From NCBI RefSeq assembly GCF_000743525.1, contig NZ_JQGK01000003.1, forward strand, positions 108,390 through 172,389: DNA of 64,000 nucleotides. The letters run 5' to 3'. The position numbers were made by a program, and so were the translations under genes. Positions 1-64,000 of the stretch are shown here, one piece after another; position 1 is the first letter of the stretch, and each line of letters starts with the position of its first letter. The DNA is from Sulfurospirillum sp. SCADC. GTDB taxonomy: Bacteria > Campylobacterota > Campylobacteria > Campylobacterales > Sulfurospirillaceae. A model generated the notes under the pieces. The model was not told the origin of the DNA. It was given only the letters and a program-made list of their open reading frames with translations, and ran no database searches.

Positions 1-1
1 T

Positions 2-139
2 GGGATCATTGGAAAAATTGACATCTTAGAGAAGTTTTCTTACGTCGCCATAGCGCGCGAATATGCCGATAAAGCGTTTGATGGGCTGTGTGCTACGACG
101 ATTAAAAATAGACGGTTTAAGATTTGGAAGTTGGGGTAA
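2..139 (+). CDS. DEAD-box RNA helicase, C-terminal end (partial)
   Basis: Only the last 45 codons are present; the gene enters from the left edge. The residues IGKIDILEKFSYVAI and a following basic stretch match the DbpA-type RNA-binding domain found at the C-terminus of several DEAD-box helicases, which unwind structured RNA during ribosome assembly or mRNA turnover. The catalytic core lies outside the window, so the exact helicase cannot be named. The 108 bases between its stop and the next start are AT-rich and hold no gene. Confidence 0.75.
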   Translation, partial: GIIGKIDILEKFSYVAIAREYADKAFDGLCATTIKNRRFKIWKLG

Positions 140-247
140 GAATAGTGTTTTTTAAAATATATATAAAATTTGTTAAAAATTTACAAAAATAAGCTTTATT
201 TTGTTTTTATAGTGATATTATATAGGTAATAAAACGAGGAGTTACTC

Positions 248-1519
248 ATGTTAGTACAATTTAGTGTTGATAATTATCGCTCGATTAAAGACAAAGTCAC
301 TTTGAGTATGATGACCGCCACTAAAGATAAAGAACGATGCTTTAAAATTCGGAATTATGAGCTATTAAATAGTGCTGTTATTTACGGAGCAAATGCAAGC
401 GGGAAAAGCAATCTTTTACGGGCTATGTCATTTATGAAGAATATCGTTCTTAATAAAATGAAAGTCATTCAATCAACAGATACACTTCCACATGATCCTT
501 TTAAGCTTAATACTACAACACAAGATGCATCCAGTACATTTGAAATCATTTTTTTTATTGATACGGTTAAATACCGCTATGGTTTTGAAATTGATGATAC
601 AACCGTCTATACTGAATGGTTATACGCTGATGAAAAAGGCAAAGAAGCCAAACTTTTTTATCGTGAAATGGGTGAGGAAGAGTATGTTAACCTTTCTTTT
701 AAAGAAGGGTATCAATTTTTTGACAAAAAAAATACAAAAATTACTATCTCTAAAAACCAACTTTTTCTTTGGAAGTGCGATCAGAATGATGGTGAAATTT
801 CTAAAAGTATTTTAAACTGGTTCAAACATTTTAATATTATCAATGGTGTTGAACATGATGGATATATTAATTACACGATGCAAAAAATGGAAGATGTGAA
901 TTTTAGAAAAGAAATTATCAAGTTTGTCAAGACAGCGGATATTGGAATTGAAGATATTATCTTAGAAGAAAATGATATTCCTAAAGAGATGCTAGAGAAA
1001 ATACCTTTGCCTGATGAATTAAGGCAGAAATTTTTAGAAGATGGCGGTTTGAAACAAGTAGATATAAATACCTATCATGCAAAATATGATGAAAAAAATA
1101 GTGTAGTAGGTAAAGAAGTTTTTGAGTTAGATGATGAAGAATCATTAGGTACACGTAAATTTTTCAAAATGTCAGCACCGATTTTAAATACCTTACAAGA
1201 AGGCAAAATTTTAGCGATTGATGAACTTGATGCAAGTTTGCATCCAATGCTCACCATGCACCTCATTAAACTTTTTCATGACCCAAAAGTGAACACAAAG
1301 AATGCCCAATTGATTTTCACAACGCATGATACCAACCTTTTAAAGCCACATTTGTTTAGACGAGATCAAATTTGGTTTACGGAAAAAGACGTGTATGGTT
1401 CTACTCATCTGAATGCGTTAGCAGAGTTTAAAGATGTACGAAAAGACGCAGATTTTGAGAAAGAGTATATTCAAGGAAAATACGGAGCCATCCCGTATCT
1501 TGGAAAGTTTGAGTTTTAG
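248..1519 (+). CDS. AAA family ATPase, AbiLi/RloA-like
   Basis: A 423-residue SMC-like ATPase of the COG1106 type. The N-terminus MLVQFSVDNYRSIKD is the usual start of this family, followed by Walker A YGANASGKSN around residue 46. Near residues 318-325 is ILAIDELDASLHP, the Walker B/D-loop region, and FTTHDTNLL follows as the H-loop. It is spaced two bases before an RloB-like gene, the arrangement of the lactococcal AbiL abortive-infection pair (known family context). A role in phage defence is therefore likely but inferred. The start has a good GAGGA ribosome site. Confidence 0.8.
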   Translation: MLVQFSVDNYRSIKDKVTLSMMTATKDKERCFKIRNYELLNSAVIYGANASGKSNLLRAMSFMKNIVLNKMKVIQSTDTLPHDPFKLNTTTQDASSTFEIIFFIDTVKYRYGFEIDDTTVYTEWLYADEKGKEAKLFYREMGEEEYVNLSFKEGYQFFDKKNTKITISKNQLFLWKCDQNDGEISKSILNWFKHFNIINGVEHDGYINYTMQKMEDVNFRKEIIKFVKTADIGIEDIILEENDIPKEMLEKIPLPDELRQKFLEDGGLKQVDINTYHAKYDEKNSVVGKEVFELDDEESLGTRKFFKMSAPILNTLQEGKILAIDELDASLHPMLTMHLIKLFHDPKVNTKNAQLIFTTHDTNLLKPHLFRRDQIWFTEKDVYGSTHLNALAEFKDVRKDADFEKEYIQGKYGAIPYLGKFEF

Positions 1520-1521
1520 CT

Positions 1522-2250
1522 ATGAGAAGAAAAGATAAAGAGGCTGAACAAGCACGAAAAAGAGAGCAAACCAAACAGGAATTAAAACGTACAATTGCAA
1601 CGAAAGAGCAAATTCCTGACATTATCATAGCTTGTGAAGATGAGGCTTCTGCGCCTACTTATTTTAAAGCACTTATTGGACAGTTAAGAGAGTCACGAAA
1701 AATTACACCAGACTCTTTTGTCATTGCAAAACATACTAATACCCATCCTACAGGAATTTTGGAAGACTTAAAAAAGCATCGATGTAAATTTAGTGGTAAA
1801 AGCTATAAAGATTTTAAACACAAATGGATTGTGATCGATAGAGATAAAGAACACGTAAATGGCGGAGGACATAGTCCCGAAGATTTTAACAGTGCGTTAG
1901 CCCAAGCTAAAAGTTTAAAAGTTGATGTGGCTTATTCTAACGATGCGTTTGAATTGTGGTATTTACTTCATTTTAACCCTCGTGAAACAGCCATTTTAAG
2001 AGATGAACTTTTAACACAAGTGATAGAAAAATTGCAAGCTCGTAATGAGTCTAAATTTGGACAACTTGATAAAGATACCATTAAACAAGCTACTTTTACA
2101 AAACTTATTTTTGATGAACTTCAGGCTTTGCAAGAAACTGCCATTAAAAATGCAGAAAGATTAATGGCATCTTATGAAGTAGCTCATAATCCAGAAAATG
2201 ACAATCCCTCAACGACAGACAGTACATGTATTAGTGAAATTGTTAAATAG
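1522..2250 (+). CDS. RloB-like protein, AbiLii partner
   Basis: A 242-residue protein beginning with a lysine/arginine-rich helix and then IIIACEDEASAPTYFKAL, the N-terminal acidic motif of the RloB family (a Toprim-like fold). A second conserved stretch, WIVIDRDKEH, supplies further acidic residues, and SNDAFELWYLLHF is the third family block. RloB proteins pair with AAA ATPases such as the one just upstream and may act as the effector nuclease; that activity is inferred from the family. The two genes are two bases apart and certainly co-transcribed. A terminator follows. Confidence 0.8.
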   Translation: MRRKDKEAEQARKREQTKQELKRTIATKEQIPDIIIACEDEASAPTYFKALIGQLRESRKITPDSFVIAKHTNTHPTGILEDLKKHRCKFSGKSYKDFKHKWIVIDRDKEHVNGGGHSPEDFNSALAQAKSLKVDVAYSNDAFELWYLLHFNPRETAILRDELLTQVIEKLQARNESKFGQLDKDTIKQATFTKLIFDELQALQETAIKNAERLMASYEVAHNPENDNPSTTDSTCISEIVK

Positions 2251-2281
2251 TTTATGGATAGAATAAATTGCGGATATATTT

Positions 2282-2314
2282 AATGCCTAAAAAGGCTATA
2301 TTTAGGCATTTTTA
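2282..2314 (+). terminator. Rho-independent terminator after the AAA/RloB pair
   Basis: Perfect 10-bp inverted repeat AATGCCTAAA / TTTAGGCATT with a 9-base loop, followed by a T run. The 12-base sequence AATTGCGGATAT is repeated on both sides of it (2266 and 2332). Confidence 0.8.
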
Positions 2315-2361
2315 CACTTTTTATCCTCAATAATTGCGGATATTTTTGCGCATCTTTTAGC

Positions 2362-2973
2362 TTAACCTCTCACCGCTTTCAACCAGTTATAAATCGTAGC
2401 CTTCGAGACATTTAAAACCGAGCAGATATACCCCACAACATTGCGAATGGCGAAGATGCCTTCACTCTCTAAAAAAACCACCAACTCTTTTTTGTCATCA
2501 CTCGAAAGACCTGAGAGGGCGATGTTTTTAATACTCAAATATTTCTCTATCGTCTCATCGGTGTGTTCTCTCCAACTTTGGGAAAAAAGCACGGAGGGTT
2601 TGGGTGCGGAGTCGTTTACATGTAAAAAGCCTTTGAGCGACTCAAACAGCGATTCTATCGGTTCTGTGTTGTAGTTAATGCAGATCATCCCGATGGGTTT
2701 TTCCTCCGCGTCTCGCACGATGATGCTCACCGCTTTGAGGCGTTTGCCTTCACTGCTGGTTTTATCGTACGGGCCGACCCAATTTTCTTTGATGCTGTTT
2801 AGGTCTTTGAGCTCGCTTATCATCGCATCGCCGACGCGACGTTTGGAGAAGGCATTGACGATGTGGACGAGTTTTTTGGCTTCAAGATCGTGCATGACGA
2901 CTTCGACATTGGGGTAAAACAGTTTTGCTATGGCATCGCACAAGGCGACATAAGGTTTGAGCTCTTTTTTCAT
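2362..2973 (-). CDS. YheO/DauR-type transcriptional regulator
   Basis: A 203-residue protein starting MKKELKPYVALCDAIAKLF. Residues 1-120 form the YheO-like PAS domain, including the VVMHDLE and NWVGPYDKTS segments typical of the family. The C-terminus VVGYICSVLNVSKATIYNWLK is the DauR-like helix-turn-helix. Family members such as DauR repress amino-acid catabolism genes; the ligand here is unknown. An upstream in-frame ATG at 3000 would add nine residues but matches the family poorly. It is divergent from the dehydrogenase at 3063, a likely target. A TTTACATGTAAA palindrome lies inside the gene. Confidence 0.8.
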   Translation of the reverse strand: MKKELKPYVALCDAIAKLFYPNVEVVMHDLEAKKLVHIVNAFSKRRVGDAMISELKDLNSIKENWVGPYDKTSSEGKRLKAVSIIVRDAEEKPIGMICINYNTEPIESLFESLKGFLHVNDSAPKPSVLFSQSWREHTDETIEKYLSIKNIALSGLSSDDKKELVVFLESEGIFAIRNVVGYICSVLNVSKATIYNWLKAVRG

Positions 2974-3007
2974 TCGGAAATCATAACACAACTTTTGCAA
3001 AATTATC

Positions 3008-3036
3008 TTGATAAAGTGTCTAATTTAGACTATAAT
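3008..3036 (+). promoter_or_regulatory. Sigma-70 promoter of the dehydrogenase gene
   Basis: TTGATA at 3008-3013 and TATAAT at 3031-3036 with 17 bases between, about 27 bases before the start codon. Its position in the divergent gap makes control by the DauR-type regulator plausible. Confidence 0.7.
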
Positions 3037-3062
3037 TCTAAAAATTATCCCAAGGAATGAAC

Positions 3063-3914
3063 ATGGCAATTGGTTTTATCGGACTAGGCAATTTAGGAAC
3101 GGCTATTGCAAAACGGTTAGCAAGCATGGGCGAAGAGGTTTTGGTATGGAACCGAACAAAGGCGAAAGCGGAAGCCAAAGGGTTTGTGTGTGAAAGCTCA
3201 CCCAAAGCGCTCTTGGAGAAATGCGACACAGTACTCATGTGTCTGTTTGACTCGGATGGCGTACGCAATGTCTTAACAATGGAGAACGGACTTTTAAGCG
3301 CCAATCTCAAAGACAAAACCATCATCGATCTTTCGACCAACCATTTCAATGACGTGGTTGAGTTTCACGCGATGGTTGAAAAGCAGGGTGGCAGTTACCT
3401 TGAGTCGCCTGTTTTAGGCAGTGTTGTCCCTGCAAGTAAAGGTGAGTTGACCGCTGTTTGCGCTGGGCGTGAGAGTGTTTTTCTTACGTGTAAACCTCTT
3501 TTAGAGAAATTTGCTTCGACGATTTTTCATCTCAAAGAGGCAGGATTTGCAGCGAAGATGAAGCTGATCAATAACCTCTGTTTGGGTTCATTTATGGCAA
3601 CGATTGCCGAGTGTGCGGCACTGGGTGAAGCGTGTGGCATCGATAAAAAAGAGCTTTTAGAGATTTTGGGCGCAGGTGGGGGAAAGTCATTGGTGTTGGC
3701 GGCTAAAACGCAAAAGCTCATCGATGAAGATTTTAGTCCGCATTTTAGCACCGCTGCGATCACCAAAGATTTGCATTGTCTGCAAGACTTGGCGTATAGC
3801 CTGAACCGTCCGCTTTACACCGCAAGTGTCACCAAAGAGCTGTTTTCCAAAATGAAAATGAGCGGTTACGGTGACGAAGACTTCAGTTCTATTTACCGAC
3901 TTTTTAAGGCGTGA
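3063..3914 (+). CDS. NAD(P)-dependent beta-hydroxyacid dehydrogenase
   Basis: A 283-residue member of the 3-hydroxyisobutyrate dehydrogenase / glyoxylate-succinic semialdehyde reductase family. It opens with the Rossmann motif IGFIGLGNLGTAIAKRL. DLSTNHFND, then LESPVLGSVVPASKGEL as the substrate-binding loop, and KLINNLCLGSFMA with the catalytic lysine follow in the family order. Substrate is not determinable; reduction of small aldehyde acids is the usual role. Start 3063 is preferred over 3057 because AAGGA then sits six bases upstream. The gene is monocistronic, with its own promoter and terminator. Confidence 0.82.
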   Translation: MAIGFIGLGNLGTAIAKRLASMGEEVLVWNRTKAKAEAKGFVCESSPKALLEKCDTVLMCLFDSDGVRNVLTMENGLLSANLKDKTIIDLSTNHFNDVVEFHAMVEKQGGSYLESPVLGSVVPASKGELTAVCAGRESVFLTCKPLLEKFASTIFHLKEAGFAAKMKLINNLCLGSFMATIAECAALGEACGIDKKELLEILGAGGGKSLVLAAKTQKLIDEDFSPHFSTAAITKDLHCLQDLAYSLNRPLYTASVTKELFSKMKMSGYGDEDFSSIYRLFKA

Positions 3915-3918
3915 CAAA

Positions 3919-3956
3919 AAAAGGGCATTTTAATGGTAAAGTGCCCTTTACATTTT
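3919..3956 (+). terminator. Terminator after the dehydrogenase gene
   Basis: Stem AAAGGGCA with TGCCCTTT (one mismatch beyond) between 3919 and 3949, then CATTTTT. Confidence 0.75.
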
Positions 3957-4163
3957 TCAAAAAACTCTCCCCCTTTTTTCCCTCTTTTTACTGGTACTAT
4001 CTGCGCACGATTTAAATAATATAAAATTTATCTTACTTTAACTATTTAATTTGTAATCTTTCAGTTTTTTAAAATTATTGAAGAGATTATCCGAAAGAAT
4101 GCCCTTTCTTTGGGGTGATCTCTTGAAAAATCAAAGAGATCAAAATGACTAAGGAGGTGCAAT

Positions 4164-4361
4164 ATGAACGAAAGTAGACGTGGCTTTGTCAAAAAAGCTG
4201 CACTTGTAAGTGCGGTCGCAACCGTAGGTGTTGTGGGTGTACACGCAAGTTCTGCGGGTTCAAAAAGTACAAGTGGCGTGGTAAAAGGAACGTCTCCAAA
4301 AAAAGAGATCACCTATACTAAAACTGGAGCATGGGAAGATTATTACAAATCTGCTATGTAA
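4164..4361 (+). CDS. Small Tat-signal protein of the formate dehydrogenase operon
   Basis: A 65-residue protein with a twin-arginine signal near its start (SRRGFVKKAALVSAVATVG) and a short C-terminus ending GAWEDYYKSAM. Proteins of this size precede fdhA in many Campylobacterota and are thought to be a small accessory part of the periplasmic formate dehydrogenase; the exact role is not established. The ribosome site AAGGAGGTG (4151-4159) is unusually strong. Just upstream GATCTCTT and AAAGAGATC form a hairpin (4117-4141). It is 22 bases before fdhA. Confidence 0.8.
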   Translation: MNESRRGFVKKAALVSAVATVGVVGVHASSAGSKSTSGVVKGTSPKKEITYTKTGAWEDYYKSAM

Positions 4362-4383
4362 ATAAACAAAAGGATAACGCGTT

Positions 4384-7245
4384 ATGGAAAGCACAACAAC
4401 GCGTGCTCTAACAACGACCGTAGGTCGAAGATCATTTTTGAAAATGGCAGCCTTGGGAAGCGTTTTTGGCGCAACATCAAGCTTTGCTAGTGAGAAAGTG
4501 ACAAGAGCCGCAACAGAGGAAGAGATCAAAGATCCATTTCCTGGAAGTAAAAAAGTAAAAACCATCTGTACATCGTGTTCAGTTGGATGTGGTGTGATCG
4601 CAGAAGTTCACAACGGTGTTTGGGTTCGTCAAGAAGTTGCTCAAGACCACCCAATCAGCCTTGGCGGACACTGCTGTAAGGGTGCCGATATGATCGATAT
4701 GGTCAGATCAGAAGTACGCCTTAAGTACCCCATGGAAAAAGTCAATGGTCAATGGAAACGCCTCTCTTGGGATGAAGCATTAACGAAGATTGCTACTAAA
4801 TTAGCAGACCTTAAGAAAAAAGATGGTCCCGATGCGGTTCAATTCTTAGGCTCCGCCAAAATGAGCAATGAACAAGCATACTACTTTAGAAAGTTTGCCG
4901 CGTTTTTTGGAACCAACAATATAGATCATCAAGCAAGAATCTGACACAGCTCCTCAGTCGCCGGTGTGGCGAATACATTAGGATATGGGTCAATGACAAA
5001 CTCGTTTGGAGACATCCAAAATGCAAAATCTATCTTTATTATCGGTTGTAATCCTGCCGTTAATCACCCTGTAGGTTTTGGTCATATATTAAAAGCAAAA
5101 GAGCGCAATAACGCGAAAATTATTGTTATCGATCCACGCTTTACGAAAAGTGCTGCAAAAGCAGACTACTTTGCACAAATTCGCCCTGGTACGGACATCC
5201 CGTTTGTCTATGGTATGCTGCATATCATCTTCAAAAACGGTTGGGAAGATAAAAAATACATCGAAGATCGCGTGTATGGTATGGATGAAATCCGTGCGGA
5301 AGCTGCCAAATGGACACCACAAGTTGTTGCGGATGTTACAGGCGTTAGTGCAGAGACACTCATTGAAATTACAACTATTTATGCTAAAAACTCTCCCGGT
5401 ACGCTCCTTTGGGCGATGGGTCTAACTCAACATACCGTTGGTACAGGCAATACGCGTATTGCTCCCATTCTTCAAATGGCGTTAGGTTATATGGGAAAAG
5501 CGGGTGGCGGTACTAACATTCTAAGAGGGCATGACAACGTTCAAGGTGCTACGGATATGGGATGTTTATCGGACACGCTTCCTGGTTATTATGGCTTGGT
5601 GGAAGGCTCGTGGAAATATTACGCACGCATGTGGGGCGTAGAGTACGACTACATCAAATCACACTTTAAAGACGCTTCATGGATGGGCAAACCAGGCTTT
5701 ACCTTAGCTCGTTGGTGGGCAGGCGTTCTCGCTGGTAAACCAGGTGAAGATGCCATTGAAAATGCAGGCACAAACCTCAAAGCGCTTGTCGTTATGGGTT
5801 GTGGTATTACATCAACATCGCAAAACCTCAAAATCCAACAAGGTCTTGATAACTTAGAGCTTTTGGTGATCGCTGATCCATTTGTCAATGAAGCGGCTAT
5901 TTTAACCAATCGAAAAGACAATCTCTTTATCTTGCCAAGTGCAACACAGTTTGAGAGCAGCGGAACCGTTTCTGCGACCAACCGAAGTGCGCAGTGGCGT
6001 TATAAAGTCGTTGAGCCTCTTTATGAGAGTAAAGCCGATCAAGACATTATGTTTGAACTTGCGAAGCGTTTAGGCTTCTACGAAGAGTATACCCGTTCCA
6101 TGATGATGCACCTTAAAAGTGATGGCTATCTTGAAATGACACCGGGTAAAAAAACCTTCCAATGGCCTGAAGATGCGACTATTGAGATTTCTCGCACCCT
6201 TAGAACCATCGGTATGATGGGCTGGACACCAGAGCGTATCAAAAAACATACCGACAATTGGCATATGTTTGATGAAATCACTGGAGCGGGCAAAGGTGAG
6301 ATGAAAGGCGAATACTACGGACTTCCTTGGCCATGTTGGAGCGTCAAACACGGCGGTACACCAAACCTTTACAATGTGGATGTTCCTATCTCTGAGGGCG
6401 GTATGGGCTTTAGAAATAACTTTGGTTTGGAAAAAGATGGCGTTAGCTTGCTTGCAGGTCAAGGTTCGGCTCCCGTAAACTCAAAAGTCGATGGTGGATA
6501 CCCTGAGATCACCAAAGAAAATATCGAAAAACTTATCGGAAGAACGCTGAGTGCCTCTGAAAAAGATCTTTGTGGTGCGAACTGGAAAACATGTACGAGT
6601 GGTAAATTGGTTGACTTGGCGCTGGAAGCAGGTTTGACACCGTATGGTAACGCGAAAGCGCGCGCCGTTGTGTGGACATTCCCTGATCGTATTCCATTGC
6701 ACAGAGAACCTCTTTATTCTTCACGTCCTGATTTGGTTGAAAAATACCCAACGTATGCGGATAAAGCAAACCATTTCCGTGTGACAACCAAGTATGCGTC
6801 AATTCAAAAAGAGAAAGACTACACCAAAGAGTTCCCTATTATCATGACGACAGGTCGTTTGGTAACGATGATGGGTGCAGGTTTGGAAAACAGAGCCTCT
6901 AAATATATTTGTGCGCTCACTCCTGAGATGTTCTGCGATATTCACCCTGATTTAGCCAGTCAACATGGCATTAAAAACGGTCAGATGATGTGGGTACACT
7001 CTCCTGCAGGCACGAAAATCAAAGTGAAAGCGAAGTACTCGCATACGGTTTTACCGCATATGGTCTTTTTACCGTTCCACTTTGGCGGATATATGCAAGG
7101 TGTGGATATGACGGGTAATTTCCCAGCAGGCACGAAGCCTTATGCGAGTGGTGAATGTGCCAATACGGTTGTCAGTTACGGTTATGACATCATGACGCAG
7201 ATTCCTGCATCTAAAGCGGGTTTATGCCGCGTAGAGAAAGCGTAG
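4384..7245 (+). CDS. fdhA: Formate dehydrogenase catalytic subunit, selenocysteine-containing
   Basis: A 953-residue molybdenum/tungsten-bispterin enzyme oxidising formate to CO2 in the periplasm. Residues 15-20 (RRSFLK) are the Tat signal. Cysteines 62, 65, 69 and 97 or 98 bind the proximal [4Fe-4S] cluster. Codon 187 is an in-frame TGA (4942-4944) inside DHQARI-Sec-HSSSVAG, exactly the selenocysteine site of FdnG/FdhF, and a SECIS hairpin follows. The reading frame resumes to the usual C-terminal dinucleotide-binding domain. Many gene finders would split this gene at the TGA into two pieces. The operon continues with fdhB and fdhC. Confidence 0.93.
4942..4972 (+). promoter_or_regulatory. 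UGA selenocysteine codon and SECIS hairpin
   Basis: TGA at 4942-4944 is followed 18 bases later by a GGTGT loop (4963-4967) closed by the 5-bp stem TCGCC/GGCGA (4958-4962 and 4968-4972). The 18-base spacing from UGA to the GGU of the loop equals that in E. coli fdhF. It implies SelB-dependent decoding in this organism. Confidence 0.88.
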
Positions 7246-7255
7246 GGGGTGGATG

Positions 7256-7858
7256 ATGGAAAACGCTAGAATGAAATTTTACTGCGATGAGAGCCGATGT
7301 ATCGAGTGTGACGGTTGTACGATCGCATGTGCGGAAGCGCATGAACTTCCTGTAGGCATTGCACGACGAAAAGTTATTACCATCCATGAAGGCATTCCAG
7401 GTAAAGAGGTTTCGACTTCGGTTGCGTGTATGCACTGTACGGACGCTCCGTGTGAGCAGGTTTGCCCCGTAGATTGTTTCTACATCCGCGAAGACGGTGT
7501 GGTGCTTCACGATAAAAACAAATGTATCGGTTGTGGATACTGCTTATACGCGTGTCCGTTTGGTGCGCCACAGTTCCCAAGAGAGGGCATTTTTGGCTCT
7601 AAAGGTGCAATGGATAAATGTACCATGTGTGCAGGAGGTCCGCTTACGACCAATTCACATCATGAATTTGAACTCTATGGTCAAAACCGTATCGCCGAGG
7701 GTAAAGTGCCTGTGTGTGCAGCGATGTGTTCAACCAAAGCATTGCTTGTAGGAGACGCAGAATCTGTGTCCAATGTCATTAGAGCACGTGTCACCGCTCG
7801 TGGCGGAAAAGGCGTGAACTCATCGTACGGATGGGACAAAGCCTATAAAAACCAATGA
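7256..7858 (+). CDS. fdhB: Formate dehydrogenase iron-sulfur subunit
   Basis: About 200 residues carrying four ferredoxin-type [4Fe-4S] motifs: CIECDGCTIAC, CMHCTDAPCEQVCPVDC, CIGCGYCLYACPFG, and CTMCAGG with later CAAMC. It passes electrons from FdhA to the membrane cytochrome b. There is no signal peptide, so it is presumably exported with FdhA through Tat. Two adjacent ATGs exist (7253, 7256); the second has better spacing to AGGGGGTGG. Confidence 0.92.
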   Translation: MENARMKFYCDESRCIECDGCTIACAEAHELPVGIARRKVITIHEGIPGKEVSTSVACMHCTDAPCEQVCPVDCFYIREDGVVLHDKNKCIGCGYCLYACPFGAPQFPREGIFGSKGAMDKCTMCAGGPLTTNSHHEFELYGQNRIAEGKVPVCAAMCSTKALLVGDAESVSNVIRARVTARGGKGVNSSYGWDKAYKNQ

Positions 7859-7869
7859 AAGGAATAGCA

Positions 7870-8769
7870 ATGAGAAAGTATATTTACGCACTCATTGCGC
7901 TCCTAAGTTTGGCTACGGTGGCATTGGCTACCGATAGTCAAATCTGGGGTGAAATGCGTATACAAAATATCTTAGGATACGGACAAGAAGAGAGTTTAAA
8001 ACTAGGCGTTTGGTTTACCTTTTTGCAGAGTAAATACTTTGCATGGGTATTTTTAGGTGTTTTAATAGGCGTTCCAACGGTCTTTTTCTTACACTATAAA
8101 ATTGTAGGACAAAAAGTATTTCCACACAGCCATAAGAAACATTATGCTTTTAACCTGTTCCATAGAACCATTCACCAAGTAGCAGCGGTAAGCTTTATGG
8201 TGATTATTCCTACAGGATTTATCATCGTATTTGGTGACTTTTTTGGAGGCGGTACGTTGGTGAGAGCGGCGAAAAACCTTCATGGTATTTTTACCATTCC
8301 TTTTGCCATTGTCATTATTCCTATGGCGCTGATGTGGATTAAAGAGGCGATTTTTAATCTGGAAGATATTAAATGGTTTATGATTTTAGGCGGTTATCTC
8401 TCCAAAGAGAAGCAGATCATTAATGCAACCCAATTTAACGCAGGTCAAAAAATGTGGTATTGGGTCTGTGTTCTTGGTGGTTTAGTGATGATCCTCAGTG
8501 GCGCCATGATGTTCTTCATGGATTTTAAAATTGAGATGTTGCATAATCTCACAGGCTTAAGCCACATTGATATGTTAAGGGCTTCTGCGATTATTCATAA
8601 CGTGATGGGCTTTATCTTGGTTGCTGTTTTCTTTACCCATATTTATATGGCAGCAGTGGCGATTAAAGGGGCAATTCATAGCATTATTACAGGCTACGTG
8701 GAAGAAGAGGAAGTCAAATTCCTTCACAACGCGTGGTATAAAAAACTCAAAGAAAAAGGCAAGTTTTAG
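7870..8769 (+). CDS. fdhC: Formate dehydrogenase cytochrome b556 subunit
   Basis: A 299-residue membrane protein with an N-terminal signal-like segment and about four further transmembrane helices. Histidines in HRTIHQ, NLHGIF and IIHNVMG are in positions expected for haem b ligands of the FdnI/FdhC family. It anchors FdhAB and hands electrons to the quinone pool. Start 7870 is chosen because AAAGG lies just upstream; an earlier ATG at 7855 overlaps fdhB by four bases. Confidence 0.9.
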   Translation: MRKYIYALIALLSLATVALATDSQIWGEMRIQNILGYGQEESLKLGVWFTFLQSKYFAWVFLGVLIGVPTVFFLHYKIVGQKVFPHSHKKHYAFNLFHRTIHQVAAVSFMVIIPTGFIIVFGDFFGGGTLVRAAKNLHGIFTIPFAIVIIPMALMWIKEAIFNLEDIKWFMILGGYLSKEKQIINATQFNAGQKMWYWVCVLGGLVMILSGAMMFFMDFKIEMLHNLTGLSHIDMLRASAIIHNVMGFILVAVFFTHIYMAAVAIKGAIHSIITGYVEEEEVKFLHNAWYKKLKEKGKF

Positions 8770-8775
8770 TCTTTA

Positions 8776-8803
8776 CATGTAAGGAGAAATCTCTCCTTAC
8801 ATG
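8776..8803 (+). terminator. Hairpin after the fdh operon
   Basis: Perfect 12-bp stem CATGTAAGGAGA / TCTCCTTACATG with loop AATC. It incorporates half of a TTACATGTAA palindrome. No T run follows, so termination is likely but not certain. Confidence 0.6.
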
Positions 8804-8813
8804 ACCTCAAACG

Positions 8814-8827
8814 TTTTACATGTAAAA
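8814..8827. repeat. TTTACATGTAAA palindrome family (representative copy)
   Basis: Copies with core TTACATGTAA start at or near 2615, 8772, 8814, 10450, 13425, 13452, 15665, 17138, 18454, 20466, 20734, 21039, 22400, 42335, 46433 and 56589. Thirteen fall in the first 24.6 kb and most of those lie between genes. Far fewer than one would be expected by chance in 64 kb. Some extend into longer palindromes that can act as hairpins (15661, 22398). Confidence 0.85.
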
Positions 8828-8833
8828 CCTCTT

Positions 8834-8862
8834 TTGCGATTTTCAAACTTCTGTGCTATACT
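8834..8862 (+). promoter_or_regulatory. Promoter of the leu leader
   Basis: TTGCGA at 8834-8839 and TATACT at 8857-8862 with 17 bases between; TG one base before the -10 makes it an extended -10 promoter. Confidence 0.65.
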
Positions 8863-8890
8863 TTTGTCAAATTTTCTTAAAGGAGACCCG

Positions 8891-8992
8891 ATGGCAACTT
8901 TTATATCCCATCAAACCATACACCAACCTCAGAGCATTGCGCAATTTTCTAACGCATCACTCGTCGTCGTCCTCCTCCTGAAGCTCCGTTAA
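8891..8992 (+). CDS. Leucine/valine attenuator leader peptide
   Basis: A 33-codon reading frame with a very strong ribosome site (AAAGGAGAC), encoding a peptide that ends SLVVVLLLKLR. Three valine codons (GTC) in a row followed by three leucine codons just before the stop are the signature of branched-chain amino-acid attenuation, as in ivbL and leuL leaders. It lies 137 bases before leuA, so stalling at Val/Leu codons probably controls readthrough into leuA. A longer frame starting further upstream exists but lacks a ribosome site. Confidence 0.85.
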   Translation: MATFISHQTIHQPQSIAQFSNASLVVVLLLKLR

Positions 8993-9129
8993 CACTTCAC
9001 ACTCACCCCTTTTATTTTTCATTGTTCATTGTTTAAATTGGCTTTTTAGCCCTGAGGATACTTCTCTCTAAATTGCACAATTTTTTATTAATTTTTTACA
9101 TCTATCATGATGTCCATAAGGATATTTCT
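8993..9129 (+). promoter_or_regulatory. Attenuator region between leader peptide and leuA
   Basis: Contains GGCTTTTTAGCC (a 4-bp hairpin) and a weak hairpin around AAATTGCACAATTT followed by a T run (about 9070-9086), a plausible terminator. The antiterminator partner could not be assigned by eye. AAGGA at 9118-9122 serves leuA. Confidence 0.5.
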
Positions 9130-10446
9130 ATGCAAAGTACACAAACATTTAAAAAATACAAACCGTACCCGTTGGTACCTTTAGCACACCGTGAGTGGGC
9201 AAGTAACATTATAACCAAGGCGCCCATTTGGGTTAGTACCGATCTTCGAGATGGCAACCAAGCCCTTGTAGAGCCGATGAATGCGACTAAAAAATTGGCG
9301 TATTTTCAAAAATTGGTGGAGATGGGATTTAAAGAGATCGAGATCGCATACCCGAGCGCTTCGCAAACGGACTTTGACTTTTGTCGTATGTTGATCGAGC
9401 AAGATTTAATCCCTGAAGATGTTAGGGTTGCAGTTTTGATGCCTTCCATTGATAAACACATCAAAAGAACCTTTCAAGCGTTAAAAGGGGCTAAAAAAGT
9501 CACGATGCACCTTTACAACCCAACGGCAGACAATCAGCGCAAAATTGTGTTTGACAAAAGCAAAGCGGAGATTATCGCTTTAGCGGTTGAGGGCACGCGC
9601 ATCATTAAAGAAGAGGCGGCAAAATTCAAAGGCGATGTGATGTTTCAGTACTCGCCTGAGAGCTTTTCGCAAACCGAGTTGGAGTTTGCACGCGATGTGG
9701 TGAATGCGGTTATCAGCGAATGGATGCCAAGTAAAAATGCACCGATGGTGATTAATTTGCCCAACACCTTAGAAGCCTGTACACCCAACATCTATGCCGA
9801 TAGAATCGAGTGGATGAGCAAACAGATGTTGGAGAGAGACGCGGTAATATTGAGCGTTCATCCACACAATGACAGAGGCACAGCGGTTGCGAGTGCGGAG
9901 ATGGCGATCTTGGCAGGGGCGCAAAGGGTTGAAGGAACGCTTTTGGGCAATGGCGAGCGAGCGGGCAATGTTGACTTGGTTACGATGGCGTTTAACCTTT
10001 ACTCTCAAGGGATTGACCCGATGTTGGACATTTATAACATCGATACGATTTTGCAGGAGATCATCACGTTAACGCACAGCACGATTCCTCCCCGTCACCC
10101 CTATGTGGGCTCTATGATCTACACGGCTTTTTCTGGGACGCATCAAGACGCTATAAAGAAGGGTATGGAGTTTCAAAAGGTGAGCTTAGATGGCTATTGG
10201 CACGTGCCGTACCTTGTGATCGACCCAAAGGACATTAAGAGAGATTATAAAGATGTGGTGCGCATCAATTCGCAGTCGGGCAAAAGCGGCGTGGCGTATG
10301 TTCTCAAAGAGTTTTATGGCATTGAGACGACCAAAGCGATGCAAACTGAAATTGCTTTGGAAGTACAAAAGTTATGTGATGAGAAAGGAATCGAGGTGAA
10401 TGCGGAGGAGATTTTCAAAGTCTTTCGCCAAATGTGCAAGCTTTAG
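9130..10446 (+). CDS. leuA: 2-isopropylmalate synthase, short form without regulatory domain
   Basis: A 438-residue enzyme condensing acetyl-CoA with 2-oxoisovalerate, the first step of leucine synthesis. WVSTDLRDGNQAL is the active-site motif of the type 2 (yeast/actinobacterial) LeuA group, and HPHNDRGTAVASAE holds the metal-binding histidines. The protein stops after the VRINSQSGKSGVAY linker region, so the C-terminal leucine-binding domain of about 100-150 residues found in usual LeuA is absent. Feedback inhibition by leucine may thus be missing, leaving attenuation as the main control. ATG 9130 is chosen on its AAGGA; an upstream ATG at 9073 lies in the leader. Confidence 0.87.
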   Translation: MQSTQTFKKYKPYPLVPLAHREWASNIITKAPIWVSTDLRDGNQALVEPMNATKKLAYFQKLVEMGFKEIEIAYPSASQTDFDFCRMLIEQDLIPEDVRVAVLMPSIDKHIKRTFQALKGAKKVTMHLYNPTADNQRKIVFDKSKAEIIALAVEGTRIIKEEAAKFKGDVMFQYSPESFSQTELEFARDVVNAVISEWMPSKNAPMVINLPNTLEACTPNIYADRIEWMSKQMLERDAVILSVHPHNDRGTAVASAEMAILAGAQRVEGTLLGNGERAGNVDLVTMAFNLYSQGIDPMLDIYNIDTILQEIITLTHSTIPPRHPYVGSMIYTAFSGTHQDAIKKGMEFQKVSLDGYWHVPYLVIDPKDIKRDYKDVVRINSQSGKSGVAYVLKEFYGIETTKAMQTEIALEVQKLCDEKGIEVNAEEIFKVFRQMCKL

Positions 10447-10529
10447 TGCTTTACATGTAAAGATTTTGAGGTAAAGAAAATAGGTCTTGTGGTACACTAA
10501 ATCAATCATTTTAAGCAGGAGTTACCGTT

Positions 10530-11147
10530 ATGATAAGCATTGAATTTCTGATCACCTCTTTGATTGTGGTGCTGATTCCTGGTACGAGTGTGCTGTTTAC
10601 CATCTCGACAGGATTGGCACAAGGTCGAAAAGCCAGTGTGTATGCCGCGCTTGGGTGTACCTCAGGGATTGTGCCACATCTTTTAGCGACGATTTTTGGG
10701 CTTGCTGCCATTATGCACACGAGTGCGCTGGCGTTTGAAGTCTTAAAAATTGCAGGGGTTGTGTATCTGTTTTATCTGGCACTCATGACATGGAGAGACA
10801 AAAGTGGGTTTGAAACTCAAGCAATCTCTTCGCGATCAACGGCGCTCTCTTTGGCGACCAAAGCGTTTTTGCTCAACATCCTCAACCCCAAATTGACCAT
10901 CTTCTTTTTGGCGTTTTTACCGCAATTTGTCTTGCCTGAAACGACGTCGCCGCTGGGCGATATGGTAGTTTTAAGTGCGGTATTTATGTTGATGACGTTT
11001 GTGGTGTTTGTCTTGTATGGTCTTTTGGCACATGGTTTTCGCCATCGTGTTATGGACTCACAGCGTGTTCAAACATGGCTGAAACGTGGTTTTGCGCTAA
11101 GCTTTGCAGGACTTGGAATAGAGTTGGCTTCTTCAACGCAGAAGTAA
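10530..11147 (+). CDS. LysE/RhtB family amino-acid exporter
   Basis: A 205-residue integral membrane protein with about six hydrophobic segments. VLIPGTSVLFTISTGLAQGRKAS in the first 45 residues is the family's conserved N-terminal block, and NPKLTIFFLAFLPQF is the second. These carriers export amino acids such as threonine, homoserine, lysine or leucine. It stands 83 bases after leuA with a TTTACATGTAAA palindrome in the gap, so co-transcription is uncertain; export of a branched-chain amino acid would fit the neighbour but is only inference. Confidence 0.8.
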   Translation: MISIEFLITSLIVVLIPGTSVLFTISTGLAQGRKASVYAALGCTSGIVPHLLATIFGLAAIMHTSALAFEVLKIAGVVYLFYLALMTWRDKSGFETQAISSRSTALSLATKAFLLNILNPKLTIFFLAFLPQFVLPETTSPLGDMVVLSAVFMLMTFVVFVLYGLLAHGFRHRVMDSQRVQTWLKRGFALSFAGLGIELASSTQK

Positions 11148-11151
11148 CCCC

Positions 11152-13356
11152 TTAGATCGCGTAGTTGATGGAGTCTTTTAGGCTATCGCGAATGGCTAAA
11201 AAGTCCTCTTTCGCGCTGAGGAAAAGATCGACGATTTGCGGGTCAAAGTGTTTCCCACGCTCGTGTTCAAAAAATTCAAAAACAGCTGCATCTTCCCAAG
11301 CTTTTTTGTAACAACGATCATGACTCAGCGCATCAAAAACATCGGCGACGGCGACGATGCGCGCGTAGAGATGAATGTCTCTTCCTTTAAGATTGAGCGG
11401 ATAGCCCGTTCCATCGTACTTTTCATGATGCTCTTTGGCGATGATGGCTGCGGCTTGAAGCAGTGGGCGTGTTGAGTTTTGCAAAATCGTGTAGCCCAGC
11501 ATCGCGTGGGTGCGCATGATCTCCCACTCTTCATCGCTCAAAGGTCCTGGCTTTTGCAAAATCGAATCAGGAATGCCCACTTTGCCGATGTCGTGCATTG
11601 GAGAAGCAGAGCCTATGAGGTCGGACTCTTTTTTATCCAGTCCGTATTTTAAAGCTAAAAGGCGCGAGTAGGCGGCGACGCGTCTGACGTGATTGCCGGT
11701 CTCTTTGCTACGACTCTCCGCAATCTCGCCCATGCGGTAAATAACCTCTTGTTGGGTTGCTTCAAGCTCTTCATGCAGGTTGATAATTTCCGTGATGTCG
11801 CGACGAATTGCCATGTATTCAAGGGGAATATTGTGCTTATTGCAAATGGGCAAAATCGTGGAGTAAACCCATGAAGCATTGCCATCTTTGCGTTGGTTTT
11901 TAAAGACGCCTCTCCAAACATTTCCCTCTTTGAGCGTTCGCCACAAATCGGCAAAAACTTCGTTGGGCGTGTCTTTATGGCGAATAATGTTGTGATTTTT
12001 ACCGATGACTTCGTCTTCGCTAAAGCCGGTTGTTTTATAAAAATTTTCATTGGCAAAGGTGATGTTACCCTCTAAATCGGTACGGGTTAGGATGGTGCTT
12101 TCATTGATGGCGTGTTCGTATTGTTTAAACATGTGGTACGCATCTTCAAAGTTTTTCTCAGAAATTTTGAGTTGATTTTGCAGCGAATCATGAATCTCAT
12201 GCACACTGCTAATGTCGGTTCGGATGCTGATAAATTCGATAATAGTGCCATCATTATCAATGATGGGATTGATCACGGCATTGACCCAATAAGCTGAGCC
12301 ATCTTTGCGTCTGTTTTTAACGACACCTTCCCATCTTTCACCCTTTAAGATCGTTTCCCACATCTGTTTGAAAATCTCTTTTGGCATACTGGGATGGCGG
12401 ACAATGCTATGCGGTCGCCCAATGAGCTCTTCATAACGATACCCTGAGATGTGGCAAAATTTGTCATTGGCATAGGTGATGATGCCTTCTTTGTTGGTTT
12501 TTGAGACAATCGTACTGCGATCGATTGCATTTTTATACTCGTGCAACACGGTTCTTTGATAGCTGTTTTCTTTGGTTTTACGCCCAAAATCGATCCAAAA
12601 ATTGACTTTTAAGAGCAGCTCTTCTTCAATAAACGGCTTATGGAAAAACTCATTTGCCCCTTGTTGGATGTGCTTTCTAATCGTGTGGGCATCGTAATGC
12701 TCGGTGAGCATAAAAATAGGGATGTGCATGCTCTGTTTCATGTTTCGAAACTGCACCAACAATGACGCTCCTAGGCTATTTAAAGCAGACGCATCTACGA
12801 TAATAAGATCAAATGCGGTGATGCAGAGGAGTTTTTGAGCAGTCGCCTGATCGTAAGCAATCTCAACATCGTAATGATGTGGACGCAAAATGGTCTGAAG
12901 GTACTGCGCACTGATGGGCGAATCATCCACCACTAAAATAGAATAAAGGGTGTTGTACAACAGTGTTTTCATCGTTTTATGAATCTCTTTCATCACAACA
13001 GGCAACGCAGAAGTTTTACACAAAGAGCCCAAAACGCCATACTCTGACCACGTCTCATGCAGGGTTGCTGTGGCATCGGAAGTGTAAATAAAAATTTTAG
13101 GATTTCCAAAAATATGCAGATTTTGCAGAATCATCTCCCCTTCACCATCCGGAAGGCTCAGATCTACAATGATAAGGTCAAACGAAAAAAATGTGAGCAG
13201 TTCGATGGCAGCATGCAGTGTGCTTACATGCCGCACAGGATACCCTAGCGCTTTGAGCTCTCTTTGAAGCATTTTTGAAAACATTTGAGAGCAATCGATA
13301 AGAAGAATTGAGCCGATCCTTGGCTCTCCCAAAGTAGTATTTAGGGCGACAGTCAT
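11152..13356 (-). CDS. Double-receiver, double-PAS, HD-GYP phosphodiesterase
   Basis: A 734-residue signalling protein. Two receiver domains (about 15-125 and 137-255; FDLIIVDLSLPDG and SILVVDDSPIS) are followed by two PAS/PAC domains (about 285-390 and 410-520) with the Aer-like patterns GYRYEELIGRPHSIVRHP and GFSEDEVIGKNHNIIRHK. The C-terminal HD-GYP domain has MHDIGKVGIPDSIL and GTGYP, so c-di-GMP hydrolysis is likely. In the first receiver the usual acidic pair is reduced (LLIDCSQ), so it may not be phosphorylated. No membrane segment is present. The start at 13356 has GAGGA six bases upstream. Confidence 0.85.
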   Translation of the reverse strand: MTVALNTTLGEPRIGSILLIDCSQMFSKMLQRELKALGYPVRHVSTLHAAIELLTFFSFDLIIVDLSLPDGEGEMILQNLHIFGNPKIFIYTSDATATLHETWSEYGVLGSLCKTSALPVVMKEIHKTMKTLLYNTLYSILVVDDSPISAQYLQTILRPHHYDVEIAYDQATAQKLLCITAFDLIIVDASALNSLGASLLVQFRNMKQSMHIPIFMLTEHYDAHTIRKHIQQGANEFFHKPFIEEELLLKVNFWIDFGRKTKENSYQRTVLHEYKNAIDRSTIVSKTNKEGIITYANDKFCHISGYRYEELIGRPHSIVRHPSMPKEIFKQMWETILKGERWEGVVKNRRKDGSAYWVNAVINPIIDNDGTIIEFISIRTDISSVHEIHDSLQNQLKISEKNFEDAYHMFKQYEHAINESTILTRTDLEGNITFANENFYKTTGFSEDEVIGKNHNIIRHKDTPNEVFADLWRTLKEGNVWRGVFKNQRKDGNASWVYSTILPICNKHNIPLEYMAIRRDITEIINLHEELEATQQEVIYRMGEIAESRSKETGNHVRRVAAYSRLLALKYGLDKKESDLIGSASPMHDIGKVGIPDSILQKPGPLSDEEWEIMRTHAMLGYTILQNSTRPLLQAAAIIAKEHHEKYDGTGYPLNLKGRDIHLYARIVAVADVFDALSHDRCYKKAWEDAAVFEFFEHERGKHFDPQIVDLFLSAKEDFLAIRDSLKDSINYAI

Positions 13357-13424
13357 GCACATTCCTCATAAAGCGTTAAATAAAGGGTTAATTATACAGA
13401 ATTGAAAATTTATTCGGCTGATAT

Positions 13425-13463
13425 TTTACATGTAAAGAGAGATTTTCCTCCTTTACATGTAAA
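13425..13463. repeat. Paired TTTACATGTAAA palindromes between HD-GYP and MCP genes
   Basis: Two perfect 12-bp copies (13425-13436 and 13452-13463) separated by 15 bases, just after the MCP stop on the minus strand. Pairing of AAAGAGAG/CTCCTTT-like flanks could make a larger hairpin ending MCP transcription. Confidence 0.6.
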
Positions 13464-13475
13464 GATTTTATCTTT

Positions 13476-15083
13476 TTACTGAAATTGCCCTAACTTCACA
13501 TTGAGATTTTCCGCTAGCTTCGAGAGATGATCCGCCGCAGAGGCGATCTCTTCCACACTTCTAGCATTCTCAGAGGTAATGGAGTTGATATTGGTCACAA
13601 GATCGACGATCTTATCGGTATCTTTTGCGATCTTATTGGAGTTATTCGCACTAATGGTGACCGATTTTACACTTTCATCCATCACCGATGTGGTACTGAT
13701 GATGGTCTCTTCGACTGTCGTTGAAACTCCTGCTAAACGTCTAATGTTTTGAGCATTTTTGGTCATCTTATCGGAAGAGTTCACAATGGATTGAACAATG
13801 ATATTAATCGTTGCATTAATCTCGGTTAAAGAAGTTTGGGTACGTTCTGCTAACTTTCGTACTTCATCCGCAACCACCGCAAAGCCACGTCCATGATCTC
13901 CTGCTCTGGCTGCTTCAATCGCAGCATTTAATGCTAGTAAATTGGTTTGATCGGCAATATCAGAGATCACAGTCAAGATTTGTTTAACTTGTTCGGCATC
14001 TCTACTCATCTGTTCTAATTGCTGTGCTAGTGCGGTTTCAGCTTCACTTGCCAGTTCGACTTCATCTTTAAGCATGATGACCTCTTTCTTAGCCGATTCT
14101 AGTTTATCACCTGCTAGGGCAATGCTCTTTTTCATCTCTTCGGAGAGAATAGCGGTCTCTTGCACAAACTTCTTAATCGTCACGATCTCTTCAATCGTGT
14201 TGTTCACGATGACCGTACTGTTTTCAGCATTACGTCCAATTTGCATACTCGTGGTAGAGAGTTCATGCGAAACCGAAGCATTTTCACTGGAAGAGCGCTT
14301 CACATCATCAATGATGACCTCTAAGGTATCCACCAAGCTATTAAAGCTATTGACGATCTCTTGAATCTCATTGTTTTTACCGTATTTGATTCTAAATTTG
14401 AGCTCTTTGTTTTGCACGAAACCACTGATGCCATCACGGATCAGTGAGACACCTTGCATGATGTTATTGCGGATCATGATGCCTATGATGATCATCACAA
14501 GGGCAATGAGCAAGGAGAGTCCTATCATCATGGTGCTGGCATTACTTTTTTCTACTCCAGCTTCTTGTGCACCTTTAAAAGCTCTCTCTTTCTTCACATC
14601 TATATACTCGTAAAGTGTTTTGGTTGCAGCTGTAACCGTAGCACGGTTTTCATAAATCAGTGCTATCGCCTCTTCTTGTTTTCCCTCATACGAAAATTTA
14701 AATACTTTTTCCGATAACGCCGTGTACGAAGCAAAAAGATCTTGAATCTTTTTAAAGTACTCTTTTCCCACTTGTGTGAGAAGATAAGGCTCGTATTTTT
14801 TAGAGCTCTCTTCAAAGAGACGTTTATTGTCATAAAATTGTTTTTCGATGGCTTTCATCTTCTCTTTATCGGAATTGGCAACGTGCTCCCATACACGAAC
14901 CCTCATAGAATAAAAATTTTCTTGCATATCATTCAAAATCAAAATACTCGGTAGTGAATCGATATTACATCGATTGGTCTCTTCGTACACATTATCCATT
15001 TTACTTAGCCCGATTGTAAAAACGGCAATAATTCCTAAAATGGCAATGGAAAGCATTGTCATCAACTGTTTGGATAGACTCAT
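13476..15083 (-). CDS. Methyl-accepting chemotaxis protein
   Basis: A 535-residue transmembrane receptor. Membrane helices at about 9-29 and 187-208 flank a helical periplasmic domain of the 4HB_MCP type. A HAMP segment (about 210-262) leads into the signalling domain with the hairpin tip [18 protein letters not shown] and [14 protein letters not shown], which binds CheA and CheW. There is no C-terminal CheR-binding pentapeptide. The ligand is unknown. A ribosome site (AAAGGAG) precedes the start. Confidence 0.92.
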
Positions 15084-15418
15084 ATGAACTCCTTTTAAAT
15101 TTTTAACTAAAATTAATGTGTGGGAGTGACGTTAAAATTACAATTTTGCCCCCATTGTATTTAACCTGAAGATATTTTCAATGCACTAAAATAATAAACC
15201 TAATAATTTGATAGAATACGAGAGTTAGACGGCTTTTCCTTCCGTAACTTGGCTATTCGTTTATGCACAACTAATAATAAAAAATTAATATTTTGAGCAT
15301 TGTAAGCCAATACAAAAAATACTGCAAAGTCCTATAGGACATTGAAGCAAACGCGTTATCAAAGTAAACTCACCCAAAAATCACCTATGCAGGTGTTGTT
15401 TTGAAAGAGCAGAGGATT
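15084..15418. other. Intergenic region with palindromes between MCP and XRE genes
   Basis: No gene seen. It holds ACGGCTTTTCCTTCCGT (15229-15245), a perfect palindrome GTCCTATAGGAC (15329-15340), and a hairpin CACCTATGCAGGTG (15382-15395) that covers the only AGGTG ahead of a TTG codon at 15401. Promoters for both divergent genes must lie here but none is obvious. Confidence 0.4.
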
Positions 15419-15661
15419 ATGTGTCAATATGATGTTGAAGAAATACATGCTCAAATACGCCATAATGTAAAGCTATTGAGGGAAAAGAGAGGAAAGAGTC
15501 AGCTTGAAATGGCGCTTGCTATCGGACACTCATCGGCAGCATTTTACGCCAAAGCAGAACTCGGAATTCAGCGCAAAAAATTCAATGTTGAACATTTGTG
15601 TAAAATTGCAAATGTTTTAGAAGTGGATATTCGGGATTTTTTCGATCATTTAAAGGAGTAG
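15419..15661 (+). CDS. XRE-family helix-turn-helix regulator
   Basis: An 80-residue DNA-binding protein. Residues 11-70 form a Cro/C1-type helix-turn-helix (NVKLLREKRGKSQLEMALAI and the following recognition helix), and the C-terminus VDIRDFFDHLKE is the usual end of small XRE regulators. A TTG at 15401 would add six residues and has AGGTG five bases upstream within a hairpin, so the true start is uncertain. Target genes are unknown; the MCP is divergent and is the nearest candidate. Confidence 0.7.
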   Translation: MCQYDVEEIHAQIRHNVKLLREKRGKSQLEMALAIGHSSAAFYAKAELGIQRKKFNVEHLCKIANVLEVDIRDFFDHLKE

Positions 15662-15680
15662 GGCTTTACATGTAAAGCCC
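15661..15680. terminator. Bidirectional hairpin built on TTTACATGTAAA
   Basis: Perfect 20-bp palindrome GGGCTTTACATGTAAAGCCC between the convergent XRE and yebC genes. Confidence 0.65.
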
Positions 15681-15687
15681 AAAAGTG

Positions 15688-16398
15688 TTAACCAATATTC
15701 GTGTAAACTGCCTGTACGTCGTCATCGTCTTCGATTTTTTCGATGATCTTTTCAACATCCACCATCTGCTCTTCGCTAAAGCTGACCGGCGTGTTAGCGA
15801 TGCGCTCCAAGTTGGCTTTGGTAAGGCTAATGCCAAGGCGATCAAACGCGGCGTTGAGTGTTCCAAAGTTGGTGTAGTCAGCATACACCAAGACCACGCC
15901 ATCTTCTTCCTCAATCTCTTCAAGTCCAGCGTCGATCAGCTCAAGCTCTAGCTCTTCGATGTCCATCTCAGAAGTCTTCGCGAACTCAAAAACCGCTTTG
16001 CGTGAGAACATAAATTCGAGTGAGCCATTATTGACCATCTCTCCGCCTGCTTTTTTAAACGCGCTTTTGATGTTCGCAACCGTTCGTGTGTTATTGTCCG
16101 TTGCGCATTCCACAAAAAAAAGTGAACCGTGCGGTCCTTTGCCTTCAAAGGTGACTTCGCTAAGGGTTTGTGCATCTTTGCCAAGGGCTCGTTTAATCGC
16201 CGCATCGATGTTGTCTTTGGGCATATTTTCCGCTTTAGCGTTGAGGATCGCTGTTCTGAGTTTTGCATTGCTCTCAGGGTCTCCGCCGCCTTCTTTGGCC
16301 GCCATCATAATGGTTCGGCCCAGTCTTGGAAATACGCGTGACATATTTCCCCATCGTTTCATTTTTGATGCTTTTCGGTATTCAAACGCTCTTCCCAT
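15688..16398 (-). CDS. yebC: YebC/PmpR family protein
   Basis: A 236-residue member of the YebC/PmpR (TACO1) family, starting [17 protein letters not shown] as in its relatives. [17 protein letters not shown] is the conserved DNA/RNA-binding region. The family was annotated as transcriptional regulators and more recently linked to relief of ribosome stalling. An upstream TTG at 16407 would add three residues; the ATG is preferred by homology. Monocistronic. Confidence 0.92.
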
Positions 16399-16520
16399 AG
16401 GGGTCAATTCCTTGTTATGATGTTCTTAATAGTGCATTATTATAGCTTGTTTAACCCTTGTTTAAAATAAGAGTTTCTTCTATAATAGTTCAACAGTTCA
16501 CACATTCAAAGGATGATACG

Positions 16521-17117
16521 ATGGAAAATTTAAAAAAAATCTATAAAAAACATGGCTTCGAGCTCATTTGTGTTCCCACGCAAGAAGAAGCGCTGAGTGT
16601 CGCGATGAGTTTTATTAAGCCGCACATGAGCATAGGATTTGGCGGATCGACGACGGTTAAAGAAATTGGGCTGTATGACTATGTTACTTCTCGTAAAGAC
16701 ATCACACTTTTTAATCAATATGAAGTGGGCATCAGCATGGAAGAAAACAGTGAGCGAAGGCACAAAGGCATTCTCGCAGATCTTTACATCACGAGTACCA
16801 ATGCGCTGACGAAAAATGGAGAACTGATCAATGCCGATGGTAGTGGAAATCGGGTCGCTGCACAGATCTTTGGACCTAAAAAGGTGCTGATTATTGCAGG
16901 CATCAATAAGTTGGTTGCAAACGTGGAAGAGGGCTTTGCGCGCATTCGCGATGTGGCAAGTCCCAAGAACATTGAGCGTATGAATAACCTTGCCATCAGT
17001 ATGGGAAAAGAGCCACGCCATAACATGGGTAACATCGGTCGAAAATTTGCCTACATCAACGGCGATGACGAAGGGCGCACGACGATTATTTTGGTTGATG
17101 CGGTGCTTGGCTATTAA
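16521..17117 (+). CDS. LUD-domain protein (lactate utilisation family)
   Basis: A 198-residue single-domain protein of the LUD family (PF02589). SIGFGGSTTVKEIGL and GILADLYITSTNALTKNGEL, then NADGSGNRVAAQIFGPKKV, are the conserved blocks of this family. In LutB/LutC these belong to the lactate oxidation complex; stand-alone copies like this one have no proven reaction. It has its own AAAGGA ribosome site, and the longer frame beginning at 16458 lacks one. Confidence 0.8.
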   Translation: MENLKKIYKKHGFELICVPTQEEALSVAMSFIKPHMSIGFGGSTTVKEIGLYDYVTSRKDITLFNQYEVGISMEENSERRHKGILADLYITSTNALTKNGELINADGSGNRVAAQIFGPKKVLIIAGINKLVANVEEGFARIRDVASPKNIERMNNLAISMGKEPRHNMGNIGRKFAYINGDDEGRTTIILVDAVLGY

Positions 17118-17220
17118 AATGCTTCGCAGGGAAACACTTTACATGTAAATTTGTTATGGTGTGACTTATTTAGATTTTCCAAGGAAATTTGCATTAAAGT
17201 AAAATTATAAGAAGTTTATG

Positions 17221-17263
17221 GAGCCTTGGTCGTTAGAATAAGACTAACGGGGCTTCATAAGCC
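17221..17263 (+). promoter_or_regulatory. Possible switching hairpins before the TAXI operon
   Basis: CGTTAG/CTAACG (17231-17236 with 17244-17249) forms a hairpin that AGCC/GGCT can extend. The same GGCTT (17251-17255) can instead pair with AAGCC (17259-17263). The two folds exclude each other, as in a riboswitch or attenuator, though a plain terminator of the LUD gene is equally possible. Confidence 0.4.
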
Positions 17264-17298
17264 TTTGGTGTAATATCAAATTTCATAAGGAGCAATGG

Positions 17299-18240
17299 AT
17301 GAAAAAATCACTTTTAGTAGGTGCATTAGCCGTATGTTTGAGTGTTTCCGTGTATGCGGCAGAGTTTATCAACGTTTTGACGGGTGGAACGAGTGGGATT
17401 TATTATCCTCTAGGTGTCGCACTTTCGCAGATGTATGCCAAAGCACTTCCTGATTCTAAAACAGCGGTTCAAGCAACTAAGGCAAGTGTCGAAAACCTCA
17501 ATCTTCTCCAAGCAGGAAGAGGCGAGGCAGGTATCTCTTTGGGTGATTCGTTTTCTGATGCGTACAAAGGCGATGCCGATGCTGGCTTTAAAGCGCCACT
17601 CGATAAGCTTCGTACCATTTCAGCCCTTTATCCCAACTACATTCACTTTGTCGCTGCTGCGGATTCTGGCATCAAATCTTTTGCTGACATCAAGGGCAAA
17701 CGCATCTCTGTGGGTGCTCCAAAATCAGGTACGGCTTTGAACTCTAAAAAGATTTTAGAAGCGGCTGGCATTAGCTACAAAGACTTCTCCAAGGTTGAAT
17801 ACCTCTCGTATGCTGAGTCTGTGGAGCTGATGAAAAACAGACAACTCGATGTGACACTGCTTTCATCTGGTGCTGGTGTAGCTGCCCTTCGCGATCTTGC
17901 GACCTCTCAAAAAGTGGTTTTCTTGACCATTCCTGAAGAGATTGTCAAAAAAATCGATGATCCAGCGTATCAAGTAGGCATCATTCCTGCCAACACCTAT
18001 GAAGGTCAAACAGCAGATGTTAAAACCGTTTCTGTTCAAAACTTCCTTGTCACACACTCTGGCGTTTCGGAGCAAACCGTGTACACGATGACCAAAACCA
18101 TGTTTGAAAACTTAGACCAAATGGTCGCAGCGCACGCCGCAGCCAAAGGCATTAGTTTAGCCAATGCCGCAAAAAATCCTCCTGCACCCTTGCATCCAGG
18201 AGCAGAGCGTTACTACAAAGAAGTGGGTGTTTTAAAATAA
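17299..18240 (+). CDS. TAXI family TRAP transporter substrate-binding protein
   Basis: A 313-residue periplasmic protein with a signal peptide ending near VYAAEF. NVLTGGTSGIYYPLGVALSQ and GEAGISLGDS are typical of TAXI (PF16868) receptors, which bind carboxylates such as glutamate or 2-oxoglutarate. It delivers the substrate to the fused permease encoded 34 bases downstream. The exact substrate cannot be read from sequence. Confidence 0.88.
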   Translation: MKKSLLVGALAVCLSVSVYAAEFINVLTGGTSGIYYPLGVALSQMYAKALPDSKTAVQATKASVENLNLLQAGRGEAGISLGDSFSDAYKGDADAGFKAPLDKLRTISALYPNYIHFVAAADSGIKSFADIKGKRISVGAPKSGTALNSKKILEAAGISYKDFSKVEYLSYAESVELMKNRQLDVTLLSSGAGVAALRDLATSQKVVFLTIPEEIVKKIDDPAYQVGIIPANTYEGQTADVKTVSVQNFLVTHSGVSEQTVYTMTKTMFENLDQMVAAHAAAKGISLANAAKNPPAPLHPGAERYYKEVGVLK

Positions 18241-18274
18241 ACGTGAAGTTTTATCAAACATGTAAGGAATAAGT

Positions 18275-20341
18275 ATGTCTGCCTTAGTAAACGAGGAAGT
18301 CCACGAAGAGACTTCCGATTTTGAAGAACACGGTCACCAACGTTCGCTTATAGGTTGGGCGTCGCGTTTGGTGATGGCTGGAGCGCTCGCTTTTTCGGCC
18401 TACCAGATCTCTGTTGCGGCGTTTCACCCGTTTTCTAGTTTGATTATTAGAGCTTTACATGTAAGCTTTTTGGTCTTCTTGATTTTTATGCTTTACCCTG
18501 CAACCAAACGTGGTCGAACACAGCAAAGCATCCCTTGGTATGATCTTTTGCTCTCCTTTTTTGGTTTTGCCCTTGGCTTTTACCATCTCGTTTTTGAAGC
18601 AGATCTCATTGAGCGCTCAGGCGATCCGACAACGATGGATCTTTTCGTGGCAACGGCGGCAAGTCTCTTGGTCTTTGAAGCAGCACGTCGTGTTGTGGGT
18701 TGGGCGCTGACGTTTGTGTGTGGGCTTTTCTTAGCGTATGGTTTCTTTGGGCAGTATTTGCCACTTTCCATCGCGCATCGTGGGTTTGGGTTTGACCAGA
18801 TCGTAGGGCAACTCTACCTTGGAAGCGATGGTATTTTAGGTACACCAACCCTTGTGTCTGCGACGTACATCTTTTTGTTTATTCTCTTTGGAACGTTTCT
18901 GGAAAATGCGGGCATGATTCGCCTCTTCAATGCCCTTGCACTTGGTCTGGTTGGACGCGCACAAGGCGGACCTGCTAAGGTTGCGGTCATCTCTTCAGGA
19001 CTCATGGGAACCATCTCAGGCTCAGGCGTCGCCAATGTCTTAACCGTTGGGCAGTTTACGATTCCGTTGATGAAACGTTTTGGATATACCTCTGTTTTTG
19101 CGGGTGCTGTTGAAGCTACTGCTTCGATGGGTGGGCAGATTATGCCTCCTGTTATGGGTGCGGTAGCGTTTATTATGGCGGAGACGCTGAATGTGGCATA
19201 CTCAGACATTGTGAAAGCGGCGATTATTCCTGCGATGCTGTATTATTTCACCGCTTTTTGGATGGTGCATCTCGAAGCAGGGCGGCTCAAACTTTTAGGC
19301 ATTCCCGCCGATCAATGCCCCAATCCATGGACAGAGCTTAAAGCCAGTTGGTATTTAGCGCTTCCATTAGCAGCACTCGTGTACATGCTTTTTCATGGCT
19401 TTACCCCAATGTTTGCAGGCATGATGGGCTTAACACTGACGTCCGTGCTTATTTTGGGTGCCGCGATTGCAGTGCGCATTTCTCAAACAGCACTGCGGTA
19501 TGTCTTTTGGTTTGCGCTTGGGCTTAGTGCCGCTTCATTTATCGAGTGGGGCATTGTGCCTGTGTTGGGCGTCATTGTCGTTCTTGTGCTTCTTAACTTT
19601 GTGGTGCAAGGTGGACGTGATACGCTTAGAACGATGAAAACCGCCCTCATTGATGGGGCGAAACAAGCCCTTGGCGTGGGAATTGCGTGTGCGATCGTGG
19701 GTGTCATCATCGGTGTGCTAACGCTGACAGGTGCGGCATCGAATTTTGCAGGGTTTATTTTGGAAGTGGGCGAGAAGAGTCTCTTTCTTTCGTTGCTTTT
19801 GACGATGGTGGCGTGTATCATCTTGGGTATGGGCATTCCGACCATTCCGAATTACATCATCACCAGTTCCATCGCAGCACCGGCACTTTTAAAACTGGGT
19901 GTTCCTCTCATCGTAAGTCACATGTTTGTTTTTTACTTTGGCATTATGGCAGACCTCACACCTCCTGTCGCTCTTGCGGCTTTTGCGGCGGCTTCCATCG
20001 CCAAAGCTTCCGCGATGAAGATCGGCTTTAAAGCAACGCAAATTGCCATTGCAGGGTTTGTTGTGCCGTTTATGGCGGTGTACGATCCTGCCTTAATGAT
20101 GCAAGGCGATCCAACATGGATCGCGGTGGTTTACATCGTGCTTAAAGCGCTTCTTGCGATCTTCTTGTGGGGTTGTGCGGCAATTGGGTATCTGTGGTCA
20201 CCGCTTCACATGTTTGAGCGTGTGTTTGCTGCAGCCTCAGCGGCACTTTTGGTCGCGGCGATTCCTGTGACCGATCAGATTGGATTTGTATTGGGCTTTA
20301 TGTTTATCGCGTGGAATGGGTGGAAAAACCGTAAGCGATGA
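18275..20341 (+). CDS. TRAP transporter fused permease (DctQM-type)
   Basis: A 688-residue inner-membrane protein with some 16-18 hydrophobic segments. The first ~180 residues correspond to the small DctQ subunit and the rest to DctM, the fusion usual for TAXI systems. The segment SGLMGTISGSGVANVLTVGQ and the later GMGIPTIPNYIITSSIAAPA mark the two halves of the DctM fold. Transport is driven by a sodium or proton gradient. It overlaps the next gene by four bases. Confidence 0.88.
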   Translation: MSALVNEEVHEETSDFEEHGHQRSLIGWASRLVMAGALAFSAYQISVAAFHPFSSLIIRALHVSFLVFLIFMLYPATKRGRTQQSIPWYDLLLSFFGFALGFYHLVFEADLIERSGDPTTMDLFVATAASLLVFEAARRVVGWALTFVCGLFLAYGFFGQYLPLSIAHRGFGFDQIVGQLYLGSDGILGTPTLVSATYIFLFILFGTFLENAGMIRLFNALALGLVGRAQGGPAKVAVISSGLMGTISGSGVANVLTVGQFTIPLMKRFGYTSVFAGAVEATASMGGQIMPPVMGAVAFIMAETLNVAYSDIVKAAIIPAMLYYFTAFWMVHLEAGRLKLLGIPADQCPNPWTELKASWYLALPLAALVYMLFHGFTPMFAGMMGLTLTSVLILGAAIAVRISQTALRYVFWFALGLSAASFIEWGIVPVLGVIVVLVLLNFVVQGGRDTLRTMKTALIDGAKQALGVGIACAIVGVIIGVLTLTGAASNFAGFILEVGEKSLFLSLLLTMVACIILGMGIPTIPNYIITSSIAAPALLKLGVPLIVSHMFVFYFGIMADLTPPVALAAFAAASIAKASAMKIGFKATQIAIAGFVVPFMAVYDPALMMQGDPTWIAVVYIVLKALLAIFLWGCAAIGYLWSPLHMFERVFAAASAALLVAAIPVTDQIGFVLGFMFIAWNGWKNRKR

Positions 20342-20715
20342 TCGCTTTATGTATGAGTTCAGGAGCCGTGAGCGTTACACTGTTCCTAAACTCCTTTACC
20401 CTCGCTTGGATGCACTCCGTTGAGAAAATTCGCTGGGAAGAGCAGTGGCAAATCGAGGGAAACTCTTTACATGTAATTCATGCCAGTGTGCGTGGAAGCG
20501 GTGCAGGGATGGAACCGCCACCTGATGCTCTGTTTAGGGAAGGTGCTTGGCACTACACACCGCATATGCTACCACAGCAAGAGCTTCGTTTGGCGCATTC
20601 ACCGTTTACCAAAGAGTACGAGCTCTGTTTTGATGGCAGGTGCACGCCTCTGAGTGACTTCTTCTTAACGCTTCCTTCCATCGACACTATTGTTCTTGAA
20701 GCCTGCGAACGCTAA
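20338..20715 (+). CDS. DUF1850 domain protein of the TAXI operon
   Basis: A 125-residue protein with a hydrophobic N-terminus and the DUF1850 core: FTLAWMHSVEKI, RGSGAGMEPP and the tryptophan-containing GAWHYTP. DUF1850 genes are regularly found next to TAXI TRAP transporters, and the ATGA overlap with the permease shows translational coupling. Function is unknown; an auxiliary extracytoplasmic role is inferred. Confidence 0.8.
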   Translation: MIALCMSSGAVSVTLFLNSFTLAWMHSVEKIRWEEQWQIEGNSLHVIHASVRGSGAGMEPPPDALFREGAWHYTPHMLPQQELRLAHSPFTKEYELCFDGRCTPLSDFFLTLPSIDTIVLEACER

Positions 20716-20754
20716 AATAGCGCCATTATTTTCTTACATGTAAGGTTTTTCCTC

Positions 20755-21588
20755 TTGAAATCAGAACTCAAAAATTACAGTTATATTTTCTTAGGTTCGC
20801 TCTTTTTGAGCTTTGGTGTCGTGGCTCTGTTTATTCCCAATGCGTTGGTAACGGGCGGAACATCGGGTATGGCGCTTTTAGGGCATTACCTTTTTAAACT
20901 GCCCGTGGGCGTGCTTATGATCGGGATTAATGTCCCACTGCTTTTCTTGGGCACCAAATACTTTGGCAAGCATTTTACCCTTCGCAGTATCATCGCGATT
21001 GGATTTACCTCGGTGTGTATCGACTTCATGGTTGAATTTTTACATGTAAACGCACTCAGCCACGATGTGATTTTAGCCTCTATCTTTGGTGGCATTGCGG
21101 TTGGCATCGGTTTAGGGTTTATCTTAAGCGGTCATGCTTCGGCTGGAGGTTCGACCATCATCGCCAAAATCGTCGCATCAAAGACAAGCATCAAAGCCTC
21201 TTCGGTGATGCTTTTTATCGATATGCTCGTGATCCTTGCGATTGCGTTTATCTCTCAAAACATCGATTTAGCGCTTTGGAGTATGGTGAGCATTTACATC
21301 AGCGCGAAGAGCATCGATATGTTTTTAACCCGAGGTCCTTCTAAAAAAGTGGTGCACATCGTCTCCACCAAAATCGAAGAACTCTGCGCTCAAATCGTGC
21401 CGTTGCTTGGTAAAAATGGAACGATTGTTGAGGGGGATGGTATTTTTGAGCATGAAAACAAACGTATGATCTTTTTAGTCGTCGAAAATCGCAAAATCCC
21501 GATGCTCAAAGAGCTGATCCAAGCCGTGGATAAAGAGGCGTTTATGGTGGTGATGGAAGCTTCCGAACTCTTGGGACGAGGGCATTAA
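20755..21588 (+). CDS. YitT family membrane protein
   Basis: A 277-residue protein with five or six membrane helices (NALVTGGTSGMALLGHYL is the family's first conserved block) and a soluble C-terminal DUF2179 domain of about 75 residues. Function is not established for most of the family. The start codon is TTG, with TAAGG nine bases upstream; that TAAGG is part of a TTACATGTAA palindrome. Its end overlaps the convergent porin gene by four bases. Confidence 0.82.
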   Translation: MKSELKNYSYIFLGSLFLSFGVVALFIPNALVTGGTSGMALLGHYLFKLPVGVLMIGINVPLLFLGTKYFGKHFTLRSIIAIGFTSVCIDFMVEFLHVNALSHDVILASIFGGIAVGIGLGFILSGHASAGGSTIIAKIVASKTSIKASSVMLFIDMLVILAIAFISQNIDLALWSMVSIYISAKSIDMFLTRGPSKKVVHIVSTKIEELCAQIVPLLGKNGTIVEGDGIFEHENKRMIFLVVENRKIPMLKELIQAVDKEAFMVVMEASELLGRGH

Positions 21589-22367
21589 AAATTGCTTTTG
21601 AAGTTGATGCTAAACTGATCGTTTTGTTTATCCATGCCAGTTTTATCGTACGAAACGCCTAGATTGAGCCCTTTGGAAATTTCATTGAGTTGAAAGTTAC
21701 TGTAAACACCCGTGTAGGAGAGATTGGTTTGCATTTCTGTGGCAACAACATAGCGAGAGCCTAGCGTAATGTCTTTGCGAGGCGAGTAGTTCAGATCAAC
21801 GGCGTATGCCTCTGTATTGGGCGTGTAGTTGTTGGAGCTGAGCACAGAAGAGGTGGGAAGAAGGTGATCTTTGCCATCCAAGTCGCCACTCGCACTGTGA
21901 GTGCCTTCAAGTACCTTTGAATAAGCAACATAACTTCCAAAATTTTCATAATTTATTTGCGCTTTAACCCCAAACGCATTGGTCGTTGCAATCCCACTTT
22001 GCTCCATACTTTGACGATACGTATCGGCATAATAGTTGGCTCTTAGCTTATACCCAATCTCTTCCGCCCTGCCATCATAAATCGCTTCCGTGTAATAAAT
22101 GGTATTATCAGTGCTGCTTTGACGGGTTTCGGTGGCAAACGATTGGGTGGCAACTTCTAGTCGTATGCCTTCCACGGGAGCTGTTTTGTAGTGAAAAAGA
22201 ATTTTTTGCGTTTTGGTGCTCGAAAAGGGGCTTTCGTCGTCGCTTGCTTCGTTGTAATTGGCATTGACTTTGTGCGTTAGATTGCCATCAAGGAGTGCAT
22301 CCATAAGCGAATCGGCTGCAAAGAGTGTTTGGGTTACAAAGATGAGAAGAAGGGTCAGTTTTTTCAT
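21585..22367 (-). CDS. Outer-membrane porin-like protein (short)
   Basis: A 260-residue secreted protein with signal peptide MKKLTLLLIFVTQTLFAADS and repeated amphipathic beta-strands (for example IRLEVATQSFATE and AYAVDLNYSPRKDITLGSRY). It ends in phenylalanine, the outer-membrane assembly signature. It resembles Opr-type porins of the Campylobacterota but is shorter than the usual ~400 residues, so it may be a reduced barrel. Substrate unknown. Confidence 0.65.
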   Translation of the reverse strand: MKKLTLLLIFVTQTLFAADSLMDALLDGNLTHKVNANYNEASDDESPFSSTKTQKILFHYKTAPVEGIRLEVATQSFATETRQSSTDNTIYYTEAIYDGRAEEIGYKLRANYYADTYRQSMEQSGIATTNAFGVKAQINYENFGSYVAYSKVLEGTHSASGDLDGKDHLLPTSSVLSSNNYTPNTEAYAVDLNYSPRKDITLGSRYVVATEMQTNLSYTGVYSNFQLNEISKGLNLGVSYDKTGMDKQNDQFSINFKSNF

Positions 22368-22425
22368 GATGTGTGAAAGCGTAAAGCCACCGAAATGGCT
22401 TTACATGTAAAGCAGGAGGGAATGA

Positions 22426-24081
<1,656 letters not shown>

Positions 24082-24092
24082 TTATTGATTGA

Positions 24093-24359
24093 TTATAAAA
24101 CGCCAAGAATGTCGTCGATAGTCATCACCACGTAGGTTTTGCCATCAAGCGTAAGCTCTGTGCCTGCATATTTTGCAAAGACAACCTTGTCACCAACATT
24201 TACAAGTCCTTTTTCTTCAACTTTAGGACTGACTGCTCTAACAATACCGCTAAGAGGTTTTTCTTTGGCATTGTCAGGAATGATAATACCTGTTGCTGTT
24301 GTTGTAGCTTCTTCAACTCTTTCAAGAAGTACACGTTTTCCAAGTGGTTTGAAAGTCAT
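24093..24359 (-). CDS. groES: Co-chaperonin GroES
   Basis: An 88-residue co-chaperonin starting [17 protein letters not shown], with [13 protein letters not shown] as the mobile loop that contacts GroEL. The ATG at 24359 has AAAGGA upstream; a further upstream in-frame codon at 24389 lies inside the CIRCE operator and is rejected. First gene of the groESL operon. Confidence 0.96.
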
Positions 24360-24382
24360 TTGTATGTCCTTTTGACTAAAAT

Positions 24383-24409
24383 TTAGCACTCGTTTGTTTC
24401 GAGTGACAA
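24383..24409 (-). promoter_or_regulatory. CIRCE operator for HrcA
   Basis: TTAGCACTC, nine bases, GAGTGACAA: the HrcA inverted repeat, with two mismatches in the right arm, directly upstream of groES. It indicates HrcA repression of groESL. Confidence 0.88.
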
Positions 24410-24568
24410 AATTTTACACAAATACGCCTCAAAAGTCAAGAAAAAAGCGGTAAAAGTTTAGTCTTATATACTCAATGTTTTCAGCTTTTTTTCATGTTTT
24501 ACGAAAGATACTATAATTAACCAAAGTATAAGTTTTATGACTATATAATGCCAACCTCTTTTAACCAT

Positions 24569-24645
24569 GTCAAGGTAGCTCAGCTGGTTAGAGCGCTGGT
24601 CTCATAAGCCGGAGGTCGAGGGTTCGAGTCCCTCTCTTGACACCA
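24569..24645 (+). tRNA. tRNA-Met (CAU)
   Basis: A 77-base tRNA with encoded CCA. Acceptor stem GTCAAGG/TCTTGAC, anticodon loop CTCATAA (anticodon CAU), and T-arm GAGGG-TTCGAGT-CCCTC. Its 3' half is the attachment site of the integrated element that follows. A TATAAT lies at 24544-24549. Confidence 0.93.
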
Positions 24646-24653
24646 CTCCTAAA
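24601..24653 (+). other. attL: 3' half of tRNA-Met plus 8 bases
   Basis: A 53-base segment from the anticodon loop to eight bases past CCA, repeated at 61224-61276 with only two differences. Those two differences form one base pair of the T-stem (A-T here, G-C in the distal copy), so pairing is kept. Confidence 0.85.
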
Positions 24654-24969
24654 ACTTCGAAAAACCCCTTAAAATAGGGCTTTTTTAGTATTTCATTCAA
24701 CATCACCAATAGCGGTTTCTTTTGCACTATACTGTCATAATGACAAGTTTTTGACAAGATTTAGGCACAAAGTTAGACACATTGTGCCTAAACTTAATTT
24801 GTTGAACTCATATTAAGGATGCTATATTTAATTTCATTAAAGCCAAGTAGAATTATGTTGAAATAGGAGAGGGTGCCCCGAAGATTAAAATTAAATATAC
24901 ATCCCTAAAGATATAATCGTATTTTAGTCTCTAAATATGACTCAATTTTCACTTCACTTGCCATATATC
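24654..24969. other. Left end of the element, no gene; inverted repeat
   Basis: A weak tRNA terminator (about 24665-24687) is followed by the perfect inverted repeat TTTAGGCACAA/TTGTGCCTAAA (24760-24770 and 24782-24792). The same 11-mer occurs once near the right end (61152-61162). TGACAAG occurs twice at 24741 and 24752. These could be arm-type sites for the integrase or excisionase. Confidence 0.5.
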
Positions 24970-25164
24970 CTAACCTTGAATAAAGGACAACCAATATGCC
25001 AATGATAAACTAGCAATGCCAGAAAGGATTAACTCCGTAGCAAAGTGGATTAGATTATTGTTGCCTTTTTCTATCCTCATAGCACCAATGAATTTCATAC
25101 AAATGATCACGACAAGTGTCAGTAGGCTAAAGAGCGAGACAAAGCGTACAATGAAATCTATCAT
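24970..25164 (-). CDS. Small two-helix membrane protein
   Basis: 64 residues, hydrophobic at both ends (VSLFSLLTLVVIICMKFIGA and LILSGIASLSLAYWL) with a short basic loop between. AAAGGA stands before the ATG. Not recognised. Confidence 0.5.
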   Translation of the reverse strand: MIDFIVRFVSLFSLLTLVVIICMKFIGAMRIEKGNNNLIHFATELILSGIASLSLAYWLSFIQG

Positions 25165-25254
25165 TTAGCATCCTTTCCCGATAACATATGTTTAGTCACT
25201 TCCCTAAATAAATTGTTTAGCGCAATGGCTGTTTAGTTAAATAGCTAAACAGAA

Positions 25255-25884
25255 TTAATACTGCCTCACATACCCTGTTTCAGGCGATAGTTCTATCGTG
25301 CGAGTTTGTGTACCATTTGTGATAACAATGGTGCATATTGCAGTAATCAGGTTTTGATGAGGAGCAGTAGCAGGAAAGGTTGTATCGTTATAAGGACGAC
25401 CCAGATCATCAAAGAATATTCGTCCACCTGCTAAAGCACAATTATTGGTCACTAGAGTAATTCCATATTTTTTAGTTAAATCTAGGCTTAGGTCACGATT
25501 TGCTAAGGATGAATCACCTGAAAGAAGTGTCGTAGAATTTTGTGGGTCTTTCGCATACTCTGTTAAATCATTCAGAGCATTATCTTGATCTTTATCTGAC
25601 ATAATCCAATAAACCCAATTTCCATTACCTGTACTATCTGTGGTAAAACGAATTTGCCAACGTTCTCTATAATACGTTGCATCCGCAGCATCAAACTTAT
25701 TATCTTGCATTGCTAGGTGTTGAGTATAACGAATATGACTTACAATTTGATCAGCAGCTTCAACAACAGTATTACGTTGAAAGCCAGATGCTGCAAAATA
25801 AGACAGTATGCCTACAACAACAATAACAAAGACAAGCTCAAGCATTGTAAAAGCTTTACGTGTGATAGTTTGGGAGTTTTTCAT
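25255..25884 (-). CDS. Type IV pilin-like / pseudopilin protein
   Basis: A 209-residue protein with the prepilin motif KAFTMLELVFVIVVVGILSY: a cleavage site before a phenylalanine-type N-terminus, glutamate at position 5, and one hydrophobic helix. Such proteins are processed by PilD and join type IV pili or type II secretion pseudopili. The rest is beta-rich, with two cysteines that may form a disulfide. No other pilus gene is nearby, so the partner machinery must be encoded elsewhere. Confidence 0.75.
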   Translation of the reverse strand: MKNSQTITRKAFTMLELVFVIVVVGILSYFAASGFQRNTVVEAADQIVSHIRYTQHLAMQDNKFDAADATYYRERWQIRFTTDSTGNGNWVYWIMSDKDQDNALNDLTEYAKDPQNSTTLLSGDSSLANRDLSLDLTKKYGITLVTNNCALAGGRIFFDDLGRPYNDTTFPATAPHQNLITAICTIVITNGTQTRTIELSPETGYVRQY

Positions 25885-25942
25885 GAGGATTATTCTAACA
25901 TAATTTTGATATTATGGCTGGAAAACAATACAAGGGATTATC

Positions 25943-26251
25943 ATGCATCCTTCGCTCCAAAACATAACTGCTATCACTATAATTATTGCTGGCTTGATCC
26001 TAGGTGTTACAACATTTGATACTTACCTCTACAATTACCATACCAAAGAAGCTACTCAAATCATTCTAAAAACAATGGCAAAAGAGTGTCAAATGATTAA
26101 AGAGAGAGAAGGACTTGATGATAGTTTTGAGCAAACAAGTATGGCAGTAGATCAGATGTTAGGACAAGGGAATCACACTCTTACTCAAGAGTCTTACTTA
26201 GAGTTGATCTCTTTGTGTGTGGTTATGCAAAAGAATAAAGTTAAGATTTAA
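25943..26251 (+). CDS. Hypothetical membrane-anchored protein
   Basis: 102 residues with one N-terminal membrane helix (ITIIIAGLILGVTTF) and a charged, mostly helical remainder. It is divergent from the pseudopilin gene, 58 bases away. Not recognised. Confidence 0.55.
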   Translation: MHPSLQNITAITIIIAGLILGVTTFDTYLYNYHTKEATQIILKTMAKECQMIKEREGLDDSFEQTSMAVDQMLGQGNHTLTQESYLELISLCVVMQKNKVKI

Positions 26252-26274
26252 TGTAAAGTATTAAAACACTATTT

Positions 26275-27117
26275 TTATATAAATAAATGTCCACCGTGTT
26301 TTCTATTTACAGGATCAGATACGACAAGCCCACCCATCGATTTACCAAGACCTTGATATCTATATTGCATGCTTTTAATTCTTGCAGCAAAATTTTGCTT
26401 AACTATGGCAAATTTAGGTTTTACAAAATTAGGCTGATAAATAGTTGGTGTCAAAAAAGATGTTGCAACTAGAGGATAGATAATTGATGAACATAAAAGA
26501 TCACAAATTTGTAGGCCTGCATGGTTATCACTAATACCGAAAGATGGCATTTCAATAATTCTTGAGTATTTATTTCCAGAGGAACAAAACATTTGGGTAA
26601 ATATAGAGTGTGCTATATTTAAATTTTTTCCGTGGTCTCTAGAATCTAAAATCATTATTCCATATCCATCACATGAAGTCAAAAAATTCTGAAATGTTGC
26701 TGCAATTGTTTGTATAGCTGTAGAATACATTGAAACTTCACTAATCGAAGTATTGTATTCTTTTATATAAATTTTCCCAGCAATTTTTGCATCTAAGGAT
26801 TCGATTATAGTTAAAGTATCTTTCATGAAATTTGTAGATATTCTTCTAATATTTCTTGAAGAATCTACCATGTTTCTTCTAATTTGAGTGCCTTTAATTT
26901 CATGAAGGATAAGATTAAGATCGTGATTTACAGGAGGTGACGGAGGAAAATAAGTTTGTTTTAGACCCAAAAATCTCATTGTAAGTAAATTCAAATTTTT
27001 GAAAGGTACAAAAATACCCGATACAACTAATACTGGTTGATTTTGTTGATGATTTAACGTTGTAAGAATTTGACCGTTTCCAGACTCATCTACGTAACAA
27101 ACATAAAGATTTTGCAT
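26275..27117 (-). CDS. DUF3800 domain protein
   Basis: A 280-residue protein matching DUF3800: YVDESGNG at the N-terminus, MILDSRDHGKN in the middle, and the late block GLQICDLLCSSI with a conserved aspartate. These acidic positions suggest an RNase H-like fold. DUF3800 proteins are common on mobile elements and near restriction or defence genes; the activity is not established. Monocistronic. Confidence 0.75.
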   Translation of the reverse strand: MQNLYVCYVDESGNGQILTTLNHQQNQPVLVVSGIFVPFKNLNLLTMRFLGLKQTYFPPSPPVNHDLNLILHEIKGTQIRRNMVDSSRNIRRISTNFMKDTLTIIESLDAKIAGKIYIKEYNTSISEVSMYSTAIQTIAATFQNFLTSCDGYGIMILDSRDHGKNLNIAHSIFTQMFCSSGNKYSRIIEMPSFGISDNHAGLQICDLLCSSIIYPLVATSFLTPTIYQPNFVKPKFAIVKQNFAARIKSMQYRYQGLGKSMGGLVVSDPVNRKHGGHLFI

Positions 27118-27627
27118 TATTGCTCATTATTTGGACACTAGGGAGAAATCTCCCTAGGATTTGTCGACCACAAATTAAATTTGCGTACAACGTATCTTTA
27201 ATAGATAGTGAAATAATAGCGATTTTTTTCTTTTATGTCAAACAACGCTTTGATATTCATGTTTAATCATCAAAACTAAATAGTATTTTCTGTTTGGCTC
27301 TCAATTTTTTTAATGGCCTTTAAAAGTCGCTGATTGCCGTTTTTTGTGCTGCAAACTTTTCAGCATTTGACCTTCTTTCATAAAATAAATTATTAAGCAT
27401 TAGTATAAAACATATTATATGCTAAAACGATGAGATAGATGTTATATGGCAAGCTTATTTATTTAGTCAAATAGAATTCCAATTATGTTTATATCTAAGT
27501 CTCAATCAATCTTTATCACTAGCTGTATAGTTTGGCTATATTTTGATTCGTATTGACCACAAATATTACGTCAGTATGGTAATATTCCGCTCTGAAAAGC
27601 ATCTTCACTTTGTCATAGGATCTTATT
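27118..27627. other. Intergenic region, no gene seen
   Basis: Holds a perfect hairpin CTAGGGAGA-AA-TCTCCCTAG (27138-27157) just upstream of the DUF3800 start. The rest is AT-rich without a supported reading frame. Confidence 0.5.
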
Positions 27628-28383
27628 ATGAAAAAAGCATTACTCCTTATCTCTTTATGTTCTATTATGCTCTATGCAGCACCAACAGCTTGTCCTAAAT
27701 TTTACGTGGAGGGAGAAGCTCCAACAATCATAAATGAGAAGTTGGCTTCTAAAACCAAAGAATTATGTTTTGAAGCATTTGTTGTCATGCACAGTGGTGT
27801 TGCAAAGACGCCATTATGGAGTGCCGAATATTTAACAGCAACAGCCATTGATGCAGATATCCCACGTAAAAACAAATTCCATGAAGAGACACGATTACCT
27901 ATAAACGAACGTGCTCAGATCAATGATTATGCAAAGAGCGGTTATGATAGAGGACATATGAGTCCATCAGCTGATATGCCAACCGAATCAGCTCAAGCGG
28001 ATAGCTTTAGTTTAGCCAATATGGTTCCCCAAGATCATAATAACAATACAGGTATCTGGTCTAGTATTGAATCAGCTACACGTTACCTTGCAAAGAAAGA
28101 AGGCTCTCTTTATATTATCACTGGCCCTATCTTCAAAGGTGATATCAGAGCCATTGGTAATGGCGTTTTAATACCAACCATGATTTATAAAATTATCTAT
28201 TCACCTAAACAACAAAAAGCAGCAGCATATCTTACCAATAATGCTCCTCCTGGACGAGAGTATCAAGTCATCTCCATTAAAGAGTTAGAAGCATTAACCG
28301 GTATTAGCTTCTTTCCAAAGATGAGTGAAGAGAAAAAAGCACAACTGCTCAGCTTACCAGAGCCTAAAGAAATGAAGCACTAA
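27628..28383 (+). CDS. Secreted DNA/RNA non-specific endonuclease
   Basis: A 251-residue nuclease of the NucA/Nuc1 (beta-beta-alpha metal) family. A signal peptide (MKKALLLISLCSIMLYA) precedes the catalytic motif DRGHMSPSADM, where the histidine is the general base, and NMVPQDHNNNTGIW supplies the metal-binding asparagine. It would degrade nucleic acid in the periplasm or outside. It is followed 11 bases later by a small gene in the same transcript. Confidence 0.88.
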   Translation: MKKALLLISLCSIMLYAAPTACPKFYVEGEAPTIINEKLASKTKELCFEAFVVMHSGVAKTPLWSAEYLTATAIDADIPRKNKFHEETRLPINERAQINDYAKSGYDRGHMSPSADMPTESAQADSFSLANMVPQDHNNNTGIWSSIESATRYLAKKEGSLYIITGPIFKGDIRAIGNGVLIPTMIYKIIYSPKQQKAAAYLTNNAPPGREYQVISIKELEALTGISFFPKMSEEKKAQLLSLPEPKEMKH

Positions 28384-28394
28384 AAGGACAACTC

Positions 28395-28661
28395 GTGTCA
28401 AAAGAAAAACTACTGTGTATTACACCCTTCGAAAATGAAGAAGAAGTTATTACCATACAAGAACTCTCTATTGAAAACAGACTTGATAGAGTCTCCATAA
28501 ATGGCTCTGTAGACATTACAAAGGATAAACAAGGCTTAGAGTATGCCTTTGCACTTAAACGTCAAATAGACACCATTGTGGAGTATTTAAAAAAGCAAGA
28601 TTTGTCTGATAAGATTAGTATTGAGAATGTTGACAGAGTTGTGAAGAATCCATTTGAGTAG
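28395..28661 (+). CDS. Hypothetical protein downstream of the nuclease
   Basis: 88 residues from a GTG start with AAAGGAC upstream. Acidic, soluble and without recognised domain. As it is cytoplasmic it could be an immunity or accessory factor for the secreted nuclease, but nothing proves it. Its stop codon lies inside the following terminator stem. Confidence 0.55.
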   Translation: MSKEKLLCITPFENEEEVITIQELSIENRLDRVSINGSVDITKDKQGLEYAFALKRQIDTIVEYLKKQDLSDKISIENVDRVVKNPFE

Positions 28662-28695
28662 AATATAAATAATATTTATTTATATTCTACTCAAA
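28653..28695. terminator. Strong bidirectional terminator
   Basis: Perfect 18-bp inverted repeat (28653-28670 with 28678-28695) and a 7-base loop, reading TTTGAGTAGAATATAAAT on the left arm. Confidence 0.8.
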
Positions 28696-29003
28696 TTGTC
28701 AGACGAATTATAATTTTAGGCATATAAGATTCTATAAAAAGCCTAAAATTCGAGCAAACCTTTAAAAATATATGCCAATTTTTGCACTTCGTTTGGCAAA
28801 TAATGTTGGAATCTAATTTTATCTCTTACTATAATCAAAATCAAGAAGTTTTTTTTCATTATAAGCTCTTCAAAATTAAATAATATTTTGAAATATTTTT
28901 ATCACTAAATTCAACTATTTTGTGGCCGTTCATTTAACTAAATCCAAGCTCTGTAGTATATAATATTCGTTGAATAAATAGCTAAATATATAAGGGTGAA
29001 AAA
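28696..29003. other. Intergenic region, no gene seen
   Basis: Contains the inverted repeat AATTTTAGGC/GCCTAAAATT (28712-28721, 28741-28750) and AT-rich DNA leading to the SIR2 gene. AAGGGTGA (28992-28999) is the ribosome-site candidate for that gene. Confidence 0.4.
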
Positions 29004-30044
29004 ATCGAGTCTTTCATTAAGAAAAATCGTATTTTTGTTTTAGGTGCTGGATTCTCCGCAAGTGCTGGAATTCCACTAACTGCAGAACTTCTGAAGTTAG
29101 CAATGCAGAAATTTTCTCAAGAATGCCCTGGTCTATTTGAACGAGTAGATGCATATGCTCACGAATGTTTTCAAGATTATAATAATAGTTGTCTTGACTA
29201 CTCCAAAGTTGATTTTTCAGAATTATGTACGTTTCTTGAATACATTGAGTTGAGAGAATATGGTGGTGGCGAAAGATGGAAGAATGAAGGATCAAGAGAA
29301 AAACTTGCATTACGATTTTACCTCGCGAAAACAATTGCAGAAAAGACGCCGACTATAGATAATATTCCCAAAATATATTTAGATTTTGTAAGGCAACTTC
29401 ACGAACATGACGTTGTCTTTTCATTCAACTGGGATTGTTTATTAGAAATTGCATTAACGAAGATTGGTAAAGCGTATACATATAATTGGAATAATGCCAA
29501 AGCAATTAAAATATGTAAAATGCATGGATCAGTAAATTGGCGCCTTAACGAACCACGTTATAGAGGCAAGATGACCGGTGCTTTGCAATGGGAGTCTATG
29601 CAATCTACTAAAGGCATGATGAAAGATGAACTTTTTCATACATCAACTCTTTTAGATTATAAAGCATGGCATCAGTTTTCACCTTTGGGTGAATTAGAGC
29701 CATTCCTTGTATTACCAGGTTATGGTAAAGCCTTTGATGTTCGTTCCAATGCAGTTCTCTGGTATAAACCTGAGTCAGCATTTGGATTTACCCATGATGT
29801 TTATATTATTGGTCTTAGTCTTGCTCCTGACGATTTTTTCATACGAAGTCTATTCTTGTCAAACTTGCCATATATTGATAGTTTTTCTGATATTGAAGAG
29901 AGAAAAATTTTCATTATCAATCCAGATCAAAATGCAAAGAAAAACTATGAATTTGTATTATCCCGTGGGCAGGCAGAACTCATTAATGAAAAATTCACCA
30001 CAGAGCATATAAATTTAATGAAAGAACGGATCAAAAATGTTTAA
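29004..30044 (+). CDS. SIR2 family protein, apparent non-canonical ATC start
   Basis: A SIR2-like NADase/deacetylase-fold protein of about 346 residues, with the nucleotide-binding motif FVLGAGFSASAGIPLT right at its N-terminus, then VVFSFNWDCLLE and KMHGSVNW later (the catalytic histidine region). The only in-frame ATG is at 29103 and would remove the NAD-binding motif. No ATG, GTG or TTG precedes the motif in frame; the best placed codon is ATC at 29004, five bases after AAGGGTG. Either a rare ATC start is used or the start codon has mutated. SIR2 effectors deplete NAD in phage defence. Confidence 0.7.
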   Translation: MESFIKKNRIFVLGAGFSASAGIPLTAELLKLAMQKFSQECPGLFERVDAYAHECFQDYNNSCLDYSKVDFSELCTFLEYIELREYGGGERWKNEGSREKLALRFYLAKTIAEKTPTIDNIPKIYLDFVRQLHEHDVVFSFNWDCLLEIALTKIGKAYTYNWNNAKAIKICKMHGSVNWRLNEPRYRGKMTGALQWESMQSTKGMMKDELFHTSTLLDYKAWHQFSPLGELEPFLVLPGYGKAFDVRSNAVLWYKPESAFGFTHDVYIIGLSLAPDDFFIRSLFLSNLPYIDSFSDIEERKIFIINPDQNAKKNYEFVLSRGQAELINEKFTTEHINLMKERIKNV

Positions 30045-30053
30045 CAAACCAAG

Positions 30054-30098
30054 ATGACCAATCGAAAATTCACCCGTCGGTTTTTCAATTGGTCATTT
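30054..30098 (+). terminator. Terminator after the SIR2 gene
   Basis: Stem ATGACCAAT-C-GAAAA pairs with TTTTTCA-ATTGGTCAT, then TTTTG. It separates the SIR2 gene from the HEAT/nuclease pair. Confidence 0.75.
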
Positions 30099-30145
30099 TG
30101 AACGTTATTTACAGATGAAGAAAATCAAGTGAAAGGAGCAATGCA

Positions 30146-30241
30146 ATGCAAAAATACGATAATTTTTCCTATTGCCTATTGCCTATTGCCTATTGCACTA
30201 GTATTACCTGTTTGTATTTTGAAACTGCACTTGAGGAGTAA
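30146..30241 (+). CDS. Short frame over a heptanucleotide repeat
   Basis: A 31-codon frame with AAAGGAG seven bases upstream, ending five bases before the HEAT gene start. It is read through four CCTATTG repeats. ATG 30141 in another frame overlaps the HEAT gene start instead. Whether a peptide matters is unknown; a leader role is inferred. Confidence 0.35.
   Translation: MQKYDNFSYCLLPIAYCTSITCLYFETALEE
30168..30195 (+). repeat. Tandem heptanucleotide repeat (CCTATTG)4
   Basis: Four perfect units in a row, 52 bases before the HEAT-repeat gene. Seven is not a multiple of three, so slippage would shift any frame read through it. Confidence 0.85.
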
Positions 30242-30246
30242 TCATA

Positions 30247-32817
30247 ATGGACGATTTTGAAGACACCTATAAAAAAGCAATAGAGGCAGGCGAGCGCAAT
30301 CTCCGAGCAAAAAAGCTATTAAGCGATTGGTGTTTCTATGCCGAGTTCGCAAGGTCTCCTGGAAGGGGGATGATTGAAGAATCAACGGGTCTTCCTATAG
30401 GACATATGGGCGTCCAGTGTAAATTCTCCAAAAAAAACTCCATGCATTCTTGGTTACTGGAGGATTCAGTTTATGACTTCTATCAGAACAACTGTAAGAG
30501 TTGTACAGAACGTGTTCCCGTTGGGTTTCCAAATATTATGGATTTTGTTGGTCCAAGAGAAAAAGCTGCAGAAGAGAGAAAAAAGCAACGAGAAAAACAA
30601 GAAAGAGAGAGGAAACAGAAACAGAACATTAGGAGGCAAGAAAGAGCACAGCTTCGCCATGATCTTTCTCTGGAAGAGACCTTTGTATTCGATCTATTGG
30701 ATGAACTTGATCAGGAAGATATAGCAGGGGATGATCCACGTCTGGAGCAACTTGCAAATCTAGCCCCTGAGACATTCACTAGAAAAGTAATACAACATCT
30801 CTTGCCAGCAGTGCTGCATGAACACCTACCGTATTCAACACCCGCTATAAAGGCATTGCTCAGAGCGTCGCTGAAACAAGAAGAAAAGCTCTTAGTGGCA
30901 GTGTACTTGGTAACCAACCATGAGAAATCGCCTGCGGCTATCGATATAGTTCTATCGGGCGTAGAAAAGCTTTCTCACGACGATCTAATAAAGGTTTTGT
31001 ATCGCTTTGTGTTTATAGCTTTAGGGCCACCACCTGGTGGGATGTATTATGGAGGGGAAGATCCAATAAGACTTGATTCTACGCCGATTAGTACACTTAT
31101 CCAGAAAAGACGCACCGATATCTGTACTGAGGTGGATGTACTTATGAATGATGCAAATCCAGAAAGCATCAGGGCTGCCGTTGAAATTATTCTTGCAACA
31201 GATGATGACGAATTACTTTCTAAACATACGAGAACTATTTTTGCCAAATTGATTCGGAGGCGAATACTGCTTCATGGAGAACGACAAGATAGTTATGTGC
31301 TCCACTATCTTCGAGAAGTGGCATCAAAGTGTTTCGAACGCTTTCCTGAGAAAACTGATGAGATCATCCAATCGTACCTCATTGGCATTGACGATACAGG
31401 GAAAAATGAAGCTCATAAAACTTATGCTTCGGTACTAAAATACCAATATACGGGAAAGGTACAAATAGGAACTGCACAACAAATAGCATTCAAAAGATTG
31501 CTATGGGCAGCGGTAGAAAGCCCTGATAACTTTGAAAATGACGCTAGGAATTTCTTCAGCTACTCTTGGAATGAATTGTCACAACTTGCAGTCGAACATT
31601 TTGATGATCTAATCGGTGCAGCTGCAACACTTAGCGAGAAGTATGATCAAATTGACGCAGAACCCGCTTTCGCGGAGCCTAACAATGTACTTGCCCAAAT
31701 AGAAAGAAGCAACAAACGCTCTGCTATTGATAGCTTACAAGAGGCCTTCATCGAGTGGGCTACAGTTGGGGCGAGAGCAAGAGGACCTAAAGGGATTGAA
31801 GAATTTCTAGAGCTGTATCGTAGGTTGCCAGAAAATCAAACGCAAATGCGTGGAAACATGATAGCTCATGTCTCAAAATTGTTGAGCGGGGTTGAAAGTC
31901 TTACACAGGTACTCTCCGATTGGTATGGTGCACTAATGGATGAGAACACACTGATTCGTGCAAAAGCTGCACAAGCATGGGAGTATGTACCATATAAGTT
32001 GGTGAAAAACTTCCCAAACCTATTCTTCGAGGCATTTTCCGTCCTGCTTTCAGATCCATATGTGATTGTTCATCAGTCAGCCGTTCATTCGCTTAAGCGC
32101 AGATCATTTCCTGAAGAAAAACGAAACCTCATTAAGGGAGGTATTTTGAACATGATTGTTATTTATGCACAAGGAAACAAACAAGAGGAATTCATTATCG
32201 ATTGCATTGATACATTTGCGTCTCTCTGTCTTTCTCCTGAAGAAAAAAATGGGGAACTCGGGAAGCTACTTTCACATATCTTGCACAGCATGGAAGGGCA
32301 TGCCCTCTACCATGCTGTTAATCGGTTACACTATAGCTTTCAGAACATTCCTGGCTTTGCTAAAGTGGCGTTGAAATCAATTCAAGATGATTATACTCGT
32401 TCCATTTCTATCGATGACTGTGCGTCTTCGATCTTAAGAGCTCCCCAAACTGAACTTCAAGACTGTATATCTGACATCAAAAATGCATTCGAAACACTCA
32501 GTCCATTCAGGCGAGAAGATTTTATTGAAGCTCTACTATATGCTGCCGCGTTATCCAAGGCGGGAGATCATTCTGGGACAGCTACTTGTTTTAGAAAACT
32601 AATTGCAAGCATTCCAGTAGAAGATAGGAATGAATATTGGAGAATTGAAGCAGCATTAGTTGCATCGGCTTCCGAGATTGAACACGCAATAAAAGAAGGA
32701 GAATCATTTGTCGAATTAATCAAACAATGGAGAACCCTTCTATCTGATTTGGAGAAAGAAAATGAGGAAAGAGCTAAACTTCGAGATTTTCCACCGAGCT
32801 TTTTATTCGAGAATTGA
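30247..32817 (+). CDS. Large HEAT-repeat protein with N-terminal Cys motif
   Basis: An 856-residue protein not assigned to a named family. Residues 50-100 hold C58, C83 and C86 in GVQCKF and NNCKSC, with nearby histidines, a likely zinc site. A highly charged coiled coil spans about 103-137. The rest is helical repeats of HEAT/ARM type (for example AVEIILATDDDELLSKHTRT and SDPYVIVHQSAVHSLKRRS). It overlaps the next gene, a PD-(D/E)XK protein, by 56 bases. The two are surely one system; a sensor/scaffold plus nuclease defence pair is my inference. The DNA is richer in G and C than its neighbours. Confidence 0.7.
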   Translation: MDDFEDTYKKAIEAGERNLRAKKLLSDWCFYAEFARSPGRGMIEESTGLPIGHMGVQCKFSKKNSMHSWLLEDSVYDFYQNNCKSCTERVPVGFPNIMDFVGPREKAAEERKKQREKQERERKQKQNIRRQERAQLRHDLSLEETFVFDLLDELDQEDIAGDDPRLEQLANLAPETFTRKVIQHLLPAVLHEHLPYSTPAIKALLRASLKQEEKLLVAVYLVTNHEKSPAAIDIVLSGVEKLSHDDLIKVLYRFVFIALGPPPGGMYYGGEDPIRLDSTPISTLIQKRRTDICTEVDVLMNDANPESIRAAVEIILATDDDELLSKHTRTIFAKLIRRRILLHGERQDSYVLHYLREVASKCFERFPEKTDEIIQSYLIGIDDTGKNEAHKTYASVLKYQYTGKVQIGTAQQIAFKRLLWAAVESPDNFENDARNFFSYSWNELSQLAVEHFDDLIGAAATLSEKYDQIDAEPAFAEPNNVLAQIERSNKRSAIDSLQEAFIEWATVGARARGPKGIEEFLELYRRLPENQTQMRGNMIAHVSKLLSGVESLTQVLSDWYGALMDENTLIRAKAAQAWEYVPYKLVKNFPNLFFEAFSVLLSDPYVIVHQSAVHSLKRRSFPEEKRNLIKGGILNMIVIYAQGNKQEEFIIDCIDTFASLCLSPEEKNGELGKLLSHILHSMEGHALYHAVNRLHYSFQNIPGFAKVALKSIQDDYTRSISIDDCASSILRAPQTELQDCISDIKNAFETLSPFRREDFIEALLYAAALSKAGDHSGTATCFRKLIASIPVEDRNEYWRIEAALVASASEIEHAIKEGESFVELIKQWRTLLSDLEKENEERAKLRDFPPSFLFEN

Positions 32818-34234
32818 GATTATAGAAGTACTTGAAGGGGCGCTAAGTCCTTCGCCACATGATTTTGAACGCTTAAAAAAAGCTTCTCTGGAATTCGAAG
32901 CAATAATTTTTGAGCTTGGTCAAGGTGATGTAGAAGATCAGTACCGTGCATATCACACTGCCATTGCAATCTTTGTTTTCTTAGTTGAGTGGAAGCATGC
33001 CATACGCAATGCCGAACTGGATGCCCAAAGATTCTTAAGTTCGGCAAAACTAAAAGTATCAGAGATTGACAAATCTTTGAGTTTCGCTTCCAATGAGCAG
33101 CTGGATATATTTTTGAATCAGGTCAAAATTCTCAAAGACGTGGGTGAATTGACTGCCATCAACAACCATTTGAAACGATGGACATTGCCTCTTCTCTTGT
33201 TCGCTAATCTTTTGGTTAGAGATTATGCGGGTTTTCGTACTTCTATCTCCAATGGAAATTCGGAGAAGCCTGAGAAACTTGAAGCGACTGTGGCGTTTTT
33301 AAAATTTGACATTGATGGAGAGCCAGCGAAGCATTGGAACTACCTCAAACCAGGGACATCTTATGATCTTACAATAGAGGTCAGAGTCTCAAATTGGCTC
33401 CAAGGTGCAAACGAACTTTTATTGACACCTGTAACAATCGATATTCGTGAGAGAGACTGGTTACCTAGTTTCAGGTTTAATAAGCCTGAAGGAGATGGTC
33501 CATTCACTCTTACTGGTACCGGTCGAGCAGTTCTAGAGGTAGCTCATTCCTTCGGTTCTAGACCATACGAGTTCCTTTATGCGGCTGAGTTTGATGATGC
33601 GAGAAATGGACAAGATGTTGTGATTGTAGGACATCGGCGTCTACTCTTGGAAGGAAGTGATGTTACTTCAAATCCCTTAACTGGGTTTTCAAATGTTGAT
33701 CGGCATCTCCTCAGCATTCGAAACAAGTTGAGAGCCTTCCCTGGTTTGCATTCAGATGATCTTGCCAACACAATGATTGTACTTAGCGGGTTGGGCAACA
33801 TCGCTGCACAAGCTCTGAAAAGCAGCATTTTCGAGTATGGTACATCAGAGGCACAATTTCAAAATAAAGCCTCTGAGATGCTTCGAAATAGGCGTGATAT
33901 TGGAGAGCATTTGCAAGGTCATCCCGAGGCAGCAGGTGGGTTCACTGATCTTACATTCCGGGATATCCCAATTGAATTGAAAGTTGAAAACAATAAAGTT
34001 CTGTTTCCAAAAGATTTTAAGAGGTACTTCAACCAAACTGCTGCTTATGCAATCGGTTTAGGAAAAAGAATTAGTGTATTGTCTGTACTCGAAACCTCAC
34101 CGAAAAAAGAGCCTGTTGGTGCCGTAGAAGACGATATTGAAATCTTTTTTCATCAGACGGGTCAGTCTCAAATTGTAATTGTTGTGGTTGTTATTCGGGG
34201 AGGTTTTCCTAAACCTAGTGCTTACTCCAGATAA
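32762..34234 (+). CDS. PD-(D/E)XK nuclease-like partner of the HEAT protein
   Basis: A 490-residue protein. The C-terminal part reads RDIPIELKVE (D401, E405, K407), then FNQTAAYAIGLGKRISVLSVLE, which matches the PD-(D/E)XK core with its trailing QxxxY-like helix. The first ~150 residues are helical; the middle is beta-rich (EATVAFLKFDIDG onward). Translation starts within the HEAT gene, a 56-base overlap that ensures coupled production. No named family was recognised. Likely a DNA-cleaving effector, by motif only. Confidence 0.65.
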   Translation: MRKELNFEIFHRAFYSRIEIIEVLEGALSPSPHDFERLKKASLEFEAIIFELGQGDVEDQYRAYHTAIAIFVFLVEWKHAIRNAELDAQRFLSSAKLKVSEIDKSLSFASNEQLDIFLNQVKILKDVGELTAINNHLKRWTLPLLLFANLLVRDYAGFRTSISNGNSEKPEKLEATVAFLKFDIDGEPAKHWNYLKPGTSYDLTIEVRVSNWLQGANELLLTPVTIDIRERDWLPSFRFNKPEGDGPFTLTGTGRAVLEVAHSFGSRPYEFLYAAEFDDARNGQDVVIVGHRRLLLEGSDVTSNPLTGFSNVDRHLLSIRNKLRAFPGLHSDDLANTMIVLSGLGNIAAQALKSSIFEYGTSEAQFQNKASEMLRNRRDIGEHLQGHPEAAGGFTDLTFRDIPIELKVENNKVLFPKDFKRYFNQTAAYAIGLGKRISVLSVLETSPKKEPVGAVEDDIEIFFHQTGQSQIVIVVVVIRGGFPKPSAYSR

Positions 34235-34293
34235 AACCATCAAATGAAGTGCAAAGGATCCTTTTGTAGTGTGAAATAATTAATATTTATTTT

Positions 34294-34325
34294 ATAACAG
34301 TTTTATAACACTATAAAACTGTTAT
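34294..34325. terminator. Bidirectional terminator or parS-like palindrome
   Basis: Perfect 14-bp inverted repeat ATAACAGTTTTATA / TATAAAACTGTTAT with a 4-base loop, between the convergent nuclease and partition genes, followed by ATTTT on the plus strand. A centromere role cannot be excluded. Confidence 0.65.
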
Positions 34326-34334
34326 ATTTTGGAT

Positions 34335-34592
34335 TTACTTCTCTGCTTTTGCCATTCTAAGTGCTGCCATTTTTATAAACTTCCCAACGGTCATCCCATA
34401 GCTATTAGCAGCTGATTCAACAATAGCTAGTTCGCTTGGACTAAAGTATGTAGCATAGCGATTCTCTTTAGCATGTTCGCTTTCAGGTTTCTTAGGTCGT
34501 CCACCCTTTTTACGTTCACTCTCCGCAAAAGTAGAAGTTACCGTTGTCTTTGCTTTGCCTAACATAGAATCAATCGATTTTTTCTCTGCCAT
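34335..34592 (-). CDS. Ribbon-helix-helix-like partner of ParA
   Basis: 85 residues: a disordered basic N-terminus (KKGGRPKKPESE), then RYATYFSPSELAIVESAANSYGMTVGKFIKMAAL, a pattern of CopG/MobC-like ribbon-helix-helix proteins. It lies five bases after parA, so it is probably the centromere-binding ParB-type partner. A mobilization accessory role is an alternative. Confidence 0.65.
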   Translation of the reverse strand: MAEKKSIDSMLGKAKTTVTSTFAESERKKGGRPKKPESEHAKENRYATYFSPSELAIVESAANSYGMTVGKFIKMAALRMAKAEK

Positions 34593-34597
34593 GATGT

Positions 34598-35158
34598 TTA
34601 TTCTCCTTTGAAGAGATCAAGAATGGATGTATATTGTTGATAGACGGTTTTATAAGCACATTTGGAAAGTGGTGTCTCGTTATAAAGCTCTGTGATACTA
34701 AGTCCTGTTTCAATAGTATTTTTAAATGCTTTTGAAAGTCTCAATTCAAAAAATTCTAAATTTTCAAAATGAGTAGAGATAGCATCCTTGACCGCTTGAA
34801 AATCACTCTCTTTTTCTGTTTTAGTGACAATGATCAAAAGATTACTATTGTAAGGTTGTATCTCTTCAATCGTTTCTACGGTTCTTAAAATGGAGTTATA
34901 ATCATTAGATGTTGGTATCAGTACAACAGAACTTGCTTTTAAAATTGGGAGTACTCCAGCTGAGACAAATCCTCCAAAATCGTACACACAGTTATCAATG
35001 ACCTCTGGATTTAATGATATCTTTGCCATATCAGGATAAATGGACTCAATGACTGAATTATCATTGGATTGTAGATAATAACCTAAGTCTTTAGCTAGAG
35101 AAAATGCTATTGGTGTTTTACCAACACCACCTTTTTTATTAATGATTGATAAAACCAT
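34598..35158 (-). CDS. ParA-like partition ATPase
   Basis: A 186-residue MinD/ParA ATPase with the deviant Walker A motif INKKGGVGKTPIAFSLAKDL at the N-terminus and CVYDFGGF as the reduced Walker B. Small ParAs of this type stabilise plasmids and integrative elements with a short DNA-binding partner, here the next gene. The ATG at 35158 has AAAAGG seven bases upstream; ten extra upstream codons are possible but unlikely. Confidence 0.82.
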   Translation of the reverse strand: MVLSIINKKGGVGKTPIAFSLAKDLGYYLQSNDNSVIESIYPDMAKISLNPEVIDNCVYDFGGFVSAGVLPILKASSVVLIPTSNDYNSILRTVETIEEIQPYNSNLLIIVTKTEKESDFQAVKDAISTHFENLEFFELRLSKAFKNTIETGLSITELYNETPLSKCAYKTVYQQYTSILDLFKGE

Positions 35159-35529
35159 ATATAACCTTTTTATAGCGTTATTTAACATCTATATTATAGT
35201 TAAATATCTGTTATATAGCAATAAAAATAAACAACTATGTATATGTCATAAATTATGGCATTCATATATATTTTCTGATGACACATATCCGATAGTGTGA
35301 CAAATTCTTACATGTTATCTTCAAGTTATGTATCGACTAAAAGGTATTAAATGGCATTCTTTTTTACATTTTATGCTTCTTTGTAATAAAAAACTCTTGA
35401 TTTTTTCAGCCAAAGTAGTAGAATAAGTTTTACATTCAAAAACAAACTTCCAAAAACTTTTTGACTTCATTTTTTAAATCAAATGAAGAGCTCTATTCAA
35501 ACTGAATAGTCTCAAAAAGGAGTTTTTAC
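35159..35529. other. Intergenic region with repeats upstream of parA
   Basis: TTTAAC/GTTAAA inverted repeats upstream of parA (about 35178-35201) may be its operator or centromere. ATGTCATAAATTATGGCAT (about 35246-35264) is an imperfect palindrome. At 35339-35359 stands a copy of the box AAAGGTATTAAATGGCATTC, whose ATG opens only an 11-codon frame. Confidence 0.45.
35339..35359 (+). repeat. Start-box repeat AAAGGTATTAAATGGCATTC, copy 1
   Basis: Contains a ribosome site, an ATG and two further codons. Further copies: 37466-37486 (plus, real gene), 36994-37012 and 36897-36916 (minus), and a decayed one at 36875-36892 (minus). Confidence 0.7.
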
Positions 35530-35904
35530 ATGTCACCAATCCAACTCACTGTTTTAGCTGGAGTGCTCATGCTCATTACAGCTATGAACCTAAAAATAGC
35601 AATATGGTATATTGATCGAAAGCAAGCGAAACGCGCGCTTCAAGATTATTCCAATCAAGAACAAAGTGAAAATACAGCACAGGTAGATGTCCCTTTCACG
35701 CTGAATGAAATTAAATGTGTTGATAGCATTTCTAACAATATGGATCAGTATCTTGATGCCTTAAAATCAAAGGAAATGGAAAAAATTGGTATCATGAAGG
35801 ATGATAAGCTTGTGGCAGTGATGATACCAATTGAGCGATACGAAAAACTTCTTGAGTATGTCTCGCCAGCGCAAGATACTACAGAAGAAAAGGTAAAGCT
35901 ATGA
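35530..35904 (+). CDS. Membrane-anchored Phd/YefM-like protein
   Basis: 124 residues. An N-terminal membrane helix (LTVLAGVLMLITAMNLKIAIW) is followed by a segment resembling Phd/YefM antitoxins: SISNNMDQYLDAL, then EKIGIMKDDKLVAVMIPIERYEKLLEY. Antitoxins of this family are normally soluble, so the membrane anchor is odd, and no toxin of the usual types follows. First of five overlapping or closely spaced small genes. Confidence 0.55.
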   Translation: MSPIQLTVLAGVLMLITAMNLKIAIWYIDRKQAKRALQDYSNQEQSENTAQVDVPFTLNEIKCVDSISNNMDQYLDALKSKEMEKIGIMKDDKLVAVMIPIERYEKLLEYVSPAQDTTEEKVKL

Positions 35905-36212
35905 TAGATATTTCTTTACCAACACTATTGTTTATTTTTGCGATTCTTGCAGCACTTGTTATCTATACGTTTATGATGAGATCATTTAATAAGCGCTATA
36001 AAATAGCACTAAATCGCTTTTTAGCAAAAGAGATCGCACGCCGTAGCTATCAAAGGTTATATCCTGAATTTAAGTATGAGGTGTACCATATCGATGATCA
36101 AAACGAAAGATATCTTTTAGACGAAGCGCTTAAAGAATTTGAAACTTTGATGCAAACGCAAGAATCTGTAACATCAGTGGACGATGTCACTGAAGATAAG
36201 GCAAAGCAATGA
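35901..36212 (+). CDS. Small membrane protein
   Basis: 103 residues with one N-terminal helix (LLFIFAILAALVIYTFMM) and a basic then acidic cytoplasmic tail. It overlaps both neighbours by four bases (ATGA), showing translational coupling. Not recognised. Confidence 0.55.
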   Translation: MIDISLPTLLFIFAILAALVIYTFMMRSFNKRYKIALNRFLAKEIARRSYQRLYPEFKYEVYHIDDQNERYLLDEALKEFETLMQTQESVTSVDDVTEDKAKQ

Positions 36213-36391
36213 AAATTGATGGTCCAACTATCGCATTAATACTGAGTATTTTAGGTCTGATGGCAACATTATTTCTTACAAAATTAGGGAACGATGTGAG
36301 AAAAAATCGTATTAAAAATCAACGATTATCCTATAGAGAAAAAATTAGCCTAGCAGTTAAAAAACGTTGGCAAGCAGAAACGGAAGGATAA
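36209..36391 (+). CDS. Small membrane protein
   Basis: 60 residues: one helix (IALILSILGLMATLFLTKL) and a strongly basic tail. Coupled to the previous gene by a four-base overlap. Not recognised. Confidence 0.5.
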   Translation: MKIDGPTIALILSILGLMATLFLTKLGNDVRKNRIKNQRLSYREKISLAVKKRWQAETEG

Positions 36392-36418
36392 AGCTATGGG
36401 GATTAGAGGAGAGAAAAA

Positions 36419-36514
36419 ATGACGTTAGAAAACATTTTAATGATTTTACTGGTATTTGCAGGCTTCTTGGCATTAGGTAAACTACTCCATGAGAGGAAAA
36501 ATAGATCCTCATGA
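36419..36514 (+). CDS. 31-residue membrane peptide
   Basis: A very short frame with GAGGAG upstream, coding one hydrophobic helix (ILMILLVFAGFLALGKLL) and a basic end. Its stop overlaps the next start (ATGA), so it fits the operon. Confidence 0.45.
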   Translation: MTLENILMILLVFAGFLALGKLLHERKNRSS

Positions 36515-36699
36515 GCATTACCAAATATGCCTATGGTATTTTTCTCTTGGTTGCAGCGTTGCTTGTCAGTGTGATTGATACTTCATGGAAAGGTACAGTG
36601 TTGTGTTGGTTTTTAGTCATGATCGGGATTCTGTCATGCTTTATTGGAAGATATTCAAAGAGTTTTTGGCTTAAAAATTGGCTCAATCGTTATTTTTGA
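36511..36699 (+). CDS. Small two-helix membrane protein
   Basis: 62 residues with two membrane segments (YGIFLLVAALLVSVI and TVLCWFLVMIGILSCFIG). Last gene of the small-membrane-protein operon; a terminator follows at 36816. Not recognised. Confidence 0.5.
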   Translation: MSITKYAYGIFLLVAALLVSVIDTSWKGTVLCWFLVMIGILSCFIGRYSKSFWLKNWLNRYF

Positions 36700-36773
36700 G
36701 CTTGTTGACTTTTGATTAACAAAGGATTACGAAAGCATTTAATCTATTCTTCTATACTTTCAGTACCAAGACA

Positions 36774-36905
36774 CTACCTCCTTTTTGTGAATAACCTACC
36801 AATTTTTAAGATGATCGCTCGAATTGCCCGGTTCGAGCGTTTTTTTCTTTCTTCAGCTCTAACATCATTAAAACGATTGCCATCTAATACTTCAGGGAAT
36901 GCCAA
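36774..36905 (-). CDS. Possible 43-residue basic protein from a start-box copy
   Basis: A TTG start inside a start-box copy (AAAAGG seven bases upstream) opens a frame ending GRLFTKRR with an arginine-rich middle. The frame runs antisense through the terminator at 36816, which argues against it. Listed because the same box starts a real gene at 37478. Confidence 0.25.
   Translation of the reverse strand: MAFPEVLDGNRFNDVRAEERKKRSNRAIRAIILKIGRLFTKRR
36816..36846 (+). terminator. Rho-independent terminator of the small membrane-protein operon
   Basis: CGCTCGAA / TTCGAGCG (36816-36823, 36832-36839) followed by seven T. Confidence 0.85.
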
Positions 36906-37191
36906 ATAATACCTTTTAATTGATATCTGATTTGGGAATATAGTACAAGAATTTGACACGCTATCGAATGTGTGTTATTATTCAAAGATAGGCGAATGCC
37001 ATTTAATACCTTGAGCGTATTCAGCAAATAAATACGTTTGATCTATCTTGGATATAAACGAAAAAGAAGACGCGTACAAATAAATCTTTTGTAGTTCCAT
37101 TGGAGCTATTGCAAAAAAGGATTAGCTCTTTTGTCTATCAAAAGGCTATATTTGAAGATTTTTAAAATCCTACATGTAGAACTTTAAAAAA
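36847..37191. other. Intergenic region with inverted start-box copies
   Basis: Besides the minus-strand start-box copies (36875, 36897, 36994) no convincing gene is seen. A CTACATGTAG palindrome lies at 37170-37179. Confidence 0.45.
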
Positions 37192-37209
37192 CCTCAAACT
37201 TAGTTGAGG
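37192..37209 (-). terminator. Terminator of the 56-residue minus-strand gene
   Basis: On the minus strand CCTCAA and TTGAGG form a hairpin followed by six T. Confidence 0.7.
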
Positions 37210-37239
37210 AAAACTTGCTTGAACTTAGCCAAGCGTTTT

Positions 37240-37410
37240 TTAATTCATTTCAATCTTTTCGCCTAAACTGATTACAAAATGAGTGATCTCATGCAGATCA
37301 TGTTTGACTCGAAGGTAGGGAATGACTTCGCCTACTTCTTGAGCTTCAACATCTTCAATAATGAGTCCTCTATCTGTGACCAATACAGCGTTAAAAAGTT
37401 GTATATTCAT
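37240..37410 (-). CDS. Small acidic protein, 56 residues
   Basis: A frame starting MNIQLFNAVLVTDRGLIIED and ending SLGEKIEMN, with AGGA upstream of its ATG and a terminator just downstream. Codon use and composition look protein-like, unlike the overlapping plus-strand frame. Not recognised. Confidence 0.6.
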   Translation of the reverse strand: MNIQLFNAVLVTDRGLIIEDVEAQEVGEVIPYLRVKHDLHEITHFVISLGEKIEMN

Positions 37411-37477
37411 GGGATTTTCCTAAAGATAATTTGGGGGAACTTTGCTATGATTTCAAAAATAGATCAAAAGGTATTAA

Positions 37478-37660
37478 ATGGCATTCGTTTCAAAATACGC
37501 ACTTATATTCTTTTGTGTATCAATGACGCTCATTGCAATGTTTGCATTTTTGCTAAACCAACTTCTTTGGTTCTATGTGAGCTTAGGAGCAATGGTTATC
37601 ATGCTTGTTGCACATAAATACAAAGATGGATTTGCAAAAAAGTTCGGGTTTTTATTCTAA
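37478..37660 (+). CDS. Small two-helix membrane protein with start box
   Basis: 60 residues starting MAFVSKYALIFF, with two membrane helices. The ribosome site and first codons belong to the repeated start box (37466-37486). The other copies probably are remnants of similar genes. Overlaps the convergent neighbour by four bases. Confidence 0.55.
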   Translation: MAFVSKYALIFFCVSMTLIAMFAFLLNQLLWFYVSLGAMVIMLVAHKYKDGFAKKFGFLF

Positions 37661-37899
37661 GACAAGAGTGCTACGCTACCACCCAATAATAAGATCACTG
37701 ATGAGACCAGAATAAAAAGCACCACTATGACAGATTGAACAACAAGAAGCCTTGTCGTATCATCCTTTCGTTGCAGCCACTCAACATAAAGTATTGTTAA
37801 AACTAGTACCGAAATCATGTAAGGAAATAACCCACCTTTTACTAAGATTGCAAGAGGTGCTAAAACACCCCAAAAGAGTGTCTTTAGACTCGCTAGCAT
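37657..37899 (-). CDS. Small membrane protein
   Basis: 80 residues with two or three hydrophobic stretches (MISVLVLTILYV and VVQSVIVVLFILVSSVILLL). Overlaps the upstream gene by seven bases, so the two are coupled. Not recognised. Confidence 0.55.
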   Translation of the reverse strand: MLASLKTLFWGVLAPLAILVKGGLFPYMISVLVLTILYVEWLQRKDDTTRLLVVQSVIVVLFILVSSVILLLGGSVALLS

Positions 37900-38147
37900 A
37901 ATCTTTTCCTTGCGTGTTGTTTGAACTCTTTTTTTGCGATTTTGGAAAGAAAATTGAAGTCTTCCAGTGCTTTATCTGCATTGCTGTGTTTATACTCAAG
38001 GGATTCTTCATCCTTCTCAAGATAATGCACAATAAAATTTCCTTTGCCAAGAAAGGCACTGCTAGGAAACAGTAATTCGGTTAGAACAACTTTGATCTTT
38101 TCTCCGAAATTCACCTCGTGAATGATTCTTTCTGCTGTAGCTGACAT
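37893..38147 (-). CDS. Hypothetical protein
   Basis: 84 residues, soluble, charged, beginning MSATAERIIHEVNFGEKIKV with GAGGACAT just upstream. First gene of a two-gene unit with the membrane protein that follows. Not recognised. Confidence 0.55.
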   Translation of the reverse strand: MSATAERIIHEVNFGEKIKVVLTELLFPSSAFLGKGNFIVHYLEKDEESLEYKHSNADKALEDFNFLSKIAKKEFKQHARKRLC

Positions 38148-38285
38148 AATGTCCTCCTTTGCACCTCAAACCCTTCAAAAACAATCAAATAGCACTGTAA
38201 AATCCCTATCGTTTCAGGCCTGCAGTTTTGCTTGAGTTTATGTGTTTTTGAGAGAGAACTGTGAGGTGATGTAGAAAAGGACAGA

Positions 38286-38328
38286 CCTATCCCATAAAGG
38301 GATAGATAATATCCCCTTATGGGTAGGC
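38286..38328. terminator. Imperfect hairpin downstream of the Cas4-like gene
   Basis: CCTATCCCATAA pairs with TTATGGGTAGG with one bulge. It lies between the Cas4-like gene end and the next minus-strand unit. Confidence 0.5.
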
Positions 38329-38376
38329 TCAATGAGCAACTTTATTTATGAATTGAGTATGAAGCTTGTTTATTTT

Positions 38377-39318
38377 TCACACAACTTTGAGCTTTTTATA
38401 TGGCTTACCAGCCTCGATGACTTTATTGGCTACTTCAGGATAATTAGCTTTGAGAAATTGTACGGATACCGTCTCTCTGCCTTTTATCTCTGACATCATC
38501 ACACTATATTTCACACCGATGCCTTTTTTAATTTTGGCCGCTTCCATAAAAGCTTTAATGTTCTCTTTCAAGTTAGCTGCTTCATTTTCTAAAGGAGAAA
38601 GTTCTTTTAGCCTTGTGACCATCGCATCTACTTCATCTGGTAATTTCTCTCCATTTTTTAGCAGTGTTGAGCATTGTGTTTTAAAAGAACAATAAGCGCA
38701 TAGATCCGAAACTTCGCCTTCTGGTTCTGTTTTAGATTGTACAGCCTCCCATAGCTGTGAAGCTCTTGATAATGCAGTATTTAAAAGCACCTCAGAGAAT
38801 TCAATGTCAAAGGCAGAATATTCACCGGTATTGACATTGACAGCTACAATAATAGCCCTTGTGTCTCTACCGCTTTGCAATTTTGCCAATTTCAGTTGCA
38901 GTTGAACTTGATAAAGCCAACTCAAGCGTGGCTTGTCATCAGGCAAAGGAGAACTGATAGACTTGCATTCAAGAATCACATCTTCCTTTGGAAAACTGAC
39001 CAAAAAATCGATATGCGATTGAACGTACGTCCATTGACCGTATCCTTTTACTTCAACTTGTTCTTGAAGCCCAATCTTTTTAGGATGATTGGCTAAACCA
39101 GCTTTGACGATTCCTTCTGCTACATGACCTCTTTGAAAGATCAACAACTGTTTTAAATTGTGCTCTTCACCTAGTGTTTTGGACAAGTATGATTTCTTCA
39201 TACATTGACCAATATCAGAAGAGCCTATATATGTTGAACGATCTCCTAGTCCTGAGTCTGTGTTTTGCAGACCTTTCTCTAAAAAATCGAAAATGGGATG
39301 TCTATTTGTACGTGACAT
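38377..39318 (-). CDS. Cas4/RecB-like PD-(D/E)XK exonuclease with Fe-S cysteines
   Basis: A 313-residue nuclease. FQRGHVAEGIV, then SHIDFLVSF with the metal aspartate, DVILECKSIS with the ExK pair, and YQVQLQLKLAK (the QxxxY-like helix) give the RecB/Cas4 core. One early cysteine (GQCMKKS) and three late ones (LCAYCSFKTQC) are placed to bind a [4Fe-4S] cluster, as in Cas4 and AddB. There is no CRISPR array or cas1/cas2 nearby, so it is a mobile-element nuclease, perhaps in recombination. A GGAGG ribosome site precedes it, and a long structured leader lies upstream. Confidence 0.8.
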   Translation of the reverse strand: MSRTNRHPIFDFLEKGLQNTDSGLGDRSTYIGSSDIGQCMKKSYLSKTLGEEHNLKQLLIFQRGHVAEGIVKAGLANHPKKIGLQEQVEVKGYGQWTYVQSHIDFLVSFPKEDVILECKSISSPLPDDKPRLSWLYQVQLQLKLAKLQSGRDTRAIIVAVNVNTGEYSAFDIEFSEVLLNTALSRASQLWEAVQSKTEPEGEVSDLCAYCSFKTQCSTLLKNGEKLPDEVDAMVTRLKELSPLENEAANLKENIKAFMEAAKIKKGIGVKYSVMMSEIKGRETVSVQFLKANYPEVANKVIEAGKPYKKLKVV

Positions 39319-39598
39319 CTTCTACCTCCTATTGTTTTTTATCGAAACGTATGGTTCCACTAAACCGACCAGGAGATAAATAGACAGATGTATGGCTACT
39401 AAGCCGATAAATCTGAGATTACTCTCTGTATCGGCTTAGTGCAGCCATTGAAATGATGAAGTTAAAAGAGGGATAGCCTTTGCTCGTAAGAATACGAATC
39501 CCTCTTGAAATCCTATGAGTCATGTGCTAGAATTACACATAGACTTTGGAATCAAAGTAAACCTTGCCCCGAAGGGCAAGGGGTTACGAAACAGTGGG
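39319..39598 (-). ncRNA. Structured RNA region between the 23-residue frame and the Cas4-like gene
   Basis: On the minus strand it holds, in order: a CCTTGCCC/GGGCAAGG hairpin (39562-39581) capped by a TTCG tetraloop; ACTTTGATTCCAAA (39545-39558), complementary to the coding region upstream; a hairpin AAGAGGGAT/ATCCCTCTT (39464-39507) followed by TTTT; and an 11-bp stem CTAAGCCGATA/TATCGGCTTAG (39399-39439). This density suggests a regulatory RNA. No Rfam family recognised. Confidence 0.55.
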
Positions 39599-39670
39599 CT
39601 AGACTATTTCAATAACAATTACGACTTTGATTCCAAATGCCTTAAACTCAATCTTTAATCTTTTACTCAT
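39599..39670 (-). CDS. 23-residue peptide with a perfect ribosome site
   Basis: A tiny frame starting MSKRLKIEFKAFGIK and ending in the hydrophobic run VVIVIEIV. The ribosome site AAAGGAGGTG (39677-39686), six bases upstream, matches the anti-Shine-Dalgarno fully, which is rare. Codons 12-17 contain TTTGGAATCAAAGT, which can pair with the region just downstream. The peptide could be a leader controlling the Cas4-like gene or a type I toxin-like peptide. Too short for family assignment. Confidence 0.6.
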   Translation of the reverse strand: MSKRLKIEFKAFGIKVVIVIEIV

Positions 39671-40493
39671 TTCCCACACCTCCTTTCAGACAGACAGAAG
39701 TACCTCATTGCACATAGCACAGTTTTGGAATAACCGTTTGGGGTTAACTATGATTTTGTGAGATTCTTTTTTGTGATTTGTAGTTTCCAATTACACTGTC
39801 TTGGACTCAAAAGTCCTTATCGAAGGCATAGATTTATCCTTTAAGAGGGCAAATATATGCCCTCTGTAGGGATTTCTTGGATGTGAAGTATCCTCTGAAC
39901 CCAATCAGTGGTTTAAAAAAACAATGGAAAGTTTTTTGAGGATGTGTGTTTTATTATTAGAACTCTTCAATTCAAATAGCAGTATGAATCAACATTTTTA
40001 TACTTAGATACCAGGTTGATTTCACTATTGATTGTAGAGAGTTAGATTAGGAGGATAAAAATACTGCACTTAGGCAGTCAAAGGCTAGAACACCTTTAAT
40101 TGTAGTATTTTCTGCTATTTGTCACGATCACTTAGGATAATGTGTGTGCTTAGACACAAAATAGCTTTTATTGTATCGGTGATTTTCTTTTCAGTGCTAC
40201 TTAGAGTCACTGCATATACTTAGATATGGGGAAAACACCATTTTGTTTTCGTTTCGCAAGCGAAACATTAATGCTCTTCTTTTAGCGAGTATGGCTAAGA
40301 ATGGGCGAGTGCCTCTATTTCGTCTTGATCCTGTGTCAAGCGCACGACTTCATACCAAATCGTTAATATAAATTAAAAACATCATTATAGCATTTTGAGT
40401 GATTGTTGTAGAAAGTTTTAAAAAATATAGGAAAATCCCGTAAGTTTAAATTGTGCTAGAATATTACGAATTATTCATCTGAAAGGACATCTT
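39671..40493. other. Long non-coding stretch with many hairpins
   Basis: No gene of supportable size. Hairpins GGACT-CAAA-AGTCC (39804-39817) and GAGGGCA/TGCCCTC (39845-39864) and GTTAACCCC/GGTTATTC-like pairing near 39735-39755 probably belong to the 5' leader of the 23-residue frame on the minus strand. TTTCGCAAGCGAAA (40251-40266 region) is a further palindrome. The left part therefore looks like transcribed structured RNA, the right part (about 39960-40490) like spacer. Confidence 0.45.
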
Positions 40494-40673
40494 ATGGCAA
40501 AGAATACTGGTAAGGATTATAGGATAGGATCTGTTGATAATCGAAGTCAAACATACAATCCCCAAAATGATACTCATGTTAAGAGAGATACTACAACTGG
40601 ACGTTTTATGGATGTGAAACAAGGTGATAAGTTTAAAGGTGTTGCCAAAGAACCTGACGAAAGAAAAAAATAG
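40494..40673 (+). CDS. Small hydrophilic conserved-looking protein
   Basis: 59 residues starting MAKNTGKDYRIGSVDNRSQT, with AAAGGAC upstream. The motif TTGRFMDVKQG and the repeated Thr/Lys pattern resemble a widespread family of short unnamed proteins on plasmids and islands. Function unknown. Confidence 0.6.
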   Translation: MAKNTGKDYRIGSVDNRSQTYNPQNDTHVKRDTTTGRFMDVKQGDKFKGVAKEPDERKK

Positions 40674-40719
40674 TTGTAAGGCAAGAGCATAATGATCAAT
40701 ACTGATTGAGGATATATAA

Positions 40720-40800
40720 ATGGAAATGCTAAATGAGGCATGGAAGATAGCACTGAAAAAGGTTCAAGGGCTAAGAATTATATTAAAAAGAAATCAATAG
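40720..40800 (+). CDS. Possible 26-residue peptide
   Basis: MEMLNEAWKIALKKV and a basic end, with GAGG eight bases upstream. Amphipathic. Weak support, but it follows the previous small gene closely and precedes DUF2971. Confidence 0.25.
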   Translation: MEMLNEAWKIALKKVQGLRIILKRNQ

Positions 40801-40825
40801 AATAAGTCATGGGGAGTGATCTAAA

Positions 40826-41623
40826 GTGCAAGATATAAAAGAGGACTTCAAATTTTATAAATACAGACCGTTCAATGAACACACTAATGATATTATCATT
40901 ACTTCCTCTATGCGTTACTCAAACCCTTCTTCTTTTAATGATCCTTTTGATGTAAGTCCTTCATATATGAAAAAAAAATATACAAAAAAAGAGAGAGATA
41001 CGTTTATAGAGATGTCCGCAAAGCTAGGTAAATCGTTTAATCATTCTGATGAAATCAGAGAAGACTTTATTCAAAAGTATAAAAAGGAATGCAATTCAAA
41101 TAGTAAGTTCATATCGTTTGGAAAGAAAATAAATAGAGAACAATTTGAAAGAATGGGAGTTATGTGTCTCTCTAAAGTTAAAGATAGTATTTTAATGTGG
41201 TCACATTATGCTGAAAATCATAAAGGGCTAGTATTTGAATTTGATTACTCATGTCTGCAAAAAATACAAGCAAATGAATGGCCATTAGAAATCAAATATG
41301 AAAAAAATAATACTTTAATATCATTAGCTCCAAAGAGTCATGAAGAAATGAAAAAACAAATGGAAATTATTCTATTGACAAAATATAGTGATTGGGCTTA
41401 TGAAAAAGAGTATAGAATCCTTGACCAAGATTTTCAAGGGAATAAAACTTTTGAAAAAAAATTATTGACTAAGATAATTTTTGGTTTTAAAACCTCAAAA
41501 AAAAATATGCAACATATGATAAAATTATGTAAACAATATGGTTTTAAGCACGTTAAGTTTGAAAAAGCAGAAAAAGTTGAAGGAACTTTTACGCTAAGAA
41601 TGGTTCCCTATAATGCTATTTGA
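40826..41623 (+). CDS. DUF2971 domain protein
   Basis: A 265-residue protein with all DUF2971 landmarks: SNPSSFNDPFDVSPS, MCLSKVKDSILMWSHYAENHKGLVFEF and SDWAYEKEYRIL. The family is common on islands and beside defence genes; its biochemical role is unknown. GTG start with GGGGAG upstream. Confidence 0.78.
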   Translation: MQDIKEDFKFYKYRPFNEHTNDIIITSSMRYSNPSSFNDPFDVSPSYMKKKYTKKERDTFIEMSAKLGKSFNHSDEIREDFIQKYKKECNSNSKFISFGKKINREQFERMGVMCLSKVKDSILMWSHYAENHKGLVFEFDYSCLQKIQANEWPLEIKYEKNNTLISLAPKSHEEMKKQMEIILLTKYSDWAYEKEYRILDQDFQGNKTFEKKLLTKIIFGFKTSKKNMQHMIKLCKQYGFKHVKFEKAEKVEGTFTLRMVPYNAI

Positions 41624-41986
41624 TTTGACAAAATCAAATACTTCAAATCCCTTGGGAGTGCTCAAAATTCTGTGTCAGCATCCAGTAGTTCCTAAAATTG
41701 TATCATAAATTTAAAGCCTTATTGAGTCTACCCTCGAAATAAATCGAGAGTTGTGTGAAGGTAAAGCTTCAGTTACGTATTAGCATAGTCATTGTTGAAG
41801 TTTTTTACCATGTTATGTAGGTAGATATCCTCATTGGATATTCAACAAAATAGCCCATTTTGTGGAATATCATTTGAAGATCCAATTCGTTAAGCTATAT
41901 ATCTATCCGTGAAACATTATTTCAGTTACTCAATTTTCAACATTTAGATAAAATGTGGAAAACTAATTTTTGATAGGAGCTATATT
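41624..41986. other. Intergenic region, no gene seen
   Basis: Contains the hairpin CTCGAAATAAATCGAG (41733-41748). Otherwise AT-rich spacer. Confidence 0.5.
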
Positions 41987-42454
41987 ATGTTTAAATTTTT
42001 GAAGGAAGAAAGCAGACGTGATATTAATATAGCAACGCTTAATGAAATCAAATCAGAAGAAATACTTGAAGAAGAACATACTCACATTAATAAATTGATT
42101 CAAGACAATCAAGCAGCTGGAAAGAAATTTCTTTTAGTTTGGGTTCCTTTACTTATTGCTGGTGTTGCTTACAGCTTCAATATAGTTGCTAATTTTGCAG
42201 TTAAACTTTTTTTTAGTCAATATGAACTGCAAAATATAAATCAAGAACAAATGTCTAAAGATATGCATTCATTATTTGATTTTTTAATGCCATTCGGGGG
42301 TATTCTATTGTCCATTACAGTATTCTTTTTTGTCTTACATGTAATTCTACATTTAAAACTTAGTTCAGATTTAAAGAGACAAAAAGCAACAGTGATTCAA
42401 TTACGCTCTAAAATTTCTAACCAAAAAGAAAGAAAAGAAAGATGGAGAAAATGA
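41987..42454 (+). CDS. Hypothetical two-helix membrane protein
   Basis: 155 residues with membrane helices at about 49-71 and 104-126, a charged N-terminus, and a basic coiled-coil-like C-terminus ending KERWRK. It converges on the large nuclease gene. Not recognised. Confidence 0.55.
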   Translation: MFKFLKEESRRDINIATLNEIKSEEILEEEHTHINKLIQDNQAAGKKFLLVWVPLLIAGVAYSFNIVANFAVKLFFSQYELQNINQEQMSKDMHSLFDFLMPFGGILLSITVFFFVLHVILHLKLSSDLKRQKATVIQLRSKISNQKERKERWRK

Positions 42455-42470
42455 TACTTGATTATTTAGT

Positions 42471-44783
42471 TTACTGATAAACACCTATTAATGCATAAGC
42501 TATATCTTCTCTATCAATATTTAGACCAATTGCAACACAATATTTCACATGTGATGATTCTAAAGACATAGATGCGGCTTCTTCACAAAATTTATATCTA
42601 TCCTCTTTATTTTGTTCATTAAAGATAACAAAACAAAATGCATATTCAGAAGATAATGGGGGAGTATAAATAAGCAAATTTTTATGCCCAGTTATGCGCC
42701 AATTTTTTCTAACATTAGTTTTGAGTTTTTTTAATTCAGTGACTATTCTAACTTGATCTTGAGGCAATAACCTATAAATAATACTTCCTATTTCTAACCA
42801 ACGTGAAGGTTTTCTATTCTCTAATTGTAATAAAATATTTTCGAAAAACTGATTCATAAGCGGTACAGGTTTTGAGATCGTTATTCCTTCTGCAAGAGAT
42901 TCATAATATGCATCAATTTTTTTTGATGCACCTGAAATCATTAAAGTACCTTGAGTATTTATATTAGAGAAATTAAAATGATTTTCCATATAAAGCCCCA
43001 TTAGGTCTAGCTCATCTCCTTTGTACAAAAGTGTACCCTCAATTTCAGATCTTTGCTCCAAATAATTTAAAATCTGGATTGGATGTTCAAAGATATCAAA
43101 TAATGTTTCAAAATCAGCAAGATTCATTGTTGGGCAAGGTAAATAATCTTTAGGTATCCATCCAGTATCTTTTAATTCATATACATTTGTTTGAAGCGCA
43201 GCAAAATATTCTAATGTAATAGAAACTCTAAGTATCTTGTGAATGGTTGATAAATCAATAGGCATTTTTTTCCTAAGTGGATCATCAATATGCGGATTTT
43301 TAATCAAATATTCTAATTTTTGCTTAAACCTATTGGATTGAAGGTTTGGTTCAACTAATATTTCATGAATCTTTTTTTTTAACCTACCTGGTGCTCCTCT
43401 GAGTGCCTCATCGGATATTGTATGTGATTTGGCTTCAATAATAACAGCATAAGAACCAATAAAGGCTATCAAGTCTGTTTCATATTCAATATTATCTAAT
43501 TTCCATTTTATACTTGATACTGTTAATTGTTCTGGAAATTTTCTATGCACTATCTCTTGTATTTTATTTTCTAAATATTTGGCTTTAACATGAGATAATT
43601 TAATACTATCAATTTGGTTTATCAAGTGATCAAAAATTTTTAAAATAAAACTAAAGAATAATTGAGGAAGTGGGCAAAATATTTTCTTATGAGGTAATTT
43701 AACAATTGGTTTTAACCAAATTGGATTTGCTAAAAAGATATGTTCAATTGGATAATCAACTAATGCACCCTCCGAATAGCTAAGATACTTAATTATTGCT
43801 TCTATTATTTCTAAAGGAAGATTAGTTAATGCAGAAATTTCATCTTCTGAAAATGTATAATAATCAATCAATGTTAAATCATTATGTGCTAATAAATGAT
43901 AAATAACCTGTTGTTTCGGTATATCTAAACTTTCATACATAGCGATTAAATCATCAACATGATCTCCTAGTTGCATTGCTCGATGATATTTTTTGAGGAT
44001 ATCTTGAGTATCTTTTGTATTATTTAAATCTCGTAAAAAAGTCATTCGCTCATTCGTTGATTTTTCAATATCTTGAAGTAAACAATTAAAAAATTGAATG
44101 AGATTTGAGCAACTAAAACCATAGATTTCTACTAAATTTGAGTCAAAATTGCTATAAATTTCTTGAGAAATATTTTTTACTTGAAAAATAAAACCCCAAT
44201 TTCTAACGGTTTGAGTATGCGCTTGCACCCAAGATTGAATCCTCTTTTGAACTAATTTTTCTTGAGATAGTTCTAAATCTTCGGGATCAATATTTTTATT
44301 ATATATCGCTGTTGTTAATATCGGTAAAGTATCTATAAGCTCCTGCGTAATATGTGGAGCAAAGATTCTATTTTTTAATAACGATGGATTCATTCGTAAT
44401 AAAAGAGCTTGCATGATTTCAATATGCGATTGATTTATATTTTTTTCTTTTCTATCAACACCATTCTGTCCAATATTAGAAGTTAAATAATAATTTGACA
44501 ATATTGACATAAGCAATGGAGCATCGTATTCACGAATCATTTGTTGGATTTTTTCTAAAGATTCTTGATAATTCTTTTGCGCTTCTTCTTTTATCTTTTG
44601 AAGTAATAGTTGTCTCTGTTCGATAGAAAGATTAGCTAAGGGATTAGGAATAGCTGTAAATTTGATAGTGTTTTTTTTTTCTTCTTTTGTATGGATAGTA
44701 TTAATTTGATTTAGCGATTTTTTTTTCTTTTTTTCAGCGATTTTTTTCTTTTTAATTCGTCGTTGTCTATTTAATATGCCCAT
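42471..44783 (-). CDS. Large protein with internal PD-(D/E)XK-type (EAK) domain
   Basis: 770 residues. A lysine-rich N-terminus (about 1-35) is followed by a helical region of ~350 residues. Around 430-455, YETDLIAFIGSYAVIIEAKSH supplies D437, E450 and K452, a NERD/restriction-like nuclease core; ALRGAPGRLKKKI follows. The C-terminal 300 residues are unassigned. Similar proteins sit on islands and may be anti-phage or anti-plasmid nucleases, which is inference. Monocistronic, divergent from the recombinase gene. Confidence 0.6.
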   Translation of the reverse strand: MGILNRQRRIKKKKIAEKKKKKSLNQINTIHTKEEKKNTIKFTAIPNPLANLSIEQRQLLLQKIKEEAQKNYQESLEKIQQMIREYDAPLLMSILSNYYLTSNIGQNGVDRKEKNINQSHIEIMQALLLRMNPSLLKNRIFAPHITQELIDTLPILTTAIYNKNIDPEDLELSQEKLVQKRIQSWVQAHTQTVRNWGFIFQVKNISQEIYSNFDSNLVEIYGFSCSNLIQFFNCLLQDIEKSTNERMTFLRDLNNTKDTQDILKKYHRAMQLGDHVDDLIAMYESLDIPKQQVIYHLLAHNDLTLIDYYTFSEDEISALTNLPLEIIEAIIKYLSYSEGALVDYPIEHIFLANPIWLKPIVKLPHKKIFCPLPQLFFSFILKIFDHLINQIDSIKLSHVKAKYLENKIQEIVHRKFPEQLTVSSIKWKLDNIEYETDLIAFIGSYAVIIEAKSHTISDEALRGAPGRLKKKIHEILVEPNLQSNRFKQKLEYLIKNPHIDDPLRKKMPIDLSTIHKILRVSITLEYFAALQTNVYELKDTGWIPKDYLPCPTMNLADFETLFDIFEHPIQILNYLEQRSEIEGTLLYKGDELDLMGLYMENHFNFSNINTQGTLMISGASKKIDAYYESLAEGITISKPVPLMNQFFENILLQLENRKPSRWLEIGSIIYRLLPQDQVRIVTELKKLKTNVRKNWRITGHKNLLIYTPPLSSEYAFCFVIFNEQNKEDRYKFCEEAASMSLESSHVKYCVAIGLNIDREDIAYALIGVYQ

Positions 44784-44857
44784 TTTAATAATCCAATATA
44801 TAATTTTTAAAATCTTTTAATTATATCTCAACATATAATTAAAATACTGCCAATTTC

Positions 44858-44869
44858 AAAACGAATAGT
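44858..44869 (+). promoter_or_regulatory. AAAACGAATAGT box 1
   Basis: 28 bases before the tyrosine recombinase start. Other copies: 49838, 50599, 50975, 52723, 56968, 57718. Confidence 0.75.
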
Positions 44870-44897
44870 ATTAAATCTATTTATTTTGGAGCAAACT

Positions 44898-45536
44898 ATG
44901 ACATACGAACTTATCGAAGCAGAAATCATTGAGACGTTGCCTATCAAAAGAGGCAAACAGGAGATTGTACCTATTCAGCAAGACGATACTGAAGATGACA
45001 TCAAATACCTCTCAGTTACTGAGTTGAACACTTTACTATCTATCAGCGATTCATTCTACCGCTTAGCATGGCTTGTATGTTATGAAACGGCAAGCCGTAT
45101 TTCTGAAGCACTCAAACTCACATTTGGAGATCTCAATTTAGAGACCAATCGATTGAAAGTTATTAACCTCAAGCAGCGCAAGAAAAACAGCTTTCGCCTC
45201 ATTAAAATCAGTGACCGGCTTAAATCATTGATATTGCAAGAGCAACTCTCACGCAATGTCGCCAAAGATGACTTTATCCTCAAAAATCGTGATAGAACAA
45301 CTTACAACTATGCGTTTATTAGATATGCCACTCAAGCAAATATTGAAAGAGAGCGAGCGCATCCTCATACGTTACGCCACTCTCGTGCTATTCACCTTTT
45401 GGACTCAGGCGCTAATATCATTTTGGTCAGCAACGCTCTTGGTCATAAAAATATCAAGAGCACTTTGATCTATTTGAAGTATTCTAATCAGGAGTTGGAT
45501 AAGGCGCTAGATCATGCTAATGCACGATTGTATTAA
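44898..45536 (+). CDS. Compact tyrosine recombinase
   Basis: A 212-residue catalytic-domain-only tyrosine recombinase. [14 protein letters not shown] has the first arginine, [14 protein letters not shown] the HxxR pair, [10 protein letters not shown] the second histidine region, and STLIYLKYS the nucleophile tyrosine. The N-terminal core-binding domain of usual integrases is missing. It is preceded by an AAAACGAATAGT box like the conjugation genes, so it may act in transfer (some islands use a recombinase-like relaxase), in dimer resolution, or in inversion. ATG 44898 has GGAG six bases upstream. Confidence 0.75.
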
Positions 45537-45553
45537 CGTCTAGTTCTTGTATG

Positions 45554-45617
45554 TAAATCATTAAATAGTGATTTATATACCAGTTGTATCTATTTTATAT
45601 CATTATTTTGTGATATA
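45554..45617 (+). promoter_or_regulatory. Two HipB-type operators
   Basis: Two 22-bp inverted repeats, TAAATCA-N8-TGATTTA (45554-45575) and TATATCA-N8-TGATATA (45596-45617), 42 bp apart centre to centre, that is four helical turns. The second overlaps the likely -10 (GATATAATT). Confidence 0.75.
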
Positions 45618-45648
45618 ATTAATTCATCTTTTGTTGCAAAGGGATACA

Positions 45649-45984
45649 ATGGCATATACACTCTTAACGGACGATGAGATTGTCCATGATTTGGGGAAGA
45701 AGCTCGATACGCTTCGTCGAACTAAAGAAGTTCCTATTAGTGAGCTTTTAGAAAAAAGTGGTACCAACCATAATACCTATGATCGGTTTATCAATGCTAA
45801 AAGTGGCATTAGCCTCAAAAATTTCATTCGTCTTTTACGAGGGATTGGAGCATTGGATAAACTCGAAGCGCTTTTGGATGTTTCTCACGCTTATAGCCCT
45901 TTGCAAGAGCAGAGCATCCCTAAAAAACGCATACGAAAAAAACCTGCCTCTAACACAACCTTTACATGGGGAGAAGATCGATGA
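45649..45984 (+). CDS. hipB: HipB-like antitoxin
   Basis: A 111-residue helix-turn-helix protein (DLGKKLDTLRRTKEVPISEL, then SGTNHNTYDRFINAKSG). It has a basic C-terminal tail and overlaps hipA by four bases. As in HipB it should repress the operon through the two operators upstream and hold HipA inactive. ATG 45649 is chosen on AAAGGG. Confidence 0.8.
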   Translation: MAYTLLTDDEIVHDLGKKLDTLRRTKEVPISELLEKSGTNHNTYDRFINAKSGISLKNFIRLLRGIGALDKLEALLDVSHAYSPLQEQSIPKKRIRKKPASNTTFTWGEDR

Positions 45985-47294
45985 GTGGACGTGTAGAAGT
46001 TAAATTATGGGGTACGACCATTGGTTATTTAGGATACGCTCCAGGGCAAACAGAGATAGCAACGTTTGAGTACACAGAAGCATTTATGCGTTCAACGATT
46101 TATCCCTCTCCTTTAAGGATGCATTATCCTCCTAGTCGCTTTAGTTTTCCAGACATCAGCCTTCGAACCTTTAAAGGTATTGCAGGGATTTTTGCTGATT
46201 CATTACCTGATAAGTATGGTAATCAATTGATTGATATTTTCATGGCTGAAAAAAAGATAGCACCCGAATCTATCACTACGTTGGATCGCCTTTTATATGT
46301 CGGAACACGAGGCATGGGAGCATTGGAGTACCATCCATCAGAATTTGATGACTCGCCACAAGAATCTAACACTGTGTTAGATGTGCATCTTCTCTCAGAA
46401 CTTGCGCAGCTGGTTCTATCAAAGAAAGAAAGTTTACATGTAAACCTTCAAAAGGCGAAAACTAAAAAAGATGCGCTCAATCTGATTCGTGTGGGTTCAA
46501 GTGCAGGAGGGGCACGTGCTAAAGCGTTAGTGGCACGAGATACAAAAGGGAATTTTTACGATGGAACCATTGATCATGGCTCATCTTATTCATACTGGCT
46601 TTTAAAGTTTGATTCGGCTCAAAACAGTGATAGAGATGCTAAAGATCCTAAAGGTATGCCAAAAGTGGAGTACATTTATGCTCAATTGGCGAAGTCTTGC
46701 GGCATTGATATACCAGATGTAGATTATATACAAGATGGTGAAGATTTTCATTTCCTGATTAAACGTTTTGATCGAGATACAAGCACCTCAAAGCTTCAAA
46801 AAGTTCATTATGCTTCATGGAGCGGGCTTGCTCATGCCGATAGAGATGCTACGGGAGCTTATTCTTACGAACAACTTGTTTTAATGGCAAGGCAACTAGG
46901 CTTAGGTCAAGATGCTATCACCGAGTTGTACCGAAGAGCACTTTTTAATATCGTTGGTCGCAATCAAGATGATCACACGAAGAATTTTGGTTTTTTAATG
47001 GATAAAACAGGCTCTTGGAAGCTTGCACCAGCCTTTGATATGACCTATGCGTATGATCCAACAGGGAAGTGGACGAGAAGCCATCAAATCAAGCTATCAG
47101 GTAAACAGGAAGATTTTATTCGTGAAGATTTAATCAAATTTGGTGCGTATTGTAACCTCAGTGCCAAAAAAGCACAAACCATTCTTGATGAAGTGATCAG
47201 TGTTTTTCAAACCTTTGAAGCGAAAGCTAAAGTGTTAGATATTGCGCCACCGTTGAGGGAAACTATTTGCAATGCTTTGCGGCTGAAGTGGTAG
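45981..47294 (+). CDS. hipA: HipA-like serine/threonine kinase toxin
   Basis: A 437-residue HipA kinase. SSAGGARAKALV is the nucleotide-binding/autophosphorylation loop, FNIVGRNQDDHTKNFGFL the catalytic loop with its aspartate, and LAPAFDMTYA the metal-binding motif. HipA phosphorylates glutamyl-tRNA synthetase in E. coli, giving dormancy; the target here is unknown. The pair probably stabilises the element. All key residues are present. Confidence 0.88.
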   Translation: MSGRVEVKLWGTTIGYLGYAPGQTEIATFEYTEAFMRSTIYPSPLRMHYPPSRFSFPDISLRTFKGIAGIFADSLPDKYGNQLIDIFMAEKKIAPESITTLDRLLYVGTRGMGALEYHPSEFDDSPQESNTVLDVHLLSELAQLVLSKKESLHVNLQKAKTKKDALNLIRVGSSAGGARAKALVARDTKGNFYDGTIDHGSSYSYWLLKFDSAQNSDRDAKDPKGMPKVEYIYAQLAKSCGIDIPDVDYIQDGEDFHFLIKRFDRDTSTSKLQKVHYASWSGLAHADRDATGAYSYEQLVLMARQLGLGQDAITELYRRALFNIVGRNQDDHTKNFGFLMDKTGSWKLAPAFDMTYAYDPTGKWTRSHQIKLSGKQEDFIREDLIKFGAYCNLSAKKAQTILDEVISVFQTFEAKAKVLDIAPPLRETICNALRLKW

Positions 47295-47297
47295 CTA

Positions 47298-47486
47298 TTA
47301 TGCATTTTGGAAAGATTCTCCTTTGTGTATCTCACGTGTAATCTTTTGAAAAAAGGCTACCATGAAAAAAATAGAAGGTGGAAATATCGTTACTCCGTCT
47401 CTTTTTTTAAGAATGATAAAGTGTATCAGCCGAAGCACAATTCTAGGCATATGAAATTTTTCTAACCAGAGAAAAATTAATGTCAT
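47298..47486 (-). CDS. Possible 62-residue protein at the end of the AcrVA2-like operon
   Basis: Overlaps the upstream stop codon as ATGA, which favours coupling, but composition (long hydrophobic and basic runs) is not clearly protein-like and nothing is recognised. Confidence 0.3.
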   Translation of the reverse strand: MTLIFLWLEKFHMPRIVLRLIHFIILKKRDGVTIFPPSIFFMVAFFQKITREIHKGESFQNA

Positions 47487-48493
47487 TTAATTGTGTAAAC
47501 ATGAGTATTTGAATCTAGATCATAATCAATATTCTTCCAAAATGGTTTTATCCAAATTGTTTTAAACTGCTTTTCGACATTTCTTTGACCTATTGGCTGT
47601 CTTCGCCAATGTCCTCGAACTAAAGTCATTTTATTTTGTTTTGAGTTAGATGCTGAAGATGCACTTATCGTTTTAGCCTTAGAATCCTGATTATTAAGAA
47701 GAATATAGTGATAGGCTTTTAATCTTTTAGCGTTAAATTCGGTTGTTGAACTTTTTGCTGTTCTAAAGGCATATGGTTTCCATTCATTTATTTCACTAAT
47801 ACTTGATTTGAGTTCTCTTTGGGCGTGATCAAGATAAAATAGTGCAGAAAAAAGCTTCACGATTTGACTAACAAGACCCTTATCTTTTTCTTCTAAAAAT
47901 GATCTCGCGTTATTGTGAAAAAATTTTGAATACGTACTATCAAAAAAATCTTTTGCTATTCTTTCGATTTGATCTTGAATCGGAGTATTTTTGAAAATTG
48001 TAAAATAAATTAATGATGGCATATTGTTAGATTTATCGATTTCCATAGCATCGATCAATACCCAATCATTAAAGTTTTGAATTATCGCCCCTTCGATAAT
48101 ATGTTTTTGATCAGAAGCAAAATGGTATTCCAGATTAAGCTCAATGTAAAAAGTATTGAAAGGTAAATTCAAGTCATTCAATAACATATTGCCAATATCT
48201 GTATTAAAAATATCCTCTTTAAGTCTTTCATCAGCTATTTTAATGAACTTTTTACCATCGTTACATAAAATTGCGTAATTTGAAAAAAAGCGCATAAAGT
48301 CGTTTATTAAAAAATTGAAATCATAATCTTTTTTTACTCGTTCATTCAAATAGGCGATAAATCGCTTTTCATCTTCACCATCTATGGTTATTTCTGTTTG
48401 CTGTCCTCCTTTTATATGCGAAAAATACTTTTCTCTAATATCAGATGGCATTTTTTCGTACAAAAAACCTATTCTTTCCAAAGCATTATTCAT
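47483..48493 (-). CDS. AcrVA2-like family protein
   Basis: A 336-residue protein whose C-terminus carries LVRGHWRRQPIGQ followed by IWIKPFWKN. This RGHW...W.P pattern is the hallmark of a large mobile-element family that includes the anti-CRISPR AcrVA2 of Moraxella, though most members have no tested role. The N-terminal 250 residues are unassigned. It is the third gene of a minus-strand operon and overlaps the preceding one by eight bases. The start at 48493 has AGAGG upstream. Anti-CRISPR activity is not implied by sequence alone. Confidence 0.6.
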   Translation of the reverse strand: MNNALERIGFLYEKMPSDIREKYFSHIKGGQQTEITIDGEDEKRFIAYLNERVKKDYDFNFLINDFMRFFSNYAILCNDGKKFIKIADERLKEDIFNTDIGNMLLNDLNLPFNTFYIELNLEYHFASDQKHIIEGAIIQNFNDWVLIDAMEIDKSNNMPSLIYFTIFKNTPIQDQIERIAKDFFDSTYSKFFHNNARSFLEEKDKGLVSQIVKLFSALFYLDHAQRELKSSISEINEWKPYAFRTAKSSTTEFNAKRLKAYHYILLNNQDSKAKTISASSASNSKQNKMTLVRGHWRRQPIGQRNVEKQFKTIWIKPFWKNIDYDLDSNTHVYTIK

Positions 48494-49145
48494 TTTTTGA
48501 TACCTCTTTTGGTGCAATTATAGTAAGAATTGTTTTTTGTAATTCACTGTAGTTATGGGAGGGATAGAGGATTGGATCAATAAGTAGATATTGATTAGCA
48601 AGGAGGAATATCTCCCTATCATGTGAAATTTTTTCTTCGTAACTTTTAATCACAAAAGAAATCAAACGATTATATAGTGCTTCATCCTCTTTTTTTACAA
48701 AAGTTACAAGATCAGGTTGTTCATAAGCACGCATACCTAATAACTTTGAATGAATATCTGGGCAATGTTTTAATAAAATATTTGTAAATTCTAAAAAATC
48801 TTGTGCATATGAAAGATTATATTCTCTTGTGTCTGTAAATATACGTGATTGTAAAAAAGAAAATTCGCCTATTGGTAAAACTATATATCCTTTTTTATTC
48901 CAATAATTAATGAGTGCAACATAAATAGGTGGGAATTTTGGACTTAAAGTTTTTAATATTTCGAAAGCAAATGAATTTGTATTTCTACTATAAACATAAC
49001 TTCCATTTTGTGAATCACACAAGGTAATTCCATCATATAGTTTTTTATGTGGTCGAATATATTTGCTATCAAAGTTAAATACCCTAAAAAGTAGTGGAAT
49101 ATCGAATAGTTTATCCCAACAAATGTTACCTTCTATTGATAGCAT
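48486..49145 (-). CDS. Hypothetical protein
   Basis: 219 residues, soluble, aromatic-rich, starting MLSIEGNICWDKLFDIPLLF. It lies three bases after the DUF2513 gene and overlaps the AcrVA2-like gene, so it is the middle of a three-gene operon. Not recognised. Confidence 0.6.
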   Translation of the reverse strand: MLSIEGNICWDKLFDIPLLFRVFNFDSKYIRPHKKLYDGITLCDSQNGSYVYSRNTNSFAFEILKTLSPKFPPIYVALINYWNKKGYIVLPIGEFSFLQSRIFTDTREYNLSYAQDFLEFTNILLKHCPDIHSKLLGMRAYEQPDLVTFVKKEDEALYNRLISFVIKSYEEKISHDREIFLLANQYLLIDPILYPSHNYSELQKTILTIIAPKEVSKNE

Positions 49146-49148
49146 ATC

Positions 49149-49526
49149 TTATAAACCGAATTTTAACTTGAGATATGATTTACCAAGATCGATTAATAGT
49201 GAAATGGTAAAACCTCCTACAACAGAAGCTTTTTCTTTGACGTCCTTCCAAACTGTATCATTTCTTAAAATATCTAAAAAGTCATATCCTTTTGATGTAA
49301 TCCTAAATATCATGAATTCTCTCAAACCACTTAAGTCTTTGAGTGGCTTTGCCTCAATCAATTCATTTTCGAGTAGTTGATTTATGTGTTCAAGTAAGAC
49401 TTGGAATTCTTCATTGCTACTCTTGTCATATAACGATAGATCTCTCGCATTAATAATGGAATTCGGAACCAAGTGCTCTTCAAGATGAAGCATAATATTT
49501 CTAATAAGTTCTACATCTCTTTTCAT
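49149..49526 (-). CDS. DUF2513-like protein
   Basis: 125 residues with the DUF2513 start MKRDVELIRNIMLHLEEHL and its later block ITSKGYDFLDILRNDTVWKDVKE. The fold is probably a winged helix, so it may regulate the operon it begins. The family is widespread in phages and islands. Confidence 0.75.
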   Translation of the reverse strand: MKRDVELIRNIMLHLEEHLVPNSIINARDLSLYDKSSNEEFQVLLEHINQLLENELIEAKPLKDLSGLREFMIFRITSKGYDFLDILRNDTVWKDVKEKASVVGGFTISLLIDLGKSYLKLKFGL

Positions 49527-50105
49527 AGACGCCCTTTATAGTATTTTATAAAATTATATCTAATAAAGAAAAGTAAAAATTACAAAATAATTTTCCGAAT
49601 AATAGTCCACTTGCCTTGCAAATAAGCAAGTCATTTAAAGTCGCATACGAACAATCAAATTCAGACGATTCTTGCTCTAGGAATAAACTCCCGATCACCT
49701 CAGCTAAAACATAACCATTTTCCTTTTCTCAATCACCGTTACTTTCAAATTCAGATTTAGTCGAATGGCGGTTTTAGAACGTAAAAATCACTCTTGAAAA
49801 GTAAATCCTCCTCATTTTTTAAAAACACCTCCAAAATAAAACGAATAGTCATATACACCAAAATTACAAGGAGTTTTTATGACTATTTACTTCACCACTT
49901 TCTAAACCATCCAAGAGCAAAAAAGCACCAAACAAGGTTACTAGTTTGGTATGTATACGTAGAACGTAAATGTTTAGAAGGTTACGATCTGCTTTTTAGG
50001 TGACCAGTTATCAGGTATTACATTAAAAGGTTACAGCAAAAAACACCTCAATATCACTAGTTACGAGGTATTACGTTAAAGGGGTACAACCCGAAAGGAG
50101 AAATC
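49527..50105. other. Intergenic region with box 2, a mini-frame and direct repeats
   Basis: AAAACGAATAGT at 49838-49849 is followed 29 bases later by AAGGAG and an eight-codon frame (49879-49905), perhaps a leader or a gene remnant. Two 23-bp direct repeats follow at 50013 and 50066. A motif TCTAGGAATAAACTCC (49677-49691) has a near copy at 63931. Confidence 0.5.
50013..50088 (+). repeat. Direct repeats upstream of the 164-residue gene
   Basis: AGGTATTAC-A/G-TTAAA then GGTTACA or GGGTACA, at 50013-50035 and 50066-50088. They end 17 bases before the next start codon and could bind a regulator. Confidence 0.65.
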
Positions 50106-50600
50106 ATGAAGGACCATATAAAACCATTCGAAGAATTTGATCAAAGCGAGGAATATCCAGTAGCAGAAAAAACAGACAAGCACATGCTCACAATCATTCG
50201 AGGTACGATCAAAAAAGAGCTCATAAAACGTCTTGAGAACCAAAGTGAGATGTTTCCCTTCCGCAATAAAATTACCTTGCATTATGTGAATTACTACATC
50301 ATCAAAAAATGCTTTCTTGATGCTCCACAAGCTGTCAAAGATTCAATTTTGTCTAATGCAAGATCAATCCATCGAAAAGAGATACGCCGTATTCAAAAGG
50401 CACTGCGCACCATTGAATCCAATGTCATGAATGAATTACCCAATGAGCTTGAGAAACGACTGCTCAAAAAAATTATCTTGTACATCTCCTACCTGTGGCT
50501 CAAAAAAGAGTTTTACATCTCAAAAGAAGAGATCAGACGCTTTGTTTTTGGCTTTAGCATCTTTTATCCTGAGCTAAAACCAAAAAGTACCCCAAAATAA
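50106..50600 (+). CDS. Hypothetical protein
   Basis: 164 residues, helical and basic, with the repeated patterns IKKELIKRLENQ and EIRRIQKALRTIES. It starts the tra block and its TAA stop is part of the next AAAACGAATAGT box (box 3). Not recognised; a DNA-binding or regulatory role is possible. Confidence 0.6.
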   Translation: MKDHIKPFEEFDQSEEYPVAEKTDKHMLTIIRGTIKKELIKRLENQSEMFPFRNKITLHYVNYYIIKKCFLDAPQAVKDSILSNARSIHRKEIRRIQKALRTIESNVMNELPNELEKRLLKKIILYISYLWLKKEFYISKEEIRRFVFGFSIFYPELKPKSTPK

Positions 50601-50610
50601 AACGAATAGT
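50599..50610 (+). promoter_or_regulatory. AAAACGAATAGT box 3
   Basis: 42 bases before the start at 50653; followed by CATAACAGAAAGAAATTTCT, shared with box 4. Confidence 0.75.
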
Positions 50611-50652
50611 CATAACAGAAAGAAATTTCTGAAAAAAACAAAGGAGTTACCC

Positions 50653-50934
50653 ATGAATCAACAACAAGAGGAGCAATTATTTGCGGAAATACTATCGGAA
50701 GAAAATATTGCATTGTATCAAGCAACGGAGAGTGTAAAGGATATCGATCAATTTTGCATGAAGCTAGAAAAAGAGTTTCCGCAATTTTTCTTTATTGGTG
50801 CACCAAGCGATGACAATGCGGTGATTAATATGTACGATAAATCAAAGTTGAGAATTAAACGAAGAAAGACATTGCTTGAGCGCGCGATACTTTCTCAAAT
50901 TGAGCCTAATTTTGTCATTGATTTTGAGCAGTAG
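50653..50934 (+). CDS. Hypothetical protein
   Basis: 93 residues, acidic, starting MNQQQEEQLFAEILSEENIA, with a good AAAGGAG. A hairpin GGAGAGA/TCTCTCC follows (50948-50968), just before box 4. Not recognised. Confidence 0.55.
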   Translation: MNQQQEEQLFAEILSEENIALYQATESVKDIDQFCMKLEKEFPQFFFIGAPSDDNAVINMYDKSKLRIKRRKTLLERAILSQIEPNFVIDFEQ

Positions 50935-50974
50935 CCAAATAAAAGTTAGGAGAGACTCAAAATCTCTCCCAAAA

Positions 50975-50986
50975 AAAACGAATAGT
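50975..50986 (+). promoter_or_regulatory. AAAACGAATAGT box 4
   Basis: 42 bases before traH. Box plus the following 20 bases equals box 3 and its flank. Confidence 0.75.
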
Positions 50987-51028
50987 CATAACAGAAAGAA
51001 ATTTCTGGAATTCTTATGAGGAGTTGTT

Positions 51029-52618
51029 ATGAGTCAAGCATTTTTAAATGGCATTTTTTCTCAAGAAAATATGCGGAGAATAATCTCTGTATTTTGTACG
51101 ATTACTTTATTGTCTCAATTACATGCAAGTACAGGATTGGATGATATTTTAAGCTCATCAAGCAATGGTTTTGATTTTGCTGGTACGTCTAGTCTTAAAA
51201 CGCAAACAAGAGGTTACTATAATTTTGGTGGTATGTCAGTTAGGACAGATATTGGTGGCGCAATTAGACCATTTAATATTCAGATGCCGACTATTGCTTC
51301 TGGTTGCGGTGGAGTAGACATAGGCTTTGGTGGATTTAGCTTTTTGAATATTGATCAATTAGTTGAAAAACTTCAAAAGATTGCTAGTGCCGCACCAGCT
51401 TTTGCATTTAATATGGCACTTTCTGCACTATGCAAGGACTGTCAATCCATCATGGATCAATTAAATGCTGTAGCTGATTCAATCAATGGTTTAAACTTCG
51501 ATGCATGTAAATCAGCAGTTGGTTGGGGCAAAACTGTGGGCGGTGCTTTAAATAATGCTCTTAAGACCAAAGATGATGCAAAATCTGGTATTGAAGGTGT
51601 TTTAGGTAATTTGCCAGGAGCAATTACATCAGCAGCTGACAATATGCAAGCATTTATTAACTGTGGTTCTACAAGTGGGGAATGTACAGATACTTCATCT
51701 GATGCCGCTAAACAAAAAGCCTTGGAAGCACTTAAATTTCAAGGATCACTTATACATAAAGTCTTTACTGACAACCAAAGTTTTCTGAGTGCAATAACGG
51801 ATGGCAGTGACTCTACAAGTTCATATTCCTATTGGTTTAAAGGCTTGTCACAACAAGATGCAGAGGATCTTTTTAGAAATATGATAGGTGATTTTTATGG
51901 ATTTGTAGATCCAACATCATGTGGAGGGACTGGCACGGAAGGAGAGCCAACCGCTTATATGGTTGCAACAATATTGCCATTAATGAGTGCTGATGAGGCA
52001 ATCAATGTATTTTTGGGTGACACAAGTGGTGGAGACCAAAAACTCAAGGGGCTGTCTGTAAGCGATAGCGAGAAGATATGTAAAGATCACTATGGTCCAC
52101 CAATAATTGCATCAACGCAAAGAGTCTTAAGCAGTACGATGAACGCTTCTACTATAAGAAAAACTGTTGCTGATCGGCTTACCGATATCCTTGGCAATAT
52201 GGCGACTTCAAACAGTAATGCTCTAAAAACTGATGCAAAATTCCTTTCAAATATAAGGTATCCAGTATACAAAGCACTCAATGTCGCATCAATAACGAAT
52301 GATCAGCTTTTGATAGGGTACATTGCTGATGTAATCGTGGCACAAGAATTGGTAGGACTTGTGAATGAGCTTGCAAGTAAACAAAGAGCTTTTACCAACT
52401 ACGGGACCATTACAAAATCAACAGTAAATATTCAACCGGCACATATCAAAGCAATTGAGGATAGGGTAGTTTTGATTAACCAAAAAGCTGAAGCAGTTAA
52501 AAATACCGTAATGAGAAATATGGAGAGTAGAGTTGCTCAAATTTCTGTTCTCGATGATGTAACAAAGCGCTACAAACAAGAGCTTACAAAAAAAGGAATG
52601 TATCGTCTTGGGCACTAA
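51029..52618 (+). CDS. traH: F-type conjugation protein TraH homologue
   Basis: A 529-residue secreted protein with a signal-like helix at about 15-35 (IISVFCTITLLSQLHAS). The TraH core is clear: TIASGCGGVDIGFGGFSFLN with its conserved cysteine/glycine cluster, then CKDCQSIMDQLNAVADSING, and FMVATILP-like later blocks. In the F system TraH is a periplasmic/outer-membrane component of pilus assembly and mating-pair stabilisation, acting with TraG. The rest of the F-type apparatus is not encoded here. Confidence 0.88.
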   Translation: MSQAFLNGIFSQENMRRIISVFCTITLLSQLHASTGLDDILSSSSNGFDFAGTSSLKTQTRGYYNFGGMSVRTDIGGAIRPFNIQMPTIASGCGGVDIGFGGFSFLNIDQLVEKLQKIASAAPAFAFNMALSALCKDCQSIMDQLNAVADSINGLNFDACKSAVGWGKTVGGALNNALKTKDDAKSGIEGVLGNLPGAITSAADNMQAFINCGSTSGECTDTSSDAAKQKALEALKFQGSLIHKVFTDNQSFLSAITDGSDSTSSYSYWFKGLSQQDAEDLFRNMIGDFYGFVDPTSCGGTGTEGEPTAYMVATILPLMSADEAINVFLGDTSGGDQKLKGLSVSDSEKICKDHYGPPIIASTQRVLSSTMNASTIRKTVADRLTDILGNMATSNSNALKTDAKFLSNIRYPVYKALNVASITNDQLLIGYIADVIVAQELVGLVNELASKQRAFTNYGTITKSTVNIQPAHIKAIEDRVVLINQKAEAVKNTVMRNMESRVAQISVLDDVTKRYKQELTKKGMYRLGH

Positions 52619-52722
52619 AAGCTTTTTATTTTGTGTTTAGGGCTGTCTTTTGTCGTATTTCTTAACCATACGATGATCGAGTTATCACTAGAATTGGGAG
52701 ATTTTCAAATCTCTTTCCATTT

Positions 52723-52734
52723 AAAACGAATAGT
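52723..52734 (+). promoter_or_regulatory. AAAACGAATAGT box 5
   Basis: 32 bases before the start at 52767; preceded by a GAGAT/ATCTC hairpin (52698-52714). Confidence 0.72.
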
Positions 52735-52766
52735 AATGTAAATTAAAAATACACGAGGAGATAATT

Positions 52767-53213
52767 ATGAACTCAACACACAGTCTAGCACTTGAGCAAA
52801 GTGCTTCAAATGAAAATTACTTTGGGCTTTTTGTCACAATAGGCTTATTTGTAATCATGCTTTTAATGATGAATTTTATTTTTTCACTCATTCTAGAAAG
52901 TTATTGTTGGATCAAGCACAAACGAAAAGGAGAAGCTTATACTGTTCGTTTCCCAAATCCCGTAACTGCGATTAAAAACCGTTTTATTCGCGCAAAAAAT
53001 TGGCTTAGTCATAAAATTAAGCAAATTCAAACAGCCGTGCAAGCAGTTAAAGATATTCAAATTCTCATTATTGAGACATCAGGAAATGAGCAATTAAAAC
53101 ATGCTTTTATAGCGTATACATTCATTGTGGCACTGACTGCAACAACGGCATATAATTTTTTGGGATTAGCCTTTAAGTATGACTTTATAGCCATTTTCAA
53201 GCAACTTTTTTAG
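52767..53213 (+). CDS. Hypothetical membrane protein between traH and traG
   Basis: 148 residues with helices at about 24-47 and 118-140 and a basic cytoplasmic middle. It precedes traG by nine bases. It may be a minor transfer component; no family recognised. Confidence 0.55.
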   Translation: MNSTHSLALEQSASNENYFGLFVTIGLFVIMLLMMNFIFSLILESYCWIKHKRKGEAYTVRFPNPVTAIKNRFIRAKNWLSHKIKQIQTAVQAVKDIQILIIETSGNEQLKHAFIAYTFIVALTATTAYNFLGLAFKYDFIAIFKQLF

Positions 53214-53222
53214 GTCGTCGTG

Positions 53223-56039
53223 ATGAAAAAAATACTTTTTATCTTAACAATACTGTCATACAGCGTGTTGTTTGGCGCGGATAACTCAGATATCATTTGG
53301 ACCTGGGGCAATGGAAGAAACATTGCCTCTATTCTCTCATTTTTGTATTTCTTACTCAACATCGATACATTAGCGATTATTATCAAATATGCTGGGTTGA
53401 TTGGTATGGCAGTTGTTTTCATAAGGGAGCTTGCAAAAGGTGTTGGTTATCAGCCCGGAGCTGCTGCCATCAAAATGCTCTTCTTTATCATTGTATCACA
53501 AATTACCATTTATGGGTTTCTAAGTGTTAAAAGAGATGATGCACACCATGTCTATATCTTATCAGCCAATGAACTTTCTGCCGCATCATGGCAAAAGTGT
53601 CGTCCTGTTAGCGGAGATAATGAATGTTATGCTCCCATTGGTGTTAAACTTCTAATGACATATGCCACAAATTTTGAGAGAGCAGGTATTGGCATGATGG
53701 AAAGTTCTATGATGGATGCTAATGCTATGACCTATTCATTCTCTCGCATGGGCTTGGGATTTGGCTTTACCTTCTACGATCATATCTCCAAAACAAAAGG
53801 TGATCCATACACTTACAACACCTTTATGGAGTTTTATGAAAACTGTATCATCTATGATCTAGCTGATGGCACAAAAAGTGTCGATGGTATCTATAAGAGC
53901 AGAGATCTTGCTTCATACATTTTAAGCCCCAATGCAAGGCTTACAAACGTCTACTCAGCCTCGAACCCTAATGGAACCCTCAAAACGTGTTATGAGGTCT
54001 CTAGCGCTTCGCTATGGGGTAATATTAATTGTAATAAAACTGCAAATCAACTTCACGCAAAAGCTAGTGGATCTGCTGCCTCTGAAGCGACTACAGATGA
54101 CATTTGTTTAGCCGCTGAAAACTTCGGTCAATTAATGTTCAATAGCACCAAAGATGCTTCTGCTCAAATTGAACAACGAACCATTATGAATCTTACCAAT
54201 GAATCCATCGTTAATAGTGCCATTGCAAGTGGTATTGATCCTAATGTATTGGCATATGGCACGACTATGGCAGATCGAGAGCAAAGAGGCAAATTTATGG
54301 TTCTAGGTGTGATGGCTAAAGAGTGGATTCCTTCTATGAGAGGAATGATGCAAGGTATTGCACTTGGACTCATTTGGGTGTTAGCAATTCTTAGCATTAT
54401 GACGGCCTCTCCAGCTCCTTATCTTGGGTCCGTGGTAGGATTCCAAGTCACATTGATTGTTTGGTCATTTATCCTTGCTTTAATAAACTTTATGACGATA
54501 GATCAAATGGCAGAATCATTGCCAAATATCTTCTTTTCAGACTTAGGAGCAGGAGATCAAATGACACTGTGGTCCCAACCAACGTTTGATGAAGAAAATC
54601 AAAAGGCACTTGCATTTTTAGGCTATATGGGATTTGCAAGTTATGGGATTGCTGCTAGTTTGGTTTATATTGGAGGGAACAAACTGGCTTCTTCTTTCAG
54701 TGGTGCCGTTGGTCAACTCTCTGTTGGTATGGGAACATCTGCCAATATGGCTAAAGGGCATTTTGATCATGGCATGGATAAATCGGATTCTAGTGGTACT
54801 CAACACCATAATGTGAGAACCGGTGATCTTGATCGATGGAATCCGGATGGTTCAACATCAAGAGACAACCTAAATGGTATGAACACCAGTAAGAAAGTGG
54901 ATAGCACAGGAACACTAGAGACTTCAACATCAATCAATGGCAAAGAGACAACGCAAATTGATACTACTGGCGGAAATTCTGCAAAGTATGATGGCCAAAA
55001 TGTTACAGGTACTAAATTGGGATCTGGTACTACTGGTCAACTTCAGTCACAGGTTATTGCCTCCGCATCAAAGGAAGCAGCGAAAGCTAGGTCTGATGTA
55101 GAAACAGCCGAGCATAATCTTCAAAATGCAACCCAAAGCCAACATCAAGTTGCTACGGATGCTATAACAGCTGCATCAAAAGCAGAAGGTACTGACGCTT
55201 CGATAACAGAACAAAAAGCAGTTAAAGAAGCTTTACAACATACATTAAACCAAATGGAAAAAGAAGGCAAAATAACTTCCGCGCAAAGAGCAGAACTATA
55301 TCAGCAAATTAGCAAAGATGCTATTTCAGCTGGCGCTACTATCGATAGCAGTAAGAGTGCTTTGGGAAAAGTAGTTGCAGGAGCAACTGGCATAAGTGTT
55401 GGCGGTGGTTATCAACATGAATGGTCCGACCAAAAAAGTTCACAAGAACAACTTCAACAAGCAAAAAATCTTGAGAAATCGTTTGCTGAATCATTTTCAA
55501 AAAATTATAGTGAAGAATCTTCAAAAGTAGTGTCCAATTCATCTAAACTTGACGCTACACTCAAACAAGACTTTACTACCAAAATAAATGATTCATTTGC
55601 ATCAACGCAATCTGCAAGTGATTCATATAAACACGCTCAACAAGTTTCAGATACTGCAACCAAAAAGGAGACCTACGTTAAACAAAATTCAGCTACTGTT
55701 GCTGAAGATATGGCAACAAAATATCTTCAAAATGTTGCAGATAATGCAGGTAGCGGTGAAGCAGGTAAGGTAGCAGTAAGGTCAGAGTTGAATAAACTTG
55801 AAAGTTCAAGATATACTCAAGATGCTTTTTCAACTTATGCTGATTCTATTAAAGATACAACGAATGTTGATACAAAAATCAATGATACTCAGGCTGTAAT
55901 AGATCATAAAAAATCAGAATTAGCACCTGTGAAGCAACAAGATCATCAAGAAAATCAAAACCAAGTTATTGAACAACACTGGTTGAATGAGGGAGAAATA
56001 AAAAGTCAAAATCATAAAAATAAACCAGTCGAACGGTAA
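53223..56039 (+). CDS. traG: F-type conjugation protein TraG homologue
   Basis: A 938-residue protein. Signal peptide at the start, TraG N-terminal domain (PF07916) over about residues 10-460 with several membrane helices (ALGLIWVLAILSIM, VTLIVWSFILALINF), then a polar, Gln/Ser/Lys-rich C-terminus with long coiled-coil stretches, as in F TraG. F TraG assembles pili, stabilises mating pairs and confers entry-exclusion specificity through its C-terminus. GTG 53220 is also possible. A hairpin terminator follows. Confidence 0.87.
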   Translation: MKKILFILTILSYSVLFGADNSDIIWTWGNGRNIASILSFLYFLLNIDTLAIIIKYAGLIGMAVVFIRELAKGVGYQPGAAAIKMLFFIIVSQITIYGFLSVKRDDAHHVYILSANELSAASWQKCRPVSGDNECYAPIGVKLLMTYATNFERAGIGMMESSMMDANAMTYSFSRMGLGFGFTFYDHISKTKGDPYTYNTFMEFYENCIIYDLADGTKSVDGIYKSRDLASYILSPNARLTNVYSASNPNGTLKTCYEVSSASLWGNINCNKTANQLHAKASGSAASEATTDDICLAAENFGQLMFNSTKDASAQIEQRTIMNLTNESIVNSAIASGIDPNVLAYGTTMADREQRGKFMVLGVMAKEWIPSMRGMMQGIALGLIWVLAILSIMTASPAPYLGSVVGFQVTLIVWSFILALINFMTIDQMAESLPNIFFSDLGAGDQMTLWSQPTFDEENQKALAFLGYMGFASYGIAASLVYIGGNKLASSFSGAVGQLSVGMGTSANMAKGHFDHGMDKSDSSGTQHHNVRTGDLDRWNPDGSTSRDNLNGMNTSKKVDSTGTLETSTSINGKETTQIDTTGGNSAKYDGQNVTGTKLGSGTTGQLQSQVIASASKEAAKARSDVETAEHNLQNATQSQHQVATDAITAASKAEGTDASITEQKAVKEALQHTLNQMEKEGKITSAQRAELYQQISKDAISAGATIDSSKSALGKVVAGATGISVGGGYQHEWSDQKSSQEQLQQAKNLEKSFAESFSKNYSEESSKVVSNSSKLDATLKQDFTTKINDSFASTQSASDSYKHAQQVSDTATKKETYVKQNSATVAEDMATKYLQNVADNAGSGEAGKVAVRSELNKLESSRYTQDAFSTYADSIKDTTNVDTKINDTQAVIDHKKSELAPVKQQDHQENQNQVIEQHWLNEGEIKSQNHKNKPVER

Positions 56040-56047
56040 ACAAAATT

Positions 56048-56070
56048 GAAGAGGGATTTATTTCCTCTTC
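56048..56070. terminator. Terminator between traG and the PIN gene
   Basis: GAAGAGG / CCTCTTC stem with a 9-base loop, between convergent genes. Confidence 0.65.
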
Positions 56071-56079
56071 GCCTTCGTA

Positions 56080-56883
56080 TTAACTCAATTTTAAATCTGA
56101 AGCACCATGATTGATATTACCATAGTGTGAACTATAGATTGGGTCTGTTGTATAGTCACTTATTTTCCCAAAGTCATTAGATGCTTCACTATTAATTCCT
56201 TTTGCTTCTTTGAAAAAATCTGCGAGTGATTGCTTTTTCATTTTTGCATAAAGAAAATTCATTAACACTGTCATTGAAACAAGCAAAGCCAAGTATGATA
56301 GAACAAGGACAATATTTGATGGACTAAATTTAATTCCAAGGAATCCTAAAAATAATGGCGAAAAAAAAGATAGCACATAAAATGGCGAAAGAACCATTAA
56401 AGCTGTTTTGTATTGATTTTTTGTTTCTTTTTCCTGCGCTACTTTTAAAGTTTCCACGTTAACCCCTTCGCTCATCGCTCTAACTCTTTGTGCCATATCA
56501 AGTGTGACCAATGTCATATTATAATCTTTAGCAACTTCAATAATCTTGGAATCGTTAATATTTTTAGTTTTATAAAACTTGCGAACAATTACATGTAAAG
56601 GAGTATTGCCTAAAGTCATTTTTCTTAGAGTATCACCTTGTTCCAATGGCATATTAGACAAAGGCATTGCATGTAACTCAACACCATTGCTATTACCAAG
56701 TCTCCTAAAAAACTCCCTTGCTTGAAAAGCGACAGATCCATTTGCATTGTTCTTATGACCATCTAGCTCTTGCAACACAATATCTGTGACGAATACTGGA
56801 GCTATCTTTTCAAGTTTAGCGATGATTGCCTCACCACCCTCTACTACAATTGATGTGTCGATTAAAATTCTTTGTGTGTCCAT
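56080..56883 (-). CDS. PIN-domain protein with C-terminal membrane helices
   Basis: 267 residues. The PIN domain (about 1-145) shows RILIDTSIVVEGG, FVTDIVLQELDGH, NDSKIIEVAKDY and LVTLDMAQRVRA, giving the acidic metal ligands of an RNase. Two membrane helices follow (about 163-213), then a short tail. A membrane-tethered PIN RNase is unusual. No antitoxin gene adjoins it, so it does not look like VapC; it could be an RNA-cleaving defence or maintenance factor. Confidence 0.7.
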   Translation of the reverse strand: MDTQRILIDTSIVVEGGEAIIAKLEKIAPVFVTDIVLQELDGHKNNANGSVAFQAREFFRRLGNSNGVELHAMPLSNMPLEQGDTLRKMTLGNTPLHVIVRKFYKTKNINDSKIIEVAKDYNMTLVTLDMAQRVRAMSEGVNVETLKVAQEKETKNQYKTALMVLSPFYVLSFFSPLFLGFLGIKFSPSNIVLVLSYLALLVSMTVLMNFLYAKMKKQSLADFFKEAKGINSEASNDFGKISDYTTDPIYSSHYGNINHGASDLKLS

Positions 56884-56967
56884 ATCTAATCCTATTATTT
56901 TCGTATACAGTATTTTTACACGTATTTGAATTTAATTCAAGAGTTTTTTGGATTTTGACCCCAAAAT

Positions 56968-56979
56968 AAAACGAATAGT
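56968..56979 (+). promoter_or_regulatory. AAAACGAATAGT box 6
   Basis: 30 bases before the start at 57010; flanked by CCAAAAT as in boxes 2 and 3. Confidence 0.75.
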
Positions 56980-57009
56980 CTATATAAACAAAAAAACAAG
57001 GAGTTTCAT

Positions 57010-57162
57010 ATGGACAATTCAACAACAATCAACCAGGTGGCTTTTTACAAAAGCTTTTTCGCAAATATGAGTGATGAGGATTTTCAATCTGTTTCTAAAG
57101 ATGAGATTGTGCAAATGTTTGAAAAGCTCGAAGCTGAATTCAAAAAAGAGAGGGAGAAGTAA
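57010..57162 (+). CDS. Small acidic protein, 50 residues
   Basis: MDNSTTINQVAFYKSFFANM then a charged helix ending EFKKEREK. AAGGAG upstream, and its TAA overlaps the next ATG by one base. Not recognised. Confidence 0.6.
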   Translation: MDNSTTINQVAFYKSFFANMSDEDFQSVSKDEIVQMFEKLEAEFKKEREK

Positions 57163-57719
57163 TGCATAGCGACAGAGATGCTTTGAAAAACATTGCTGAA
57201 AAAAAGTATTTTGAACTTTTACAATATTTTGAAAATGATCGAAGTATCGCTAAAGCCTTAACTCCACATTATGGACGTTCTAACAGCGTCTTAAAACGGA
57301 ATTTAGGCCTCTTTTCTTTTAGGAACCAGAAATCAACTCAAGATTTCATAGATGCTGCTAATGTTGTATTGGCAAAGATTAAAGTTCAAGAAATCAATGC
57401 TACAGCGCTTCTTTTTATAGGGTTCGACATGAGCCCTATTGTTTTAGTAGAACAAGCAAAGAAGCTTATTGACTTGGGTATTAACGTGATTGCACCACAA
57501 GCTATTATTGAAAATACACATGAGCAATTTTGGGAATATGTTAAAGCAGATATAGCATTATCTGACTTTATTGTGATATATGAGGTAAATGACGTAGAAA
57601 ATACTTTGCTACAAGATACGGCAAAGGATAAAGAGATCATTGATATACAAGATATTAATGATCTTAAAGCATATGCAAGAAGAGTTACTTTGAAAAAATG
57701 CAAATCTCGCGTGAAATAA
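57162..57719 (+). CDS. Hypothetical protein
   Basis: 185 residues. The N-terminal 65 residues are helical and basic and might bind DNA (ALTPHYGRSNSVLKRNLG); the rest has an alpha/beta pattern (LLFIGFDMSPIVLVEQAKKL). Coupled to the preceding gene by a TAATG overlap. Its stop codon lies within box 7. Not recognised. Confidence 0.55.
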   Translation: MHSDRDALKNIAEKKYFELLQYFENDRSIAKALTPHYGRSNSVLKRNLGLFSFRNQKSTQDFIDAANVVLAKIKVQEINATALLFIGFDMSPIVLVEQAKKLIDLGINVIAPQAIIENTHEQFWEYVKADIALSDFIVIYEVNDVENTLLQDTAKDKEIIDIQDINDLKAYARRVTLKKCKSRVK

Positions 57720-57729
57720 AACGAATAGT
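57718..57729 (+). promoter_or_regulatory. AAAACGAATAGT box 7
   Basis: 27 bases before the start at 57757. Confidence 0.72.
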
Positions 57730-57756
57730 AGGTATACATAAAATTTAGGAGTTAAA

Positions 57757-57957
57757 ATGGAAAGCATTACTGATGTTAAAAAGGCAAAAAAAAGAAAAGC
57801 TAGTGTATTTGAAAACCATAAAAAAGAAATTTTACAGCTCTTGCAATTAAAAATAAGCATACCAGCAGTTTACAAAATTATTGAACCAAAACTCGTAGAA
57901 AAGAGGAATCCAAAATCCCTATATATGTATTTAAAAAGAAACTTACTTGTTGAATGA
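57757..57957 (+). CDS. Small basic protein
   Basis: 66 residues, lysine-rich, with KKEILQLLQLKISIPAVYKI suggesting a helix-turn-helix of the kind seen in short mobilization or plasmid proteins. Overlaps the convergent repressor gene by 15 bases. DNA binding is inferred. Confidence 0.5.
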   Translation: MESITDVKKAKKRKASVFENHKKEILQLLQLKISIPAVYKIIEPKLVEKRNPKSLYMYLKRNLLVE

Positions 57958-58365
57958 ATCTAAAAAATTAGCAAGTTGGTCTAGAAGGTTTTGGAAGTTA
58001 TCATCGTTATTTTTATTGTCATTAAAAGTTTTTGCAAGTTTTTTAATTACCGTACTAGTATCTTTTTTAAATTTTTTATCAACTTTGAACTCAACAAAAA
58101 TTGAAGTAGGTGGTTCATGTGGCATAGTAACTATTGGAATGAGTATAGGTTCAATCCCTGTAAGGATATATGCATAATTAATACCTGCATATTTAAGTTG
58201 CTCAAGCACATTAAATGAAGGAACTCTATCCCCACTTTCATATCTTGATATTGTTGCTTTTGTAACCTTCAAGGCATTGGCCAAGCCTTGCTGGCTAATG
58301 CCTGCTTCATTTCTCGCTTTTTTTAATCGCTCTGCAATCTCATTTTTTTTACTCACTTCTAACAT
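57943..58365 (-). CDS. XRE-family (CI-like) repressor
   Basis: 140 residues with an N-terminal Cro/C1 helix-turn-helix (IAERLKKARNEAGISQQGLA, then VTKATISRYESGDRVPS) and a helical C-terminus likely for dimerization; no LexA-type protease domain is visible. It is divergent from the replication/integration operon, and palindromic operators lie between. It probably silences excision and replication. The start at 58365 is chosen on its AAGGA. Confidence 0.8.
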   Translation of the reverse strand: MLEVSKKNEIAERLKKARNEAGISQQGLANALKVTKATISRYESGDRVPSFNVLEQLKYAGINYAYILTGIEPILIPIVTMPHEPPTSIFVEFKVDKKFKKDTSTVIKKLAKTFNDNKNNDDNFQNLLDQLANFLDSFNK

Positions 58366-58406
58366 GATGAAATTGTCCTTTTTAAGCTTCAATTAACAAG
58401 GAAACA

Positions 58407-58429
58407 GTTACCATAATGGTAACGTTACC
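58407..58429. promoter_or_regulatory. Operator of the XRE repressor
   Basis: GTTACCATAATGGTAAC, a near-perfect dyad, followed at once by a further half-site GTTACC, in the divergent gap 14-36 bases before the start at 58444. Confidence 0.7.
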
Positions 58430-58443
58430 AAAAAGGAGAAAAC

Positions 58444-59058
58444 ATGAGTTTAGCCGGCCCTGTTAATCTCCTTAACCCTGTGGTTAAGGAAAATTTTAAC
58501 ATAAAGTTATTAAAAAAACATTCTGTTTCGCAAGTGAAACAAGAAAATATTCTGCAAAAGCTAGCTTTTATGTCAACATTTGAAGAAATTTCAGATTGGG
58601 TTTCAACCCACTCAAATGGTCAAAAATACATCGCAAATCCTATTAGTGCAGGGGATGCCGATCGACTTGACTGCCTTTTTGCAATACAAGAACCGCTTGC
58701 TTTGGCTTTAAAACCACTCGAAAATCGTCGAAAGAATGGACGTGATATACGCCTTTTGGAGGCCACTGAAACAGATAATTACGCTGTAATTGCTGATATT
58801 CTTGCCAGTACCGCTTGGAGTTATTGGCAAAATCACAATTTTCAAACTTCCCAAGATGTCCGCGTCAACATTAGCGTAGTTTGCCAATTCCAAAACGATG
58901 AAAATATTCAACAAAAAAAAGAATTCAAAAAAGCTCAGATAGAGCATATTGGTGCAATTGTTGACTTTTGCAAAGCCAATAAAAAGGGTGCATTCCAAGA
59001 GTGTTTGGATTTTAAGGAAACCGAAGAAATTCTTGGAATTAATGATTTTGAGGATTAA
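58444..59058 (+). CDS. Hypothetical protein, first gene of the replication/integration operon
   Basis: 204 residues, soluble, no recognised domain; NGQKYIANPISAGDADRLDC and NRRKNGRDIRLLEATETDN are polar stretches. Two bases separate it from the next gene. It is under the repressor's operators and may be an activator or replication accessory. Confidence 0.55.
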   Translation: MSLAGPVNLLNPVVKENFNIKLLKKHSVSQVKQENILQKLAFMSTFEEISDWVSTHSNGQKYIANPISAGDADRLDCLFAIQEPLALALKPLENRRKNGRDIRLLEATETDNYAVIADILASTAWSYWQNHNFQTSQDVRVNISVVCQFQNDENIQQKKEFKKAQIEHIGAIVDFCKANKKGAFQECLDFKETEEILGINDFED

Positions 59059-59060
59059 AA

Positions 59061-59819
59061 ATGAGCATTAAAATTATGTCGCTTGTCTGGGAGCTATCGC
59101 GAATTAATGCTGAAATTAATAGAGATGATAAATTTTTGCTTCTTGCTCTTGCTGACCATGCTAATGATGATGGTGAATGTTATCCAAGCTTATCTAAAAT
59201 CCAAAAAAAATGCTTCTTTTCAAAACAAGGGCTCTTGAATAGCATGGACCGAGTCATTAAAATTGGTTATGTCTCTAAAAGCAAAAGAAAACGAGAAAAT
59301 GGTAGTAATACATCAAATTTATATCAATTGCACGAAGACCTTTTTAGCTTTAAAATTGAAGAAGCAAAACTACTAGAAGATATGAAAAAATTTAAAAATA
59401 CTAGCACTACACAGGTAGTCAATGCTGTTGACAAGGGTAGTCTACCAGATGGACTAGGGGTAGTCAACGCCATAGACAAGGGTAGTCTACATGGTAGACA
59501 AGTATATGAACCATCAATTAACCATCATTATGAATCTTCATTTAACCTCTCTCTAGAGAGAGTTGATTTTAAAACTTTCAAAAAGCGTCTCATTACGTTT
59601 TGCCCTGGTTATATGTTTAAACTCAGAGAGTTTTGTGGACAAAAATTAATTGATACTCATGCAGGTTTTTGCTTTCAAAACGGCTACATATTCAACTTAC
59701 ATACTCAAAAGCTTTTAGATAAAGAAGAAAGTTTTGGTGTATGGCAATATCTTTATGAGAAAAGAATTCAAGTTTTTGAACAAGCACAAATTCAAAATCA
59801 TCAAAAGAGTGCGTCATGA
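59061..59819 (+). CDS. HTH replication-initiator-like protein with internal iterons
   Basis: 252 residues. The N-terminal ~95 form an HTH_36-type winged helix (FLLLALADHANDDGECYPSL and the following helix), common in phage and plasmid replication proteins. Residues around 119-150 are a 15-residue tandem repeat (VVNAVDKGSL, then VVNAIDKGSL), reflecting DNA direct repeats that look like iterons. The C-terminus is unassigned. It overlaps the next gene by four bases. Origin binding is inferred. Confidence 0.65.
   Translation: MSIKIMSLVWELSRINAEINRDDKFLLLALADHANDDGECYPSLSKIQKKCFFSKQGLLNSMDRVIKIGYVSKSKRKRENGSNTSNLYQLHEDLFSFKIEEAKLLEDMKKFKNTSTTQVVNAVDKGSLPDGLGVVNAIDKGSLHGRQVYEPSINHHYESSFNLSLERVDFKTFKKRLITFCPGYMFKLREFCGQKLIDTHAGFCFQNGYIFNLHTQKLLDKEESFGVWQYLYEKRIQVFEQAQIQNHQKSAS
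59415..59490 (+). repeat. Two 31-bp direct repeats inside the replication-like gene
   Basis: Copies at 59415-59445 and 59460-59490, 45 bp apart, 27 of 31 bases identical, both beginning GTAGTCAA and ending GACAAGGGTAGTCTAC. Further GTAG/CTAC half-sites flank them (59407, 59493). Iterons within an initiator gene mark replication origins in lambdoid phages. Confidence 0.7.
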
Positions 59820-60061
59820 GCAGTGAAGAGTTTTTTGAATTAAAAAATCTATTATTGGAGCAAAGGGCACTCCTTAATATACTAATTCCAGATGATGTAC
59901 CGCTTTCATTCATTTGTGATCGTACTGGAAAATCACGTCAAGCAATACGAGATTATCTTCATTACAATTATAAAGAAAAGAAAGATTTTTACCTCAAAAA
60001 AGGTAAAATCTATGTTGCAAAAGAAGCCGCTATTCAAATTTTGCAAAGGAGCAAAATATGA
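59816..60061 (+). CDS. Excisionase-like small HTH protein
   Basis: 81 residues; LSFICDRTGKSRQAIRDYLH is a helix-turn-helix of MerR/excisionase type and the C-terminus FYLKKGKIYVAKEAAIQIL is the usual wing. Overlaps both neighbours by four bases. Directly before the integrase, so an Xis role is likely. Confidence 0.65.
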   Translation: MSSEEFFELKNLLLEQRALLNILIPDDVPLSFICDRTGKSRQAIRDYLHYNYKEKKDFYLKKGKIYVAKEAAIQILQRSKI

Positions 60062-61146
60062 AAATTAGCGGCAAGGTTTACACAAGAGGTAGTAAACTTT
60101 GGGTAAGTGCTTATACAGATGAGGGGAGGGTACGAAAACCAACTGGCAAAGATGATACACCAGCAAATCGTAAATGGGCTGAGAGAAATTTCCATGACCT
60201 TATTACAGGTCAAAAAAAAGAAATTCCTAAGACATTTACACAATTTGCCCATATTTGTCTTGAGTCAACTAATCATAAGCGTGATATTGCGTGCCAAAAA
60301 GACTATTTAGCTAAATTAAGATTACATATTGCACCTGTTTTTTCAAAGTATGAGCTTAGAGATATTAAGGCTCTTGATATTGAAAAATGGCAAAATATGT
60401 TGCTAAATAAGGGGCTGAGTCAACAAACAGTAAAAAGGTGTAGATCAATTTTATCAATGGTCTTGAAAAAGGCAGTTGGGAATGATTTAATTGCAAAAAA
60501 TCCATGTGATTATGCAGAACCAATAAGTGTGTTTCACAAAAAGAAACCGCCTTATAAAATAGATGAAGTGAGGTCTATTTTTAAAGCTGCCGAAGGTAAG
60601 GGCTTTATTGAAATATATCTCAAGATTGCATTTGGTACAGGAATGAGAGTTGGTGAGATACTTGCTTTAAAATGGGAAGATATTGATTTTTCAAATAATG
60701 TCATATATCTTTGCAGATCGATCTCAAAAGGCAAAATTAAAGGTGATACGCATCAGAAAAACCATAAACGCTTGGTTGTGATGCCACAATTTGTTTCTGA
60801 TGTGCTAAGAAAGGCTAGTTTGCTTCAAAGTTGTGAATGGGTATTCCCATCTCCACGGACACAAGAGCCTTATGCTGAATCAAAAACGCTCGTGAAATAT
60901 CATTTCAAACCTTTGCTAGAAGAGGCTGGGGTAAGCTATAAAACTTTAATGGCAACAAGGCATACATATATTTCAACAATGAGAAATCAAGGGTTGGATA
61001 AAAGTCTTGTCCAAGAGATTGTGGGACATGCTGAGGGATCAGGAGTCACAGATAAGCATTATTTCTTACCAGAAATCAATGCTTTAAAGGTTCAAAGTGT
61101 TAACAATATTTTTGAGCAAACACTTTTAAAAAAGACACAAAATTAG
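60058..61146 (+). CDS. Site-specific integrase, tyrosine type
   Basis: A 362-residue phage-type integrase. AP2-like N-terminal region with arm-binding residues, SAM-like core-binding domain (about 65-170), catalytic domain with GTGMRVGEILALKW (first arginine), MATRHTYIS (second arginine; the usual preceding histidine is methionine), IVGHAEGS and the tyrosine in HYFLPE. It ends 77 bases before attR and must have integrated this element at tRNA-Met. Confidence 0.9.
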   Translation: MKISGKVYTRGSKLWVSAYTDEGRVRKPTGKDDTPANRKWAERNFHDLITGQKKEIPKTFTQFAHICLESTNHKRDIACQKDYLAKLRLHIAPVFSKYELRDIKALDIEKWQNMLLNKGLSQQTVKRCRSILSMVLKKAVGNDLIAKNPCDYAEPISVFHKKKPPYKIDEVRSIFKAAEGKGFIEIYLKIAFGTGMRVGEILALKWEDIDFSNNVIYLCRSISKGKIKGDTHQKNHKRLVVMPQFVSDVLRKASLLQSCEWVFPSPRTQEPYAESKTLVKYHFKPLLEEAGVSYKTLMATRHTYISTMRNQGLDKSLVQEIVGHAEGSGVTDKHYFLPEINALKVQSVNNIFEQTLLKKTQN

Positions 61147-61151
61147 AGAAT

Positions 61152-61162
61152 TTTAGGCACAA
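61152..61162 (+). repeat. TTTAGGCACAA, right-end copy
   Basis: Same 11-mer as the inverted repeat near the left end (24760/24782); possible integrase or excisionase arm site. Confidence 0.5.
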
Positions 61163-61223
61163 TGGTTTTAAAATATCTATCAAAGCACGTATTTATAGGC
61201 TTTTCAAAGACGAGGACGTAATC

Positions 61224-61276
61224 CTCATAAGCCGGAGGTCGGGGGTTCGAGTCCCCCTCTTGACACCACTCCTAAA
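61224..61276 (+). other. attR: 53-bp copy of the tRNA-Met 3' half
   Basis: From CTCATAA through CCA to CTCCTAAA, with two compensating changes in the T-stem (GGGGG/CCCCC instead of GAGGG/CCCTC). No acceptor 5' half precedes it, so it is not a tRNA gene. Confidence 0.88.
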
Positions 61277-61363
61277 TCCCTTCAAATAGATATTATTGTT
61301 ATAATTTGAAAATAAAATATTGTTTAAGTTTTTACTAGGTCCCCCTTTAGGTCCCACTTTTTA

Positions 61364-62884
61364 TCATCTTATTTTTAAATTATCAGATAAGATAATACTC
61401 GACACAGGACTTTTTTTAAATTCACGAAGAAATTTTGGGTTCTTTATGAAGTCAAGATAAATTTCTTTAAATCTTGTATTGTAATGTAATGTATTGGTTA
61501 GTTCACCCTCTAATGAATCTAAAATCATATATTTGATAAGGTCTCTAATAAAATACTTATCATCCATTGAGAGTTTTATATTTAGACTAATAAGCGCTTG
61601 CTCAATCATTTGTGAAAATGAATTGCGTATACTCAGTAAAGATTGATTTTGCTGATCTTTGTTTAAAGCAAGTAATGTTACATTCAAGACTTTTTCTATT
61701 TCCAATTTATCTTCGTTTGAATAATTTTCGAAAGGAAAATCATTAATAGTAATATTTGATGATTTGGTTAAATATTGAGCATGTAACAATAAAGTTTTCA
61801 ATGCAGATATTCTTTTTATTATTTTAAGATTTGTAATATCTTCGTGTAGCTCATGATTTTTTATTGATTCTCTCCAGAAAGATTTTATACGGGTTTTTTG
61901 ATAGTGTTCTTTATCTCTTGATTTAAATATGAAAAAATCATTTATGAGGTTTTGTTGTTGAATTTTAATTACATGAAATTGTATTTCATTTAAAATATTT
62001 AAAAAATTACAAATAAAGTCGTTCTTATTTTGTTTGGGAAGCTTATTTTGGAGACTAATAAAATCATTGAAAAATTCTTTTTTTAGTAGAATAAATGGAT
62101 CAAAGTAAGCAATTGAATCTTCATATGAATCTGAAAAATTCGAAAAGTAATCATTTGGTTCAATTGATGAAGGCATATTATAATAGTTTTGAACGTTTTC
62201 AATCAAGTCATTTTGATTAAGCCAGTTTTTAAATAAATTAATTTCTACAAGTTGAGCATTTCGTTTGAAAAAATCAGGGTAAAATGATGTTTTGTAGAAA
62301 ATTCCTATTTCATTAATTTGTAAATTTTTTCTATTATATTCTTCAAGAATATTTCTTTGGATATCTAAAAATTCTTCAGTACTTGATTCATAGTTTTGAA
62401 TGATATCATTTATGAAATTATTTTTTTCTACTGTATTTAATAATCCAAATTTTTTAAAAATATTTTTTAAATCAACAATACACGTCAAATTTTCAGTAAT
62501 AACTAAATCTAGTGAAGTAAGTAAATTTTTAAGTAGTAGTTTATCTTTTTCACAAGTATTTTGACTAAAATACTCTCCAAAATGAAATATTGATGATTCA
62601 CAAAACAGAAGATAAAAACTAGGAAAATTAAATTTTTCAAATGAAGTGTTTTCTTCTGGTCTCAACGGTTTTATCTCATCGTATTGATTGTTTGCCTTTT
62701 TAATTAGATAAAAAGAAGATGCATTTAACTCTACAAAACTTTGTTTAGAACTAGACAGCAAAGTATCGATTTGCTTACTAAGTGGGATAGCGTTTGTTTG
62801 AGAAAAATAAATGTAATTTTTTTTATTCTTAAGAAACAATGTAATGATGTCAATATCTTCATTTTTTATTTTATATCTTCCCAT
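61364..62884 (-). CDS. Large hypothetical protein in the right flank
   Basis: 506 residues, very AT-rich, rich in Asn, Lys, Phe and Ile, mostly helical; no domain recognised. ATG 62884 (MGRYKIKNEDIDIITLF) has AAGGA five bases upstream, and an upstream extension is unlikely. A strongly AT-biased gene beside an integration site suggests recent transfer; a defence role is possible but unsupported. Confidence 0.6.
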   Translation of the reverse strand: MGRYKIKNEDIDIITLFLKNKKNYIYFSQTNAIPLSKQIDTLLSSSKQSFVELNASSFYLIKKANNQYDEIKPLRPEENTSFEKFNFPSFYLLFCESSIFHFGEYFSQNTCEKDKLLLKNLLTSLDLVITENLTCIVDLKNIFKKFGLLNTVEKNNFINDIIQNYESSTEEFLDIQRNILEEYNRKNLQINEIGIFYKTSFYPDFFKRNAQLVEINLFKNWLNQNDLIENVQNYYNMPSSIEPNDYFSNFSDSYEDSIAYFDPFILLKKEFFNDFISLQNKLPKQNKNDFICNFLNILNEIQFHVIKIQQQNLINDFFIFKSRDKEHYQKTRIKSFWRESIKNHELHEDITNLKIIKRISALKTLLLHAQYLTKSSNITINDFPFENYSNEDKLEIEKVLNVTLLALNKDQQNQSLLSIRNSFSQMIEQALISLNIKLSMDDKYFIRDLIKYMILDSLEGELTNTLHYNTRFKEIYLDFIKNPKFLREFKKSPVSSIILSDNLKIR

Positions 62885-63076
62885 AATCATCCTTATCACA
62901 AATTTTTTATCTGAATATAATAACAAAAACAATATCAAACGCCTAATATAAGGCTACTTTAGTTGCCTTAACCGAAAAATGTACCATTTTTAAAAAAAAG
63001 CTTCATATAAAATTTTGTCACCGAATCGGAATTCAAAATAATTTAAAAAGGTACCTTTTTAAGCAAAGGGAAACAT

Positions 63077-63283
63077 ATGGAGACAATTAGCAAAAGGTGG
63101 CTTACGCCCAATGAACTTGAAGCAGAATATGGTTTTAGTAAGAGTACACAAGCAAAAATGAGGATGAGTGTCAGTAAGTGTAAAATCCCTTTTTGCAAAA
63201 TCAGCAGTAAATATATCCGTTATGATCGAGCAGAGATCGATCAATGGATAGAAAAGCATAAAGTTGTCGGAGTTGGGTCATGA
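63077..63283 (+). CDS. AlpA-like HTH protein (excisionase/regulator)
   Basis: 68 residues: RWLTPNELEAEYGFSKSTQ is the helix-turn-helix and KYIRYDRAEIDQWIEKH the wing and end helix of AlpA/excisionase-type proteins. It overlaps the next gene by four bases. Typical of the control end of an integrated element, so a second element seems to begin here. Confidence 0.72.
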   Translation: METISKRWLTPNELEAEYGFSKSTQAKMRMSVSKCKIPFCKISSKYIRYDRAEIDQWIEKHKVVGVGS

Positions 63284-63750
63284 ATTTAGCTAGCACAATG
63301 ATTGAAAATATTACAAAACAAACCTATGAATCTCAGAACCAAAGGTTACGACTTTTTGCAAGGGTTGATTTAAAAATGAAACTGCATATATTGCAGCTTC
63401 AAAAGCAATTTTTCCACAAACTAAAAAGTGCTTATGGTGATGTTGATAATACAGTCTTGACCTTGTCATCACTTATTGTGGCGATTGATTCCGTTATAAA
63501 AAAACTTGATATTGCCAATCTAAACGCAATCAAGATTAAAGGTAAAAGTCAAAAAACAAAAGTAAAACGCGAAAAAGTATTAGGGTATTGGGCAATTGTC
63601 AGAATCTTAAAACTTGAACAAAACATGAGTTTTCGTCAAATTGCGAAATATTTTTATAAATATCATAAATTTGAAATTTCGCATTCGATGATTCAAAAAA
63701 CTTGGAATGAATTAGAACACACAAAAGAGGAGAAAGATAATGTTAAATAA
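63280..63750 (+). CDS. Hypothetical protein with C-terminal HTH-like segment
   Basis: 156 residues; basic centre and a C-terminus FRQIAKYFYKYHKFEISHSM resembling a resolvase-type helix-turn-helix. Coupled to the AlpA-like gene. Not recognised. Confidence 0.55.
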   Translation: MNLASTMIENITKQTYESQNQRLRLFARVDLKMKLHILQLQKQFFHKLKSAYGDVDNTVLTLSSLIVAIDSVIKKLDIANLNAIKIKGKSQKTKVKREKVLGYWAIVRILKLEQNMSFRQIAKYFYKYHKFEISHSMIQKTWNELEHTKEEKDNVK

Positions 63751-63895
63751 TGCGATGAATTTTTCTGAAGGTGCAGCGGAAATCGAAATAAAAATGGTTG
63801 AATTATCAAAAGATCAAAATTTCAATCTTTTGTTAGTCATTGAAAATCTATCTGGCAATAAAAGGGCTCTCAAGTTTTTAAGTAGTCGACCCTGA
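63740..63895 (+). CDS. Small hypothetical protein
   Basis: 51 residues starting MLNNAMNFSEGAAEIEIKM, with AGAGGAG upstream and an 11-base overlap with the preceding gene. No gene is seen in the last 105 bases of the window. Confidence 0.45.
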   Translation: MLNNAMNFSEGAAEIEIKMVELSKDQNFNLLLVIENLSGNKRALKFLSSRP

Positions 63896-64000
63896 AAAAC
63901 CCAAAACCACCAACGTTAAAGCCTTCTTCCTCTAAGAATAAACTCCAACCCAAGCAGTAAAATCCAATACTGCCTGACATAAGAAAGACTCACCATCATT

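Follow-up and report, generated by a model that had tools for sequence, protein, structure and literature searches.

A 12-bp box before genes of two Sulfurospirillum island families as a candidate core promoter element

The late promoters of phage T4, which are read with gp55, gp33 and the sliding clamp, are described in PMC2988020 as a short, near-invariant element without a conserved -35 that precedes many genes of one mobile genome. SGI1 is an integrated element that carries traG and traH, apparently without the remaining type IV secretion system (T4SS), and one common box; it is served by the AcaCD of a helper (PMC5389848, PMC5058578), and its AcaCD sites end at the -35 position according to the description in PMC5058578. 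In the account given in PMC8409611, the SGI1 family integrates at trmE. For the phylum Campylobacterota, PMC3847290 describes the sigma70 promoters of C. jejuni and H. pylori as having a gnTAnaAT -10 and no -35, with the -10 ending 4-8 nt before the start.

We analyzed a 64-kb stretch of the genome of Sulfurospirillum sp. SCADC (the window; source genome G000), in which a 12-bp box recurs before start codons. All boxes of the window lie within one island of approximately 36.6 kb, which extends from a tRNA-Met gene to a repeat of the end of that tRNA, with an integrase gene adjoining the repeat. The boxes and the main features of the island are as follows.

24569..24645, plus strand: tRNA-Met, left island end
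35499..35510, plus strand: box 8, variant AAACTGAATAGT, 8 nt from GGAG and 19 nt from the ATG at 35530
44858..44869, plus strand: box 1, exact copy, 5' of the small tyrosine recombinase gene
44898..45536, plus strand: tyrosine recombinase of 212 aa, catalytic domain only (Pfam PF00589, E 4e-26)
49838..49849, plus strand: box 2, 5' of an 8-codon ORF (49879) and the 164-aa gene (50106)
50106..50600, plus strand: 164-aa protein, predicted all-helical, no family
50599..50610, plus strand: box 3, on the stop codon of the 164-aa gene and 5' of a 93-aa gene
50975..50986, plus strand: box 4, 5' of traH
51029..52618, plus strand: traH (PF06122, E 2.7e-50)
52723..52734, plus strand: box 5, 5' of a 148-aa gene, then traG
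53220..56039, plus strand: traG (TraG_N, PF07916, E 1.1e-40)
56968..56979, plus strand: box 6, 5' of the 50-aa and 185-aa genes
57162..57719, plus strand: 185-aa protein, no family
57718..57729, plus strand: box 7, on the stop codon of the 185-aa gene and 5' of a 66-aa gene
57943..58392, minus strand: CI/Cro-type repressor gene (PF01381, E 1.8e-12), divergent from a box-free early operon
58444..59058, plus strand: 204-aa protein, first gene of the early operon, candidate box-reading factor
59061..59819, plus strand: replication initiation O-like protein (phrog_8540, E 1.8e-20)
60058..61146, plus strand: integrase beside the right island end (PF00589, E 3e-19)
61224..61276, plus strand: 53-nt repeat of the 3' part of tRNA-Met (96% identity), right island end

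Boxes precede traH, the small tyrosine recombinase gene and the 148-aa gene that is followed by traG, whereas the repressor, replication, integrase and cargo genes are free of the box. The island also contains a ParA-like gene, a weakly NikA-like gene, cargo such as HipA, and a PIN-domain gene that adjoins box 6. TraU was not found in the source genome, which has no second copy of TraH, and Pfam recognized no relaxase family among 40 proteins scanned (39 of them in the island; the small ORFs were partly covered). Thus, like SGI1, the island is integrated and apparently has traG and traH without the rest of the T4SS, along with one common box; it differs in lying at tRNA-Met instead of trmE. 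Its small tyrosine recombinase gene may be compared with MpsA of SGI1, as presented in PMC6414798.

The exact box, AAAACGAATAGT, occurs seven times in the window, always on the plus strand and 27-42 nt 5' of an ATG. The gaps from box end to ATG are, in positional order, 28, 29, 42, 42, 32, 30 and 27 nt, and GGAG lies within every gap. The original prediction is thereby reproduced in all its positions and distances, as is its observation that the box twice contains the stop codon of the preceding gene (at 50599 and 57718). It had seen no further copy in the window, and this holds for the entire 2.66-Mb genome: a scan of its 38 contigs returned the 7 forward copies and 0 reverse copies, as compared to 4 matches of a reversed control pattern. 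By chance, approximately 0.008-0.013 exact copies per strand are expected in 64 kb. With up to 2 mismatches the window contains 20 matches against a shuffle mean of 12.1, a mild excess over chance (20 was reached in 2 of 100 shuffles). One-mismatch copies in the source genome number 17, below the 46 matches of the control. The variant eighth site at 35499 stands where an operon starts, and its counterpart in two relatives, S. multivorans (G007) and S. halorespirans (G019), reads AAACCGAATAGT. A divergent gene precedes 4 of the 8 boxes in the window.

The same type of island is present in these two relatives. The S. multivorans genome carries eight sites; its island is split in two, and the break is marked by IS copies of 99.8-100% identity. 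Orthologs of most boxed genes occur in both islands; traH lacks one in either, and traG lacks one in S. halorespirans. Of 398 genomes of the order, three hold a relative of the small recombinase at E<=1e-30, namely the three island genomes. Contig listings gave at least 50 contigs with a recombinase relative at 80% identity or more, and at least 81 with a relative of the 204-aa protein. At the recombinase gene, all three pairwise comparisons of the islands put the identity upstream of the box at the null level, the box is identical at 12/12 positions and the leader is 96-100% identical; homology breaks within approximately 10 bp of the box. The 66-aa gene gives the same picture in 2 of 3 pairs (upstream at null level, box 12/12, leader 86-89%). 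At the 148-aa/TraG gene, compared between the window and S. multivorans, the box is again identical, with 38% identity in the 8 bp preceding it and 56% in the leader. However, positions -50 to -8 are 74% identical against a null of 57%, owing to a similar hairpin; the upstream DNA is thus not unrelated in this pair, which counts against the explanation that we favor below. The remaining gene groups are uninformative about the box edges, because their upstream DNA is conserved too. Over 27 distinct contexts (-15 to +23), the 12 box positions carry 1.05-2.46 bits each, as compared to 0.88 and 0.72 bits for the best flanking positions, in a C-rich tract at -6 and -7, and 0.66 bits for the first base 3' of the box. 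The conservation is sharply edged at 12 bp.

The site at 35499 constrains where the box can act, since its 8 nt to GGAG leave no room for a separate -10. The box would then lie at the -10 or inside the RNA, and it is unlikely to be an upstream activator site. The original prediction had preferred a core promoter or leader element to a -35 activator site. This preference is supported by the 8-nt gap; the missing -35 on which it also drew is a weak argument, because that absence is ordinary in sigma70 promoters of this phylum. The absence itself is confirmed, as neither TTGACA nor TATAAT is common to the 12 sites tested. Sigma70-like hexamers do occur at single sites: box 1 has a complete TATAAT 24 nt before it, and hexamers that match at 5 of 6 positions lie near four other sites.

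We favor, with a probability of roughly 0.5, the reading that the box is a core promoter element at the -10, which is predicted to need a dedicated factor carried by the island. Transcription would start approximately 7 nt 3' of the box. For the eight sites of S. multivorans this predicts starts on the minus strand at approximately 399412-399414, 399899-399901, 400653-400655, 402358-402360, 408802-408804, 3114986-3114988, 3115736-3115738 and 1538988-1538990, in coordinates that were checked with the published pceAB start. The divergent genes before 4 of the 8 window boxes mean that initiation must be near, and a promoter hidden farther upstream is less likely given the three unrelated sequences that precede the box of the recombinase gene. 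Compared with gnTAnaAT, the invariant CGAATAGT has A for T and G for A at every one of 34 sites. In AATAGT the second -10 position is still A and the last one still T, and two other positions differ. Since these two mismatches recur at 34/34 sites, ordinary sigma70 would be a poor match and a dedicated factor is to be expected.

A possible alternative, although an unlikely one, is that the box functions at the RNA level, within 5' leaders or between cistrons, as the target of a protein, sRNA or nuclease, with the promoters lying upstream. The box always stands 5' of a ribosome site, two copies lie on stop codons inside gene clusters, and a strict 12-nt motif would suit an RNA target; the full TATAAT before box 1 and the PIN-domain gene beside box 6 agree with this. 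However, the unrelated DNA upstream of the recombinase gene in the three islands leaves no common upstream promoter. Boxes aside, the searched stretches of the three islands contain no full-length complementary partner, even with G-U pairs allowed, and the PIN gene is unmatched in the S. halorespirans island, which has boxes. Boxes 3 and 4 are followed by a hairpin that is no stabler than shuffles (folded from one base inside the stem).

That the box is an upstream activator site like that of AcaCD, with an ordinary sigma70 -10 downstream, appears improbable. The combination of traG and traH without the remaining T4SS recalls SGI1 and its helper, and the boxes at 56968 and 57718 are followed by a 5-of-6 match to TATAAT. 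Against this stands the gap of only 8 nt at 35499. The AcaCD sites have another sequence and end at the -35, whereas the box lies at the -10 or below, and the AcaCD core motif GCCCAAAATGGGC is at chance level (15 matches against 13.5 expected at <=3 mismatches), with none 5' of a boxed gene.

We regard it as very improbable that the box is a half-site at which the small tyrosine recombinase swaps gene modules. Such a role would fit the break in homology that lies within approximately 10 bp of the recombinase gene's box in three islands. It would also fit an inverted second arm 8 bp downstream of that box, which matches at 10/11 bases in two islands and at 9/11 in the window (of 2000 shuffles, 3, 3 and 20 did as well). 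Yet the two inverted arms of a tyrosine recombinase core site, set around a spacer of 6-8 bp, occur at only 3 of 15 sites tested, all at the recombinase gene, and the second arm reaches at most 6/11 bases at the other 12. The window boxes, moreover, all have the same orientation and similar distances to starts, and genomes G008 and G014 are boxed but have no recombinase relative at E<=1e-30. Least probable of all is that a chromosomal host regulator or sigma factor reads the box; the occurrence of the box in two island families would suit this, but the source genome has no exact copy outside the island and its one-mismatch copies fall below the control.

A motif scan of the genome and of related elements had been proposed as a check, and all copies in the genome lie in the island. 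The plain 12-mer was counted in 24 genomes of the genus and in one genome of another family (G055). The Sulfurospirillum genomes contain 47 exact copies; since the reversed control gives 50, the count itself is not enriched, and the genus-wide signal is one of position. Two island families hold 30 of the 47, and 29 of these stand directly 5' of a ribosome site and start. None of the 17 copies outside the islands precedes a ribosome site and start, and 15 of them are inside open frames of approximately 200 codons or more. Across the two families, the boxes stand 19-56 nt before starts.

The second family, here called class-2 elements, has the exact box 5' of a 168-aa gene and of a 175-178-aa gene. 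Two such boxes, spaced 561-562 bp apart, were found in each of G008, G014, G015 and G023; in G015 the second is separated from its gene by an insertion. A one-box copy is present in G007, G014, G016, G019 and G023. Wide scans of 60 and 398 genomes had used a pattern that required GGAG within 30 nt of the box; this pattern missed the class-2 sites, which were found later via the 178-aa protein. Sulfurospirillum is a genus known for tetrachloroethene dechlorination, and the one-box copy adjoins the tetrachloroethene-respiration region in G007 and G019. The S. multivorans region includes a frame that we take, by recognition, to be PceA-like. It begins 128 nt downstream of the position published for the start of pceAB transcription, 1491183 (PMC7755780). 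A short inverted repeat, noted by eye, adjoins the 3' end of the box in some class-2 leaders; should this repeat act as RNA, the start would be nearer the box than assumed here.

Boxed class-2 genes have no BLASTP relative at E<=1e-4 among the boxed window genes. Common to the two families are relatives of the 204-aa protein (32-47% identity in G008 and G023) and of the integrase. The G015 locus contains relatives of the ParA-like gene and of an 85-aa gene of the window island (85-92%), and a CI-type repressor is also found in the one-box copy. The proposal that the box ties traH, the gene before traG and the recombinase into one regulon fits these results as far as the shared box is concerned, and the set of boxed genes is wider than claimed, since it extends to a second family.

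The best candidate for a box-reading factor is the 204-aa protein of the early operon. Of the 24 Sulfurospirillum genomes, 8 have a box before a start, and its family was found in 6 of these 8; the other 16 genomes gave no match (Fisher p 2e-4). This co-occurrence is partly linkage, because both sit on the same elements. The protein has no match in G014 and G016, although both carry boxes. The G015 match lies at a locus other than the box locus, and the matches in G015 and G008 are interrupted by in-frame stops. Neither a known fold nor a DNA-binding domain was recognized in the protein; its model is mediocre (pLDDT 69), and Foldseek at E<=0.001 returned no match for either of the two modelled proteins, this one included. 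The original prediction had suggested a search for an element-borne sigma factor or activator that co-occurs with the box. The search yielded this candidate, and no sigma-like protein was recognized among the window proteins scanned with Pfam, PHROGs and NCBIfam, profiles that could miss one. The 50-aa protein has a marginal match (E 0.12) to a PHROG of RNA polymerase beta, which we take as chance. We propose that the CI-type repressor holds the early operon, and that upon its release the early 204-aa protein would be made and the boxed genes switched on.

Farther afield, a 51-nt query of box plus leader found 6 weak partial matches among PLSDB plasmids, and no boxed helper. In the F-type T4SS of S. 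multivorans (approximately 1.692-1.712 Mb), no start is preceded by the box, whether exact or with one mismatch; an exact copy near it, at 1684310, is inside an open frame. In IMG/VR, 91 stretches matched the pattern of box plus AGGAG, and none of the 80 loci examined had two separate boxed genes, so that we regard these matches as chance. The box preceded an ORF of at least 30 codons in 20 of the 80, as the pattern favors, and one locus (L095) had a tandem copy. Among GTDB contigs, which may leave out near relatives of the window, a pattern that also required AAAAT 5' of the box and a GGAG no more than 30 nt away gave 12 single matches in unrelated taxa, also taken as chance. The match in G055 has a ribosome site but overlaps a gene end in a cluster that looks, by inspection, nif-type, and we regard it as chance as well.

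The box resembles the T4 late promoters as a short, near-invariant element that lacks a conserved -35 and recurs before many genes of one mobile genome; it differs in being 12 bp long, against the 8-bp TATA box of T4, and in its sequence. No relative of gp55, gp33 or the clamp was recognized among the window proteins scanned (Pfam, PHROGs, NCBIfam). As in the Campylobacterota sigma70 promoters described in PMC3847290, a -35 is missing, whereas the gnTAnaAT -10 differs from the box. Because the AcaCD motif does not match and no T4-type factor was recognized, we assign the box system to neither the SGI1 nor the T4-late type.

Tentatively, the islands may share a private promoter language, in which a strict 12-bp -10 element would be read by a new specificity factor encoded by the islands (the 204-aa family), in a T4-late-like manner and with activation across islands. 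Part of this claim can be checked already, as the public dRNA-seq data of S. multivorans (GSE139083, named in PMC7755780) bear on the start sites. The 12-bp string is a simple handle for finding such islands, and the 204-aa protein is a candidate transcription factor without recognized relatives of known function. If the switch is common to different islands, a single factor or helper would activate them jointly.

Several further sequence features were noticed in the box-bearing part of the window:

50949-50969 and 52696-52715, hairpins of the GAGAT/ATCTC type
49879-50105, an 8-codon ORF and a leader of ~200 nt before the 164-aa gene
44858-44887, an inverted repeat at the tyrosine recombinase gene, AAAACgAATAG-8 bp-CTATTtGTTTT as in the relatives
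41838-41961, a noncoding stretch with two inverted repeats of the TTCAACAAAAT..ATTTTGTTGAA type

The hairpins are located immediately upstream of some of the boxes and are present in all three islands (the window's and its relatives in S. multivorans and S. halorespirans). Comparison with shuffled sequences revealed greater stability for one of the two that were folded. The leader, which contains a repeated GTATTAC(A/G)TTAAA, is alignable across the three islands. The inverted repeat at the recombinase gene, matching at 9 of 11 positions in the window, is restricted to this gene. The noncoding stretch, which lies 1.2-2.9 kb ahead of the box of the recombinase gene, is conserved in all three islands and is possibly an oriT or a cargo boundary.

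The following loci were found in the two related genomes:

L190 (S. multivorans) and L191 (S. halorespirans, 11178-16049), a small remnant of an island, carrying a single box, an integrase and a CI-type repressor
L063-L066 (S. multivorans, ~1.692-1.712 Mb), a cluster of F-type conjugation genes that includes TraH and TraU

In S. multivorans the island occurs in two parts (L045-L050), with boxes 6 and 7 ~460 kb from the rest, a distance that presumes that the single contig is circular. Both boxes adjoin IS copies that are near-identical to one within the main island. No boxes were found before the genes of the F-type cluster. The remnant is located near tRNA-Leu, and the tetrachloroethene-respiration region is ~7-8 kb away. 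The gene for the 178-aa protein, boxed in the class-2 elements (a second island family), has identical copies in four genomes and a 98% copy, split in two pieces, in S. multivorans.

A palindrome also recurs in the window:

2615, 8815, 10450, 13425, 13452, 15665, 17138, 21039, 22400 and 46433, TTTACATGTAAA

The island's single copy lies within hipA. A literature search with the palindrome as a text string returned only papers on unrelated subjects. We counted 657 copies in the window's own genome, 14-792 per genome across the 15 searched genomes of the genus (this one included) and 0-1 in each of nine searched genomes from other genera. The sequence looks like a genus-specific repeated palindrome, to be compared with HIP1, the repeated palindrome of cyanobacteria.
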